Positions 1 through 64,000 of a stretch of 64,000 bases of DNA are shown here, one piece after another. The position numbers and the translations under genes were made by a program. How positions within the stretch are numbered: position 1 is the first letter of the stretch; the number at the start of each line of letters is the position of its first letter. The notes beneath the pieces are model-generated. The model worked only from the letters and a program-made list of their open reading frames with translations. It was not told the DNA's origin and searched no databases. The stretch spans positions 22,895,603 through 22,959,602 of the forward strand of contig NC_087072.1 of assembly GCF_026151205.1 (NCBI RefSeq), in the 5' to 3' direction. The DNA is from Bolinopsis microptera (taxonomy: Eukaryota > Ctenophora > Tentaculata > Lobata > Bolinopsidae).

Positions 1-1773
1 ACGACCTGGACCTGGAAATATTCGGGAACAAAAAAGAAAAAGAGGACATCAGATTGTCGACCTATTCCTTCGAAGTGGTGGACAGTCTCCAGAATTTCTC
101 ACCAATCACTCAGATGACGGTGGGGGAGTCACCGTTCCTCAGCGAGGAGTATAGAAGTAACAATCACCACGATCTGGAGATTGTCTCCTGCAGCGGGTAG
201 GGGCTTTGTTACTTGTTAGGGGGACCAGGGGGGCTTTGTTATCTATAATACTCGTTATCAGATAATTGTAGGCCTAGACAAGCGGCAATAATTTATCAAC
301 TTTGATCATATTTTTTTATCTACTTTTAGTTTGCAATGCTTTGGGAAATTCCTTGAAAGGTTTGCTGACAGGGTCTCCTTTAAGAATTTAGTATAGTGGA
401 CAGTGCTGCATATAATCATAATCAAGCACTCATTTCCCTGGCAGGTACGGCAAGAACGGAGCGTTGTCAATATTCCAGAACTCAATCCGACCCATGATAA
501 ACTCAACATTTGACCTGCCCACAGTGTACAACATGTGGACAATCCACACGGACCCCACTAGTAACATGCACTCTTACCTGATCCTTGCCAAGGCTGACAG
601 CACTCTCGTACTGCAAACAGGTGTGTTAACTGGTAAACTGGGAGTAGTATCCCATCTTGGAGGTGCATGATGATTGTTCATGGAGATTGGATTAAAAACT
701 ATAATTGAAATTGACTGATTTTATCCAAGGTGAGGACATTACGGAAGTGGAAGAGTCCGGGTTCTGCTCATCAGAAACTACCCTTTATGTGGGAAATATA
801 CAGGGTTACGTAGTACAAGTGTGTCCAATGTCCATCATACTGCTCCAGGATACCACCATACTACACCGACTTGAGGTATTTTGTTGTCACAACTAAAATC
901 ATCAAATTATTGTTGTCTAAATGTCTCACTCGCCGACGAAATTTTATTTTATCGAGTTTTACATACCTTATTTGGGATATCTTAATTAAAAAATTGGTAT
1001 CCAATCAGCCAATGCTGAATGGAAGCTCAAACCGTGAACATTTACAAATATTACTATACTAGTGTAAACTGTGCCTACTGCCGGGACTTCATTATCGCAG
1101 TTGAATGGCAAAAGTATAAACATTGCAAAAGTTAAAACGGTGCAAAAGTATGAACACGATCAGTCGAAACCGGCCGCATTTGAGTGTATTTAATTCTGAG
1201 CGCCCATCACGTAATAATCACGTATATAATAATAGTAATACTTGAGTGGCAATCTTGAGGTCCACTGCCAAATTACCTAATTATATAATTTGGGGCACAA
1301 AACCATCAATTAAAATCATTACCACCGGCTGATTTAAAAAACATTAATCATTTGGCTTCGTCGGAGTTTTGTCGAAACTATACCGAAAAAAACCAGTCCC
1401 ATTACTCTGACCGTTTTCTTGGTTAAGCCGTTCGGAAATTACACACGAACGAACAAATGAACGAACGAACCCACACACTTTTTGGGATTATTAGTATAGA
1501 TTAATGAAACAGCTGCTTCATGACGACTGTCAAGTTTTGTGATGAATTGGATGTGTTACTGAAGTTTACATATTAACTAATGAGGAACTGCAGATAATAG
1601 TATCCCCTCACTTCAATACTCACCCAGCTGTCAGAGACTATATCCAGTGCGTCGGTGTGCGACCCATACGGGGTTGTGATGCTCATGTCCGGTGTTGTCA
1701 AACTGCTGGGCGTCGTTACTCGAGATAAAAAACCTCAGCTGTTGCTCTCGGACACTTCTTCAACTCATGTTGT
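1..1773 (+). CDS. CPSF1: CPSF1 exon block 1 (four exons)
   Basis: These exons are 1-196, 445-620, 730-875 and 1628-1773. The first is open to the window edge, with its first complete codon at base 3. It reads into the STYSFEV and EIVSCSG blocks and splits a Gly codon at the GTAGGG donor. The second continues with GYGKNGALS and SIRP, and the third with the [11 protein letters not shown] strand. The fourth carries CDPYGVVM, matching the DPYVVIM blade motif. An acceptor for exon 4 at 1592 was considered but is out of phase; only the one after base 1627 keeps the frame. The ~750-bp intron before exon 4 contains an interspersed repeat. Confidence 0.9.
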
Positions 1774-4700
1774 GTAAGTTTTACTTTTATAATGAAATTA
1801 TTGTGTAAGTTTTATTTTTATAACGAAATTCTTGAGTAAGTTTTACTTTTATAGCGAAATTTTTGTAGGATAGTTCTATGCTTAATATTTGATGCTCGTA
1901 ACTCGGACGAAAAAGAAGTTGAATAATTAGTTGAATGTAGTAAAATGGGTTGAAATCTCAGATAGAGATAAGATGATAGTTGCCTTGATCTTTAACTCAA
2001 ATCAACAAGGGTGATATTAACAGCTGTTATGTATCTGAAATGTTCAGTCATCCGAAACTTTCTTCTGTTTTGTTATGATAATTGTTATTTCGTACGTACC
2101 ATAATATGTTACTTCGGGCCTACTTACCATATTAGCCACCAAGTTTCCTGGCTCAAATTTAAATCATTAAAGTCTGATATTTCGTTACATAACCAATATT
2201 ATATATAATATTCCGAAAATAACATATTCTGTATAGTATCATACCCTGTTGAATCAGACTCGGAGCTAACCAGTGCTAAATAGTATCATATCTAATGAAA
2301 ACCGCTACCTCTTGCTCTCTTGGCCTATCTAACAGTCGCTAAAAAATGGTTAACGGCTGAGGTCAGTCACCGTGCAGTTCTTTAACATCCGTTTTATGCG
2401 TCAGAAGTTTGTAACGATAATAAGGCATTGAGGGTGTGAAGGTTAGTGAATCTGTGCTAAGTGACCATCGAGTATCGAGTATCGTCCAACCTTGAGGTAG
2501 CCGCTCAATTCGATTTGGTAATGAATATAATATTACTGGGCACTCGGCATTTGGCGCACGTGTCTCTAGAGAACTGACCACAAGTCGATGGACTGCTGAG
2601 TTTAGTCAAATCATTTATTAAGCTCAGCCGAGCATTCGAAGTGCTAAGCGAAAATTGAGAGAGTCTAGTAATTCTCTTCATTTACCTACTGCTGCGAATC
2701 TGTATGAAATTGTAGATCTGACCATATTGCTTGATGCGTTTCCTTAATCCTAACCTATGGCACTATCTATAGTCGATTGTCATTACCCGTCACGAGAAGT
2801 TAGGACGATGTGTTCTGTGTCTGAATAGGTGTCTGAGTCATGGCCTATTGTTCATTTCACATCCAAGACAGATTCTATCTTGGTGAATATTTATTCGGCA
2901 ATGGAAGGTGTCAGTCTCCCCTTTACTTAGACCTTCCTTCTTCATCTAGGAATATCATCAAATATTTGTATCTGGCACCGGTATAATTTAGTAGCCAGCT
3001 TATTGCATGAGGGCTCAATGATCGTTCGCATATAATATATGAGACTAATTATGTAATCTATTACAGGGTCCTCGCGTATCCTACATAGTTAATAGTTCTC
3101 GTACAAACGTTTTATGTGAGACTAATAACAATCATTTCTAAGCTTTAACACGTCCCTTCCTCTGACAAGATATACGGTAACGTTATATTATATAGCTGAG
3201 TGAGCGACTGTAACTACCGTAAATTACGTTAGATTACCATGCCATTCCTTATCCTACTATGGGTACTCATGCTTGGATTTCTTCTTGTGCTGCTTTGTTG
3301 GCAGGTCTTGCTCCTCTAAATATAGTCCCTTTAGTTTATGAGAGTGCCGCGATATTGTTCTAACCAAGTAGCCCGCCTCAAATTTTATTACCCACATGTT
3401 GTTTTTAAGTTTGTTCTGTAGCTTTATGTACTGTAATGACATACTTATAGAGTCATAGGTAATAGTCAATGTACACATCAATTCATTTGTTAGCGTATTG
3501 TAATGAGCATCGAACTATTCAGTAGTTTCAAATTGTGTACGTTACAATAATGGAGTTAAATAAACCATGAGTCTTATATTACAATAAAGATGAGTCTAGT
3601 AAACACTAAACTATTACCTAGTCTTTAGAGATGATAATATAAAAGTAGCCGGGCTAGATCGTGCTATAGTCTATACTACTTAAAGTTGCCTTTGTGACGA
3701 TAATAAGGCCCATCTGTGCAGCGCACCCTGCACGTAGAGTGTTAATATAAATTATTAAAGATAATTTTGCTGTGTAGTTGCTTTGTTTTGTTGTCGTCAG
3801 AAGGAACCCAATCTGCTGCAACCACATAATGAAAGTTTTGTGATTAAATTAAGCGCTCGCACTTCTGATTGCTGAAACTCTAACAGTGCAAGTTAACAGG
3901 ACTTGTTATTATTGTAAGCTGTATGGAATATATGAGACGATAGTTCAAGGAAGTTTGCTCATTGTGATCCTATATTGATCCGATATTGCTCAAACTCCGC
4001 ATGTATTACGATTTATCGGTGCTATGGGCATTGCAATTCAAATTGATTGGGCGGGCTTTCAATCTAAGAGCGGAAAATTAATGAAATGACAATTTAGTGC
4101 TATGTGGTTGCAATACGATCACAACAAGCGCAATGTGGTGCCAGCCGCATCGTCATTTTTCATTTTCATTATATTGTTTGTTGACATGAGCAGGACATAG
4201 ATTTGCTATTTTTCATTTCATTATGAGCATAGAATGACTGCAAAATGATCCCAAAATACTTTTCACTGAGTATTAGTATTAGCACTGTAAGTTGCCGCGC
4301 CGGGAAGATATGCAACTTTCCGGCTTGATGGCAGAGTTGACATTGATCCCTGAGTGTATGAATCGAAGTAATTTCATTCAAAATGTTTCGTATGCGGCTA
4401 TGAAATTCATGTTCTTGGGATACCAACAATCCCCTTGGCATTTCATTGATTAAATTAAACTCTGTTCTGAAACGGATTCCTGTTGTTATTTGGTTATGAT
4501 TTAACTTTGATTCTTAGTACGATATGTATTTTAGGAAGATGTCTTATCGAACAGTGTCGAATCGTATTTTCTGTATCCGGAAATTCCTGGAACCTGCTTA
4601 CCGACATATGATCTTAGATTGTCATTTGTCATGTGTCTTTTTAGGTTTATATATTTTGTTTTCATACATAATAGAATCTAGAAATATCCAGATCCACAAC

Positions 4701-7700
4701 AGAAAGCTGTGATATTCCGTCTCGTGTAACAATGTTAGTATGTTATGCTGTTCATTTTTTCCGTGTTAAATCAGTGATTAAGTATTTAGTTGCCACAGTG
4801 ATATTGCCAATCGTTAATAAGTGAACTTCATTTTAGAATAAATACCTGTACCTTTCCACTACATTGTCATTTCAAAAGAGTTTAAATGTTTTATAGTTTG
4901 TTGAGATTTGAAATTTGTGACACCTTATTGTGGTGCAACCTTGTTATTGGCATCTGCTGCACTTCATAAGTCGGTGATCATTTCTCAACTCGAATTAGGA
5001 ATAATTACTTGATCTAGGTACGCTAATAGTTATGTAATCTACGCTGATATTTTCTTTCAGCGGTTCCCTTTTGAGAGCTCGAGCTGTTGTAGTAATGATG
5101 ACATATCTCTGTACAACGGTATGTAGGTGCCTGGTGCAACCTTCATAAATGAGAAGATTTATAGAGTTAACAGTTGGTTTGCGGTATACTTGAGTGTATA
5201 TTATAGAATCCTTTGGTAGCACTTATTTCTTGAATTTTGACATATGGGCGAAAGTTTGTTTGTAATTTGTCTTTTGTCTAAGAATAAATTTAAACATGAT
5301 AAAATAAATACGGAATGACGGATTATTTCGAAATTCATAACATTGTTTTAGCGGGCCACCTGATCTCACCAGCGTCACGTGCATATATTGCAAAATAGCA
5401 CCGACTTTAGACTTTAGAGGACTATCTTAGCTTTATTACAATATGTACATACTTCAAAGGTATTTCTAATTGTGTGTTTTATTTCCAGATTTAACTAGAT
5501 TTCACATTAATTATGTATAAACTCGTTTGAGAGTTTAAGGTAACCTGTAGTTCCGCTTTTTATCAGATGTGATGTATTTCATTAAAATAATCTAGCTTAG
5601 GTCTATAGAGTTCGGAAAGGATTTAATGGGCCACGTGACATAAATTAGCCATTGAACTTGCTGTGTCCAAATTGCACCAATACTTAACCGTGGGATATTG
5701 CATGGTAGTCTCTTGAATTATCATTTATCATACTTGAAGGGGCCCGTGATGTTGAGTTCTGTCTCACTAGCTAGGCATGATCATGATTATTAATTTGCCA
5801 TAAATCATAGGCAACGTTGCCTCTCAATGTCAATTAAATATCTTGGGGGTCTATTGTATGTAGGCGTATCCCATAATTTACCATCACAATAAACGTTGCA
5901 CAGCCTAATCTTCACCCGTCATTATTCATCACGTAATGAAATGTTGTCAAAAGACGTGGCCCCTTGTGGTGGTCACATGAACACTACTCAGTACCCACTG
6001 ATCCCACTCATAACTCACTGTACATTCCTCCACGATACAATCGTGATGCGTCTCGGTCTATGCTGAAATACTGGCATTAGTCTCAGTTTAGATAGTTGAT
6101 AAGGACTAACTATTGCCAGCTGTAATTATGCGATAATACCTCGTTAATGACGCTGCTGATGAGCAGGATCTCTCCAGCAGATCCAGCCTAAAAACTAAAC
6201 TCGTATTTAGTGGTTATGACGATAGTGGTATTGTCAACCACGTTTATCCCTGTTCCAGGAAATGACGCACCTAGCTAGTAACTACCCCTCATGAGCACTG
6301 ACCGTATTCTCGTTGTGTCTGTACAACTCGCAAATGGTCAGTTTTTCATTTCCATGTGTTGCTCATGGGCTACTTCAAATATCGTATTTCCTTTCTTACA
6401 GTAAATGTATTATTTTGTTTAAATTATAACTATTAAATTGTCCGACTGCACTGTATTTTATAAATGGAATCATTGCTGAACTACTTATTGTGAACATTTT
6501 ATTAAAGTTTTTGAGTTAGTAACCTTTGCTGCCGGTTCGGCTAACAAGCACTTTTTATAGCAAAGAAGACCGGTTTATTAGTCCATATACCGTTCGCGAT
6601 AATTACTTTTCCAGCAACTTAAAATAACGCTGGGATGGGGATCTGATGGCGTACACTTAATAACTCGATATTCAGCTGGTGTGAAGATTGTTGGTTTCTG
6701 CTTCATGTGATTTCGGCCTGTTTTTATTTCCAGGACCTTAATGTATTTGTTATGAGATATGATAAGAAAGCACTTACCTATTTTTATTCGAGCTTTTAAA
6801 ATTTCCAGACTAATTAGATGTCCAGACACCCCAATTGTCAATTATCGGTTAACTTCAAAAGACCACATTGCTATGATATGTCGAATGATAACGTGCAGGG
6901 TCACAGTAGTTTAAATTAGTTTTTAAAGTAGCCTGTAACTAACTTTCTACTTTGTTAAGTTGATGATAGTGTTGAAACTCAAACTATTCGACCTCACATC
7001 AGTCCACAAATTTGTTTTAAACATTGTGTTTTATTTCGGTTTATCAAAAGTTAAGGCATTTTCAAGTGATTTCATCAAATTTTGAGCTTGGAGAACTTCT
7101 GTTTCCTGAATTAATCCTTATCAACCCCAGCTGTCGTCATGAACGTTGCATTTAATTTCATTGCAACATTTTCCAGTATTAGATCCAGATCCTGTACTTG
7201 AGATTTAATATTTTATTTTACCGTATTTTGTTGCTCGTCATGCTCTACCTAATCTCAGTAAGGTTATTAAGACAGTGCGGCAGACAACGGTATTAATACT
7301 ATATATTAGATTTGCTAATTACTTCTAGAATTTAATCCAAACTATAGTCAATATGTAGCTATAATGCTCGAAAAATCGGTGCACTTTTCTTATATTGCCA
7401 AAAAAAATTGCTTGTAAGATTCTTGTGAGCAATTATTAACTTTTTACGCCCGGAAATGCCAGCTTTTAAAGCTTTAGACGAATATATTGTAATATTGATA
7501 TATATTCTTTTACTTATTTTTATAGTTGTTATGTCTGTAAATCCTTGGAGCCTTTCACGTCAAGTTAATAAATACCTTTAAGGAACAAAATGCCAGTTAC
7601 CACTTCCGCTCCGATGATAGATTTCCCAACTCCTACGCCTGAAATTGGATCCCGCTCCGGAATGTTCCTCGACCCTTACGGTGTGGAACCGTCAGCAACC

Positions 7701-10700
7701 CATCATTCCAGCATGTCACCTACCACCGATGAATCACCGGAAGAGCTCGTCTTGCCAAGCCCTTTAAAAAACTGTTCTGAAGATACTTTAGCAAACATAT
7801 CAGACTCAGCAGCTAACCTAACAGATTCAATCTTATTGAACTTTAATGATACTGCAGATATCACTCTTGCGAGTATAGCATCCCTCCTTGCTTTATGCGG
7901 ACTTCTCGGAAATATCCTAGCCCTGCTTTACTTTTGGCCGAAGAGAAAGAAAGCAATCCCACCCTTTCTCTACACGATAATAAGTGCGATAGACGTATTG
8001 AAATCACCCCTGGCTTTACCAGTACTAGCAACTCTCTTCCGCTCCCGAGCTCCTGGACTATTCGAGAACTCCCTGTTCTGTGCAATGTGGCCCTTTCTCT
8101 TCTACCTGCTGGTGAGGATGTCCATGTTTGTCACGATGTTGGTGAGTGTTACTCGCACCATTGTGCTTGTCACCCCATTTCATGAGCTGAGCAGACGCGC
8201 TGTGAGCTCCTCCGTTGTGGGTTACGCAATTCTGCTAACTGGAGTTGATATTGTGTTCTTCTCGCTGGGGTGGCTGGAAACGAGTTATCGGCAGTACGAA
8301 GGATTTTGTGAGATATTTCCTCCCACTCAATCAAGCCACTACGCTTCCTATTCCTACTCCGGTATTCTGCAAATTGAGCTCCTTCTTCCAGTTCTACTGG
8401 TAATTTTCAGCTTCATAATGGGTACAATATCTATGGTAATGAAGAAAACAACCATGCCTAACGAAGATGAGAAGAAATTGAAAAGAGTGTCGATTACAAT
8501 CGCTATTTTCACTGGAGTTTTCCTTCTGTGTAATATCCCCGGGTTCCTACTCCAGATGATTTACTTGGCTTCGCAGTTTTGTGAGGGCGGGATTGAAAAA
8601 CTTTCCAACAACCCATTCCTGAAGAACTATGGACATCTGCTCACTCATTTCTTTCTTATACAGTTAAATGCAGCTCTGAACCCTTGTATTTATGTGTTAC
8701 GGATGCCAAGATATAGGCGGTGGACTAAAAAAATGATGAAGGATACAGCCAGCATTTTAAAAGCTACGGTCAGAGATTTGAAGAATAGCTCAACCAGTTC
8801 TAGTTCGACTGAATGGGGCTGATTGTATCATACCTAAGCTATAAGGTCTATTATTGTTGAAAAAAATTGATACCGGGAGAATTTTCTGAATCGTTGAATT
8901 CTGTGCAGTCACTGTTAGTCAGAAACATTGAGACTCATTCATCATTTCTGTTTTATGTATCATAATTCATAAACTACAAAAACAAAGAAAGACATTTTTT
9001 CAGAGTTTAATGAAAGAATGAGTCATTTTATTTTAAGACATTTATAAAAGCTCAGTTCAACAAATCTGAAACATTTCAGTTCAAGGATGCATGTCTGTTG
9101 AATATATATATATATATTGAAATTGCTTATTGATTATAAATATTATTGTATTATATATAAGAAAGTTAATGTTTTTAATTTAAGCATTTAGATTTTATCG
9201 TACCAAAATAACAGTATATACCAAGTTAGGAAACGATTGAACCGGGAAAACTTTACTGAACCCGAACAAACCCTTTTTTATTGCTAAACCAAACCCTGAA
9301 CCGAAATGAATGTTATAGGCTTGGTGCGGCTAATGATCAATTATCATTATCTCGGTTATTTTATGATTTATGATCAACATCTGACTGAAGCAATGGATTT
9401 TAATTAACTCCTGAACCAAGCAGAACCTATATATCAGTCGTTTCCTATACACAATTTTTTGCTGTGTTCACTTTAAACGATCAAATGTGTATTTTTGTTT
9501 TGTTTTAATATATTGTTGTCCGGTCAAAAAACTATGGTATGTTTAAATCAAAGAATATTAATCGAGTCAAAATATTTACACAGAAAAAACTCAAAAACTT
9601 ATTATTTTCTTCGTCTGCAGTTCTTATAAAATCCTAACTTTAAACCCAGTATCACCATCGACAAACATCGAAATGTCCATTTCTTACGGTAAACAGAACT
9701 AAAGTAGAACTGTTGAAAGAAAATCGCATCGTTAGATCTCCAGATATACGCTTTGGAACCACTACACTGAAAACCACCGAATTGGATATATTTTTTGTGT
9801 TTAAGGTAATATCTTAAATGTGGCACATAGAAACTCGCCCAAACTTACACAGATTACTCGTCCTATAACCACCATACTTTATGGAAAGTTTCAAGAAAAT
9901 CACACTGTAGGATCCGACATAAACTATTGTCCAAATAACCTATATTCTGAGTCGGACAGATGTCGCTGTCGGACAGATGTCGCCCAATCAGTTTCCAGAG
10001 ACCTTCCAACCCTCTTCCTCCGAGCCTTTATCTGGGACATTATCCGGGGATTTGCTATGAAGTAAATGAGGGGATTGAGGATACAATCAGCGTGATAGAG
10101 AGTCACCGTGAAGATCTGTGCGGCTTCGTAGGACATCCGGAGGTGTAGTGTAAAAAATAGGATCTGCGGTGTTACGATAAGGATCCCAGAGAAAACGATG
10201 GCAGAGGTTGTGACGAGAAGCCGGCCCACTTTAATTTTGTGTCTGTACATTGAGATAAATATCATCAAGTACATCAAAACTATGAGAAGTAGTGGTGTCA
10301 CCAACGTCATAATCGGGAGCAAAGGTCGACGATCATCGAATATACATCGACCATAATTTCTATGGTATTCTACTGCCATCGTTCCTGCTAAAAATGCTAT
10401 CGGATCGTGTATGAGGTGGGTTATCGCCATCGGTGCCCACGACAGTATGATCATCACTAGGGTAACTCTGGGGGTGATCAACTTGCTGTATTTGTGTGGG
10501 AACACCAGAGCTACAAACCAGTCGATGGTTAGTGGAAGTTTGGTGAACATTATTGAGCTCCAAACAAAATAAGCCAGAAAGACGAAAATGTAGCACCATG
10601 CGTTTACTGATCCATCTTCGTTGACGCCAACAACTTTCTTTGAGATGAAGCCCAATCCTCTTATCATAGCCACTATCCCAATCAGTGCATCATTGACAGC

Positions 10701-13700
10701 AACGTTCGTCATAAACATCTTTTTCGGTCCTGGTAGTTTTATCACGTCGAACTTGAAGCACAGTAGAAGAGCACTGCTCATGAAGAATCCGATAAAACCT
10801 ATCCCAGTCAAGCAGCTGCCGTTGACAAGAACAAACGTGCAATCTTGATAAGAACAGGTTGTGTTCTTGATGTTGAATCCCATCCTATCTTACAAGTCGA
10901 AAGACTGAAAACATGATATTATATTATCTTCTATTTGTTTTTAAATAATATATTCGAGTTCTAGTCACAATGAGAAATGTCTACACGAAAAATTATTAAG
11001 AAATTAATCTACTGTGATAATTTGATCATGAACCACTATAGTTAAATATACTATAATATAGCACTCCTGTCTGTCTATCAATAGTAGAAGTTAGAAAGAC
11101 ATCGCGAGTAGGGGTTTATACACACGATGGGTGAGATCCAGTGTTACGCCCTTCCTTGCTGGGCCGTGACTAAGGTCTACCACAGGGATGGCAGCTATAG
11201 TGTCCAATGAACCATACAAAACAAGTAGAGTTCTCAACACCATACAATGAGATTTACAGTACTATGGGGGTCAGGAAGTGGCAGCCCTCAGGTTCCACTA
11301 AATAAGGAGAAACGGGGGACTGCCTTTCAACTGTGCACTGAAGTAAGCTCATAGCTGTATGCTTTCTACCCTCAAATTACAATAGAGTAACTCGTATGGT
11401 GTAATTACGCAAACCTCCATTTACCGCGGCTTTTTCCTTTCTCCCAAACTGCGCGGTTAATCGGGGTATTACTGTAGTTGTTTGAATGAAAAGTTCCACT
11501 TAATGACCAATGACCATGTGAAAACTGCAGAAATTGTACGGAGGCTCTTAGTACTCAGTAATCAGTATGCGTATTTTCCCAGATCTTGAAATTGAAGCTC
11601 ACTTTGTTAGCTTAAACGGAAAAATAACGGAAAAACTCATGTTAAACAATACCTGGCAGTAATTGGTAATGAATGGCGTTCCTCTTGTTGCTGATATTAA
11701 ATGTAGGCGGTGTTTGGTAGTCTAGCCAGTAGACGTATGAGCTTGCGTGGTATTTAAAGCCAGCAATCTCAAAAGTCAAGGATAGAATACAAGTTGCTCG
11801 GTGAAGAACAAAAGGTCGCATTATTTTCAATTTTGTTGATCATATTATATTGGCAAAATTGGTTCCCATGGCCATGGAAATGAGACAGTGGTTTGTTGTA
11901 TCAAATATTAAATCCGCGCAGGTGTATCACTACATATACGGACGAGTCAGGCCTGTTCTCAACGGAGCCTCTTGAGGATGTTGTGGAGGCAGCACCTGAG
12001 GCCACGGTTAGCGAGACTACAGAAGCTCCCAAGGACACAGAAATGGAAGAAGAGCTGGATGAGGATGCTCTTTTGTACGGAGACTCTGATAAACTGTTTG
12101 AGGGATTCAAGAGCAAGCGGAAACCATTCTCGGAAGAGAAACCAACCAAGACCAAGGTATGTAACACCAAAACAAATATAAGTCGGCAAAGATTAAAACT
12201 TATGGGACGAAATCGATTTTTAAAAAATAACTGCGCCTTTAACCGTTTGATAAATATCGGTTTTATATTCCAGGCTACAAAACCAGAAGATAGGGGACCT
12301 CTGATGGTAGCCCAGTTTCACAACGCGACACATTGGTGTATTCTAACGCGAGATGACGGGGTCCTGGAGATACGCTCTCTTCCTTCCTGGAACCTGCACT
12401 ACTTCTGTAAAAACTTTGCTATGAGTCCCAAGGTAGGTTGTACGCAGTGTAACAATTTATAGCAACAATACAAATATGTTATATATAATTATCTTGAGCG
12501 ACATAAGGATCATGGTCGACTAACCATCAGCTGCTTTGTTAATGCTATCCAGGTTTATTTTTTATTTGGCTTTTAAATTAAAGAACAAGGCTACTCATTA
12601 TGTTTGATGAATCAAAGTCAACAATGTTGCAATTACGAAATAAAAGCGTTCGCTTGTTCACAATTTAGCATCGACAAGTTGTCACGGAATGAGCGGTTGA
12701 GATTGTAATCTATATCATATTATTATTATTAACCGCGCCTATATTTAAATGTTTTTGATTCATTTAGTTGAGGGCAAAACGATGGTAACAAGTATGTTTA
12801 TCGGCGAGAAATTGGTGATTTGCAACAGTGACTTGAAGGTTAGCTATGCCTAATAGGCCCTAATTTAAGATAACTCGCAAATAACTGCTTCTTAAAAGAC
12901 TACCAAGATTAAAGCTGCCTAAGTCCATATGCAGCTTGATAAGGTGAGTGGTGACAATTGCATTGTTGCCTAACCGCTTGTCACAAGGATTTAACACGTA
13001 AAACGTATTATGATCGTTTTAAGAGACAAAACATTGGCACAAATAAAATGTAGCATAAAAACACATAACACAGATACGAGGTTAGCCTCATTGAGCCCCT
13101 ACTAAACCGGTGTAACGTTCACAAGTTAAGTGTTTCCATGTGCTAAAATACTGAGTTAATTACAGGTACAACCTTTCTTATAGATGTGGAATGTGAATCC
13201 TGGTGGGGAAGTGTTTATTGACACGTGACCAGCCCCTCTTACAGGGGCCGGGCCAGTGAGTCAGAGAAGGGGTCATCGGGAGTCTTATTTTGGTATATCC
13301 TGCAATCGATATTAATTTATAGTCTGTAATTAATACCGACTGTTAGACGATAAATAAAACTATATAACCCCTCTGTTGCAGACGTTAGCAGACAGTGAAG
13401 ATCATCACCCGAGTGTAGGAAGTGAGGGTATACCCGGTGTTAAAGAGATATGTGTCGTTGGACTCGGATGGCAGCGTCAGAGACCATACCTTCTCACTCT
13501 CATTGATGATGACTTCTTCATCTACTCAGCTTTTCCATACAATACTTCGAGTAAGACATTTCAAAGATTTTAGTTTTGTTATTATGTTTTTAGTATATGA
13601 AACGGCTTCAACTGTCCTTTATTCCTGGCAATTTAAAATGATAATTAATATCTACTGTATTCTACGGTCTCGGACTGACGTATCAAATTATTCGCTGTTT

Positions 13701-16700
13701 TTCATGCATACTCCATATATTCAGATAAGGATTCTCTGAAGATGAGGTTTGCTAAGATCCAGCATGAAGTGCTGATAAAGAAGAAGAAGACGAGGGGAAA
13801 CAAACTACTGGACATGGACGCTCACCCTCACTACACTCCTAAGATACAGTGCTTCAGCAACATTGCTGGTTAGTATTATCAACCGCCGTAAATATTTTAG
13901 GATATAACTATTTTGAACTTTTTAAATATTTAATTCCTATCTTGTGGCTCCTTTCGGAAAATAATTGTTAAGTTCAACAACTCAGGTTACTCGGGGATAT
14001 TCCTTTGTGGTGATTTACCGTACTGGTTGTTCCTAACAACTCATGGTGCTCTTAGAACTCATCCTATGTATTTAGATGGCAAGGTAGGTTCGAGTTGTTC
14101 ATTTTTACATAATTTGTTCGGTCAACTGGCTCTCTTTTTGGGCTCACTCTGGATGTAGGCGTAGCTCCAATTTACAGACCAGACTTGAATAACTCTCTCT
14201 CTTTGAATCTTGGTACAGTAAAATACAATGTCATGTATGTATTTGCAGGTGACATGTTTCGCTCCGTTCCACAATGTGAACTGTGAGCACGGGTTCCTGT
14301 ACTTCAGCAGCACAGACGAGTTGAGGGTGTGCACTCTACCTACCACTCTCTCCTATGACAATCACTGGCCTGCCAAGAAAGTTCCTCTCAGGTCAACCCC
14401 TCACTTCGTCGCCTACCATCATGACACCAAAACGTAAGTTGATAAGATGTGCATCTCGATTATCAAGTCTTCTCAAATTTTAACCAATTTGTGGGTACAT
14501 TTTGTTACCAATGTTTAATGTTTATGCAACTTGATAATGCTAAGTTTGTAACGCCGATCCTCTTAAAGATACGCTGTGTGCACTAGTACTCCTTCTCTCA
14601 ACCCAATGAGGCCAGCTATGCAGAATAACATGGACAAGGAGGAAGCTCCTATTGAAGAGGATGATAACTTTCCCTATCCTTCTCTAAACTGGTAAACATC
14701 TCTTTCTTAACTCTTTACTTTACTGGTCCTTCATAACCATACAGTCAATGATGCTTAAATATCATAAACAAACAGAATTCACACGATAACATTTCTTAAA
14801 AACCAGTAAACTGCATAGTTAGAAAAGTAATCTTCAGTCCTGATCACACTTTTTAAACATTGATACTAAGATAACAGACGAACTGGCAGGTACTCTATAA
14901 CCCTATATACTCGTGATGGCTGGGAGATAATACCAGACAGCAGAATAGACTTCCCCAAATACGAGCGAGTAACCTGTATGAAGTTCATGGAGCTGTCAGG
15001 GGAGCAGATGGGAGAACAAAAGAAGGGTTATGTGGTAGCTGGGACTATGAGTAGTATGGGAGAGGAGGTATCAGCTAGGGGCAAGATCATGGTCTTCGAT
15101 GTCATGGAGGTAATAATTCGGTGGGACCTTGTTTTAAAATTGAGCGACCAAAGACTGCGTATGATTGTTGAGAACTTGATAAGTTTAAGTTCACTCGTTA
15201 TTAAATTGTACTTTAATTAAACTTTTCAGGTTGTTCCTGACCCCGAGAAACCGCTGTCTGGCTTTAAGTTTAAATGTCTTTACGATAAAGAACAGAAAGG
15301 CCCAGTTACAGAGATAGATTGTATCATGGGACACATTATATCTGCTATTGGCCAGAAGATATATGTCTGGAGTTTTCTAAACAATGATCTTGTTGGGGTC
15401 GCTTTTATTGACACACAAATCTACATTCACAGGTACCTAGATACAATTTATATATAGCTATATGTGCTTATTTTATGCTATTCATTTTCTGTTTCGAGAT
15501 GATAATCTGTAGTCGCTCAAGTAAAAATTGTAATTGTTTTCTTTCAGCATCTCGGTGATCAAAAACTTTGTTCTCTACGCCGATATAACAAAGAGCATTT
15601 CCCTTCTGACTTTCGACAAAGAGTGCAAAACACTTTCAGTGATCAGTAGGGACTATGAACCAATGGAAGTTTATAGATGTGAATATGTAGTTGATGGAAC
15701 TAACTTGGGTTTCATGGTATCTGACTCAAACTGCAACCTCGTCATATACGCATATCAGGTATAGTAGGATTCTACATTGCTTAGTTTTAATAACTGCTAA
15801 ACTCCATTCACTCCATTTCCTGTCGTGTCATTAAAACCCCGTTAAACTGCCAAATATTCAACAAACAGTTCACATATTTCAGCCTGAAGCTGTTGAGAGT
15901 CAAGGCGGAATGAAGCTCATCAGAAAGTCCGATATAAACATCGGGGCTCACGTTAACACATTCTTTAGAACTGGAATAAGGATACATGATGGCACCATAC
16001 TTGGAACCGCACCGTCTAGGTGAGACAGTTTTATCATAATTTAATCATTTAATGTGAATTATGAATCGGCTAACCTTGGGTAGATAAGACACAATAAAAT
16101 AACTTGCACTTGTATTGCTAGATTTTATGTCTCATGTGCGTGTGCTTTTTCAGCATTTTACATACTTGCGCGCGAGTTTATTGATTTCACGTGTTTCAGC
16201 CACATATCGAAATTCCCGCTACATCTATATTCTATCTTATAGGATTTCTTATAAAATAAACATTCACTGTGTATGTGGCTGCAAACATAGAAACATTAAA
16301 CTGCGGACCAGTTTCTATACGAAAAATCGAATTCTGCCATGATGTAAAGTTATATGAAAAATGTAATCATGTCGTCTGGCATAGAGCTGAAATTAACCTT
16401 AAGTGTTCCTACGGATTCATGTCTTAAATCTAAATTTTGATATTTGAGAGGGTCATGACTGCCGGTTTAGCTCAATACTGCAGTCTATTTTCATTTCACT
16501 AGAAACATGAACAAAATAGAACTCACAATTTAGCGTTTACAGTGGCAGTATCGGGCAGACTCTGCCGCATACAGCCTATGTTAAGTATAAAAAAATGTCG
16601 ACGATATACGAACACAGCCCCTTACTTTGTACGTTGCTAATTTTATGATCTGAAATGTCGATACCTACTAAGGGATTGTGGTCCAGGTTGTAGTCGAAAC

Positions 16701-19700
16701 TTTGAGTTTGTAATATTATATCCTTACCATAAACAAAGTTTAATAAGTCCAGGAACACCGTAGTAATGTTGTCTGAACCTGTTATTTGGCAAGCCTGTTC
16801 AACAATGCCGATCGTGCACAATCAATAATTAGTGATTGCATAATCCTAATCTGCCATATTATTTTTAGGCAAAATGGTGCCTTTTGGTTCTAATTCATTG
16901 AACTGTCGTTCATTCAGCACAAGAAAACGATGGGTTCTGTCATGAGAAAAAAATGTATATAGGCTAGCTGGCTAGGGGTTGAGCTTTTTTGTTGAAACTT
17001 GATAAATTAATTGTTACGTTCTTGTATGTAATGTAGTAATAAGTAAATAGTGTAAAATCCGGATTGGAGTATTATTTATGAGTCGCATTGTTGTAATGTA
17101 TTCTGTGTAAAATTATCTTTATCCCGGTTGTTGCGACAAGTAAAAATGCTCTTATTAGGGAAAGGAGTTTTCAGTTTACTCGACGTTTCAATGTAACTAC
17201 ATCGTATTCATGATCTCAAATTATTTGTTATATAGTAGTGTTGAAAGTATTAAAAGTAAATAGTGTTGCACACCAGCCATTTCATTTCTGCCCCACTCTA
17301 GCCTTGAATATTGTAAATTCTTAATTTTGTACTCTCAGCGCTTCATTTGAGAATTGCATGACGAATTTGTGTTTGATAATTTCTGAACAGTAATTTGAAA
17401 TTGCGGTGGTTGCGACCGCACATTTCGTTGTAGAATAATAAGTTTACCATTTCACGGATTGCCAACAATGATCTTAAGTGGTTGCTTTTCTAAAGGAGCA
17501 GACTATGCTGTGTGTTTTTACCAGAGTAATTGACGTAGAGATTCGCGTTTTATCAAGATCCATGTAACGTCTGTTTAATTTTGCTACCCAGGTAACGTCC
17601 ATTCAGAAACTGCTGTAACCACCACATACTGTAGTTCGACACGCACTGTAGTTCGACACGCACTTAAGTTCGACAATCCATCATATTAACACACTGTTGC
17701 ACTTCCGTGCGCTACCTGGACTGCAGATCGATGCGGACGAAATCCTTAGTTGTGTACCAGTTTGTGCATGCAGCGTGTACCCTTTCCATTTTATTACGTT
17801 GCAGCCCATTTCATTGCTGCAGGTGCCTGTAGTTAAGTTACAGTTGTCAGTAATTTAATATTCTTAGTAGCTGAGGTGGCTCCTAAATCGTTTGACTATT
17901 GTAGCCTGCCAGGGTTATATGATAAGCTCTTCTGTTTGTTCATTTGATACTGTGTACTGAGCTTACGATTCCACTTTTATCCATTGACTTTTGTATCATT
18001 TATTAAATTCTTTCAGTTTTAGGGAAAATGGGTGACATCACAATCGAGGTTTTATCTAAAAGAACTGAGTACCAAGAGATGATTGACAATTTCAAAAAAT
18101 GGAATACGTGGCAACAGCATTACTTTTTCTGTCGTTATACTAAGATTCTGGACATAAAACTCTTGGAAATATTGCTGACGGATTTCGAACCGTTATACCA
18201 TTCTGGTTATAAAAAATCTAATTCAAAAGATTCTGGAACATCATTAACATCTGTAAGATCCACTAAACTGCGCAACAAAAGGTGCCGCATACCTAAGGAG
18301 AGACTTTATCATAAGCATGTGACCGAGGAAGTTTTTAAAGATAAAACAATGGCCGATTACATTAAAAAGCCTAATCCCATAAACTTGAAAGTTTATAGCC
18401 AAACTATGAACACGGAACAGATGAAGCAATGTTTTCTGGACCAACTGGAGTACTTGGATGGAATTTGCAATGGCTGGGAGACCTATGAATTTATTCACCT
18501 TATTCATCTTCTGTTTCCCTTTTGTGACAAACCAACCTTGCTTTATCTGAGCTCGTGTGTAAACAAACGGGTCATGCTCACGATAGTGTTCTCAGACTTC
18601 CTGATCGTGCAGTACAAATTATTTGTTCTTATCTGCCTGCTAAAGATCTCGCGAGAACAGCTCAGGTGTCCAAGACTTGGCTGAGATACTCTTACCGGTC
18701 CATAGGTTGGAAGGTTAGTGCATTGGACATTAACTACACAGGTATCGACTTTTCACGATTTTCTGAACGGTCGGAGGACACTCTTTGGAGGCGAATCTAT
18801 TTAGAATTACACGAACTGAACAAGCAAAAAACTACACCACCGAGGATGAGGTTCGGATCTATCGTTCAGACTATAATGCCACATCAAAATACATCTGCTG
18901 GTCCCCAAATGTTGAGAGAACGTAATTCACGATCCGGATCACCCGACCTGGTAAAATTTTGGTTCAAGAAGAGCTCTCTTCCTTCACCAATGTCTCTTTC
19001 AAGTGACAATTCCGTTGTAAGTATACCTTCCAAGACTGCAGTTACTGCTAAAAAGCCAAAAATTGTGACTTTACTAGCTACCCCTGTACCTCACAGTGAA
19101 AATTCAAGTCATAACGTTTCAGAGGCTGGAAATCTTTTTCCTTCTGGTACAAATATGCTTAAGACCCCTTCAGCCGTTCCAATCACTGCAAGCACACAAG
19201 GGCTGCCGTCTACTCGCTCCCAGGGGATCCCAGGTCATTTAAACGATAACACGGTTTTAGATGAATCCATTCAACGAGTTGCATCTGTTCACGCTAGTTG
19301 TTGTTTAGAAGACGAAATTGCCTACGAGGAAAACTTTTCTCCCAAACAACACAGCGAGAAGCACGCACGATTTATCGAGGACGTTACTGGCTACACTGCA
19401 TGTATTAGTGCCCTGGCGACTACCTATCCGTTAAAGTCTGTTAATGAACTAGTGGGCCACAAACAGGCCGTATACACCTTCCAAGCGGACTCTCTAAGAT
19501 TGATATCTGGATGTGGGACTGGGATTCTCAGAATCTGGGACATAAGAACTGGGAGACCGGTGAAGAAAACGACAGCCCACAATGGGGCGATAAATTCACT
19601 CCAATTCGATGGACACAAGATTGTTACAGGTGGGTGGGACACCTTTGTCAAGATATTCTCTGTCATCTCCCTGAGATGTTACAGCGTCTTGACTGGCCAC

Positions 19701-22700
19701 AGTGACTCCGTAACAACAGTTTTCTTTAACAAAACTCACTTAATATCTACCTCACTCGACAAAACTCTCCGCGTGTACCAGCCCAGTACGAGGGAAAGTC
19801 CCGACAAGATTGCCACATCCTACACCTGCGATCACGTCATCATGGGACATGAGGCCGGGATCATTCACGGAGACATGGACCAGGAGACCATCTACTCAGC
19901 TTCTTTAGACCATACTATCCGGCTTTGGTGTGCGAAGCACTACAACCCTATTAGGACAATCCACTGTGGCGTGGAGATTCGCCACTTCACCTTTGATCAG
20001 AATCTTATAATTGCCTCTACAGAGAACAAGCTGTTGCTTTTTATCGACCGCAGAAAAGAGGTTCCCTCACATCACATCTTGTGTGGAGACTTTGCTGTGA
20101 ACTACATCTGGTTATATGGCAGCAGGTTTATTACGGGGGATGTTGGTGGGCTTGTTAAAGAGTGGGACCTGCCCAGTGGAGCAATGCTCCGGATCCTTCA
20201 TGGACATTTGGGTCAAGTGCATTGTGTTCAAGCGAACAAGTCCCAAATTATTAGCAGCTCTTTTGATCAGAGTATAAAGATATGGTATCTTAATCAGCTG
20301 AAATCCTCCGATAATTCGCTAGAGTGAGAAATGTTATGAATTTCAGACAATGTTGATATTATTGTGTTTTGTTCGTATCCTCACTGGATGTGCATAAAAA
20401 GAATGAAAGTAGAGTTTTCTGTGACAAAACATTTGTATCGATGATCGATCGTTCAAGTGGCCTCAAAAATTTTGGTCTCAGTTACTAATTACAAACATTC
20501 GAATTTCGGAAGCCAGTGGCTATCCTCCGTTTTAATCAAACTGGCCGTTATTTTATTTTAATATATTATGGTAAACATTTGATGACATTTTAATCACCCT
20601 TACAGCTTATTTTTGAGTTTGAAACATTTCACCCAAACAGTTGACGAGCTGTAATTGAGATTTTATACAATGTTCATAAACATGAAGAATTCATAATTAT
20701 AATTTATATGACCAATTCGGCAACAAAATACATTTTATTAACCTGGTGGTTAAATTTATGACTTTTTTAAAGTACAAAGTAAAACTCCGTATGAAAATGA
20801 ATATTGATTTTATTATTTTACCTCTACCGTCAAATAATGAAATGAAACTGCATGCATTACAACTTTACGATTCAACAATCCTTAACCTCGAGATCAATTA
20901 AACGAGGTCTAAACCGATGATGTTGGGTGTGAGGAACACGCCGGGATCGTGATCGTCTTTATGATCGAGCTTCTTGATTTTTTGCCTGATTTCTTTCTCG
21001 TTAAGAGTTGTAATAAGGGAGATATCAAAATTAGTCTCCTCAAAGTGAGATATGCGTGTCACTCTGTTCCCGGTCACTTTGTACAGTTTCACTGCAGATT
21101 CGTTGAGAGGCTTCATTGCAAGAAACATGAACTTGAACTCGTATTTCTCATTCTGGCTTACTGTGTGGTTGTGTTTCACAATGAGAACTGGCCCCCGGTC
21201 TGGAAGGGTCCTGTATGAGTGATCTTCTCTTGAGAGAACGGCAACAAGTGCCACAAGGGTAAACACAAAGAAATTCTTCATATTTCAGCTTTGAAGAGGA
21301 ATTTAAAACAGTGAACAGTCGTCTTAGAAGTGAAATAGTCTAACAGAGATCATGCATTTTAACAAGAATTGCGCCCGTTGTTTCGGTTTGGCGGACGCTA
21401 GATTTCCATTCACTATAACTATAAATATAGGCTTCATCAGCTCACTTCATAATAATTATATTGATACACATCAGTACACTATACTACGCATGTTACGTAC
21501 AAATTTGGCTCATTACCTAATACTATACATTATATAGGTAGTATACATTAAAATACACTCGCGCCGCGCATTCATTGACAGGCTAGCTATATACATCACA
21601 TCTCGGCAAGCAATACTCGCGCGCTGCACTGCGCGCTAGTTGACATGGTTATTAACGGAAGTACCCACAGACGACATATTTAAACCTACATACCTCATTC
21701 TCCAAAATCCACGTTTTTCTGCAAAAACGTCCATTCGTAACCTTTCACTATTGCCTTTTTACAAAAGGGTGAACGGAAAAAATTGCATGATCTCTAAATC
21801 TATTTATAGAACGCTACCATCAAGCAGTTCGAAAACTAACAAGAAGATAAAACGGTGAACAAAGAAACCGGGGATGGGGAAAGTGTAACGACCTCATGTT
21901 TCATGGGAGATTAAATTGTGGAAGTGTCCGGATAAGAACCATCGCCCATGTTTTAAACTGCAATTAAAACTACACTTCGTCCCCAACTATCAAACTATAC
22001 AGTATACACAGCTATTTACTGAAATTTAACAATTTTACAATCAAATTAAATGGTTTATGGAATCATTGTTCACCAATACATTTAAGATATTGGTATGACT
22101 ATGTGCAGTGCCATCGAACCTTCATATCATCAATAACGTTATATGTTTCAAGAAACCCCTTCCACTTCCAGTACTTAACAGTCAAATTTGCGTTTTATAA
22201 CCCTTTCGCGTGACCAAAACAGTTTTTTCTCATAACTTCTTGGGGAAGTGTTTGTACCATGGGGGTTATTTGGAATTATTGTAGCTTTATAACCTATCCG
22301 TCTACGGCTGTAGTGTATTGCCAATAAAATGTACCGTGCACCAGTCCATTACCACTTTTAAATATATTGATTTCAGCTTCATGAATTATTGTAGTCACCC
22401 TAACAGTAACACCTAACAAGACTAGAAGTAGAATGACGAGCTGAATTGATCAATACAACCTTTCAGTGCGTTACTACACCCGAGTGAGAAACGTCACGTG
22501 ACATGGTTTGCAACTCTGGACGGAGCTCTGGGATCCTTCTTGCCCTTGTCAGAGAAGAAATACAGAAGACTGTTTATGTTGCACAACAAGTTGGTCACAG
22601 CTGTCCCTCATGTTGCGGGCCTTAATCCCAAGAAATTCAGGTAATGTCCTATGTTAAATTTGATTACTTCCACCTTGTCAACTTAGGCATTCCAATACTA

Positions 22701-22952
22701 AACCATGCTGTACTTCTTATGAATTAGTTTGTTTTAATCATGCAACTTATCATAATGATCTCCAGAACAGCCAAGATGCCTGGGAGATGGTTGATGAACC
22801 CACATCGGAATATTCTAGACTATCAGCTTCTAACCAACTTCCTAACATTGTCTCATACGGAACGAAGAGAACTCGCTAAACAAATCGGCACTACTCCTTC
22901 ACAAATTGTGGACGATTTAATGAGCATACAGAAAGCCATGATGATATTTTGA
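1..22952 (+). CDS. CPSF1: CPSF1, cleavage and polyadenylation specificity factor subunit 1 (5'-partial, 17 exons in window)
   Basis: CPSF1 (CPSF160) is the large beta-propeller scaffold of the nuclear complex that reads the AAUAAA signal and directs mRNA 3'-end cleavage and polyadenylation. Exons I could join in frame: 1-196, 445-620, 730-875, 1628-1773, 11922-12156, 12274-12432, 13382-13550, 13725-13868, 13986-14083, 14249-14433, 14569-14691, 14890-15109, 15230-15432, 15548-15758, 15883-16019, 22467-22640, 22766-22952. Every junction is AG/GT and phase-consistent, giving 968 codons plus stop. The product is colinear with the last two thirds of the vertebrate protein (about 1440 aa). Recognisable blocks include [38 protein letters not shown] and, near the C terminus, IGTTP. 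The first ~475 codons lie left of the window. Introns of about 10.1 and 6.4 kb hold four other genes. Identification rests on remembered family sequence, not on a search. Confidence 0.95.
1060..1505. repeat. Interspersed repeat candidate in a CPSF1 intron
   Basis: This stretch contains AACGAACAAATGAACGAACGAAC followed by a CACACACTTTTTGGGATTATTAGTATAG end. The layout (a degenerate GAAC-rich run close to an ATTAGTATAG terminus) is common in short non-autonomous elements of invertebrates. No ORF is present. The boundaries are approximate, and I could not compare with other copies because there is none in this window. Confidence 0.35.
1774..7589 (+). other. Left part of the 10.1-kb CPSF1 intron, no gene seen
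   Basis: The stretch starts at a GTAAGT donor (1774). Next to the donor, a ~36-bp AT-rich motif built on TGTAAGTTTTA(C/T)TTTTATAA is repeated three times (about 1770-1860), so copies of the donor sequence itself recur. The remainder is AT-rich with only short, uncorroborated ORFs and no RNA gene that I recognise. It ends at the GPCR gene that begins at 7590. Confidence 0.6.
7590..8822 (+). CDS. Intronless class-A-like GPCR nested in a CPSF1 intron (410 aa)
   Basis: This is a seven-transmembrane receptor for the plasma membrane; the ligand is unknown. The N-terminal ~88 residues are rich in Ser, Thr and Pro with N-glycosylation sequons at N61, N69, N76 and N86. TM1 (about 91-117) has the conserved Gly-Asn (N108). 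C164 at the top of TM3 and C240 in the second extracellular loop can form the usual disulfide. TM6 (about 301-326) contains CNIP. TM7 ends in NPCIY (364-368), a normal NPxxY motif. The TM3 end reads VTR (187-189) where most class A receptors have DRY, so the acidic residue is missing. The C tail has a run of serines. The ATG follows an A-rich context (ACAAAATG). The gene is one uninterrupted exon on the same strand as CPSF1. Confidence 0.85.
   Translation: MPVTTSAPMIDFPTPTPEIGSRSGMFLDPYGVEPSATHHSSMSPTTDESPEELVLPSPLKNCSEDTLANISDSAANLTDSILLNFNDTADITLASIASLLALCGLLGNILALLYFWPKRKKAIPPFLYTIISAIDVLKSPLALPVLATLFRSRAPGLFENSLFCAMWPFLFYLLVRMSMFVTMLVSVTRTIVLVTPFHELSRRAVSSSVVGYAILLTGVDIVFFSLGWLETSYRQYEGFCEIFPPTQSSHYASYSYSGILQIELLLPVLLVIFSFIMGTISMVMKKTTMPNEDEKKLKRVSITIAIFTGVFLLCNIPGFLLQMIYLASQFCEGGIEKLSNNPFLKNYGHLLTHFFLIQLNAALNPCIYVLRMPRYRRWTKKMMKDTASILKATVRDLKNSSTSSSSTEWG
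8823..9923. other. Spacer between the two nested GPCR genes
   Basis: This AT-rich stretch includes a short (TA)n run near 9107-9118. Small ORFs here are not supported by any recognisable motif. The two flanking receptor genes converge on it, so it should contain both 3' UTRs. Both strands contain AATAAA-like hexamers, but none could be assigned with confidence. Confidence 0.5.
9924..10883 (-). CDS. Intronless class-A-like GPCR, antisense inside the same CPSF1 intron (319 aa)
   Basis: A compact seven-transmembrane receptor, unrelated in detail to the one at 7590. A short extracellular N terminus has sequons at N7 and N21. TM2 contains NDALIG with the usual Asp (D65). C97 and C180 can form the TM3-loop disulfide. 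The TM3 end reads DWF (121-123) followed by a VFPHKY segment, which is the DRY-x5-PLxY region with Trp replacing Arg. TM5 has a Pro (197), TM6 reads IVTPQ, and TM7 ends NPLIY (270-274). The C tail is basic (KARRKR). The arrangement is rhodopsin-like. Loss of the Arg of DRY suggests altered G-protein coupling, which is an inference. It lies on the strand opposite to CPSF1 and converges on the other receptor. Confidence 0.85.
   Translation of the reverse strand: MGFNIKNTTCSYQDCTFVLVNGSCLTGIGFIGFFMSSALLLCFKFDVIKLPGPKKMFMTNVAVNDALIGIVAMIRGLGFISKKVVGVNEDGSVNAWCYIFVFLAYFVWSSIMFTKLPLTIDWFVALVFPHKYSKLITPRVTLVMIILSWAPMAITHLIHDPIAFLAGTMAVEYHRNYGRCIFDDRRPLLPIMTLVTPLLLIVLMYLMIFISMYRHKIKVGRLLVTTSAIVFSGILIVTPQILFFTLHLRMSYEAAQIFTVTLYHADCILNPLIYFIANPRIMSQIKARRKRVGRSLETDWATSVRQRHLSDSEYRLFGQ
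10884..11921 (+). other. Right part of the 10.1-kb CPSF1 intron
   Basis: No gene was recognised. The stretch should hold the promoter and 5' UTR of the minus-strand GPCR at its left end and the CPSF1 branch point and acceptor (CGCGCAG at 11915-11921) at its right end. A 62-codon minus-strand ORF has no supporting motif. Confidence 0.5.
11922..16019 (+). CDS. CPSF1: CPSF1 exon block 2 (eleven exons)
   Basis: Eleven short exons separated by introns of about 100-950 bp encode the middle of CPSF1. The first (11922-12156) holds an acidic linker ending [16 protein letters not shown], equivalent to the vertebrate DDEEEMLYGDSGSLF stretch. 12274-12432 carries [11 protein letters not shown]. 13382-13550 carries [10 protein letters not shown]. 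13725-13868 has a Lys-rich linker (IKKKKTRG). 14249-14433 carries FAPFHNVNC. 14890-15109 carries GYVVAGT and GEEV. 15230-15432 carries KEQKGPVT and SAIGQKI. 15548-15758 carries ISVKNF-like and SISLL strands. The intron 12157-12273 is 117 bp and contains no in-frame stop. Confidence 0.92.
16020..18027 (+). other. Left part of the 6.4-kb CPSF1 intron
   Basis: It begins at a GTGAGA donor. No coding signal is visible except the short direct repeat listed separately at 17628. Just before the F-box/WD40 gene there is a pyrimidine tract and CAG (TTCTTTCAG, ending near 18016). This could be the acceptor of a spliced 5' UTR of that gene. Confidence 0.45.
17628..17678. repeat. 17-bp tandem repeat, about 2.8 copies
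   Basis: The unit ACTGTAGTTCGACACGC occurs at 17628-17644 and 17645-17661, followed by a diverged partial copy (ACTTAAGTTCGAC) from 17662. It lies in an intron, about 350 bp upstream of the nested F-box gene. No function can be read from it. Confidence 0.75.
18028..20327 (+). CDS. F-box/WD40-repeat protein, intronless, with one apparent frameshift, nested in a CPSF1 intron
   Basis: This is a putative substrate receptor of an SCF-type ubiquitin ligase. The first frame (ATG at 18028) encodes an N-terminal helical region with [13 protein letters not shown], resembling the FxxWxxxxQxxF segment upstream of the F-box in several FBXW/FBXO proteins, and a later [12 protein letters not shown]-like stretch. 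The second frame (open from 18528, stop at 20327) encodes the F-box ([20 protein letters not shown]), a Ser/Pro-rich linker of about 240 residues, and seven WD40 blades starting at [11 protein letters not shown] and ending IKIWY. The two frames overlap by about 150 bp. The protein makes sense if the frame moves by -1 between about 18545 and 18590. That could be a missing base in the assembly, a true mutation, or less likely a programmed shift; no classical slippery heptamer is in phase. The joined length would be about 765 aa. The exact orthologue is uncertain. Confidence 0.8.
20328..20897. other. Convergent 3' spacer between the F-box/WD40 gene and the small secreted-protein gene
   Basis: AT-rich, with no ORF of note. 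It should contain the two facing 3' UTRs. Confidence 0.45.
20898..21281 (-). CDS. Small putative secreted protein (127 aa), nested in a CPSF1 intron
   Basis: I do not recognise this protein. The N terminus ([17 protein letters not shown]) is a good signal peptide, with likely cleavage near residue 17-22. The mature part is about 107 residues, has no cysteine, and has two N-glycosylation sequons (N38, N60). Its pattern of alternating hydrophobic residues (EYKF-like, then [12 protein letters not shown]) suggests a small beta-rich fold, which is a guess. A Lys/Asp-rich helix ([13 protein letters not shown]) precedes the C terminus. It is a single exon on the strand opposite to CPSF1. It could be a young lineage-specific gene or a chance ORF; the signal peptide favours a real gene. 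Confidence 0.45.
   Translation of the reverse strand: MKNFFVFTLVALVAVLSREDHSYRTLPDRGPVLIVKHNHTVSQNEKYEFKFMFLAMKPLNESAVKLYKVTGNRVTRISHFEETNFDISLITTLNEKEIRQKIKKLDHKDDHDPGVFLTPNIIGLDLV
21282..22466 (+). other. Right part of the 6.4-kb CPSF1 intron
   Basis: No gene recognised. It includes a short GC-skewed piece with CGCGCGCTGCACTGCGCGC (near 21616-21636), which can fold on itself. The CPSF1 acceptor TTTCAG is at 22461-22466. Confidence 0.45.
22467..22952 (+). CDS. CPSF1: CPSF1 exon block 3 (last two exons, C-terminal helical domain)
   Basis: The exons are 22467-22640 and 22766-22952. The first completes a Ser codon from the exon ending at 16019 and reads [17 protein letters not shown], the final propeller strand. 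The second begins with the second half of an Arg codon, reads [14 protein letters not shown], and ends in the helical C-terminal domain with the [10 protein letters not shown] motif and stop TGA. In known CPSF1 this helical domain packs against the propellers and contacts partner subunits. The preceding intron (16020-22466) is about 6.4 kb and contains an F-box/WD40 gene and a small secreted-protein gene. Confidence 0.92.
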
Positions 22953-23869
22953 TCAAACTTTAAGAGTAAGTTTTATTCACTCTCAGACACTTAACTATTT
23001 TTAGATGTTTTACTTGTTGACTTTGAACTTAGAGCTGGATTTTTATGAGAAATATAATGTTAGGTAGGCGGACCGAATCCCTACCGCCCATATCATCCCT
23101 AACCCTACTGGTATACTATAAGTTGTTATTAAGCGGTAGGTCCGCGTCCGCAATAAGGATTCGGTCTATTTCAACCATAATCCTAGGAAGACTGAAGAGA
23201 TGCAATTGGCAATGTTCAAAGTACCACGCTTATATATCGGGTTTTTCATCATGAATATTTATAGTTGTCCTTCAGACTTTGCGTGTGTTTTGATATTTCT
23301 ATAAACTCCAGCTTTTGATCCAGCGACGTGAAGCGTATATTTATTGATGAGATTTTGAAATGTTATTTTTAACTAATAATTTAATGATTTAACTTTTCAA
23401 CTTACCACTTTGACTAACTTCAAAAAAGACATATCCACCTCAGAAGGTAGGTGGATATATGATGTTATTAAATTTGGACCAACCTATTCCACCTCGCTCC
23501 CCATCATTCTTACACCTTTACTCCTGGACCTATGTGGCAAGCCTGCTCCCTGAACAACAACAAAAAACAAAAAAATACACCTTTACATTTTACAATCACT
23601 ATGAATATTGATTTTTGTTGCCTTCGGTAAAAGACGTTCGCGTTGTATGGAAATAAAACAAGAAGGCAACTTACAAATTTAGTTACTAACAATACAAAAA
23701 AAACAGAAAAGTATGATATTATCTATAAGTGATGCATTTATTTCTTAAATATAATGATAAGGTTTAATGTCCAACATATTACATGTTTAAGAAGTTATGG
23801 AAAGAATAATGTAAGACACGACGTATGTTATGAGTCGTATATATCTGTCCACTACCTACTATATTGAGT
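22953..23869. other. Intergenic: CPSF1 3' UTR and downstream of the coiled-coil gene
   Basis: CPSF1 and the minus-strand coiled-coil gene converge here. There is a perfect 10-bp hairpin stem (23431-23440 with 23449-23458, ATATCCACCT/AGGTGGATAT, 8-base loop). A repeat-like GC-richer piece with GCGGTAGGTCCGCG lies near 23130. No ORF is supported. Confidence 0.5.
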
Positions 23870-25768
23870 TTATAGACGTTCAAGTTGTCGATTAAGTTTC
23901 TCTTCTAATGCTATTTGTATCATCATTTCCCTCTGAAGAAACTCGAAAGCCATTGCAGGTGCGTATTTCTCGGGCTTCTCCAATATTTCCTTTCTCATCG
24001 TGTGATACTGCTTGAGAACATCATCAGGTTCAGTCGATCCTTCAACCCTCTCCAGAATGGGTCCTAATAGGTTGAGTTTCTTAGTCGCCTCCATTGTCTC
24101 CAGAATGTTCGTTTTTGGAAGGAGTTCAGCCAGACGCTCTAGCTGGTTCTCTGTAGTTTTAGTGGTAGACTTGAGGAGCTGTTCAAACCTTGCTAATTTA
24201 CCGGTGGTTCGGGACACAACATGTTCGGTATTTTGAAACTCTTTGTGGTTCAACTCGCGCTGTTTGGCAATAGTTTTCTCCTTGTTGTTCAGGCCCTCTA
24301 TCTCCGAGGTGAGGTTCTTTATCTTGTCCTGCAAGTTCTCGACACCACCCTGCAACATTCCCAGCTCCGGTTTCAGTGACTGAACGATCTGGTATTGTTC
24401 CTGAGGGAACTTGTACTTGTCCTTGTTGGAGAATGCCACGTTTTTAAGAATAGCAACGTCGAGTGCTCCTGCGTCGAATATGTTCTTGAGAGCTCGGTCC
24501 CTCCAGACGGTGCAGTTCACGTCCATGGAGTTGGTCACGTCCTCGAGACATGTCTCCAAGTCACGTGCTACTCGAGCGTTACATTCTCTGATGCCTGCTA
24601 CTTTCTCGTCAAGGACACTGTTAGCCTCTTTCGCCTGAAATTAGAATGGTTAGTTCGCTTTGCCCAGTTGATCTACTGATGACATCACAAGTTATGAATA
24701 GTAAAATGGGAAATTTTCATAAACCGAATCAAACGTCTGCCCTATGGCTGCTGTTAAAACTTATACTTTAAAATTTTATATTTGATATTGGACATTATTA
24801 ATGACCTCTTCAAGCTGAGCTTGCTTCGTCTGCTGAGACTCATCAAGCGCCTTTTCCATGGCATCTAGTTCAGCTTCCTTTAGTTTCAACATCCTCAGTT
24901 TCTCACTCTTCTCATTCAAATCTTTTTCAATATCTTCTCTCCTTGAATGGAGGGAGTGGGATGCTTCTACTCTCAGATCCTCTTTGGATTCGAGCTTCAG
25001 TGCTTTCCTCTGTAGCAAAACCCTACAAAGGGCTTCATTTCTGAGATCCCGATTTGCAGAAGATTGAGCACGTGCATCCGCGGACGCGTAGTTCTGTTTC
25101 TGTATCTCCTTTCGTTTGTTGGTAACCGCTCCTTTGTAAGTTTCTACCTTGGACTCCGCCTCAGTAAGCTGCATATTGCTCTCCTCTAAACTCGCTGTGG
25201 ACTGCTGTACATCTTTCTCAAGATTGCTCAATTTCTCTTCAAGCTGTTTCTTTTCTGCCAATAGATTATCTCTTGTGCCAACATCTCGTTTCAAAAACCC
25301 ATCCCCAGTGTAGTGATCGTTCTTCCCGAACTCCGTTTCAACTTTACACAATTCGCTGAGTTTTGCTTTCAGTTGGTCGTTTCTCTCTTTCAAAACCTTT
25401 AGACAGTTGGACATGTTTATTTCTATGAGCTTGTTTACTCCTGCAACTTCGGATTTTGCATTTTCTGCTGACAGAAGTCCAAAGATTTCTCTCTCAGTTC
25501 CTTCAATTCTTCTCTGCACTTCTTTAGAAGGCTGTATTTCATCCATTGTAATCAACGATTGCATCTGAGCTTCCTTAACCGCATAATACGTTCCACTCAT
25601 TTTTAACCTAGCCAATCGTTTAAACTCGTTTGCTATGTCTTCGTGGCCCTTCAGTTTAACGTGAATTAGCTTGTTACCAGCATTTCGTTCAAAGTTTGCC
25701 CTCTTCTGAACTACGGAGTGCATTTGGCGTTGTACGTCGAAGAAGTGATCAATCTTTGTCGCTTCCAT
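23870..25768 (-). CDS. Long coiled-coil protein, two exons (about 575 aa), unrecognised
   Basis: Exon 1 runs from 25768 to 24806 and exon 2 from 24634 to 23870 (minus strand). They join in phase 0 through a GTCATT donor and a TTTCAG acceptor, reading QLEE then AKEANSVLDEK. Almost the whole product is heptad-rich, Glu/Lys-rich coiled coil. Exon 1 has about 320 residues with an IDHFFDVQRQMHSVVQ start. Exon 2 opens with a Cys-containing segment (RECNAR, ETCLED, VNCTVW), then a non-coiled patch (NKDKYKFPQEQYQIV), then more coiled coil and an Arg/Leu-rich end. The product could be a cytoskeletal, centrosomal or kinetochore structural protein, but no family signature is visible. The reading frame stays open upstream of the first ATG to a possible acceptor at 25801-25802, so a further 5' exon is possible. 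Confidence 0.75.
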
Positions 25769-26064
25769 GATCTTTGGGTGTCCGCTAGAAGCCCTGTTAC
25801 CTAAATTAGACGAATTATTGTAAATAATGAATGTGGTATAATAAAGGGCTATTCTAAGCTCACAGGAGTCTAAAAGTCGATAGCAAAATTAGCGAGTCCC
25901 CACTCAAAATAACTATCTCAATCTGTACTCTGTAGCTGTAGTTGTGAGCAGTCATGTCTACTTTTAACATTTAATCAATTTATGACCCTTCATCATTTGG
26001 AACTTTGAAAACTGCATGAAGATGCTAAGATTCGTGAACTGTCTGAAGTCCAAACTGAAAATGG

Positions 26065-26290
26065 TATAATTGATGTTTTGGGACAAAGTGAGAGTCTCCA
26101 CTCCGTTTTTCAAACAAATAGTTGTCGACGTTTCGGCCCAACGCCCAGGCCTCTGTCATGGACGAGACGTTACAATTACGTTACATAGCTCAATAAATTT
26201 TTACAGATTTGTAGTGTTGTAATTAGTTTTCAACTATTTGTTTGAAAAACTGAGTGGAGACTCTCACTTTGTCCCAAAACACCAATTATA
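26065..26290. repeat. Foldback element: 60-bp inverted repeats around a 106-bp loop
   Basis: The left arm 26065-26124 and the right arm 26231-26290 are reverse complements with two mismatches. Each contains the core TTTGGGACAAAGTGAGAGTC or its complement. The loop begins GACGTTTCGGCCC and has no coding potential. The element lies upstream of the coiled-coil gene. Foldbacks of this kind are usually non-autonomous DNA transposons. A transcript across it would form a long hairpin RNA. Confidence 0.85.
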
Positions 26291-26570
26291 TGACCGACCC
26301 ACTCAAAACAGCGAAAGCAGATTGTTATTATTGAAAATGGTATCGTTTAAAATTCACTGCTAGTTGCAAAGTAATATTAAAGTGGCCAATATGCAAATGC
26401 AATGTATGTCAAACGACCCGATCTGGTACGTATTTTGAATTCAGTTTCACGTGTTAAATACCTCCGCAAAGTTATTTTCTCAATATCACGGAGGTTCGAT
26501 CATGGATCGTAATTTGGGTGCGCGCAGAGTTATATTATGTATTAGAGTTCATATATCTGGGGAAGTTATA

Positions 26571-26828
26571 TATGGGGGAGGGCGGCGGTTAAAATTAGCA
26601 AAATCTTTGATCTTACTGACGTCATATGTGAACGCCCCGGCCCTACTATTTACAGGGAGGGCCGGGCCAGATTTAAAAATTGTAAATATGGTTGTTGAGC
26701 AGCTTTTTTTCGATTCCAAACATTTCTTTCCTTTTACTTTTAGTTTTTTTACAGAATGACCTAAATTTCAGAATTTCCAGTTCCTTAATAAAAAAGATCT
26801 CATCAGAATAGTTTGCTGGTATCAGCTA
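26571..26828 (+). repeat. Copy 1 of a ~270-bp GACGTCATATGTGAACGCCC repeat
   Basis: It shares with the copies at 28793 and 29071 the string GACGTCATATGTGAACGCCC, a small GGCCCT/AGGGCC hairpin, a poly-T stretch (GCAGCTTTTTTTCGATTCC) and the right end AAAAAAGATCTCATCAGAA. This copy is the most diverged and has an internal insertion at the hairpin loop. Confidence 0.8.
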
Positions 26829-27009
26829 CGTAATATGTGAACGACCCCATATGACGTCAGCAGCCGAATGGGGAGTTGGTTGATACACGTTTTAACCCCT
26901 TTTTCATTTTTGCGCGCGGCGGCGGCTTTTACTAATTCGCTCGCCCAAAAATTTCACGTGACTTTTATTTTGGTTTTTATAGTTTTGCAGCCGTACAAAA
27001 CGGTTTTAC

Positions 27010-27310
27010 AAAATCCTAACCAGAACCCCGAAGCTATCCATAACCATTACTACAACCCTAACCCCAACGTACCCGAGCCCTAAATGCTAAACAATGATCG
27101 AATTCATGTTTTACTTACTGAGCCGCGCTCAGCCTGTCATTCCGCCGAATTTTTATGAATAGCCTGAGGTCCCAAGGTAATTTCACGTGACTTTGGTTTT
27201 TATGGTTTTGCAGCCGTACAAAACGGTTTTACAAAACCCAACCCTAACCATAACCCCGAAGCTATCCCTAACCCTTACTTGTTACTACAACCCTAACCAC
27301 TAACCCCAAC
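27010..27310. repeat. Duplicated unit with degenerate telomere-like CCCTAA tracts
   Basis: A stretch with GCAGCCGTACAAAACGGTTT followed by CCTAACC-rich sequence occurs twice (about 26985-27080 and 27205-27310). Motifs such as ACCCTAACC and ATCCCTAACCCTTAC are degenerate forms of the animal telomere repeat TTAGGG on the complementary strand. They are too short and mixed to be a telomere; they may be interstitial relics or simply part of the repeat. Confidence 0.6.
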
Positions 27311-28792
27311 CCGAGCTCTAAACAATCGAATTCATGTTTTACTATAGCCTGTCACGTGACCAAAACGGTTTTTTGCCCATAACTCTCAAGGGAAGCATTT
27401 TTACCATACGTCATGGGGAGTGATTCTTGACGGATGTTACTCGTTTACATTTTTTCGAAGTAGCGCGCGCCGCCTTCTTCTGCCCGACGGCAAGTGCTAC
27501 GGTTGATTACAGGTGGGGGGTTTCGGTCGTTGATTACGTAATCAAACTTTTCTTTTTTACCCTCTAGAATAATAACTATTTGACACTATTTATGATACAT
27601 GTTACGTATCACAAATATCGGCGCGCGAAAAGTGGCATGCAACGTATGTCAACAATATTTTAATTCAAATTCCACTCAATTTCACTCTGATAGTGATAAA
27701 ATTTAGAAATTGATCGAATATCCGGCTAAAATAGTAAATAGTTTAGAAGGTGCTTGGCCGGATATCATAACAATGATTTCGGCCTCGGCTCATCAGGATA
27801 GCATGATCAGGGTAGCATGAAAAGTAGAGAAAAGTGTTTTCTAGGAAAAAAAGTCAAGGGGGGGGGGGGTCAGGCCATGATTATGTAATATTGCTGTCAG
27901 GAGGGGGGGTTGGGTCTTGATTACGGTTGATTACGGAAGGGGGGAGGGGGGTCAAAATTACTAAAATATTGATTACGTAATATATGTGAACGACCCCCAA
28001 CTAAACAAAGCGAGCTTGATTCACGATGTCAATCCTTCGCATCTCGCCGATCTGCATACGTGGTTGCGAGATGCATTATTTGATGCGCGCGCGACCCAGT
28101 AGTGCATTGCGCTACAAAAAGCAAGCGTACTAAATCACTTTACAGTCGATCTTCGAAATTTTTCTTAAAGGGCCCCCAACAGTTGAAACCAACTTGAATC
28201 GATGTATTTTCGGACGCTGATTCAGAATCACCCCCGGCCCCATGGCATAATATTAATAGGGTTAAAATGCTCCCCTGGCGAGATATTGGCGAAAAACTGT
28301 CTTGATCACGTGTTACTGGGCCGCGCTCAGCCTGTCATTCCGCCGAATCTCTATTCTATATGATTATGAACATAAATATAATAGCCTGAGGTCCCCAGGT
28401 TGCAGGTAATGATTATGAACATAAATATAATAGCCTGCGGTCCCCAGACGTAAATATGAGCCGTGCTGATGTCAGCAGAAATGCCGGAATTTTGGCAAAA
28501 GTTTTGTTTCGAATCAATTTTGTTGACAGTAAAACTTGGCTTATTTGCTTGATTTCAGCAGTTTGATGAACTGAACTCTGTTGTGTGTTGACCAACTGTT
28601 AAAATAAGACAGATATCAATTGTCCCTGCGGGGGGGGGTGTAAGCGCTTACACCCGTATCCCCCTGTCATGTCAGCATTTCAAAACACCCTCGCTGGCTG
28701 ACGGGAGAGTTATTAGTTTGTTGATGGGGGTGTCTTTCAAATAATCACGTCATTTAAAGGGGGTCGTTCAATGCGGTTAGTTAACGTCATGG

Positions 28793-29336
28793 GACTGGGG
28801 GAGGGAGGGGGTTGAAATTATTCAAATTAGCAAAATCTTACTGACGTCATATGTGAACGCCCCGGCCCTACAGATAGGGCCGGGCCAGATTTAAAAATTG
28901 TAGATACATGATACAAGATACGGTTGTTGAGCAGCTTTTTTTCGATTCCAAAGATTTCTTTCATTTTAGTTTTACAGAATACAGAATGACCTAAATTTCA
29001 GAATTTCCAGTTCCTTAATAAAAAAGATCTCATCAGAATAGTTTTCTGGTATCAGCTGGCAACTGGGGAGGACTGGGGGAGGGAGGGGGTTGAAATTATT
29101 CAAATTAGCAAAATCTTACTGACGTCATATGTGAACGCCCCGGCCCTACAGAGAGGGCCGGGCCAGATTTAAAAATTGTAGATACAAGATACGGTTGTTG
29201 AGCAGCTTTTTTTCGATTCCAAAGATTTCTTTCATTTTAGTTTTACAGAATACAGAATGACCTAAATTTCAGAATTTCCAGTTCCTTATATAAAAAAGAT
29301 CTCATCAGAATAGTTTGCTGGTATCAGCTGGCAACT
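28793..29336 (+). repeat. Tandem pair of the ~270-bp repeat (copies 2 and 3)
   Basis: Copy 2 (28793-29070) and copy 3 (29071-29336) are head-to-tail and nearly identical; the period is 278 bp at the left boundary GACTGGGGGAGGGAGGGGG. Differences are small (for example GATACATGATACAAGATAC against GATACAAGATAC). The close identity indicates a recent local duplication of an interspersed element. Confidence 0.85.
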
Positions 29337-29930
29337 ATATGATTATGATTGGTTGTTGATCAGCTACCGGAAGCTGAGTAGAGCCTGAAGAATAATGATA
29401 TAAAAGTGATTACTAAATTACAACTACAAAACGTAAACGTGGCCTGATTTTATATCAGGCCATTGCTTTTACCAGAGCCCTCTCGCTTGCAGTAGTAGGG
29501 CGGAAAATAGTATTAGTATTCCGAATACTTTACTGTTTCAGTTTACTACGTTACGAAAGCTCATCAGTAGTTTGCTTACACATTCTCTTGTTCTGGTTTG
29601 TAAATTGTAAATGGATCCAGATTGAGAGAGAGAGAGATCCTGTCAATACTAATAGATCATCCTTTATTCCTTCATCTAAGAAATTATCTGCCGTTTGAAT
29701 TAATTAACTAAAAGTTAGGTCGCATAACCATCCGATTTTCAGCGGATCTAAGTAGGTTTCACTTTCCCTGTCCTTGTCTAAGAACGGCAAATTGTCAACG
29801 CATACCAGAAAAATAAATTTGTTTAAATATAATACATAATATCAACGGTTTAATTAATAAACGAATTTGTAAAATTCATAGGATTCTCACCATATACCAT
29901 TAACATTAACAATTGTAACAACAAGGGACC

Positions 29931-31070
29931 ATGAGCCACTCTAATAGTAATCTTACCATGAAGATGGACACGCTCATTTTCAAAGGAGTCTTCTTCAGCC
30001 TATCCCCGGTTAATATCACTCTGGGTATCGTGGTGGTGGTACATAACATAATCATCTTTGGAAACTACTACAAGGACAAAACCAAATTAATAGCCGGTTT
30101 ATTCATGGGTATCGCTATGGCGGACATTCTGAAAGCACAAGGAGAAATTGTAATGGCAGTAGTGAGTATTCTGGTTAATATGGGACTGGTTGGACAAGAA
30201 GCTCTGTATAAGAGCTTGCTTTACTACATGGTCACTGCTCTACCTGGGGTCAACTGGTCTAAGCTCTTCAATCTAGCCATGACCGTCACCCTGACTGTCA
30301 AACTCGTGAAACCATTCGACAGAATTAACACTTCGCGTCTAAAGATAGTCCTTGCTCTCTGCTGTGCAGTTATAACCTTGCTGCACATCTCAGACATGGT
30401 GGCAATCTTGGTGTTTTTCGAAAGTAATATTCCTCTTGCTTTCATCACCAAGGTTTTTCGCTATCTCGTTGAAGGTTTCAACTTCCCGGGACTGCCCACC
30501 ATAGTTGCGGTGCTTTGCATGCCAGACCAGAATGGAGTATCAAAATGTGCCAGGTCTAATAACAAAATAGAACTCCAAAGCAAGTACAATTGCTTGTTGT
30601 ACATATATGTTATTTTTTACTTCATTTGCATCCCCCTTGTTGTCCTTATCTGCATGATAATTCAGATAAGATATTTGAAGGGGATGCTCCAACAAAATTC
30701 AACCTCTTCATCTATCTCCAGCACAGCCAATCATGTTACAGTCACTGTCTTTTGGGTGTCTGTCCTTTTCTTTTTGTGCAATGCAGCTTACTTCCTGCTG
30801 GTGATGGTTTGGCACCATTTTGACCACATTGATTACGTCCACAGTGACCGGTTTTGGGTGAATGTTGGGATTGTGTTTGGGTTGGCAGAGTTTACACTCC
30901 CCCTGATGTATGCGTTGATCTACCCAATCATTCTGATAAGTAGAAAACCGGAGCTGAGAGAAAGATACGTCGGGTACTGGAGAAGGATCACCAGCTGCTG
31001 TGGACTGAGATGTCTCAACAACAGTAGCACTGAGGGTACTGGAGAAGGATCACCAGCTGCTGTGGATTGA
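29931..31070 (+). CDS. Highly divergent intronless seven-transmembrane receptor (379 aa)
   Basis: Seven hydrophobic segments can be placed near residues 27-45, 53-83, 95-125, 137-163, 222-247, 270-294 and 309-336, so it should be a plasma-membrane receptor. Most family marks are weak. TM1 has HN (39-40) instead of GN. TM2 keeps ADIL (D65). TM3 ends in LTVKLVKPF where DRY is expected. TM7 reads MYALIYP instead of NPxxY. A 30-residue loop after TM4 contains two cysteines (C196, C206). A sequon lies at N7 near the N terminus. From residue 349 to the end the protein is encoded by a 62-bp tandem repeat read in two successive frames. The ligand is unknown. It could be a rhodopsin-like chemoreceptor of a lineage-specific expansion, which is an inference. 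Confidence 0.75.
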   Translation: MSHSNSNLTMKMDTLIFKGVFFSLSPVNITLGIVVVVHNIIIFGNYYKDKTKLIAGLFMGIAMADILKAQGEIVMAVVSILVNMGLVGQEALYKSLLYYMVTALPGVNWSKLFNLAMTVTLTVKLVKPFDRINTSRLKIVLALCCAVITLLHISDMVAILVFFESNIPLAFITKVFRYLVEGFNFPGLPTIVAVLCMPDQNGVSKCARSNNKIELQSKYNCLLYIYVIFYFICIPLVVLICMIIQIRYLKGMLQQNSTSSSISSTANHVTVTVFWVSVLFFLCNAAYFLLVMVWHHFDHIDYVHSDRFWVNVGIVFGLAEFTLPLMYALIYPIILISRKPELRERYVGYWRRITSCCGLRCLNNSSTEGTGEGSPAAVD

Positions 31071-31172
31071 GATGTCTCAACAACAGTCACACTGAGGGTA
31101 CTGGAGAAGGATCGCCAGCTGCTGTGGACTGAGATGTCTCAACAACAGTAGCACTGAGTGTACTGGAGAAGA
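30975..31172 (+). repeat. 62-bp tandem repeat over the C-terminal codons of the 7TM gene
   Basis: Units run 30975-31036, 31037-31098 and 31099-31160, with a 12-bp remnant to 31172. Each starts TACTGGAGAAGGATC and contains AGATGTCTCAACAACAGTAG. Only two or three substitutions separate the units. As 62 is not a multiple of three, the first unit codes YWRRITSCCGLRCLNNSSTE and the second is read in another frame (GTGEGSPAAVD) to the stop. The third unit lies in the 3' UTR. Confidence 0.9.
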
Positions 31173-32489
31173 ATCTAGAGCTCTTACCAAAGACAAAAGA
31201 GATATGATCAATATTATGGTTATTAGTTATGTGTGCACAAAAATGATTGACAATACTACGAACTAATGTTTTTTATGTGAATCAAATATATTATTTGTTA
31301 TTGGAACCAAAATTGTTTCTATTTTATTAATTTCGGTGAAGTCAGATCAAACTCAGGGGCAAAGGAAAACAAAGTCATGTTTTAATCAAATTGTGAATTA
31401 GAATATATACATCTCATTGCCCCACCAGAGCAATTATTTGCACTAACAGTGTTAATACAACTCTGATCGAATCTCAAAACGACCAATTCAACAATAATCA
31501 AGAATTCTTTATTCATTAAAATTTTGAAGTCGTCTCACAATCACGGTAAGTCATGATATAGATCACCCCGTCAAAAAACTTAATTATCCCACTTATGTAA
31601 GACGCAAGTTTATACACATCATCTTCGGTATGATACATTGTTATAATGTTAACAAATTAATTTACTAAATATATATTCTAGCAACTTCGCAACACTTGAA
31701 TACTTGATACCCAATCTTTTTAAACTATAATCAACATAAAAATATTCACGACAAAAAATAAGTAATGCTCGATATTTGTTACCGAAAAATCAAAGCGAAA
31801 CTTCACTACCATTTCCAATTCATCAGGTCCCACAGGAAATGAAAATCAAACAATACAAAGTATATAATACAAGGTGTTTCAGGACCGTAATAGACTAAAT
31901 GGTAACACTACGGCGAAGAGAATTTAGGTAGGATTAACTTTGAAAATGTCAAGAAAGATGCGCTCACTTCTGAATGCCCCCACTTATCGTCAAGTCTCAT
32001 TGTATTGAGCGAATAACATTGTCCGACTAGATTTAGATATCTGGATTGAACTGACGTTACTAAATAACAATTTAAAATCAGACCACAATTACGGACCTAA
32101 ACTGCACCTCTCCTACTTAGGCTCATATTAACTCTAAAACCCCCATGATTACCCAGCAACGAGGGTAGCCTCAAAACTCTTCAAATATGGAATCAGTTCG
32201 CTAAGGTGGCGTTACGGATTGTGTTATAGTAATGGATTGCATTCACTTGCAAGAAGGAGGTGAGCGTTAAAGCCCATTCTTTTAACCTTTCGAGCGTTAC
32301 CGGCTCACTGAAATGAAAATGTTGTTATAAATTAGCGGTTTTATGTGTGACTAAGCTTAAGAAAGGGTTTGCAAAATAGGGAAGAGTGCACAATACAAAG
32401 GAATGCACCCAGGAGATATGAAATATTTAAAACAAAATGTGATATTTTCATTTCATTTTTTTAAAATAAATAAATTGAGACTTCACAAC
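31173..32489. other. Intergenic between the 7TM receptor and the 3' end of TMEM214
   Basis: The two genes converge here. The sequence is AT-rich and I see no coding region, RNA gene or repeat in it. Confidence 0.5.
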
Positions 32490-35392
32490 TCACTCAATAA
32501 AGTTGATAACGACGTACTCCTGGGCGGAGCCGTAGAGCGCCACTGCAGAGTTAGCCCCCACAGTGGCGGCATGCACCAGGTGGCTTGACGCCAAAATCCA
32601 ATATTCCGTACATAACTCCATGTATTTTAGCACGGTCGTTTCCAGCCACTCTATCTTTTCCGGTGTTGCCAAAGATTTAAGGAGGGAGTAGCCTCGCTCA
32701 CCTGCGTCAACTGCTGCAGCCTTCATCTGAAGTGGACCATATTTTGAAATATGTGATAACGTTATTACCTCAAAATGCTAAGTATAAATTGTGCCAGGAT
32801 AATAGCTGGTGGCCGAAAATCAATAATTTTGAGAGCTGTTAATTAGTTATCCTCTTAACACCACAACTTGTAGCTACTGGGCCGGGCGGCGCACGAAATA
32901 ACGGTTCTCGATCTTACGAGATCGTAGCTGAGGAACGAGCTTGAAAGGATTGACATCGTCAATCAAAACAATTACCTGTTGTGCAATCTCTTCCCTATTT
33001 TCAATCAGATAATTGACATTAGTCTGAACGAAGACAGCGAAAAGGGCGAGGGTTGAGGACACTGAGTTACAGATAGTGTAAATGTACTCCATAAGTAAGG
33101 GTACGTGAGCCATGCCATACTTGTTTACCGTGTCAGTGTATTCCTGCAATAACTGAGATTAAGGAATGTACAGCAATCAAACGTTGAAGAATTGCTCGTG
33201 GACAGAATGTTCAAATATCAGACAGCAATAAAAGGAGTCCCTACCTTGACAGTTCCGAGGACGTGAACAACAGTCTCATGTTGCAGTAAGCCTGAGTATA
33301 TTCGTCCAGTTCGTGATGCCTGGAAAGATCCGAACTCTTTGACGTCGTGAAGGATGTAGGCCGCACTCACCACCACCATCACCAACAGAGCAAGTTTCAG
33401 AGCGCCCCTGGAGGAGAGGCAGACGAGATGAGAAACAAGATAAGATATTAGAGTGACATTGCTTTCTTGACGGGTATTATCAAGAGAGAAGTGGGCGTAT
33501 TAACAATATAAGATGTAAGTGGGACATTTCAGATGACTGGTATTTAGGTATAATGGGGCACGAAAAAATAAAGTACAACGCTTCAAAACCAGAATGTGTA
33601 TTTCCCATGAAACTTACCGCATGATAACAAAACTAGCAAAGAAAACGCGTATTTCCTAGTATGAAGAGTACAAATGATTTTTAGTCTACATGTAAACCTG
33701 ACCACACAGCACAACTGAGTTTACACAGAGCTATGATGTAAAAATAAGCAGCTATCTGTACATACGGACAGACAATACAGTAACTATTTCCTCCTTAAGT
33801 CCAGAGTCTACAATAAAAAGTGCACTGTATACTGTAGTACAAGTAACTATACTCATGGAACACATTCGTAAATGAGAATACTTGCAACTATAATTAGAAG
33901 AGGGGGGTTATTGTGTCGCTTGCAGAATTGTAGCATAAAACTTGCAATAATATTATTTCCTTGCATAATTTCCTTCTATACGTTAGAACGATGTAGTGAT
34001 AAGGATGTAAGGCTCTATTAACCATTTCATACCTTTTGATCGTCTTACCGCGACTTATTACGTGTAATTGTGACCAAGTCGGGCCAAACGACCACTGAAG
34101 TTTAAAATTGGCCATACATTACTCGTCCATGTCATTAGTCCTAATAAGAGGTTTTAATTGGATGACTTACTTGAGAGGGGATCCGATAGCATGGATCATG
34201 TCGCTGCACAGCTCCAAGGCTCGTCTCTGATTCTCTTTCACTTTCGTTTTTTCGGAACTGGGGGTCAGGGTGACCACTAAATAGTCTGAAAAGTATCGCT
34301 TTAATATTGAGTTTGTGAATAAGATGAGCCAAGTTTGTTAAAAGATCGTAGTTATTTTGATACTGGGGATCCCGCTATTAATATATTACGAATATAAAGC
34401 CAATTTGTTCTTTGTGAGTCAGAGCTATCTTGACCAAGTATGGTCAAATTATTGACATATTATACCATTACAGGAGATACTTTAAATCAGAAAAATAGGC
34501 AACTTCATCAGCCTCTGATTATTCGGAGATGATGGTCGGCTTTGGTAATAGTTATTTTGGTAGTGCTGTTAGTGTTATATTAAGCATTTTATTTATTTGA
34601 TGGACGATGGTTGACCATTATGACCATAGTGATTAATTTTGGTTTGATACGTACTGAGGGTTTGTTTGAAAGCATATCTATTCACGGTCTTAACAACGAT
34701 GTTCCAGTTGTCGTGGATGTGTTCCAGCAATGTCACTGAATTGTTGAGATGTTTCCCAAACATCTGTTGCCATAGCAACCAACATTGAGCGTCCTGCTGC
34801 AAGCACTCCAAGAGATACGTGAGGGCAACGGTTTTCTGCTTTGCACTGCAGTGCTGTAACCTAAAGCAGAGAGATAGATCATTAGAAGATGATTTTCACA
34901 AGAGAATCGTATGATACAGTTTGGGTAACATCTCTTAAAATTGGGTGAGAAGTTCAGAAATGTCTCAAAATAATGTTTCATATCTTCAGAATTTCAGGCA
35001 AAATTAGTTAGTTAAACCAAAATAATTGGTCAAAAATCACAATTGAGTGTTACCTAATGAGCAGCGAAGGGAAGAATGAGCGAAGTCTTTTATCAGAATT
35101 GCTAGAAAACGCAAAACACTTAACAAGATCTAACACTTCCATCAGCACAACTTGAACCTGCAAATGAATCATTTAGAAGATCTCAATAATAATTGTTCAA
35201 TGAATAATCAAATATCGATTTGCCATTTGAATTGTATCAAAACGACCAAATACTCTTCCTTTTTAGGATTATAAGCTTTTATGTAAACTTACATGCGGAA
35301 ACAGGTTGATATTTGGACTGAAGACAAGGTCGAAGTAGCCGAAGAAATCACTTGGGCCCAACTCAATGGTCTCGTTGCTTTCACTTATCTCA
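32490..35392 (-). CDS. TMEM214: TMEM214 exons 7-13 (membrane-spanning C-terminal half)
   Basis: Exon 7 carries ELGPSDFFGYFDLVF. Exons 8 and 9 encode helices ending in EHIHDNWNIVVK. Exon 11 has the first strong transmembrane segment (LALLVMVVVSAAYILHD) followed directly by the conserved SFQASRTGR. Exon 12 contains a second hydrophobic stretch (SVSSTLALFAVFVQTNVNYL). Exon 13 ends the protein with a weakly hydrophobic helix and stop at 32490-32492. The reading frame also runs past the exon 12 donor for about 33 codons, but exon 13 matches the expected C-terminal length better. Confidence 0.88.
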
Positions 35393-38300
35393 CTGTAATA
35401 TTATGTTTCAAACTAATTACAACACTACAAATCTATTACATTTATTGAGGTATGAGATATGATAGACGAGCGTAAGTGTTGACGTGCAAAGGACTGCTGT
35501 GAGTGTACTTGAAGATTACTCATCCTCCTCCTTCTCATCAAAACTATTCTCATCAAAACTACTATCTGGACTGAAGGTATTGCGTTTACAGTGTTTATTG
35601 TGCTTCTGAACATTGAACTCTTGATAATATAACTATGTCAAATAATCAGAGCTCAGACATTAGTCTCCACTTTTGTGAGCGCCCTTTAGAACATTTGAAC
35701 TTTTCATTCCAGTCTGAAAAATCAGAGAACTGTAACAATTGTCTGTCAAAAGACATCAAGATTGACTTTTTAGAAAAAAAGTTGTCTTTATTGAATGAAA
35801 TTATCAGAACTAGTGATCTCATTGCTCAGTACAATGATAGTCTCATATCAGATCAAATTCAAATACAAGAACAGAGTTTTAAGTGTGAAAATTTGCTGCC
35901 GAACTTATCAGAGGAGATTGAATGTGAGATCATAACCATTACCCCTCAGTCACACGTTGTTATCAATCAAGTAGAAGCGTTTGATGTAGATGACATTGTT
36001 GTGGAAGATGTTGTATCGGACAGTTTGTTTGTTGACAACAATGTCGTGGACAAGGTTGTTCCACAGGAGGTTGTTGGAAACGAGATTGTTATCAGTGAGA
36101 TTGTTGTTAACGAGGTTATGGCAGACGAGGATGATGTGTCTGATCTCCCTGTATCTACTGCTACTGGTGAATCACGGATCAACACCCCTAAGCCCAGAGA
36201 CAAATATCCAAACTTGGTCCCTGCCCCTGTCTACGATCCTATAACACCGGGGCCAATGAATATATCTGTAACTTGTTCCCCATCACCAGTGAAACCAGTT
36301 ACCCTACTAGATGATGGTCCATTCTCTAAATTTTCACTTGATCTATTAATGGAAGAACTTGAGTTCAGTCACGGTTTTAAAAACAGGAAATCGGTTTATT
36401 TTGGTGACTTTCCCTATGAGTATTCAGGTGCAACACATGACCCAAAAAGTGTACACAATGATTCCTACCTTGCTAAACTCAGCTCCTACATTAATGTGAT
36501 ATTACCCAATTTCAGACACAATAGTATTCTCGTCAATCTATATGAAACTGGAGCAGAGTTCATGCCAGCTCATAGCGATTCTGAATCATGTATTGTAGAA
36601 CACTCTGATATTGTAACCATTTCACTTGGTGCGACGAGAACACTGCAAATTAGATCAAACGGCAGCAATGAAGTTGTGGGCTCTGTGCAGCTTCAGCATG
36701 GAGATGTCTTCATCATGTCCAAATTGTCTCAGGCTGACTTTCAACATGAGATACTGCCAGACGAAATGTGTGATGAACCCCGGATCAGCATCACCCTAAG
36801 ACTGATGAAGCCCCCTAGGATCACTCAGTCAACTGAGTTTGGTCTGCGTTCACCGCCCCCACCCATCCCTCATTCAGGACACAAACTGACAGACTCTTCT
36901 TCACCTGCACTCTCAGTTTGCAAACAGCCAGCCAAAGCTTCACAAAAGTCTGTCCTATTCATAAGCAGCTCTATGTTCAGGTTTCTTGATGCGGACAAGT
37001 TATCATCGTCCACTGTTAGTGCTAGTAAACTGTTTTATCCTGGGGCTGATGCCAAAGTAATGTTAAATAAACTAAAAACTGACCTACACTCCGTTCCATC
37101 CCCATCTATTATTTATATTATGACAGGAACTAATAATGTGAACACAGTCTATTTTGGCTCAAAGTCACTGAAGGATGCAGCGGGTGACATTAGTAATCTC
37201 TTAAATTATCTCAAGTCAGTGTATCCGAATGCAACAATTAATGTTCTCAATATTCTTCCCAGGAGTACAAAAGGCCGCAATGATGTTGTGGCAGAGCTGA
37301 ATAAGGTTATTAAGGATATGTGTAGCAAAGATTCTTGTTTTAATTACATTAGCACCCATAATTTATTTAACTATAATAGAAGTGGATTCAGGAAAGAATT
37401 TTATTTTGCCAGACCATCTGCAAAAATATCTGATAACTGTCACCTCAATACAAGCGGTGTTATTCGACTTGCTAAATTTCTGAAGTATTGGGCCCATAAG
37501 CAAGTTTGAATTTTCAGAAAGATTGTTAACATTTATTTCATCTAGATTCTAGATAAGGGATAATTACACATTGTTCCTCATGTTTATTGAAGTTTTAGAA
37601 AGTTTTGTTATTATCTCATACAAATTTGCCAGTTCTGCAATTTATCTTATTCTGACAAGTTTATAGCAGCATAAATTGGAAAAATTTTCATGCTCTCACA
37701 GCAGTTCTTGCATTAACCCGTGCATTAGTAAAATCACAGTTTCATACCATGCCAAAAAGCTTGCAGTGGGACATTGCAACATGCAGGGAGGACTAACAGG
37801 TATGCCAAAATGTCTTGAAATCCAAGATCTAATCTGGAAAGAGAAATTAGATGTTTTATGCCTGAATGAAACAAATCTTAAGTCGGATATTGACTCAGCC
37901 AGTCTAAACCTACCCAAGAATTTTACTTTTATCCGCAAAGACCGTCCTAACGACAATGGTCATGGGGGATGTGGCATTCTCATCAGTGAGCACATAAAGT
38001 TTAAAATGATTCAACTAAACTTAGTTTTGCAATATGACCAAATCGAGGCTATTTGGATCCATCTTACAGATTGCAATATTTTCATCTGCTGTTTCTACAG
38101 ATCTGAGTTGTTTAGTCCTCTTGACAAATTTTTAGATTATATGACAGACTGCATGATGAGTATAGGAAGTAAGAATGTTATTTGGCTGGGTGATGTAAAT
38201 GTAGACCAAAACAACATCAGCAGTATGAACTATAAGAAATTAGACATTACAATGAAAATGTTTGGAATGGTACAGGTAGTTCAGGATATTACCCGCATTG

Positions 38301-41300
38301 CTAAACTAGGAAACAGAATCACAAAGACCACAATCGATGTTGTCATAACAAACACTTACTCCAAGTTTCTTGACTGCAAAGTCCTTGATGATTGTATAGG
38401 AGATCATCAGGTCGTAAAGTTCATTGTCGATTTCAATGTGCATAAGGCCTCAAAATTCAAGAAGTTACTAATAAGAGATCACAGCAAAATGAATGTTACT
38501 GCTCTTAAAGAATTTTTGGAAACCTGTGATTATAGACCAATAATAGATTCAACTAGTCTGAATGATGCAGTTGATGGTTTAAACGAACATATTGATCACT
38601 ACTATGATCACTTCTGTCCAATTAAACAAATTAAGTGCCATAGTGATTACATCCATAAGCCATCTCCAGAATTTTTAGAAAGTAAGAAATTGAAAGGGAA
38701 ACTTTACCGTAAATTTTTAACACACAACAAGAACAGACGTATACATCCAAATGGTGTTATACACTGTAATAAATGTGACTCATTATGGATGGCATATAAA
38801 CGGCAGAGAAACTATTCAACCTATTTGTCTAGAATTAATAGGAAGACTAACTTAGCAACAGAACTGAAAGCCAAGTGTGCCATGAATGATCTAAAGGGTG
38901 TATGGAAAACGATAAAGACAGCATCAAATCTGCCTGTTAAAGCTAACAATATCAATAACAACCTTGATGCTGAAACCACCAATAAATATTTTGCTGAAAT
39001 AGGTCCAAAGATCCAAGCAGAAGTGCAGCTGGAAAATGAAAATGAATTTCTATCTTATCTACAAAATGAGCAGATTGACAACGAGACCAGCTTGAATAGC
39101 TTTACTGAAATAACTGAGTCCAATATCTTAGACTATGTGGCAAGTATCCCTTGTAGCAAATCCACTAATGATCATATACCATTGAGAGTGTTTAGACAAA
39201 TTTTACCTGCATTTATTGCTCCATTAACACATCTTGTAAATTTGAGTTTATCCAGTGGCATCATGCCAAACAGCTGCAAGGTTGCAAAAGTCACCCCAAT
39301 CCATAAGGATGGTGATACTGAGAATCCTAGTAATTATCGACCAATCTCAATTTTACCGATTCTTGGAAAGTGCATCGAATTTTGTGTGAACTCCCAACTG
39401 ACTCAATATCTTGATGAAAAGGGAATACTTTCAGAGCATCAATATGGTTTCCGTAAAGATCACTCTACAACTTATCTCATGTTAGATCTGTTTGATCGTA
39501 TATTTACTGCTAAGAACAGTGCCAAGCATCCTGCAATTATCTTCCTGGACATCAGAAAGGCATTTGATACTGTTAACCATGATATTCTCATTCAAAAGCT
39601 GAAGCATTATGGAATAAAAGATACTGCATTGAGCTGGTTTAGGAGCTTCCTCACAGATAGATTACAGCAAACTAGAGTTGGGAGTAGGATAAGCAGTTTA
39701 CATTCATTGAACTCTGGAGTGCCTCAAGGAAGTATATTAGGACCAATTCTATTCAGCATTTTTATCAATGACCTGCCTAATGCATGCCTATTTTCTAAAC
39801 CTTATCTATTTGCTGATGACGGTGCATTATATTTTGACAATATATCTAGAGGAAACTATGGTAACATCAAACAAGAGTTGAAATTAGTTATCAGATGGCT
39901 TCAGGCTAATAAACTATCCCTGAATAATGAAAAAACAAAACTAATGATCCTTGACTCTAAGCCTAACCTTGATGCCATCCTTGTTGAAATTTGTGATGAC
40001 CTTACTTTGGTAATCTGTGAAACTAAATCCCATAAGTACCTTGGACTTATAGTTGACAGCAGATTGACATTTAATGAACATATTGATAACATTAAGAAAA
40101 AGATATCCAAAAGAATTGGTGCTATGTATAGATCAAAAAAACTTCTCCCTCTTAAGTTCAGGAAGATGTTTGCTAATGCACTTATGTTGCCACATTTTGA
40201 CTACTTAGACACCATCTGGTCAAGAACATATAAAAAACGACTAGGAGAGTTAGATATCATGTACAAAAAGGTTGCTAAAATAGCCCTAGATGTAAACATC
40301 AGAGAGAGGTCGGTTAATGTATACAAAAATATGGGATGGCTTCCTCTCCATTTGAGACGACAGGTTCATCTTAGCTCATATATGTACCGTATAATCAATG
40401 AAACATGTCCAAAGCATTTTATCGGGAAATTCTCGTATATTTCTGGTGGATCACGTGAGGCAGAAAACTGCAATCTTTATACTCCTAAATCAAGATCTCA
40501 CAAGGAGTTTAACTATCTAGGAACTAAGGCCTGGAACATATTACCAAAGTCCCTTAGAGAGTGTGACGACGTTAAGAAATTTTCTAAGTTATACAAAGAA
40601 ACTCTTATGAATATGTTGCTAACTGATGAGAATTACCAAGGGGATAACTCTTACGATAAATTCATGATCCCACCCAACACTAGCCAATGTATCTAGGCAG
40701 TTATGTTATTTCGGTTAAGTTATCTCAGTACATAAGTGAATCCAATCTATCCCCTGCAATCAAAGTATTTCCATGCCTATTAAGCTATTACAGGAAATTA
40801 GGAACATCAGTGGAAAGGTGCACTGTCAATCATTATTGCTCCATACCTCCAGTCCTCCTGTTATGTGCAATTCTCACTGTATGCTCCTCATTTGTATCAA
40901 TTATATTGATGCTACATTGTTATTGAATATGAAATAATTTTCAACCGTATTAATTTATTAACTTATTGTAAATAGCAAGTTTGACAAAGGGATTACGTTT
41001 ATTTTACCCGGAGTTCGTTTAAGTTTAGTATTGTAAATAGTTAATTTGACGAAGGGAATACGTCTATTTTACCCTGAGTTATGTTTTAGTTCAATCTTGA
41101 CACAATTTTAAAATTATAATTTAATTATTTTATATATATGTATTGTCCATAACTAGGGTGGCCTGCTAACAGAACCATGATCTGCCTTGATTCATCCTTC
41201 AGCACAGAGAAAAGCTCCTTTTTTTATACATTATGATTACAGAGGATCTGATATTTAGATATATATTGCTGTGCTGTAAAAATTGACTTTATTTATTTAT

Positions 41301-44300
41301 TTATTTATTTACTAAAGTTAGTGACATTAAATGTTTTTTCTGAACGCCCTTGAATCACGTCATCGCAAATCGATTTTTTAAAAGGAAACTGCGATAAATG
41401 AGATCATACATATTACATACCTGACAACATTTTCGAGGCATTTCAAAATGTAATCTTGAACTGGTCGTTCTGTTTTATGAGTCTGTAAGATCGGTAACAT
41501 CCACGTGAACCACACTGAAAAGGTCTGATTAATATAAACGTTTATTTGGTCAATAAAATCCAGAATGTTTTTATTTGGCGATTTTCAGGGGCATTTTTCA
41601 AATTTTCATACCATTTTGAATCCGTTTACTTATGCCACATCATGAATGACGCGAATAAGAAAACGCGCGATCACGCCGCGCGAATAACCGATACCATTCA
41701 CTATATTGATTTAAATCGCGCCATCCAACTCTCGCAATCTTTAGTAGACTCATATCTGAGATGGATTAGCCTGGATCTTGTAGAGTGTCGAAATAGAGCA
41801 AAGTGTGATTTCATCACAGATAAGATAAAATAATACGTTGCATCATAATTAACAACTTTTATCATCTTGTGTTTTTCATCGAGTCACTACATAAAGTGGA
41901 ACTCCAAAGTTCGATCGCGTTCGAATAAAAAAATTAAAATCAACACTTCGAAAGTCACGTACCTTTGAGTTTAGTGTCGAGTTTATTCCTCGGTACCATC
42001 TGAAGACACCAGAGCATGGCGACACACTCTTTAGTCCTGGCTACACTGTCTGTTATCAGGTGCTGTAGCTTGTTGGTGACCTCTTTACTGTGCACAGTCT
42101 TAGGACAACTGTGTGCCATGCATTGGAGTAGTATTCTGTGATGGTACCCACACGCTCCTGCAAATATTGAACCTTAGTGGAAGTTCATATTGACCTCATT
42201 TCTGAGGAAATTACCATCGAACGATATCTAACTAACATGCTTTAAAGTTAAAGTAAATCGGGATTTTACTGTATTAATTTAATAATGTTTGTGTGTACGA
42301 TCCTGTTTAATAATAAATAATAATAAGTGCGTCATAGAAAATAAAGAGAGAGAACGAGATATGAGAGTGAGCATTTTTAGATGTTTCCAGAAAGTTTTCG
42401 TATGTTCCAAAACGAGGAATCAAGAACGGCTCTAGAAGTGCCAATTCCTTAATCCACGTGTCAAGTTATCCTCTGCAATAACTTAACATTAACTTAATAT
42501 CAAAAATATGACCTAATCATCTTGTCGATATATAATATGAAATTAAGCAGCCACTTCATTCCACCTCTTTATGCCAAACTTTTTGCAGCGTAAATAATTA
42601 AAATAGTAAGCCATTGTGTAAATGTATTATTAAATGTACTATTATTATCACAATCTAAACAGATATTATTGAGCTTGCTAGTTGTAAACAAAAGATACAT
42701 ACATCATCATCATTTATATGTAGCAGATGTGCTATTTTTAGTTAACGCATAATTAGCCACTATCCTGACAAAAAGTTGTCGCCTGCAAAACATAATATAC
42801 CGGTTCTAAAATCACATATTTAGCGATCTTTCTCTTGCCTTTAAGTCCACAAGGCTCCCTCCATACCATATGGGCGACTGGTTTGAGTGGTACCACTTTG
42901 GGTGGCTGCAATCCTCTGTGTTGATGTACTGGTGTTGCCCTTAAGTAATTGTCTTAATTTGACTTGACGTGGCACTGTACCATACCATGGCTGTGAACCT
43001 CAACCAAGGGTTCATTTCAGAAGCCGTAGCTTATGTTTTGGTCAGGGGAATCACTCCATTTTCTGTAACAAACACTAGGTTCATCTATCACATTATCTGA
43101 GCACTCATTAAGATGGTATTCGGAAGCCCGACTCGCTAATCTCACTAAAGTGTGAAACAGTACATCTTGATTGATGAATGGTAATCACGATAACGCGTGG
43201 ATTCAACCCTTAACTTAAAACCACCGAAAAATTAATTTAATCTTGCCGTATCACATGTTGCACTTGAAACAAACATTAGTGTAAAAACCGTACACTTCTA
43301 TTTATCTGAAAACTTAATTGTAATTCGGGGTACCAACTTCCAAGAAAGAAGATGAGGCAAGGAAGGGCAAAGATAACAGGTCCAACCCGGATATCCCACA
43401 TAGAATCAATGTAAACAGTAGGTAAACATATCATCAAAATTATATGACAAATGAACCAATCTTTATAGTCTAATTTATGAGGGTTTGTAAGACACGTCCT
43501 CAGCCAGTCGGGGAAAAGTGTCAGAAATATGTCTGTCAATTACTGTACACCATACGGGATTCTGTCATCACCCGTATAATAATATGTTATTACACACGGA
43601 GAGTTATGCGATCCTAGCTAACTAATCAGTACTAAGCACTGGGTTCTGAGAATAGCAGTTTTGGATCTACATTTTTAAGATACGGTTTGGAAAGATATCA
43701 GTTGGAATGATATCAGGTTTGTCGCAGGATCACGATTTTGTTATAAGTCATAGCTAATTTGTTGCATCTGAAAATTGCAGGATATGTTTAGCATAGAACT
43801 TGTGACAAGAAGTTTTATATTACACGAAGTATTTCTATCCTTATAAGGCCTGATTATCATGTGATCCATGAAACTGCCTGTTAATTATGTGTGACCTCTA
43901 CACTGATACACAGTACATAGTACAGAAGTTTAGGACAGACCTTTATCACACGAAATTCTCAGTGATCGCGAGATTTAATTAATATGTGATCTTGCTCAAT
44001 TTTTCCGTCAAATTCGAGTGCACGAGTATCATTCTAAAGTCTGAACCTATTTTCAAATTATGAAAACGATATCTCAATCGATATCCTTTCAGGTGCCTAA
44101 AACAACGCCAAAGCAATTACATAAGTATGATGACGTATGATGTACAAGAGGGTTCAAATAAGATTTGGGTGTTATGTATTCGAAGCAGCACCTGGTCGTC
44201 ACTCAGTCATAAGGATCGTGTATATTGATTAGGGAGGTTCAACATATCAAAATGTCGCCAAATTATTATGGGCCCGGCCACATCCATATTAATATTATTG

Positions 44301-47016
44301 ATGCTCCATGAAAAGAAGACAAGGTGCAATCAGTTGGATTCTAAACTGCCTCTTTGGGAAACTGTCATCGAATAATGATAAAACATTATTTCCTGGAGTT
44401 ATTTTACTTACCATTTCTGACATCCCTTGCAAGTCCATCAAGCAGTTCAGTGTAAAAAGCAGTCATAACATTGTCAGGAATCTCTTTGAATATGCCAGAG
44501 ATGAAGTCCTGCAGCTCCGTCTCTACCATGTTGTAGGGGTAGGCACTTTCATACATCATCAGACCTGGCACAAGTTCATTTACTGTTAAATACTCTATGT
44601 GGGATACTATAAAGAGAGAGAGAGTTTGGCATTAAATAGTGTAACTCATATTATTAGTCAGCCAATGAATTTATTTTGCTATATCAAAGTATTACAACCC
44701 ATTCAAAACATTAAAAATAAACTTTGTCAAAGTATTACCTGAATCGCTCTCCCGAAGAGTGATCTTCATGTGGAAGTAAGACTGGATGTCCTTCAGCCAA
44801 ACTCGAGGGTGATTGGGAAAACGTTTTTTAACATCTCCTATCAGCGCCTTCATATCACTGATATCAATCTGAAATGAGAATGGTTTTAAGATCGGATTGC
44901 ATGGTTAAATACGCTGATTGATCGCGAAAAACAAATTTTAGATACTAAGTTCAGATGGTTACTTTCACAGACAAATGAACGCAGTCTAAAACATCGCCTA
45001 AACGAGTCACGTACCCATGCTATTCACGTGATCAATGAGCACAGAATTATGCTCTGGTTACTGCATAATTCTGTTGGAACTTAATATTTGAACCTCTCGT
45101 TTGGATGTATTATTTTTAGAGCAGCATATTATTCTAAACTACCGTGCAATTGTAGCCAAGTTGGGCTCCATCTTACTTACTTGTTTAGTTCTCATAATTA
45201 GGCTCGTCTACTTAAGAGAGACCCTTGTAATTGTACTTTATAATCAGTAATCTTAGTAATTCAACTTTTAAGGCCAATGAGTGACGAAACGTCGATTATT
45301 TCATTAAGTTTTCGCAAGTCATTTGCCATGTTTCACTTTGTCTGTCAAGAGCCGTGATGCTCCCTACTAAACACTATAGTATACCATCTACATTTTCGGC
45401 CTTATGAGATCTATAGAATATGATCTGAACAGATGGCTGGAAACGGATTCAAAACGACGAATTTATCAAGTTATCATTCGAAAAAATGAACATCTTCATC
45501 AATTATTATTTAATTTGATATATTTCTTGAATGAGTGATAATAGCAAGTCATACCAGAAAGAGTGCAAGTTTCAACATTCAGGGGGGGGGGGGGGCAAAA
45601 GTCAGTGTGCAAACGGTGGCCTTAATAGCTCAGTCACTGAGTGCCCAATTGAACTAATTCTTTCTGGTATGACTTACTATCACCACTACACTGGTTCGAG
45701 GAATTTGTCAAATCGAAAAATATTCATGCTCATTTTTTTCAAATGAAGGTACATTTTCGCATTTATTTGATAGTTTGGATAGTCGGATCGAGCTAAATTT
45801 TATTGAATTGTGTTTGGCCATTCGAATTATGTTTGTCCTGAAAAAATTAGAGTCGTAGCTTCTCAGATGACCGAGATACGAAGCATAACGAGTTTATTCA
45901 TTACGTGTGATCAAGTCATCAAGTGATTGGTTTACCTAATCAAGTGATTAGGTGACCCCGTTAAACATTATGGGAATTGTTATTTGTTCATTAAGGGTGC
46001 CTAATTAAGGTGTCGTGTCACGGTGTCACAAATTCAAATTTGTTAACGAGATACACAAAATGCTTGATAACTTCGTCATTTGATAACTTCGTCATTTTTT
46101 TCAGATCAGATGCAACATTTAATAATCTACCGTCTCTGATAAAATTAGGCGTTCAGCATGTTCAGAGAGAACAATATAGGTGTTTTAATATTGAATGGGC
46201 GTGGTCTAAAATATTCGGGTTTTCAAAAGGAAGTAGGTACAGTATGCCATCTGCAAAGCAACAACTCTCAAATATAAAACACGGCGGGGGTATAAGACCC
46301 AACGTTAGCACACTGACTTTTGCCCCCCCCCCCCTGCTGTAGTTTCACTACACACGAATTTTTAGTCCTTTGTACATAGCCATAGTAGATGTCATTGTTT
46401 TAAAATAGTTCGCATTTTTAGCACAATTAAGTGACACAATAGTTAATTGACGAGAAACTCACCAACTCAAGTTGTTCCAACAAGATCTCACGTTCGGCTC
46501 TCTTCACTTGGGCAACAGGAGAGCCCTTCTTTTTAGGCTTCAGTTTACCAGAGATACGCGGCTTAGTTATCAGGTTCTCCTTGTTATCTGAACGCTTCTT
46601 TTCATCTTGGTCTGATGACTCGTCTTTCATGAGCGTGTAGATGTTCTTACTCTCCTTCAGGGGATCTGAAATAAGCATTGATTATCATTTTGGCACGATG
46701 CCCATTTTTCTAGCTATTTCTTTTTAGAGAGATAATTTTAAAATATCGGACAATGACATTAGAATTTTACCAAAAGTATCCGATGTACAAAAGTCTACGA
46801 TGTGATCATTGGACATTAAATCATATAATATGTCACAATATCTGCATATAGGTAGGTTGTAAGTACATATTATTGTAACTCACTAGAAATGCCAAAGTTT
46901 TCGAAGGATTCCTCTTCAGCAGCAACAGTAGGCAGTTCTTTCTTCTGTTTTTTAGCAGCTTTCTTACTGAGAGGAGCTTTCTTGCTCTTGCCAGCTACTT
47001 CCCATTTATTCGACAT
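32490..47016 (-). CDS. TMEM214: TMEM214, ER transmembrane protein, complete in 13 exons (680 aa)
   Basis: Exons on the minus strand, 5' to 3': 47016-46884, 46665-46463, 44868-44739, 44606-44412, 42157-41963, 41514-41421, 35392-35293, 35157-35054, 34860-34655, 34285-34171, 33407-33245, 33143-32976, 32726-32490. All junctions are GT-AG and in phase; the sum is 2043 nt, 680 codons plus stop, against 689 aa in vertebrates. Shared blocks include SNKWEVAGK at the N terminus, VWLKDIQSYF, SAYPYNMVETEL, GPSDFF, LLEHIHDNW and GSFQASRTGRI. Vertebrate TMEM214 is an endoplasmic reticulum protein reported to act as an anchor for procaspase-4 in ER-stress apoptosis; whether that role holds here is unknown. 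Intron 6 (35393-41420) has received a full-length LINE on the opposite strand. Confidence 0.93.
35635..37509 (+). CDS. LINE ORF1: AlkB-type 2OG-Fe(II) dioxygenase plus SGNH/GDSL-type hydrolase (624 aa)
   Basis: Residues 1-100 include a short coiled coil with a Cys pair (NCNNC). About 110-180 is an acidic Val/Glu/Asp stretch of degenerate repeats (VVEDVV, VVDKVV, EIVVNEV). Residues about 225-395 are an AlkB-like domain: NLYETG, the HxD pair H313/D315 followed by SE, SLGATRTLQIR, GDVFIM, the distal H371 and RISITLR with R383 and R389 in the R-x5-R spacing. This is the complete iron and 2-oxoglutarate signature of the AlkB family. Residues about 438-620 are an SGNH-like domain: FISSSM (serine block 444-446), GTNN (498-501) and D600-N-C-H603. 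Esterase domains are known in ORF1 of CR1-like elements. The AlkB module would be expected to oxidatively demethylate nucleic acid, here perhaps the element's own RNA; that is inference. The ATG is the first in frame. Confidence 0.88.
   Translation: MSNNQSSDISLHFCERPLEHLNFSFQSEKSENCNNCLSKDIKIDFLEKKLSLLNEIIRTSDLIAQYNDSLISDQIQIQEQSFKCENLLPNLSEEIECEIITITPQSHVVINQVEAFDVDDIVVEDVVSDSLFVDNNVVDKVVPQEVVGNEIVISEIVVNEVMADEDDVSDLPVSTATGESRINTPKPRDKYPNLVPAPVYDPITPGPMNISVTCSPSPVKPVTLLDDGPFSKFSLDLLMEELEFSHGFKNRKSVYFGDFPYEYSGATHDPKSVHNDSYLAKLSSYINVILPNFRHNSILVNLYETGAEFMPAHSDSESCIVEHSDIVTISLGATRTLQIRSNGSNEVVGSVQLQHGDVFIMSKLSQADFQHEILPDEMCDEPRISITLRLMKPPRITQSTEFGLRSPPPPIPHSGHKLTDSSSPALSVCKQPAKASQKSVLFISSSMFRFLDADKLSSSTVSASKLFYPGADAKVMLNKLKTDLHSVPSPSIIYIMTGTNNVNTVYFGSKSLKDAAGDISNLLNYLKSVYPNATINVLNILPRSTKGRNDVVAELNKVIKDMCSKDSCFNYISTHNLFNYNRSGFRKEFYFARPSAKISDNCHLNTSGVIRLAKFLKYWAHKQV
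37676..40696 (+). CDS. LINE ORF2: AP endonuclease and reverse transcriptase (up to 1006 aa)
   Basis: The N-terminal part is an APE-type endonuclease: LAVGHCNMQ, CLNETNL (metal-binding Glu), WLGDVNVD (about residue 172-179) and IGDHQVV. The central part is a reverse transcriptase: NYRPISIL, FLDIRKAFDTVNH, SGVPQGSILGP and the catalytic FADD (about residue 712). A C-terminal domain with LPLHLRRQVHLSSYMYR follows. No stop or frameshift interrupts it. There is no in-frame ATG between the upstream stop and the endonuclease HCNMQ block (near 37782), so translation must start at a non-AUG codon or be coupled to ORF1. The start given is the first TTG of the open frame. Confidence 0.88.
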   Translation: MEKFSCSHSSSCINPCISKITVSYHAKKLAVGHCNMQGGLTGMPKCLEIQDLIWKEKLDVLCLNETNLKSDIDSASLNLPKNFTFIRKDRPNDNGHGGCGILISEHIKFKMIQLNLVLQYDQIEAIWIHLTDCNIFICCFYRSELFSPLDKFLDYMTDCMMSIGSKNVIWLGDVNVDQNNISSMNYKKLDITMKMFGMVQVVQDITRIAKLGNRITKTTIDVVITNTYSKFLDCKVLDDCIGDHQVVKFIVDFNVHKASKFKKLLIRDHSKMNVTALKEFLETCDYRPIIDSTSLNDAVDGLNEHIDHYYDHFCPIKQIKCHSDYIHKPSPEFLESKKLKGKLYRKFLTHNKNRRIHPNGVIHCNKCDSLWMAYKRQRNYSTYLSRINRKTNLATELKAKCAMNDLKGVWKTIKTASNLPVKANNINNNLDAETTNKYFAEIGPKIQAEVQLENENEFLSYLQNEQIDNETSLNSFTEITESNILDYVASIPCSKSTNDHIPLRVFRQILPAFIAPLTHLVNLSLSSGIMPNSCKVAKVTPIHKDGDTENPSNYRPISILPILGKCIEFCVNSQLTQYLDEKGILSEHQYGFRKDHSTTYLMLDLFDRIFTAKNSAKHPAIIFLDIRKAFDTVNHDILIQKLKHYGIKDTALSWFRSFLTDRLQQTRVGSRISSLHSLNSGVPQGSILGPILFSIFINDLPNACLFSKPYLFADDGALYFDNISRGNYGNIKQELKLVIRWLQANKLSLNNEKTKLMILDSKPNLDAILVEICDDLTLVICETKSHKYLGLIVDSRLTFNEHIDNIKKKISKRIGAMYRSKKLLPLKFRKMFANALMLPHFDYLDTIWSRTYKKRLGELDIMYKKVAKIALDVNIRERSVNVYKNMGWLPLHLRRQVHLSSYMYRIINETCPKHFIGKFSYISGGSREAENCNLYTPKSRSHKEFNYLGTKAWNILPKSLRECDDVKKFSKLYKETLMNMLLTDENYQGDNSYDKFMIPPNTSQCI
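40964..41093 (+). repeat. 65-bp direct duplication in the LINE 3' UTR
   Basis: 40964-41028 and 41029 to about 41093 share TATTGTAAATAG and a TTTGAC-AAGGGA-TACG core with about 80 percent identity by eye. Such 3' UTR repeats are common in LINEs and may take part in recognition of the RNA by the element's reverse transcriptase, which is an inference. Confidence 0.75.
41421..47016 (-). CDS. TMEM214: TMEM214 exons 1-6
   Basis: Exon 1 starts at ATG 47016 and encodes MSNKWEVAGKSKKAPLSKK, a basic N terminus. It ends with a consensus GTGAGT donor. Exon 2 is Lys/Glu-rich and disordered. Exon 3 carries FPNHPRVWLKDIQSYF, the best conserved N-terminal block. Exon 4 begins with TIEYLTVNELV-like sequence and has the SAYPYNMVETELQDFI motif. 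Exons 5 and 6 encode HEAT-like helices (QCMAHSCPKTV, VAMLWCLQMV, WFTWMLPILQ). Intron 2 contains the MITE at 45580-46336. No supported gene lies in the introns. Confidence 0.9.
42158..44411 (-). other. TMEM214 intron 4, no gene seen
   Basis: About 2.25 kb, moderately AT-rich. An 87-codon minus-strand ORF (near 43276-43539) has hydrophobic stretches but no recognisable motif and no better-than-chance codon pattern that I can see. I leave it out as a gene. Confidence 0.5.
45580..46336 (+). mobile_element. Non-autonomous DNA element (MITE) in TMEM214 intron 2, inverted relative of the 50700 element
   Basis: The ends are inverted repeats: CAG followed by a run of about 15 G and CAAAAGTCAGTGTGC on the left, and the complement with 12 C on the right. 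Inside, GCCTTAATAGCTCAGTCACTGAG, TCATACCAGAAAG/CTTTCTGGTATGA and a stretch that can be read as VQHVQREQYRCFNIEWAWSK are shared with the element at 50700-51466, which lies in the opposite orientation. It is 757 bp. The poly-G and poly-C ends are unusual. I see no clear TA duplication. Confidence 0.75.
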
Positions 47017-47365
47017 GTTCTTGAAGGAGTGTTGCCCTAGCTTTGAAATGTGCAGATATCAGTTAATTTGAAATAAAATTTTGCATGCTACATGTCTCAG
47101 ATATCAAAATGTAATGAGTATTTGAGGACAAGATTGATTCGATACAGAGAAATTTCCAATAGTCATGAAACATGAGGGTTATCAATTAATTTTAGAAAAC
47201 AGGAGCCAACAATAATTAGAATGTGGAGATAAAAGCCTTTAAATTATAACACAAATAGTTTTAAAAAACAAAATATATCAATATGATACCATTTGCATTG
47301 CTTGTATGATAAGAACTAAAAATAATATCAGCACAGTTTTGGCAATCAAATAACTTAAACAAAAA
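47017..47365. other. TMEM214 promoter region and NEMF 3' UTR
   Basis: This ~350-bp spacer separates two minus-strand genes arranged head to tail. NEMF ends on its right and TMEM214 starts on its left. It must therefore hold the end of the NEMF transcript and the TMEM214 promoter. No TATA box or other clear site could be assigned. Confidence 0.45.
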
Positions 47366-50314
47366 TCATTTCTTCCCGTGTCCATGCAAATTTGGGGCAG
47401 AAATCTTAACTTTACCAGGAATATTTACGGTCATATCAACATCTTTCAAACTCTTGAACACATTCTTTTCTTGTAACAAAGCATTTTTGTCTCTAGTGAA
47501 CATATCTAGAATGGTCTTACATGCTTTCCCCTTCTTAGTTGCACCAGGTGTCAATTTCACTCTGTATTTACAAGACGACATGGAATTGTATGGAGCAACA
47601 AAAGGAATTCCAAATAAAATAGTGTCTGAAGGTAATGGGTTGCGTACAAGAGAATCGAGAATGTCAATGGGCTCATCCTCGTTATCACTTAAGTCAATTT
47701 CTAATGTTGGAGCAGGTTTCGATGGCTGTACTTTGGGTTGAACATCTTCAGTGCCCATAGTTTTTGCAACATTTTCTTTATCAGTGTTGTCAGGTTCATT
47801 GGCTTCTTTTTTTACTTCTACAATTTCATCTTCTTCTTCTTTTAAGTCTTTGGTCAATGTTTGCAATACCCTGTCTGCTTCACTAAGCTTTACTTTCTCA
47901 ACTTCCCCTTTGTATCCTGCAACAACATTTTTGGCAGTCGATGTAGCTCGGTACTTCAATTTAGAGTTACTAGACCCAGTCTTACCCTTGCCTTTTTTAT
48001 TACCAGCTGACCCTAATAAAGCCATCATTGCCTCTCTCTCGTCATCGCTCTGGTCTTCATACTTCTCCATTCTCTTTTTCTTCCCCTTCTGCCCTCTTTT
48101 AGGCCGGTTATCACACTTCTTTGGTTCAGAAACATTTTTTCCATGAGATGGTTTCTTTGGTTCTTGTTTCTTCTTGTAAGAAGGATTGTGGGCAGTTCCA
48201 ACGAATTCAGTGAATTCAGACTGCTCTATTTCTGGTTCCGGCACTGCCGATATGTGAAGATTGTATTTATCAAACAGTTCCTCAAGAACATCCTCATCAC
48301 CTTTATTGATCAATGTATTTTCATTCGCATCACTATCAGGATCAGATTGTTCTAGTTCAAGATCTGCTTCTTCTGGCACATCAGTCTCCAATTTGGCTTC
48401 AATTTTAATCTCAACTTTGTCGTTGTTATGGAAAGATGGCTCCTGAGAAACTTTTCTTCTTTCTTCCACACTTTCATCATCGATTTTGAATAGCACAGAA
48501 AAGCCAAGAATGTGTTGTGCTGGGGGGAGGTAATTTTTCTTTCCTCTTATCATGAAACTTCCAGTGGTTAAGTACTCTCCAGTTGGGGCAGTTTTAGAAA
48601 CCTGCTCAGCATGAACCCAGTATGCACTTGTAACAATCTTGTTATTCCATGCTGAACTTTGGCAAAGAGCAAAACATCCTGCTTCCATCATGGTTTTTGG
48701 TGGTAGTGGATCACTTGACTTGTTCTTAACAATGATCGATGTGGCACCATGAATATCAGCATGAACATATGAATCATTTTTCTTGAGATATTTCTTTACC
48801 AAAATTTCGTTCTGTGTGGCATCCCTACCACCTATAATTATGTAACCTTCTGAACTTATAAACCACAAAAACTTCTCAAACCAAAGCATCTTTCTTGCCT
48901 TTTTTATTGATGCTACAATATTTATATCTTTTATTGTTGCCTGAGTTTTCTTTTCAGCATTCTTCAGAGCAACAGCAGATGACTGGATTGTCTTTTCCTC
49001 TTTTACAGCAGACTGTTTCACCTGGTCAAAATACTGTTTAGCATTGCTGTAAGCACCCATAGCCAAATCTATGTCAACATCAACAGCAACCACCTCTTCT
49101 TCGAATGGATCTTTAAGTGACATAGTCATTTTGTTGTTCTGTAAGTTTATTTTTCTTATTGCCAGAGCTGCTTGGTGATTACTTTCTTTACCCTCTTGAA
49201 CCAGTTCATCTATCTCTTCCCAGGACAGACGATTAGCAACCAGATTTTGAATGGTATTAATCGCTTCTTCAACACATTCTAGGTTAACTTCTATCAAATA
49301 AGCTTTGTTGGCTGAATCTTCTTGCACGTTTTTCAAGACTTTTATTCTATTTTCATGATCAGTTTTGATATTCTCTAACTTTTTCATGACATTCTTTTCT
49401 TTCTGCACTGATTTTATTTCAATCTTCTGGGTCTCCTGTTCATAGAAAAATACATCAATAGCATCATTGTATGATGGAAACTCCTTCGATTCCATTGATG
49501 TGCACTGATCAAACACAATTGGATGAAATTCGTCCATTACTGAATCAGTGGCACTGCTTTTAACCTTTTTGAAGAATATGAATCCACTCTTTAATGTCAA
49601 CGGAAGAGAACTAAACTTGCAGTGTGCAACTTCCATTGATTTTTGAATTTGGGAAAGATTGTCCAAGACACTACTTTCATTGATTTTCTCGTTAGCATCC
49701 ATACCATTTTCTCTCAAACAATGTTCTATGAGGGGAATGCTATATGGAAACATGAAATTAAGCCACCGCTTAAGCTGTGTGTTGGGTTTAATGTCACTTG
49801 TATTACTGTTCATAATTTCCATGTTTGGACTTGTTAAAGTCTGACAAACTTCAAAAGGATAGAAATGACCAACTGCATATCTGATATCCTCCTTTTCATC
49901 TTCTCTTGTCCTTAATATAGCAGTGATCATATACTGATCGTTACAAAGACATATGTTTCCTTTGTCATAAAGTTCAATAATTAAATGGGAAGAAAACTCT
50001 TCACTTCCAAACTTCAGATCTACAATTCTATCACAACCAATTTGAGAGACACTTGTTAACCTCTTGTTCCTCATAACTTTTCTACATTTAGCCGAAAATG
50101 GGGAAGGTATCATTTGTTTTGGCCATTCAAAGGCAGTCAAATGAATTCTAGAACCTGATTCTATATACAACATCGATTTCACCTCTTGTCCAAACTTGAT
50201 GATATATGATTTGTTGTTTATGTCGTAGACATTGATAACACGCAGATCTTGAACTTTTGATTTAAGTTCGCTGACAATGCATGCAACATCGAAGGAGTTA
50301 AACTTGATCTTCAT
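47366..50314 (-). CDS. NEMF: NEMF, ribosome-associated quality control factor (single exon, 982 aa)
   Basis: NEMF (Rqc2/Tae2 in yeast, RqcH in bacteria) binds stalled 60S subunits with peptidyl-tRNA, recruits the Listerin ubiquitin ligase and directs C-terminal tailing. The N-terminal NFACT-N domain matches from residue 1, with VINVYDINNKSYIIK and the functional Asp-Arg pair at D95-R96. Coiled-coil arms occupy about 300-470. The NFACT-R domain follows, with WFISSEGYIIIGGRDA (about 495) and DIHGATS (about 520). Next come an acidic region, a Lys-rich stretch (KRGQKGKKKRMEKY), ERE-MMALLGSAG and a C-terminal NFACT-C domain with LFGIPFVAPY. Vertebrate NEMF is 1076 aa and spread over many introns; here the whole coding region is one exon. 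The start codon gives exactly the family N terminus. Confidence 0.95.
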   Translation of the reverse strand: MKIKFNSFDVACIVSELKSKVQDLRVINVYDINNKSYIIKFGQEVKSMLYIESGSRIHLTAFEWPKQMIPSPFSAKCRKVMRNKRLTSVSQIGCDRIVDLKFGSEEFSSHLIIELYDKGNICLCNDQYMITAILRTREDEKEDIRYAVGHFYPFEVCQTLTSPNMEIMNSNTSDIKPNTQLKRWLNFMFPYSIPLIEHCLRENGMDANEKINESSVLDNLSQIQKSMEVAHCKFSSLPLTLKSGFIFFKKVKSSATDSVMDEFHPIVFDQCTSMESKEFPSYNDAIDVFFYEQETQKIEIKSVQKEKNVMKKLENIKTDHENRIKVLKNVQEDSANKAYLIEVNLECVEEAINTIQNLVANRLSWEEIDELVQEGKESNHQAALAIRKINLQNNKMTMSLKDPFEEEVVAVDVDIDLAMGAYSNAKQYFDQVKQSAVKEEKTIQSSAVALKNAEKKTQATIKDINIVASIKKARKMLWFEKFLWFISSEGYIIIGGRDATQNEILVKKYLKKNDSYVHADIHGATSIIVKNKSSDPLPPKTMMEAGCFALCQSSAWNNKIVTSAYWVHAEQVSKTAPTGEYLTTGSFMIRGKKNYLPPAQHILGFSVLFKIDDESVEERRKVSQEPSFHNNDKVEIKIEAKLETDVPEEADLELEQSDPDSDANENTLINKGDEDVLEELFDKYNLHISAVPEPEIEQSEFTEFVGTAHNPSYKKKQEPKKPSHGKNVSEPKKCDNRPKRGQKGKKKRMEKYEDQSDDEREAMMALLGSAGNKKGKGKTGSSNSKLKYRATSTAKNVVAGYKGEVEKVKLSEADRVLQTLTKDLKEEEDEIVEVKKEANEPDNTDKENVAKTMGTEDVQPKVQPSKPAPTLEIDLSDNEDEPIDILDSLVRNPLPSDTILFGIPFVAPYNSMSSCKYRVKLTPGATKKGKACKTILDMFTRDKNALLQEKNVFKSLKDVDMTVNIPGKVKISAPNLHGHGKK

Positions 50315-50699
50315 CCTATATCCTAAAAAATAAGTGTTTTATTGAGAAAATAAACTTCAAAGTTAACTTGGACTTAACTCAAAGAATAAACAAGGCATTT
50401 GAGAAAAGACAATTTTTTTTTGAGAAAAGACAATTTTATTATTTATCACCAATTCAATACATAATCAATAAATATATATCCGAATAAATTTGATTAAAAA
50501 TTAAATGATACAAGTATGCTAGCAGCTAGCGCGCTTATATTTGATAAATATTCACGCTGTTCAAATGGGTTTTACCACACCGCCACTCACATTAGCACAG
50601 TTGGTGAACGGACCCAGGCGCTGTTAAGCTTTTATGAGCCCTGGTTGACTGCTGAGAGTGGCGAAGGGGCTGATATTAATTTTATCTTAGTTTAACCTA

Positions 50700-51466
50700 C
50701 AGGGTGGGCCAAAAGTCAGTACCCATACGTTGGCCTTAATAGCTCCGCCGTGTGTTATATTTGAGAGCTGTTGCTTTGCAGATGGCATAATGTACTTACT
50801 GGTTCGAGGATTCCGTCGTCAAAATTTGAAAATTCGAATATTTTAGACCACGCCCATTCAATATTGAAACACCTATATTGTTTTCTCTGAACATGCTGAA
50901 CGCCTAATTTTTTCAGAGACGGTAGATTATCAAATGTTGCATATGATCTGAAAACATGAGGCAAAACGGATTAGAAATGACGAAGTTATCAAGCATTTTC
51001 TGTATCTCGTTAACAAAATTGACTGGGTGATTATGTGACACCGTGACACAACACCTTAATTGGGCACCCTTAACAATTCCCATAATGTTTAACGGGGTAG
51101 TTAACGGGGTCACCTTATCACGTGATTAGGTAAACCAATCACCTGATCACACGTAATGAATAAACTCGTTATGCTTCATATCTCGGTCATCTGAGAAGCT
51201 ACAGTTCTAATTCTTTCGGGACAAACGTAATTCGAATTGCCAAACACAATTCAATAACATTTAGCTTGATCCGACTATCCAAACTATCAAATAAATGTGA
51301 AAATGAACCTCCATTTGAAAAAAATGAACACGAATATTTTTCGAGTTGACAAATTCCTCGAACCAGTGGTGGTACTAAGTCATACCAGAAGGAAGTATTT
51401 AAATTGGGCACTCAGTGACTGAGCTATAAAGGCCAACGTATGGGTACTGACTTTTGGCCCACCCTG
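50700..51466. mobile_element. Mariner-type MITE with TA target duplication (767 bp)
   Basis: The terminal inverted repeats are at least 35 bp and near perfect: CAGGGTGGGCCAAAAGTCAG at 50700 and its complement ending at 51466, continuing through ACCCATACGTTGGCC. The element is flanked by TA on both sides (50698-50699 and 51467-51468), the insertion signature of Tc1/mariner transposases. No transposase is encoded. The longest ORFs, on the minus strand, are short and share sequence with the related element at 45580-46336. It lies 385 bp upstream of the NEMF start. Confidence 0.88.
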
Positions 51467-51828
51467 TATATTCCAATAAAATTTTAGTTTTGTGTTATAA
51501 TTATATGACTTTTATGCGATATTTAAGTTACAGCTGCTCGCAATACATTATTGCTTAAAAATTGTTAAATATATGCTCGCTATACGCTTAATTTTAGATA
51601 CCGTATGTATATATACATATCAGCTCATAATACCAAATAACAATAATAAATAAATTAAAAGCATTGAAGAGGTCCAAAACCAATTCAAGCATGACACAAA
51701 GTTGAATACATTTTCATCGGAAGCTGCAAGCTTATTAACGTTTGATTCTGTACGTTCATGATCCGTTATTATGCATTCACCTTCAGGCGGTGTCGACGGA
51801 TCATGCGAAGAGGGTTTTTGACAGGCTG

Positions 51829-52625
51829 TATCATATTTTACCTTTAAGTTATTATATTCATAGACATGTCTGAGTGGTTATGTTTTGTTGTTTCACACAC
51901 ACTCATTCCCTTAGCATGTAAATACAACAAGGATGTAAATATAGAGGATTCAGGTGAACTGAACGAGAGCTAACCCTGAAGGGCAGGTAGTGTAATGTTT
52001 AGCTTATTTTGGTTTCTATGTAGTAGTTTCAGTTTCTTTGTAGTAGTTCCTTTAGTCCTAGGTTTGTAGTTTTGGGGTTACTACTTTCTAACATACTTTC
52101 TTATATTTACAGGGTTGTTTTTAGTTCTAGTGAGTGTCTGCTGCTGTAAGAGTGAAAGCCAGACAAGTCAAGTTCCAGTGTGTGTGTGTGTCACGGGGAC
52201 CACACAGAAGAACCTAAAGAGAAGATCTAGTGTTTGTGAGTAAGGGAATATCACAACACGTTCACATCACTTCTGGGGAAGTGATAGAAGAATTAGTTTC
52301 TAAGAAGTTAGAAGAAGTTAGAAGAAGTAGTTTATTATAAGAAGTTTGAACTGTTATTAAGAAGGATTTACAGTTTTGGGAAGATTTGTTTGTAATCACA
52401 TTACCACACCACTCACGAGGTTAAGTGAGTGAGAGTTGTGTTTGAGGTCTGTGTAGAGTGACGTGCAGTGATAGTGAGTGCAGCGTTAGTGTGCTAACCC
52501 ATTACCCATTTGTTAACAATTCATTTACTAACCTATTTAACCAATTGTTACCAATTTAGTTACTAACCCAAATTACAACTTGTTTTACTTTGTCTCCCGT
52601 GATTGATCAGAATACACAATTAACA
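51829..52625 (+). repeat. Copia 5' LTR
   Basis: It begins TATCATATTTTACC and ends CACAATTAACA. The 3' end has the usual CA, while the 5' end lacks the usual TG if the GGCTG duplication is taken at face value. It should contain the element promoter and polyadenylation signal. It includes a (TG)n run and a cluster of GAAGTTAGAAGAAG repeats near 52300-52340. It carries a TTA triplet absent from the 3' copy. Confidence 0.92.
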
Positions 52626-52626
52626 G

Positions 52627-52636
52627 TGGTAGCAGA
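52627..52636 (+). promoter_or_regulatory. Copia primer-binding site (initiator Met tRNA)
   Basis: TGGTAGCAGA, one base after the LTR, is complementary to the last ten bases, including CCA, of animal initiator methionine tRNA. This is the classical primer of many Copia elements. Confidence 0.85.
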
Positions 52637-52656
52637 AAGGAACGATTAGATCAATC

Positions 52657-53790
52657 ATGGGGGAAGACAAAGTCCCTAGGTTAACAGATACAACGTGTTA
52701 TGGGGATTGGAAGAGAAGGGTTACTGTATGGGAAGTCTCAACGAGCACAACTAAGAACAAGAGAGCAGCTACCCTTATAACGTGTATGAGCGGTAGACCA
52801 GAGCAGGCTGCTATCCAACTCAAAATCGACGATTTGAAAGGAGAAGATGGAGTAAAGAAACTGATAGCAGAAATGGACAAACTGTTCCTACCAGACAATA
52901 CCCAGCAAGTGTTTAACGCTTTGGATGCTTTTTTGGAGTATAAAAGACCAGCTGATCTATCTATGGAAGACTACTGCAGGGAGTTTCACTACAAGAAGAA
53001 AATAGCAGAACAGATGAGCGACAAGACAGACATGTTTGATGATGGTGTCCTTGGCTATTTCCTACTCAAGAACAGTGGTCTTGAACAGAACAGTATGACC
53101 TTAATTAGAGCTACAGTGACGAAGCTCGAGCTCAGTTTGGTGGAAGGAGCTTTGAAGAGAACGTTTGGAACAGGACTATCAGGTACGCTGATGGGTTCTT
53201 CGGGACTGGGAACATCAGCTATGTCGATTAAACAAGAAGTGATGTACAATCGACACTCTTCAAGCGAGACTGATCAGTCAGGGGACTGTTCCTCAAGAAA
53301 TGCATCTACATCGCTCACTAGTTCAGATGAGGCAGAGAACGAGACCTTCTACAACAAAGACTCAAAATCGTATGGAAACAGAGGATCATACCATGGTTAT
53401 AAGGCAGGAAACAGTTTCAGCTCAAGAGGTAACTACAGAGGTAACTACAGCGGTGACTACAGAGGCAGAGGTAATTACCAAGGGAACTACAGCAACAGAG
53501 GAGGCAGATACGGCAGCAGAGGGGGTTCCAACTTCAGGGGAAGAGGAAAGTACAGTGTCCAGAACAACCAGCAGAACAACAGGAAGGATCAGAACTTTGT
53601 TTGTTTCTGGTGCGGGGGTGAAGGACATAAGATTGCAGACTGTCCCAAGAGACTAGCTGAGAAGTCTACGCAATACTTCCAGTCCTTGCTAACGTCCAAA
53701 ACAGTGAGACTTTCTTGTGCCATAAGACCTACAACGGTGCCTTGTTGGATTCAGGCGCTAGTGCTACAGTTTGTGGGGAACAGTGGATGA
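52657..53790 (+). CDS. gag: Copia gag (nucleocapsid-like, 377 aa)
   Basis: The ATG at 52657 follows the primer-binding site closely. The N-terminal two thirds match the Copia gag helical region in pattern (CYGDWKRRV, LDAFLEYKR, EDYCREFHYKK). A Gly/Arg/Tyr-rich stretch of RGNYRG and RGGR repeats follows (about residues 255-305), then a CCHC zinc knuckle, CFWCGGEGHKIADC (about 319-332). The last ~35 codons overlap the protease frame, so the functional gag probably ends earlier and the protease is reached by a -1 frame change between about 53640 and 53700. Confidence 0.88.
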   Translation: MGEDKVPRLTDTTCYGDWKRRVTVWEVSTSTTKNKRAATLITCMSGRPEQAAIQLKIDDLKGEDGVKKLIAEMDKLFLPDNTQQVFNALDAFLEYKRPADLSMEDYCREFHYKKKIAEQMSDKTDMFDDGVLGYFLLKNSGLEQNSMTLIRATVTKLELSLVEGALKRTFGTGLSGTLMGSSGLGTSAMSIKQEVMYNRHSSSETDQSGDCSSRNASTSLTSSDEAENETFYNKDSKSYGNRGSYHGYKAGNSFSSRGNYRGNYSGDYRGRGNYQGNYSNRGGRYGSRGGSNFRGRGKYSVQNNQQNNRKDQNFVCFWCGGEGHKIADCPKRLAEKSTQYFQSLLTSKTVRLSCAIRPTTVPCWIQALVLQFVGNSG

Positions 53791-54017
53791 CGAAGTTTGA
53801 GTATTCACTGACGACTAGGGAGAAGAAACTGGTGCAAGAAGAGCCGTGTCATCAAGTGTTCAGATTTGGTGACAGTGACCCCATCATATGTACGACGAGG
53901 AAGAACATACCCATAACCATCTGTGGGAATGATATCATGCTATGGACATACGTTGTGGAGAGTGACGTACCTTACTCTTGTCCAGAACAACTATGTCAAA
54001 GATGGGCTGTCAGATAG
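53640..54017 (+). CDS. Copia aspartic protease segment, in its own frame
   Basis: The open frame contains GALLDSGASATVCG, the DSG active-site triad of retroviral-type aspartic proteases, and a DIMLWTYVVESDVPY strand. It lies -1 relative to gag and is followed by a further -1 change near 53970-53985 before the integrase frame (LSRTTMSKMG continues it). One shift could be the natural gag-pol shift. The second looks like a one-base deletion. So this copy may be defective despite its young LTRs, or the base may be an assembly error. Confidence 0.8.
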
Positions 54018-57000
54018 ATTTCCAGAGGAGCGAAATCAAGGTATTTGGACGGACAAAGAAGCTTGTTATAACAGATTCTGGTCACATGATTATCCCCTTC
54101 GAAGCCAGAAAAGTGATCAAGTGTGATGAACCAGAACCAAGCCCAAAGACTAAGCCAGCTTCAACTGATCAAGCATCATACATTGTAGATTTGGAGAATA
54201 GTAAAAAGACGGCAGAACATCTACACAAGTATTTTGCCCACGGATCTGCTAACAAGATCAAAGAAGTTGTGTTAGAGTCAAGCTTGGAGAAGAAGAGCGA
54301 AGTGTGCAAAGAGCTTGATCTTATAGAAAAATCTTGTGATCAATGCCTGAGACACAAGAGTAAGAAGATACCGCATAGAAAAGTTGCTCTACCTGCAGGG
54401 AAAGCTTTCAACGAAAGAGTTGCGATGGATCTAAAGATGCTTGAGTCTGGGGATACTATTTTGCACATGATCGATTGTGTAACCCGATATGCAATGGCGA
54501 TCAGTGTAAAGAGCAAAACAGCTACTGAAATACTGGAGAAAATATTCAGAGTCTGGATCTCAGTATTTGGAAGACCTGGTCAGTTCTTAACTGACAACGG
54601 AGGAGAGTTTGTCAATCAAGAGTTTAACGAGATGTGCCAACTACTTGACATCGTTATCTCCACTAGTCCTGCAGAATCACCTTTCTGTAACGGTATGGTT
54701 GAGCGCCATAATGGCATCCTGGGAAAGATGATAGACTCAACTATGGGAGACACAGGATGTAGCTTGGAAACTGCGATTTCCTGGTCTGTAAATGCCAAGA
54801 ACACACTGACTAACGTGCAAGGATTCTCCCCAAGTCAGCTAGTGTTCGGCTACAATCCTAGCAACAGCAGCTTACTTGATGAAAGACTGAAGCTATCAGT
54901 CCTTAAGACTGAAACTACAAGCAAGTTGGTAGCTAATATGATAAACGCCAGGGATACAGCAAGAAAGAAGTTTGTACAACTTGAGAACACCAGCACCATC
55001 AAGAAAGCTCTTACTGAACGTGTGTATGCAGGGAGGAATAAACAGTATAAGAATGGAGATAATGTTTATTTCAAACGTGAGAAAAGCAAGTCATGGCAAG
55101 GACCTGCTGTGGTAGTTGGACAGATTGACAACATAATTGTTATCAAGCATGGGGGACTGCTATATCGTGTCCATCCTTGCAAGATAATAGAGAAGCACGA
55201 GGCTGACAGTCAGATTAATGGGGATGCAGAAGAAGGAAAATCTGATCAGTTGGAGGAGCCTGACACAGCAGCTGTCAAACGAATGCTATCAACACTGGAT
55301 AGTGATGCAGATCCAGATTCTGATAGCAACTACGACATCCTTGAACCCAGTGACTTGGTTCAAGAGCTGGAAGAAGACGAGATTCAAAGACCCTCGGAAG
55401 AACAGAGTCAGGTGGGAGTTGGAGGACAAAAACCCTCTGAAAAGCAGAATCAGACGGGAGTTGGAGTTCCCAGAATGAGCCAGAACGCTGCTAAGCCTAA
55501 TACAGGAAGTACACCTTCGCAATCCAGCGGATGGAAGCCTGTGCCAACTTCTAACGGAAAGTTGAAACTGAAGAAAGATGATGTGATACGGTACAAGAAT
55601 AGTAATGAAGAAGAATGGAAAAATGGTATCATCATCGGCAGAGCTGGTAAGGCTACTGGGAAGATGAAGAACGAGTTTAACATCTTGACAGAAGATATAG
55701 AAGACCCAGAACCCATACTGCTTGATAAAGTTGAGGTTGAGGTACAAGGTACCTACCACCTTGTAACGGATGTTGAAAAGGACGACCCAGCTCTCATCAA
55801 GGCTAAAGAGGAGGAGATCAAGAGATTTCAAGAATTCGACGTGTTTGTTGAAGTTAAAGACCATGGACAAACCAGTGTAACGTCTAGGTGGGTCATAACT
55901 TCAAAAGGAGATGGAAAGTACAAGGCAAGACTAGTTGCCAGAGGATTCCAAGAAGAACTTAACGGACAGTCCGATGCTCCGACTGTGAATAAAATTAGTA
56001 AGAGGCTCATGTTCACAGTTGCTGCATGCCGAAAATGGGAAGTAAAGAGTTTAGATGTAACAAGTGCTTTTCTCCAAGCAGATGAACTCGACAGGGAGAT
56101 TTTTGTCAAACCACCAACTGACATAAGGAGAAAAGGCATTGTTTGGAAGCTAAAGAAACCACTTTACGGTTTGGGTGATAGTGCTAGAAGATGGTATCTA
56201 ACTTTAAGAGATAGACTCATAGAGGCTGGATGTGTTATCTCAGTTCTAGATCAGTCAGTATTCAGGTACTATGATGAGAGGAATAGTTTGTGTGGTATCA
56301 TAGTAACCCACGTTGATGATCTACTGTATGCTGGGAACACCAAGTTCCAGAGAGAGATTATGAGAAAAGTACTGTCATCCTTCAAGATATCAAGAATGAA
56401 CGGAAAAGATTTCACATACCTTGGATGGTCAATAACTCAAGAAGATGGTTACATATCTGTGAATCAGCGAGAATACTGCAAGTCCATTGAACCTGTAACT
56501 GTCAACTCAAAATCGCCTAAAGACAGTGAGCGTTTCTTGAATGATTCAGAGAAGACCAAATATCAAGAAACATTGGGGAAGTTGTTATGGCTAAGTAGTC
56601 AAACCAGACCTGACCTCAGCTATGACACGATGGAACTGTCGACCTACACAAGTTCAGCTAAAGTCAAACACCTCAGTATTCTTAACAAGGTCGTTAAGAA
56701 AGTTAACTATGGACCCCAAGAGATCAAATATACCGAAATGGATATTGATCAAGGTGAACTGCAAGTAATATTCTACTCAGATGCCAGTTTGGGTAACCTG
56801 CCCAACAAGATAGACAGTGGGAGAGGCTATCTAGTCTTTATATCTGATGGAAGGCGAGCTTCACTTGTTGCCTGGTCTAGTAACAAGATCAAGAGGGTAG
56901 TTCACTCTGTGTTTGGAGCAGAAACTTTGGGATGTGTAGATGGTTGTTCAGCAGCCATTTATGTCAGACAACTGATATCAGAGATACTCTACGATGATCC

Positions 57001-57253
57001 TACAAAGGCAGTCATACCTATTGTTGGATATGTGGATTCCAATCAGCTTTACCAACAGGTTACATCTACAAAACAGTGTCTAGACATGAGAATGAGGCTA
57101 GACATAGCTGGTATCAGACAGACAGTGAAATCAGGAGAAGTTCAAGCTATCAAGTGGATTCCTACTAAAGAGATGCTTGCTGATTGTCTCACAAAGAAGA
57201 ACGCAGACTGCAGTAAACTGAAGATCACTCTTGAGAGAGGAAGATTCTGTTGA
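53978..57253 (+). CDS. pol: Copia pol: integrase, reverse transcriptase, RNase H (1091 aa open frame)
   Basis: The start is the edge of the open frame, not a natural start. The integrase has the HHCC zinc site (HLHKYFAHG ... CDQCLRH) and the DDE core with MDLKM, TDNGGEF (about 203-209) and the Glu in NGMVERHNG. A variable acidic linker (about 410-560) follows. The reverse transcriptase has SRWVITSKGDG, KARLVARGFQ, LDVTSAFLQA, KPLYGL and the catalytic HVDDLLYAG (about 776). RNase H has FYSDASLG, GAETLG and the terminal LADCLTKK. No stop interrupts it, so the enzymes appear intact. Confidence 0.93.
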   Translation: MSRTTMSKMGCQIDFQRSEIKVFGRTKKLVITDSGHMIIPFEARKVIKCDEPEPSPKTKPASTDQASYIVDLENSKKTAEHLHKYFAHGSANKIKEVVLESSLEKKSEVCKELDLIEKSCDQCLRHKSKKIPHRKVALPAGKAFNERVAMDLKMLESGDTILHMIDCVTRYAMAISVKSKTATEILEKIFRVWISVFGRPGQFLTDNGGEFVNQEFNEMCQLLDIVISTSPAESPFCNGMVERHNGILGKMIDSTMGDTGCSLETAISWSVNAKNTLTNVQGFSPSQLVFGYNPSNSSLLDERLKLSVLKTETTSKLVANMINARDTARKKFVQLENTSTIKKALTERVYAGRNKQYKNGDNVYFKREKSKSWQGPAVVVGQIDNIIVIKHGGLLYRVHPCKIIEKHEADSQINGDAEEGKSDQLEEPDTAAVKRMLSTLDSDADPDSDSNYDILEPSDLVQELEEDEIQRPSEEQSQVGVGGQKPSEKQNQTGVGVPRMSQNAAKPNTGSTPSQSSGWKPVPTSNGKLKLKKDDVIRYKNSNEEEWKNGIIIGRAGKATGKMKNEFNILTEDIEDPEPILLDKVEVEVQGTYHLVTDVEKDDPALIKAKEEEIKRFQEFDVFVEVKDHGQTSVTSRWVITSKGDGKYKARLVARGFQEELNGQSDAPTVNKISKRLMFTVAACRKWEVKSLDVTSAFLQADELDREIFVKPPTDIRRKGIVWKLKKPLYGLGDSARRWYLTLRDRLIEAGCVISVLDQSVFRYYDERNSLCGIIVTHVDDLLYAGNTKFQREIMRKVLSSFKISRMNGKDFTYLGWSITQEDGYISVNQREYCKSIEPVTVNSKSPKDSERFLNDSEKTKYQETLGKLLWLSSQTRPDLSYDTMELSTYTSSAKVKHLSILNKVVKKVNYGPQEIKYTEMDIDQGELQVIFYSDASLGNLPNKIDSGRGYLVFISDGRRASLVAWSSNKIKRVVHSVFGAETLGCVDGCSAAIYVRQLISEILYDDPTKAVIPIVGYVDSNQLYQQVTSTKQCLDMRMRLDIAGIRQTVKSGEVQAIKWIPTKEMLADCLTKKNADCSKLKITLERGRFC

Positions 57254-58536
57254 TTATTTTGTTGAACTACTGAAGATATGGAGGAAGTTTTGTATTAAAA
57301 ATGTATGATTTTCAATGTTTTATCTGATATATTTTGTTGTAATGCTCAAATTATTTACCAATTTCTTACGTGTCATATGTATTTTGTTAAATTATTACCA
57401 GTATAACGACTTTTTACCTACTATTATGTGACCTTGTAAGAGATATTTACTTTTAAAAGTTGTATTTTGCGGTACAGACTACCGTGTATTGTAGTTGTAA
57501 TATCAGTCTTTAACGACGTTTTAACGGATTTATATTTGTAATGACACTTTTAACTTTGTATTATGTAACTTTTATTTAACTTTTACGATGATATTATGAT
57601 GATGAGATTAGTGTTCATGATTTTTTTTACTCTAGAATATTCGATTGTAATTCATATTTCGATAATTACCTACTTTTATTACCCTAACATAACTTTACAG
57701 GAAACAATAAAACACCTTTTATTTCAGAATCTGTACGGAGTCTTGTTCGTCTAGTCGGTTAATTCGGTCAGTTATGTCATTAGTTTTTAACACTACTAAT
57801 ACTAATAAACTAATACACATCATTTCATCACAATATTTGTAACTTTTAAATATCATCTTTTAACTTGATTATTTTTAATCTTTTAAACATAAAATTTTTG
57901 GGTTGGTAACATTGTAAATTTTTTGAATCTTGCTATTGAATACTGAACAGAATTCAAATAGAGCAGCTAAGTTGTTTATAAGGCGGAGACACTTTGTCTG
58001 GTCGCCAGCGGGGTCGTACCACGATCGTTAGCTGCAGTGTATGCCTGAAATAGAGTTCTGATTAGTATCTTGACACAAGTATCACGTGATCTAGTTTTGG
58101 GATGTTTCTCGTGTTACGTTTTTTAGTGATCGCTTGACAGGGTTTTGTCAGCATGTTTAACTTGCGAGGAGCTTGACAGCGGTGTCAAGTGATGTGATCC
58201 TTAGAGCTTGTTAGTTTGGGAGCGTATTTTAAGATTTTAGTATTGATAATGTCTTAGTTTCTAGTCTTTCTGTGAAGGAAACATGTTCTTGAGGCGTGTT
58301 TGGCAGGCTATTTACCCCGAAATAATAACTCGTGGTATGGGACGCGAGATTTCGTGGGCACTAGCTTGTCGCGGCCGCTGGAAAATGTTTTCTCAGAGAA
58401 GATTTTGAGTACTTGTCGTAGCGCGCAGGAACCTTCTTGTGTGAAGTAGACCTAATTTTATGTCATTTTCGTTTTAATTTTTACGCGCGCACGAAGCGCT
58501 AGTTTTAGTCTTTTCAAAACTTTAAAATAGGGGGAG
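57254..58536 (+). other. Long untranslated stretch between Copia pol and the 3' LTR, with polypurine tract
   Basis: Copia elements usually have pol ending close to the 3' LTR; here 1.28 kb intervene with no ORF. The first half is AT-rich; the second (about 57960-58500) is GC-richer and contains CGCGAG and GCGCGC pieces. It ends in AAAATAGGGGGAG immediately before the LTR, which is a good polypurine tract for plus-strand priming. Confidence 0.75.
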
Positions 58537-59330
58537 TATCATATTTTACCTTTAAGTTATTATATTCATAGACATGTCTGAGTGGTTATGTTTTGTTGTT
58601 TCACACACACTCATTCCCTTAGCATGTAAATACAACAAGGATGTAAATATAGAGGATTCAGGTGAACGGAACGAGAGCTAACCCTGAAGGGCAGGTAGTG
58701 TAATGTTTAGCTTATTTTGGTTTCTATGTAGTAGTTTCAGTTTCTTTGTAGTAGTTCCTTTAGTCCTAGGTTTGTAGTTTTGGGGTTACTACTTTCTAAC
58801 ATACTTTCTTATATTTACAGGGTTGTTTTTAGTTCTAGTGAGTGTCTGCTGCTGTAAGAGTGAAAGCCAGACAAGTCAAGTTCCAGTGTGTGTGTGTGTC
58901 ACGGGGACCACACAGAAGAACCTAAAGAGAAGATCTAGTGTTTGTGAGTAAGGGAATATCACAACACGTTCACATCACTTCTGGGGAAGTGATAGAAGAA
59001 TTAGTTTCTAAGAAGTTAGAAGAAGTTAGAAGAAGTAGTTTATAAGAAGTTTGAACTGTTATTAAGAAGGATTTACAGTTTTGGGAAGATTTGTTTGTAA
59101 TCACATTACCACACCACTCACGAGGTTAAGTGAGTGAGAGTTGTGTTTGAGGTCTGTGTAGAGTGACGTGCAGTGATAGTGAGTGCAGCGTTAGTGTGCT
59201 AACCCATTACCAATTTGTTAACAATTCATTTACTAACCTATTTAACCAATTGTTACCAATTTAGTTACTAACCCAAATTACAACTTGTTTTACTTTGTCT
59301 CCCGTGATTGATCAGAATACACAATTAACA
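58537..59330 (+). repeat. Copia 3' LTR
   Basis: Nearly identical to 51829-52625: GAACGGAACG against GAACTGAACG, TTACCAATTTG against TTACCCATTTG, and a 3-bp deletion at AGTAGTTTATAAG. It is followed by GGCTG, the target duplication. Confidence 0.93.
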
Positions 59331-59335
59331 GGCTG

Positions 59336-60404
59336 TGCCCTTACCATAATTAAACTGAACCATTGCCTGATACGATGTAAACAAGAGTGTTGGATAGGTG
59401 AGCCGCGCAAGCGCTCGCGCATTTGTGTCGCTCTGACAAATAGCACTTGAATAATTTAGCTACCAAGACGTAAATCGCGCGTTACGTAAAGTATTATTTT
59501 TCCCTTCGGATAAAGTGAACGTTACACCCGCGTGTAACCTGCTTTAATGTTTTGTGTGCATGTGTGGTGGAGTGAGTGTATAATGTAATGATTGAATGAA
59601 TCTTTTTTCTTTCAAATTGATTTTTCAAAATGAAAGTGATTGTGCAACCATTCTTGTTTTAGGTCCATCTTTGGTATTTTCAATTCCAAAGTTTACCAAG
59701 GTACTTCTATAATAAATATATAAATTCGTTTTGTGAAGAGAGATGAAATATAATTTTCATGGAGACCACTCAAGGGCCAAGTTTCACCTTTGAGCAATGT
59801 CTCCTCATTTGACCCAATGATCGGAGGGAGCTAAATGAGGGGCTCTGGCATAATATCAAGAATCTTCTAAGGACACCCCTTCAGTACATGATCTACATTG
59901 TACTGTATCGTAAAGCAGGGAATTTAAGCATTGAGCATGGAACATTTGTGCAGAACGGCCTAAACTGGAATCATAATTTGAAAAGCCTCGATCTTGATTA
60001 CACACTACACAGGTCTCAATATTTTGATTCACAAATATATTCAATTCATATTTGGAAAGATTTTGTATCAGAAAAGATGGTTAAAAACGTACATTTAAGA
60101 ATACAATCCGATCCTTTGAATCATGAACATACTCAGTTCATGTTCTGGTATGAACTAAAATTAGAGCACGGTAATTTTTAAAATGTAGGTCTGTAATCAT
60201 TTAGAACGAAATTAATAATGACTATCTATAATAATTAATAATTACAACTTTTATAAACCGCCTTATAGCTAAATCATATAACTCGATATAATTTAATCCT
60301 GGAGATAAACTCCATTGCTTTCTAAAGCGGCTCTTACATTAACTGAGCTTAGTTTAATTGAAAATTAGACATGACAAGTTCATTTTACTTATGTAAATGC
60401 AAAA
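59336..60404. other. Spacer between the Copia element and the LINE, no gene assigned
   Basis: A plus-strand open frame (59888-60181, about 97 codons) and a shorter minus-strand one overlap here. The minus-strand frame has CVVCNQDRG and CRSC, reminiscent of a zinc finger but too short to judge. Neither has a clear start, splice context or family match. The right part should be the 3' UTR of the minus-strand LINE. Confidence 0.4.
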
Positions 60405-63302
60405 TCAATCAAATGCTAGAGAAAAGAAGTATGTTTTAAGTTTGGTCTTGAAAGATGTAACTGACTCAGCTGATCTTATGTCGTATGGCAAGGAATTAAA
60501 TACTTTAACTGCACAGTGACTAAAAGCTTTCTCTGTGTTTACATAGTTAGGAGAGGGCGGAAAACTAAGGTAAAAATAATCATTATCAAGACGTACATTT
60601 TTAAAACTTTGCTGCCTAGGAGATATCAACTCTTTTAAGTAAGGAGGAGCTATATTATTTAAACACTTGTAGGCAAGTAGGGCAATCTTAAAATCTATTC
60701 TAAATCTAACTGGTAGAAAATGAACTTTCTTAAGTAGTGGAGTAGTGTGTGCCTTTCTTCCTCTCCCGAAAATAAATCTTACAGCAGAATTTTGCACCTT
60801 CTGTAAACGACTTAAATCATAAGAGCTCAGTCCAAAATATACGCTATTGCAATAATCAATTCTAGAGAGTACTAGAGCATGAACAAGCTGAATCTTAAGG
60901 TTAAAAGACAGTTTTGATGCAATAAACCACAAATTTCTGATCTGAATATTACATGCTTGAACCACTGACGTAATCTGATCACTCATTGAAAGATAACTGT
61001 CCAAATACAGCCCAAGACTCTTCACAGTTCCACTAACAACATGTGGCTCTTGATCCTTAACAATCTGTAGAGAGGCTGGAATATTTTTTGAGTCAAATTT
61101 AGAGGATATAACGATGACTTCAGTCTTAGAAGAATTCAGTTGAAGGAAATTGTTTGTCATCCATTTCTTGATATCAGACATACAGTGTTCCATATTGTGC
61201 TCTAGCTGTGATGGGTCATCAGAATCAAGAGTGAAATACAGCTGGGTGTCATCAGCATACAAATGAATACAGCACCCATGCATACTTGCAATGTTCTCAA
61301 GATCTTTGGTGTACAATATGAATAGCAGGGGGCCAAGGATTGAACCTTGTGGCACACCTATCTCAAGAACAGTTGATGAGGAAGACGAATCCTGGACTTT
61401 GACACAAAATGAACGGTTAGCCAAGTAGGACCTGATCCATGTAAGAGCAATGCCTGTAATGCCATAAGCAGATCTTAGCTTCTTGATTAATCTTGGGTGA
61501 TTGACAGTATCAAAGGCAGCACTCAAATCTAGAAGTAAAAGAACAACTTTAGTTTTCTTGTCAATAGTTATCAAGATGTCGTTATGGATTCTGGTTGTTG
61601 CAGTTTCACAGCTATGAAACTTCCTATAGCCGGACTGAACTTTAGAAAGCAAGTTGTTATCCTCAAGATAACTGGTTAGCTGTATAGATACACACTTCTC
61701 AATGATTTTTGACAAGAATGAGAGATTGCTAATAGGCCTATAGTTAGATAGAGATTCACCGTCAAGGCCACGTTTCTTCAAACTTGGACGAATGAGAGCC
61801 TCCTTAAGTTTTATAGGAAACTCACCTTTAACTAATGATTCATTGACTATAAATGAGATCAGAGGAAGGAGTTCTGGGAGACACTTGATGAGAATCTTTG
61901 TAGGTATGGGGTCAAGATCACAGAATTTGTTGGACATATTCTTTATGATGCTTACTAGTTCCTCATCAGACACATGACGGAATTGTACTATCTTTGGGCT
62001 ATTAGAAAGAGGAACAGATTCATCTGAGTTAGGAGAATCTTCAAGGGATTGTTGTTCTAAATAAATGTTGTTGTATATGTTGTCGACCTTTGATTTAAAG
62101 AACTGTGCAAAGTTGTTAGCACTCTCAAGATTTGAAGAGCAAGAAGGTGTAGTAGTACTAACTTTTTCTTTATTGAGCAACTTATTAACGATGGAATAAG
62201 TCTTTTTAGCATCACCTGCACTATCTTGTAACCTTGTTTTGTAGAAGTGATCTCTTGTGGATACAATGACTGAGGATGCTCTCTCTGATGCTTTCCTGTA
62301 CAGTCGTTTATAATCTGGGCAATCATGATTCTTTTGATACAGTCTCTCAATCTTTCTTCTCATTGCTTTTGCTTGTTGACAGTGTGTAGACCACCATTCA
62401 GCGTTATGATCTTTTCTTGGGATGAAAGTTTTTTCTTTAGCATGCTTGTCCAAAATACTGCTCAACTCAGACTCATAGATATCAACTGCACTATCGAGGT
62501 CATTGAAGCAATCAGTGTCACATAGTTTTGACTTAAGAATGTCCTCAACAAAAGCATCTAGGTCTATGCAAGCAATGTTTCTGTAAGTAATTGGTTCTAG
62601 AGTGCCTATGGGTGCTGGAGATACATTGCAATTAAAAGCAACAAAGTAGTGGTCAGACGATGTGCCAGAATCAGTAATGACAGGATCTAGAACTTCAATG
62701 CAATCGTGAGTAAAAGAACCATCCCTGGTAATTACAAGATCTAATATGCCCCCATCTCTGTGTGTTGCAGCTGAAATTTGTTGCACCCACCCACAAGACT
62801 TAAGTAGTGAATTAAACCTTTGTGCAACTGAATCATTTTCGTCTTCAATGTGGATATTAAAATCACCCATGATCAAGGGCTTTCCAGGTTTGTCTACTAA
62901 ATCAACCAAGAGTTGCTCAAAGTCAGTTAGAAATTGGGGGATGTTAGCACTCTGAGATGTGGAGGTGCCAGAACGGTAAATTGAAACAATTCGTAGTATA
63001 TCTCCAGAAGATGATTTGAAGGTACATTCACAAGACTCAAACGTTTTGAATCGCTTGCACTTCTGAGGAGTCACTTTAAGACTTTTCTTATATAGAACAG
63101 CAACACCTCCTCCCCGCCCAGCTCTTGGCTGGCTATGAATGGAATATCCAAGTTCTTTCATCTCAGAAAACTTAGCATTGTCATCTTTTCTCAGCCAAGT
63201 TTCTGTAACACAGCAAATATCCGTATCAAAGTCTTCAAGCAATTGCATGACTCCAGCAGTTTTATTGCATATGGATCTGCAATTGAACAGGGCAAAGTTC
63301 AT
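60405..63302 (-). CDS. LINE ORF2 of L2/CR1 type, intact (965 aa)
   Basis: From ATG 63302 the product starts at once with the endonuclease (MNFALFNCRSI). It continues with CCVTETW (E34), MGDFNIH (about 145), LDLVITRD and SDHYFVAF. The reverse transcriptase follows with NYRPISNLSFLSKIIEK, LLDLSAAFDTVNH, IGVPQGSILGPLLF and the catalytic YADDTQLYF (about 680). It then has the typical C-terminal block with SRIDYCNSVYFGL and LLKKVHFLPVRFRI. No stop is present, so this copy could be active. It is on the strand opposite to the Copia element and differs in sequence from the LINE in TMEM214. Confidence 0.93.
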   Translation of the reverse strand: MNFALFNCRSICNKTAGVMQLLEDFDTDICCVTETWLRKDDNAKFSEMKELGYSIHSQPRAGRGGGVAVLYKKSLKVTPQKCKRFKTFESCECTFKSSSGDILRIVSIYRSGTSTSQSANIPQFLTDFEQLLVDLVDKPGKPLIMGDFNIHIEDENDSVAQRFNSLLKSCGWVQQISAATHRDGGILDLVITRDGSFTHDCIEVLDPVITDSGTSSDHYFVAFNCNVSPAPIGTLEPITYRNIACIDLDAFVEDILKSKLCDTDCFNDLDSAVDIYESELSSILDKHAKEKTFIPRKDHNAEWWSTHCQQAKAMRRKIERLYQKNHDCPDYKRLYRKASERASSVIVSTRDHFYKTRLQDSAGDAKKTYSIVNKLLNKEKVSTTTPSCSSNLESANNFAQFFKSKVDNIYNNIYLEQQSLEDSPNSDESVPLSNSPKIVQFRHVSDEELVSIIKNMSNKFCDLDPIPTKILIKCLPELLPLISFIVNESLVKGEFPIKLKEALIRPSLKKRGLDGESLSNYRPISNLSFLSKIIEKCVSIQLTSYLEDNNLLSKVQSGYRKFHSCETATTRIHNDILITIDKKTKVVLLLLDLSAAFDTVNHPRLIKKLRSAYGITGIALTWIRSYLANRSFCVKVQDSSSSSTVLEIGVPQGSILGPLLFILYTKDLENIASMHGCCIHLYADDTQLYFTLDSDDPSQLEHNMEHCMSDIKKWMTNNFLQLNSSKTEVIVISSKFDSKNIPASLQIVKDQEPHVVSGTVKSLGLYLDSYLSMSDQITSVVQACNIQIRNLWFIASKLSFNLKIQLVHALVLSRIDYCNSVYFGLSSYDLSRLQKVQNSAVRFIFGRGRKAHTTPLLKKVHFLPVRFRIDFKIALLAYKCLNNIAPPYLKELISPRQQSFKNVRLDNDYFYLSFPPSPNYVNTEKAFSHCAVKVFNSLPYDIRSAESVTSFKTKLKTYFFSLAFD

Positions 63303-63331
63303 ACTCTGACATTCTGACTTAGAGTTTGTAG

Positions 63332-63532
63332 CTAGTTTTTTGAAGTAAGGATGTTTTGTTTATACCGATTCAATGCCTGTTGCATGATGGGACACTGCTC
63401 TGAGCTGGAATGGTGAGTGTTACAGTGAGATGAGACTCTTGGATCTTTTGACAGACTGCAATTGCGACATCTATGTCTGCTAGCTATATCCTTGCAGAAA
63501 TCACACTCACACCTAAAGTGCACGCATTGCAA
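63332..63532 (-). CDS. Cys/His-rich fragment upstream of the LINE ORF2 (possible end of ORF1)
   Basis: A 66-codon frame with CECDFCKDI, HRCRNC, HCNTHH and EQC forms several C-x2-C and C/H pairs. These would suit a zinc-binding knuckle or PHD-like finger. Zinc knuckles or PHD-like fingers are known in ORF1 proteins of CR1/L2 relatives. It ends with a stop 30 bp before the ORF2 ATG. A fragment of a larger protein is more likely than a separate gene. Confidence 0.5.
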   Translation of the reverse strand: MQCVHFRCECDFCKDIASRHRCRNCSLSKDPRVSSHCNTHHSSSEQCPIMQQALNRYKQNILTSKN

Positions 63533-63928
63533 TAGCTTCTTTCAAATTTCAAGAATCCGGGTAAAATTTTTTATTAATATCATTTTGATTCAGTACATGG
63601 CATTGTATGCACTTCAATCTTAAGATTTATGAAGCGAAGGTAGTCTCTCTCGCTGCATCAAAGCAGATATTAAACAAACTTGATGAATACCACATGAAAC
63701 GTCTTAAGCAAATTAGTATATCAAAATATGTCATTGTAATTTTGCATGGCTGAAATGTAACGCTCGATTTATATATATAATAATTAATTGAATTTTCAAA
63801 TAAAATAACAGATAACAATGATATACCCTAACATTATCAAAGATAAGACACTCTTACAAAAAATGTATTTCTCGTGCACGATGAATGATGAAGGATGCTT
63901 GGTAATTTCCTTCGCATTAATAACTCAC
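63533..63928. other. Right-edge AT-rich sequence
   Basis: No gene recognised; a short (TA)n run lies near 63768-63780. Confidence 0.4.
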
Positions 63929-63991
63929 TTGCATAACTTTTATTGCACTTTGTAGCAGAGTCTCCAGTCTCTGCTGCAGAGAGCCAAAGTA
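63929..63991 (-). CDS. Possible 21-codon exon of a further minus-strand gene
   Basis: On the minus strand a TTTTTTAG acceptor is followed by an open 63-nt stretch reading YFGSLQQRLETLLQSAIKVM and one more Gln, then a consensus GTGAGT donor. The peptide is an amphipathic, coiled-coil-like helix. A phase-0 exon with both sites at the window edge is suggestive, but nothing else of the gene is visible. Confidence 0.3.
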
Positions 63992-64000
63992 CTAAAAAAG

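Follow-up and report, generated by a model that had tools for sequence, protein, structure and literature searches.

An ORF1 of a ctenophore LINE that joins an ALKBH2/3-like dioxygenase domain to an SGNH hydrolase-like domain

A non-LTR retrotransposon located in a stretch of 64,000 nucleotides of the Bolinopsis microptera genome (contig NC_087072.1, positions 22,895,603 to 22,959,602; this whole stretch is called the window) encodes, in its first open reading frame (ORF1), an AlkB-type Fe(II)/2-oxoglutarate (2OG) dioxygenase domain followed by an SGNH domain. The structural identity of this fusion, in which the dioxygenase is ALKBH2/3-like, can be held with very high confidence. The presence of AlkB and esterase domains in one LINE ORF1 appears to be what is new, since esterase-bearing ORF1s and an AlkB-bearing retrotransposon are already known, and priority is not claimed. 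The best explanation of the observations as a whole is a recently active LINE whose ORF1 protein (ORF1p) has an N-terminus that presumably multimerises, followed by the ALKBH2/3-like dioxygenase and the SGNH domain, and takes part in template repair; it is advanced tentatively, as close to an even call. The template-repair mechanism in particular is a prediction and is possible rather than probable.

The element and the domains of its ORF1

The preliminary description of the window, made from its sequence alone, placed an ORF1 carrying both domains in a LINE; this reading frame, of 624 aa, is present as described (Table 1), and an ORF2 with endonuclease (EN) and reverse transcriptase (RT) follows it on the same strand. 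In a comparison of seven copies, the 5' end of the element lies at about 35412, beginning AAACTAATTACAAC, and the tail ends at 41311. ORF2 matches RVT_1 with E = 6.3e-37 and Exo_endo_phos with 1.9e-4 (21.7 bits, below the cut-off of 24.5), all the endonuclease matches in Pfam being under their cut-offs, and it contains the EN/RT motifs NET, GDVN, GDH, GVPQGS, and FADD. The element is thus a LINE by its EN- and RT-bearing ORF2, its tandem-repeat 3' tail, and its many dispersed copies; it is presumably of the CR1/L2 clades (Jockey superfamily), to judge by the look of the RT and of the tail. LINEs of the CR1 and L2 clades end in a short tandem-repeat 3' tail, as the window element does. The search for target-site duplications showed no clear ones: words of 6–7 bp are shared in six of the seven copies, some of them overlapping the tail, and no 5' anchor word turned up in the remaining copy, L034. 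Two family A copies, L032 and L033, have different first ~40 bp ahead of the common 5' untranslated region. By eye, the window element seemingly lies within a host gene on the minus strand, in one of its introns.

Table 1. Features of the window, numbered from its first nucleotide
Feature	Position	Strand	Basis or remark
Whole non-LTR element, full length, about 5.9 kb	35412..41311	+	Limits common to the window copy and six others
5' untranslated region, 223 bp	35412..35634	+	
ORF1, 624 aa from ATG: N-terminal C-x2-C and leucine-rich segment, AlkB domain, linker, SGNH domain	35635..37509	+	
C33-x2-C36 and leucine-rich, presumed coiled-coil segment	35731..35829	+	Coiled coil judged by eye
AlkB-type Fe(II)/2OG dioxygenase domain, residues 226-393	36310..36813	+	Pfam, PDB sequences, model and fold
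H313-S-D315-S-E317, iron ligands and following acid	36571..36585	+	
H371, third iron ligand	36745..36747	+	
R383-x5-R389, 2OG-binding arginine motif	36781..36801	+	
SGNH hydrolase-like domain, residues 438-624; S446, G470, N500, D600, H603	36946..37506	+	Weak Pfam, SGNH structures
ORF2, endonuclease and reverse transcriptase	37676..40696	+	RVT_1, Exo_endo_phos, motifs
3' untranslated region	40697..41287	+	
(TTTA)n 3' tail	41288..41311	+	
NEMF/NFACT-type protein, 982 aa, single uninterrupted frame	47366-50314	-	
Copia-like element: zinc-knuckle ORF, then integrase and RVT_2	52657-57253	+	Zinc knuckle just below Pfam cut-off
ORF2 of a second LINE	60405-63302	-	25% identical to the ORF2 of the AlkB LINE
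7-transmembrane receptor-like single-frame ORFs	7590-8822; 9924-10883; 29931-31070	+; -; +	Two clear, one below Pfam cut-off

The AlkB signature H313-x-D315, H371, and R383-x5-R389 stands where it had been read in the sequence, and Pfam family PF13532 (2OG-FeII_Oxy_2) gives a match with E = 3.6e-18 that spans residues 261-389 and scores 66.9 bits, the cut-off being 31.2. When ORF1 was used as a single-sequence query against PDB sequences, human ALKBH3 was the best match (8.7e-15), followed by ALKBH2 (1.9e-6) and E. coli AlkB (0.003). A first, single-sequence model of the domain had a pLDDT of 41.3 and was set aside; the second model was obtained from the window domain together with 56 bacterial AlkBs, picked from 78 clean sequences of 80 loci (a stop excluded L083 and L097, the record names excluded L095 and L126, and others were cut for brevity). 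The comparison with AlkB/ALKBH structures that had been proposed as a check finds the double-stranded beta-helix AlkB fold in this predicted model; ALKBH2 and ALKBH3 structures with DNA account for many of the top fold matches, and the identity to human ALKBH3/ALKBH2 is 22-32% in the Foldseek alignments. The H, D, and E of HxDxE are invariant between the window domain and the 56 bacterial AlkBs, among which R389 is nearly invariant. The nearest solved relatives are ALKBH2/3, with HxDxE present, and neither of the m6A erasers ALKBH5 and FTO was nearest in the sequence and fold comparisons; by sequence and predicted fold, the domain is ALKBH2/3-like and not ALKBH5-like. Viral contigs scanned with ORF1, ORF2, and the AlkB alignment gave 6, 1, and 35 pattern matches, respectively, and genome contigs scanned with the AlkB alignment gave 29, with no relatives among any of them; the best phage and plasmid matches are 34-35% identical, and the annotated ones are AlkB dioxygenases.

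The SGNH-like layout (S444-446, GTNN, D600-x2-H603) is likewise found at the positions first reported, with a weaker domain match: two GDSL/SGNH Pfam families match within residues 477-614, each under its cut-off, and Lipase_GDSL_2 reaches 8.6e-5 (23.5 bits, below the cut-off of 32.9). The same family is matched, again under the cut-off, by three related ORF1 families of this genome (B, C, and D, with 25.9, 26.9, and 18.3 bits; the window copy belongs to family A). The profile of the four families matches the SGNH structure 2hsj with E = 4.6e-5, and the ZfL2-1 ORF1 esterase structure 4c1b is matched at 0.085 by the single-sequence ORF1 query. The catalytic S, G, N, and D-x2-H are all present, S446, G470, N500, D600, and H603 being invariant across the four families, and their order, compared by eye, is that of S143, G165, N195, D279, and H282 of ZfL2-1, as given in the available part of PMC3905857. 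At the N-terminus, C33, C36, L46, and L53 are invariant in the alignment of the four families.

Copies, selection, and exchange of ORF1 types

The genome searched comprises 264,652,675 bases in 232 contigs. The ORF1 query gave 81 matches, with the best 71 of 991 candidates scored, and the same fusion, whose other copies the preliminary description had suggested looking for, recurs in four families. In family A at least 23 copies, window copy included, cover at least 577 residues at about 98-100% identity; family B has at least 14 matches at 41-44% identity with open frames of 608-619 aa; at least 13 matches, mostly of family C, have 50-53% identity over the AlkB part; and family D has at least five at 36-37% with frames of 537-539 aa. 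One of the mostly C-type matches, L047, starts like L042 of family B. The ORF2 query gave 47 matches, with the best 46 of 6573 candidates scored: at least 45 at 94-100% identity, of which two belong to a single copy and 35 are stop-free, and two at 56%. Because of the near-identity of its copies, seven of which, the window copy among them, are 99.3-99.9% identical over shared limits, the element looks recently active.

The iron- and 2OG-binding positions, whose comparison across copies had also been proposed, are intact throughout: H313, D315, E317, H371, R383, and R389 are kept in all 30 family A loci, the window copy being one of them, and in each of the 15 ORFs retrieved from families B, C, and D. 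The five SGNH residues are kept wherever a family A copy reaches them (27 of the 30 reach the last two) and in all 13 of the other ORFs that do so. Both sets of catalytic residues are invariant in the four-family alignment, in which ORF1 identity between families is about 33-43%.

The proposed dN/dS comparison could be carried through in part. Between families the AlkB pN is 0.19-0.47 and the synonymous sites are near or beyond saturation in most pairs, so that no dN/dS ratio is quoted; AlkB pN equals that of ORF2 for the A/B and A/C pairs (0.30 and 0.30) and exceeds it in pairs with family D (0.45-0.47 above 0.33-0.35). Within family A, variants were counted in 18 of 20 copies (L005 and L007 were dropped by the offset rule): 9 are synonymous and 2 non-synonymous in the AlkB domain, whereas the other parts of ORF1 together have 19 and 32 (N-terminus 9/16, linker 2/4, SGNH 8/12), a bias towards synonymous change with a Fisher p of 0.016 against the rest of ORF1 and of 0.057 against SGNH alone. 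In family B (seven of the eight fetched ORFs, without L042) the bias is absent, with 2 synonymous and 4 non-synonymous AlkB variants; the counts are 5/1 in family C (three of five C-type sequences, without L047 and L048) and 1/2 in the two copies of family D, with few sites. Given the conservation between families and the sparse counts within them, selection on the AlkB domain is, at the sequence level, well supported over long times and suggestively indicated over short times.

A stretch of 3465 bp that starts 18 bp ahead of ORF2 and runs 3' is 98.2% identical between families B and C, and the ORF2 proteins of the two families are 98.6% identical; in the ORF1 regions of B and C the first 1.2 kb and one 106-bp piece match at no more than about 70%, and no nucleotide match between them was found in the remaining SGNH part. 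A natural exchange of ORF1 between almost identical ORF2 backbones is therefore clear. Swapped ORF1 types on near-identical backbones were observed at L040/L045 and probably occur at D-type loci, the B/C break falling just ahead of ORF2. The family D ORF2 used as a query gave at least 46 matches at 97-100% identity, with the best 46 of 6561 candidates scored, and four of the five D-type ORF1s sit 109 bp upstream of such an ORF2. A second AlkB type is represented by 27 hits chosen from the PF13532 matches by frame length (mostly about 551 aa, 332-552) and profile range; 15 of them lie 866-868 bp upstream of an ORF2 that is 97-98% identical to that of family D, and 12 are without a listed ORF2. 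Conversely, 27 of the 46 listed D-like ORF2s are without a listed AlkB in front, which truncation or the scoring of the best candidates alone may explain. A second exchange, involving the 551-aa ORF1 type and the D-like ORF2, is thus probable.

Origin of the AlkB domain and its breadth in the genome

In a tree of 26 AlkB domains, 15 bacterial ones among them, several branches are long; the LINE families A-D, with L051 and L053, form one side of a branch supported at 97/92, and the ALKBH2 and ALKBH3 groups lie on the other. The 234-aa ORF L054 joins human ALKBH2 at 100/99 and the 296-aa ORF L055 joins human ALKBH3 at 91/88; accordingly, ALKBH2 and ALKBH3 are probably both retained as genes of the host, and the LINE domains do not look like recent copies of either. 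Recent capture from the host ALKBH2 or ALKBH3 was considered and is not supported by this tree. The LINE AlkBs were not placed inside the ALKBH2 or the ALKBH3 clade among the 26 domains and, because of this position and of the long branches, they are filed as working like these enzymes and not as members of their clades. The join of family D with L053 may be false, and finer placing is unsafe given the branch lengths.

The PF13532 profile gave 151 matches, with the best 150 of 587 candidates scored; the listed matches are all above the cut-off and, except for the last, stop-free, with open frames of many sizes, classes of 593, 676, 707, 777, and over 3000 aa among them, and at least two (L054 and L055) are probably host genes. 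Since the best candidates alone were scored, the window copy is not on this list and the true number is larger. Outside families A-D, 333-aa pieces of L051, L052, and L053 match AlkB in Pfam at 1.6e-22, 4.5e-23, and 1.2e-19, and no SGNH Pfam match was found in these pieces; by eye, L053 continues into an apparent SGNH start. The AlkB of L052 (C7:5566000-5567000) belongs to a 777-aa frame and stands, on a long branch, outside the LINE group and beside cellular and bacterial AlkBs; given this position, AlkB in repeated ORFs may have a second origin, represented by L052.

When the lists were compared by eye, 12 of the 150 listed SGNH matches adjoin a listed AlkB, four in the order AlkB-SGNH and eight in the order SGNH-AlkB. 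The latter order, the reverse of that in the window, was seen in frames of 2459-3321 aa (C3:14441692-14443593, C9:15866686-15868581, C12:2468326-2469981, and others). Many SGNH-bearing frames of 478-525 aa, with recurring sizes, were also noticed; they are likely other esterase-type ORF1s.

Possible role of the domain and comparison with known systems

According to the mechanism that is proposed here, ORF1p, probably multimeric through its N-terminus, would coat the element RNA in a ribonucleoprotein particle (RNP), where the AlkB domain would oxidatively strip marks or damage of the N1-methyladenine (m1A) and N3-methylcytosine (m3C) type from the RNA or, alternatively, act on first-strand cDNA or the opened target; the cleaned template would let the element's own RT read through about 6 kb, and the SGNH part would bind lipid or membrane, like its counterpart in the ORF1p of zebrafish ZfL2-1. 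A LINE has to reverse-transcribe about 6 kb of a single RNA at its target, so that cleaning the template could be worthwhile. The acid of HxDxE takes part in base reading; owing to this signature and to the nearest relatives, m1A and m3C are favoured over m6A as targets, a substrate class that is read from similarity. The suggestion in the preliminary description of a captured demethylase guarding the RNA may thus hold for m1A/m3C-type marks and is disfavoured for m6A. RNA is less certain as the substrate because ALKBH2 uses the same fold and signature in DNA repair.

In the available part of PMC12140624, m1A and m3C hinder reverse transcription by commonly used RTs, and the R2-derived RT of OTTR is affected by m1A, with cloning still possible; AlkB treatment removes m1A and m3C and boosts the capture of most 3' tRNA halves, the changes for intact tRNAs being modest. 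As that RT copies m1A-bearing tRNAs without AlkB and the changes are modest, the gain for the LINE RT may be small. The esterase-type ORF1ps of RepBase are described, in the part of PMC3905857 drawn upon, as devoid of any RNA-binding structural domain; a domain that acts on nucleic acids could make up for this lack. In a wider form, which is proposed no more firmly than the mechanism itself, an old and self-sustained AlkB module of ORF1 would repair the RNA template inside the RNP, AlkB ORF1 types would be cassettes exchangeable among ORF2 backbones, the module would have spread to other ORF architectures, including the reverse-order giant ORFs, and ALKBH2/3-type demethylation would be a general aid to retroelement replication in this animal lineage.

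Among the other explanations, the action of the AlkB domain on DNA at insertion, where it would rid the nicked target or the first strand of cDNA of alkyl lesions, would accord with the ALKBH2/ALKBH3 structures with DNA among the fold matches; it is held to be unlikely, since no observation in this analysis links the domain with the target site and ORF1 proteins are viewed mainly as RNA packagers in the available part of PMC3905857. Improbable to a further degree is an m6A eraser hiding the element RNA from epitranscriptomic control by the host, as suggested for orchid Ty3/Gypsy elements: an AlkB-bearing LTR retrotransposon with m6A demethylase activity in vitro does exist (PMC9289625, in part), but its domain is ALKBH5-like, while that of the LINE is ALKBH2/3-like by sequence and fold, and for L1 in human cells m6A is a promoting factor and ALKBH5 a suppressor (PMC7873242, in part). 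No better placed is the retention of AlkB as a nucleic-acid-binding scaffold with incidental catalysis, which would suit esterase-type ORF1ps otherwise lacking a known RNA-binding domain (PMC3905857, in part); however, all the iron and 2OG residues are kept at about 33-43% ORF1 identity, and binding alone would not need that. A chance match is ruled out by the copies, Pfam, and the tree, and so is an ALKBH gene of the host, or a capture by chance, adjoining a LINE, which has no more in its favour than adjacency in one copy: the same ORF1 occurs in at least 23 near-full copies, related ORF1s occur in other LINE families, and the LINE AlkBs stand apart from what are probably this genome's own ALKBH2 and ALKBH3.

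If the template-repair reading is correct, a conserved nucleic-acid demethylase would give the poorly understood LINE ORF1p an enzymatic job, and template quality would become a testable limit on retrotransposition. No LINE with AlkB was found among the best matches in the openly licensed PubMed Central literature, the search being confined to this and Repbase lying outside it, and AlkB is absent from the available parts of the ORF1-type survey PMC4120745 and of PMC3905857.

The closest architecture is that of the LINEs with type IV ORF1 of the CR1/L2 clades, such as zebrafish ZfL2-1, which share with the window element two ORFs, an N-terminal multimerising segment (here presumed), a linker, and a C-terminal SGNH domain; unlike ORF1s of the ZfL2-1 type, the window ORF1 has AlkB between the N-terminus and SGNH. 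In the portions of the sources used here, a 2014 survey found the esterase-bearing type IV ORF1 in only two vertebrate subgroups (PMC4120745), transposon esterases of chordates, cnidarians, and sponges are aligned, and the ZfL2-1 esterase binds phospholipids and not oligo(A) RNA (both PMC3905857). With human ALKBH3 and ALKBH2 the domain shares the fold, HxDxE, the third His, and R-x5-R; unlike them, it is encoded by a mobile element, belongs to a multidomain protein, and groups with neither in the tree. Orchid Ty3/Gypsy elements (sister to Ogre, within Tat) are also retrotransposons encoding an AlkB-family enzyme, an ALKBH5-like ORF2 active in vitro (PMC9289625, in part); in that case it is a separate ORF of ALKBH5 type in an LTR element of a plant, whereas here it is an ALKBH2/3-like domain fused with SGNH in the ORF1 of an animal LINE. 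AlkB domains occur in plant RNA viruses (Alphaflexi-, Betaflexi-, and Closteroviridae), for which RNA repair was proposed, as told in the available part of PMC9289625; likened by description alone, these are RNA-based replicators with AlkB, carried there in a virus protein and here in a LINE ORF1, and, if the template-repair reading holds, retroelements and AlkB-bearing RNA viruses would be linked through a common need.
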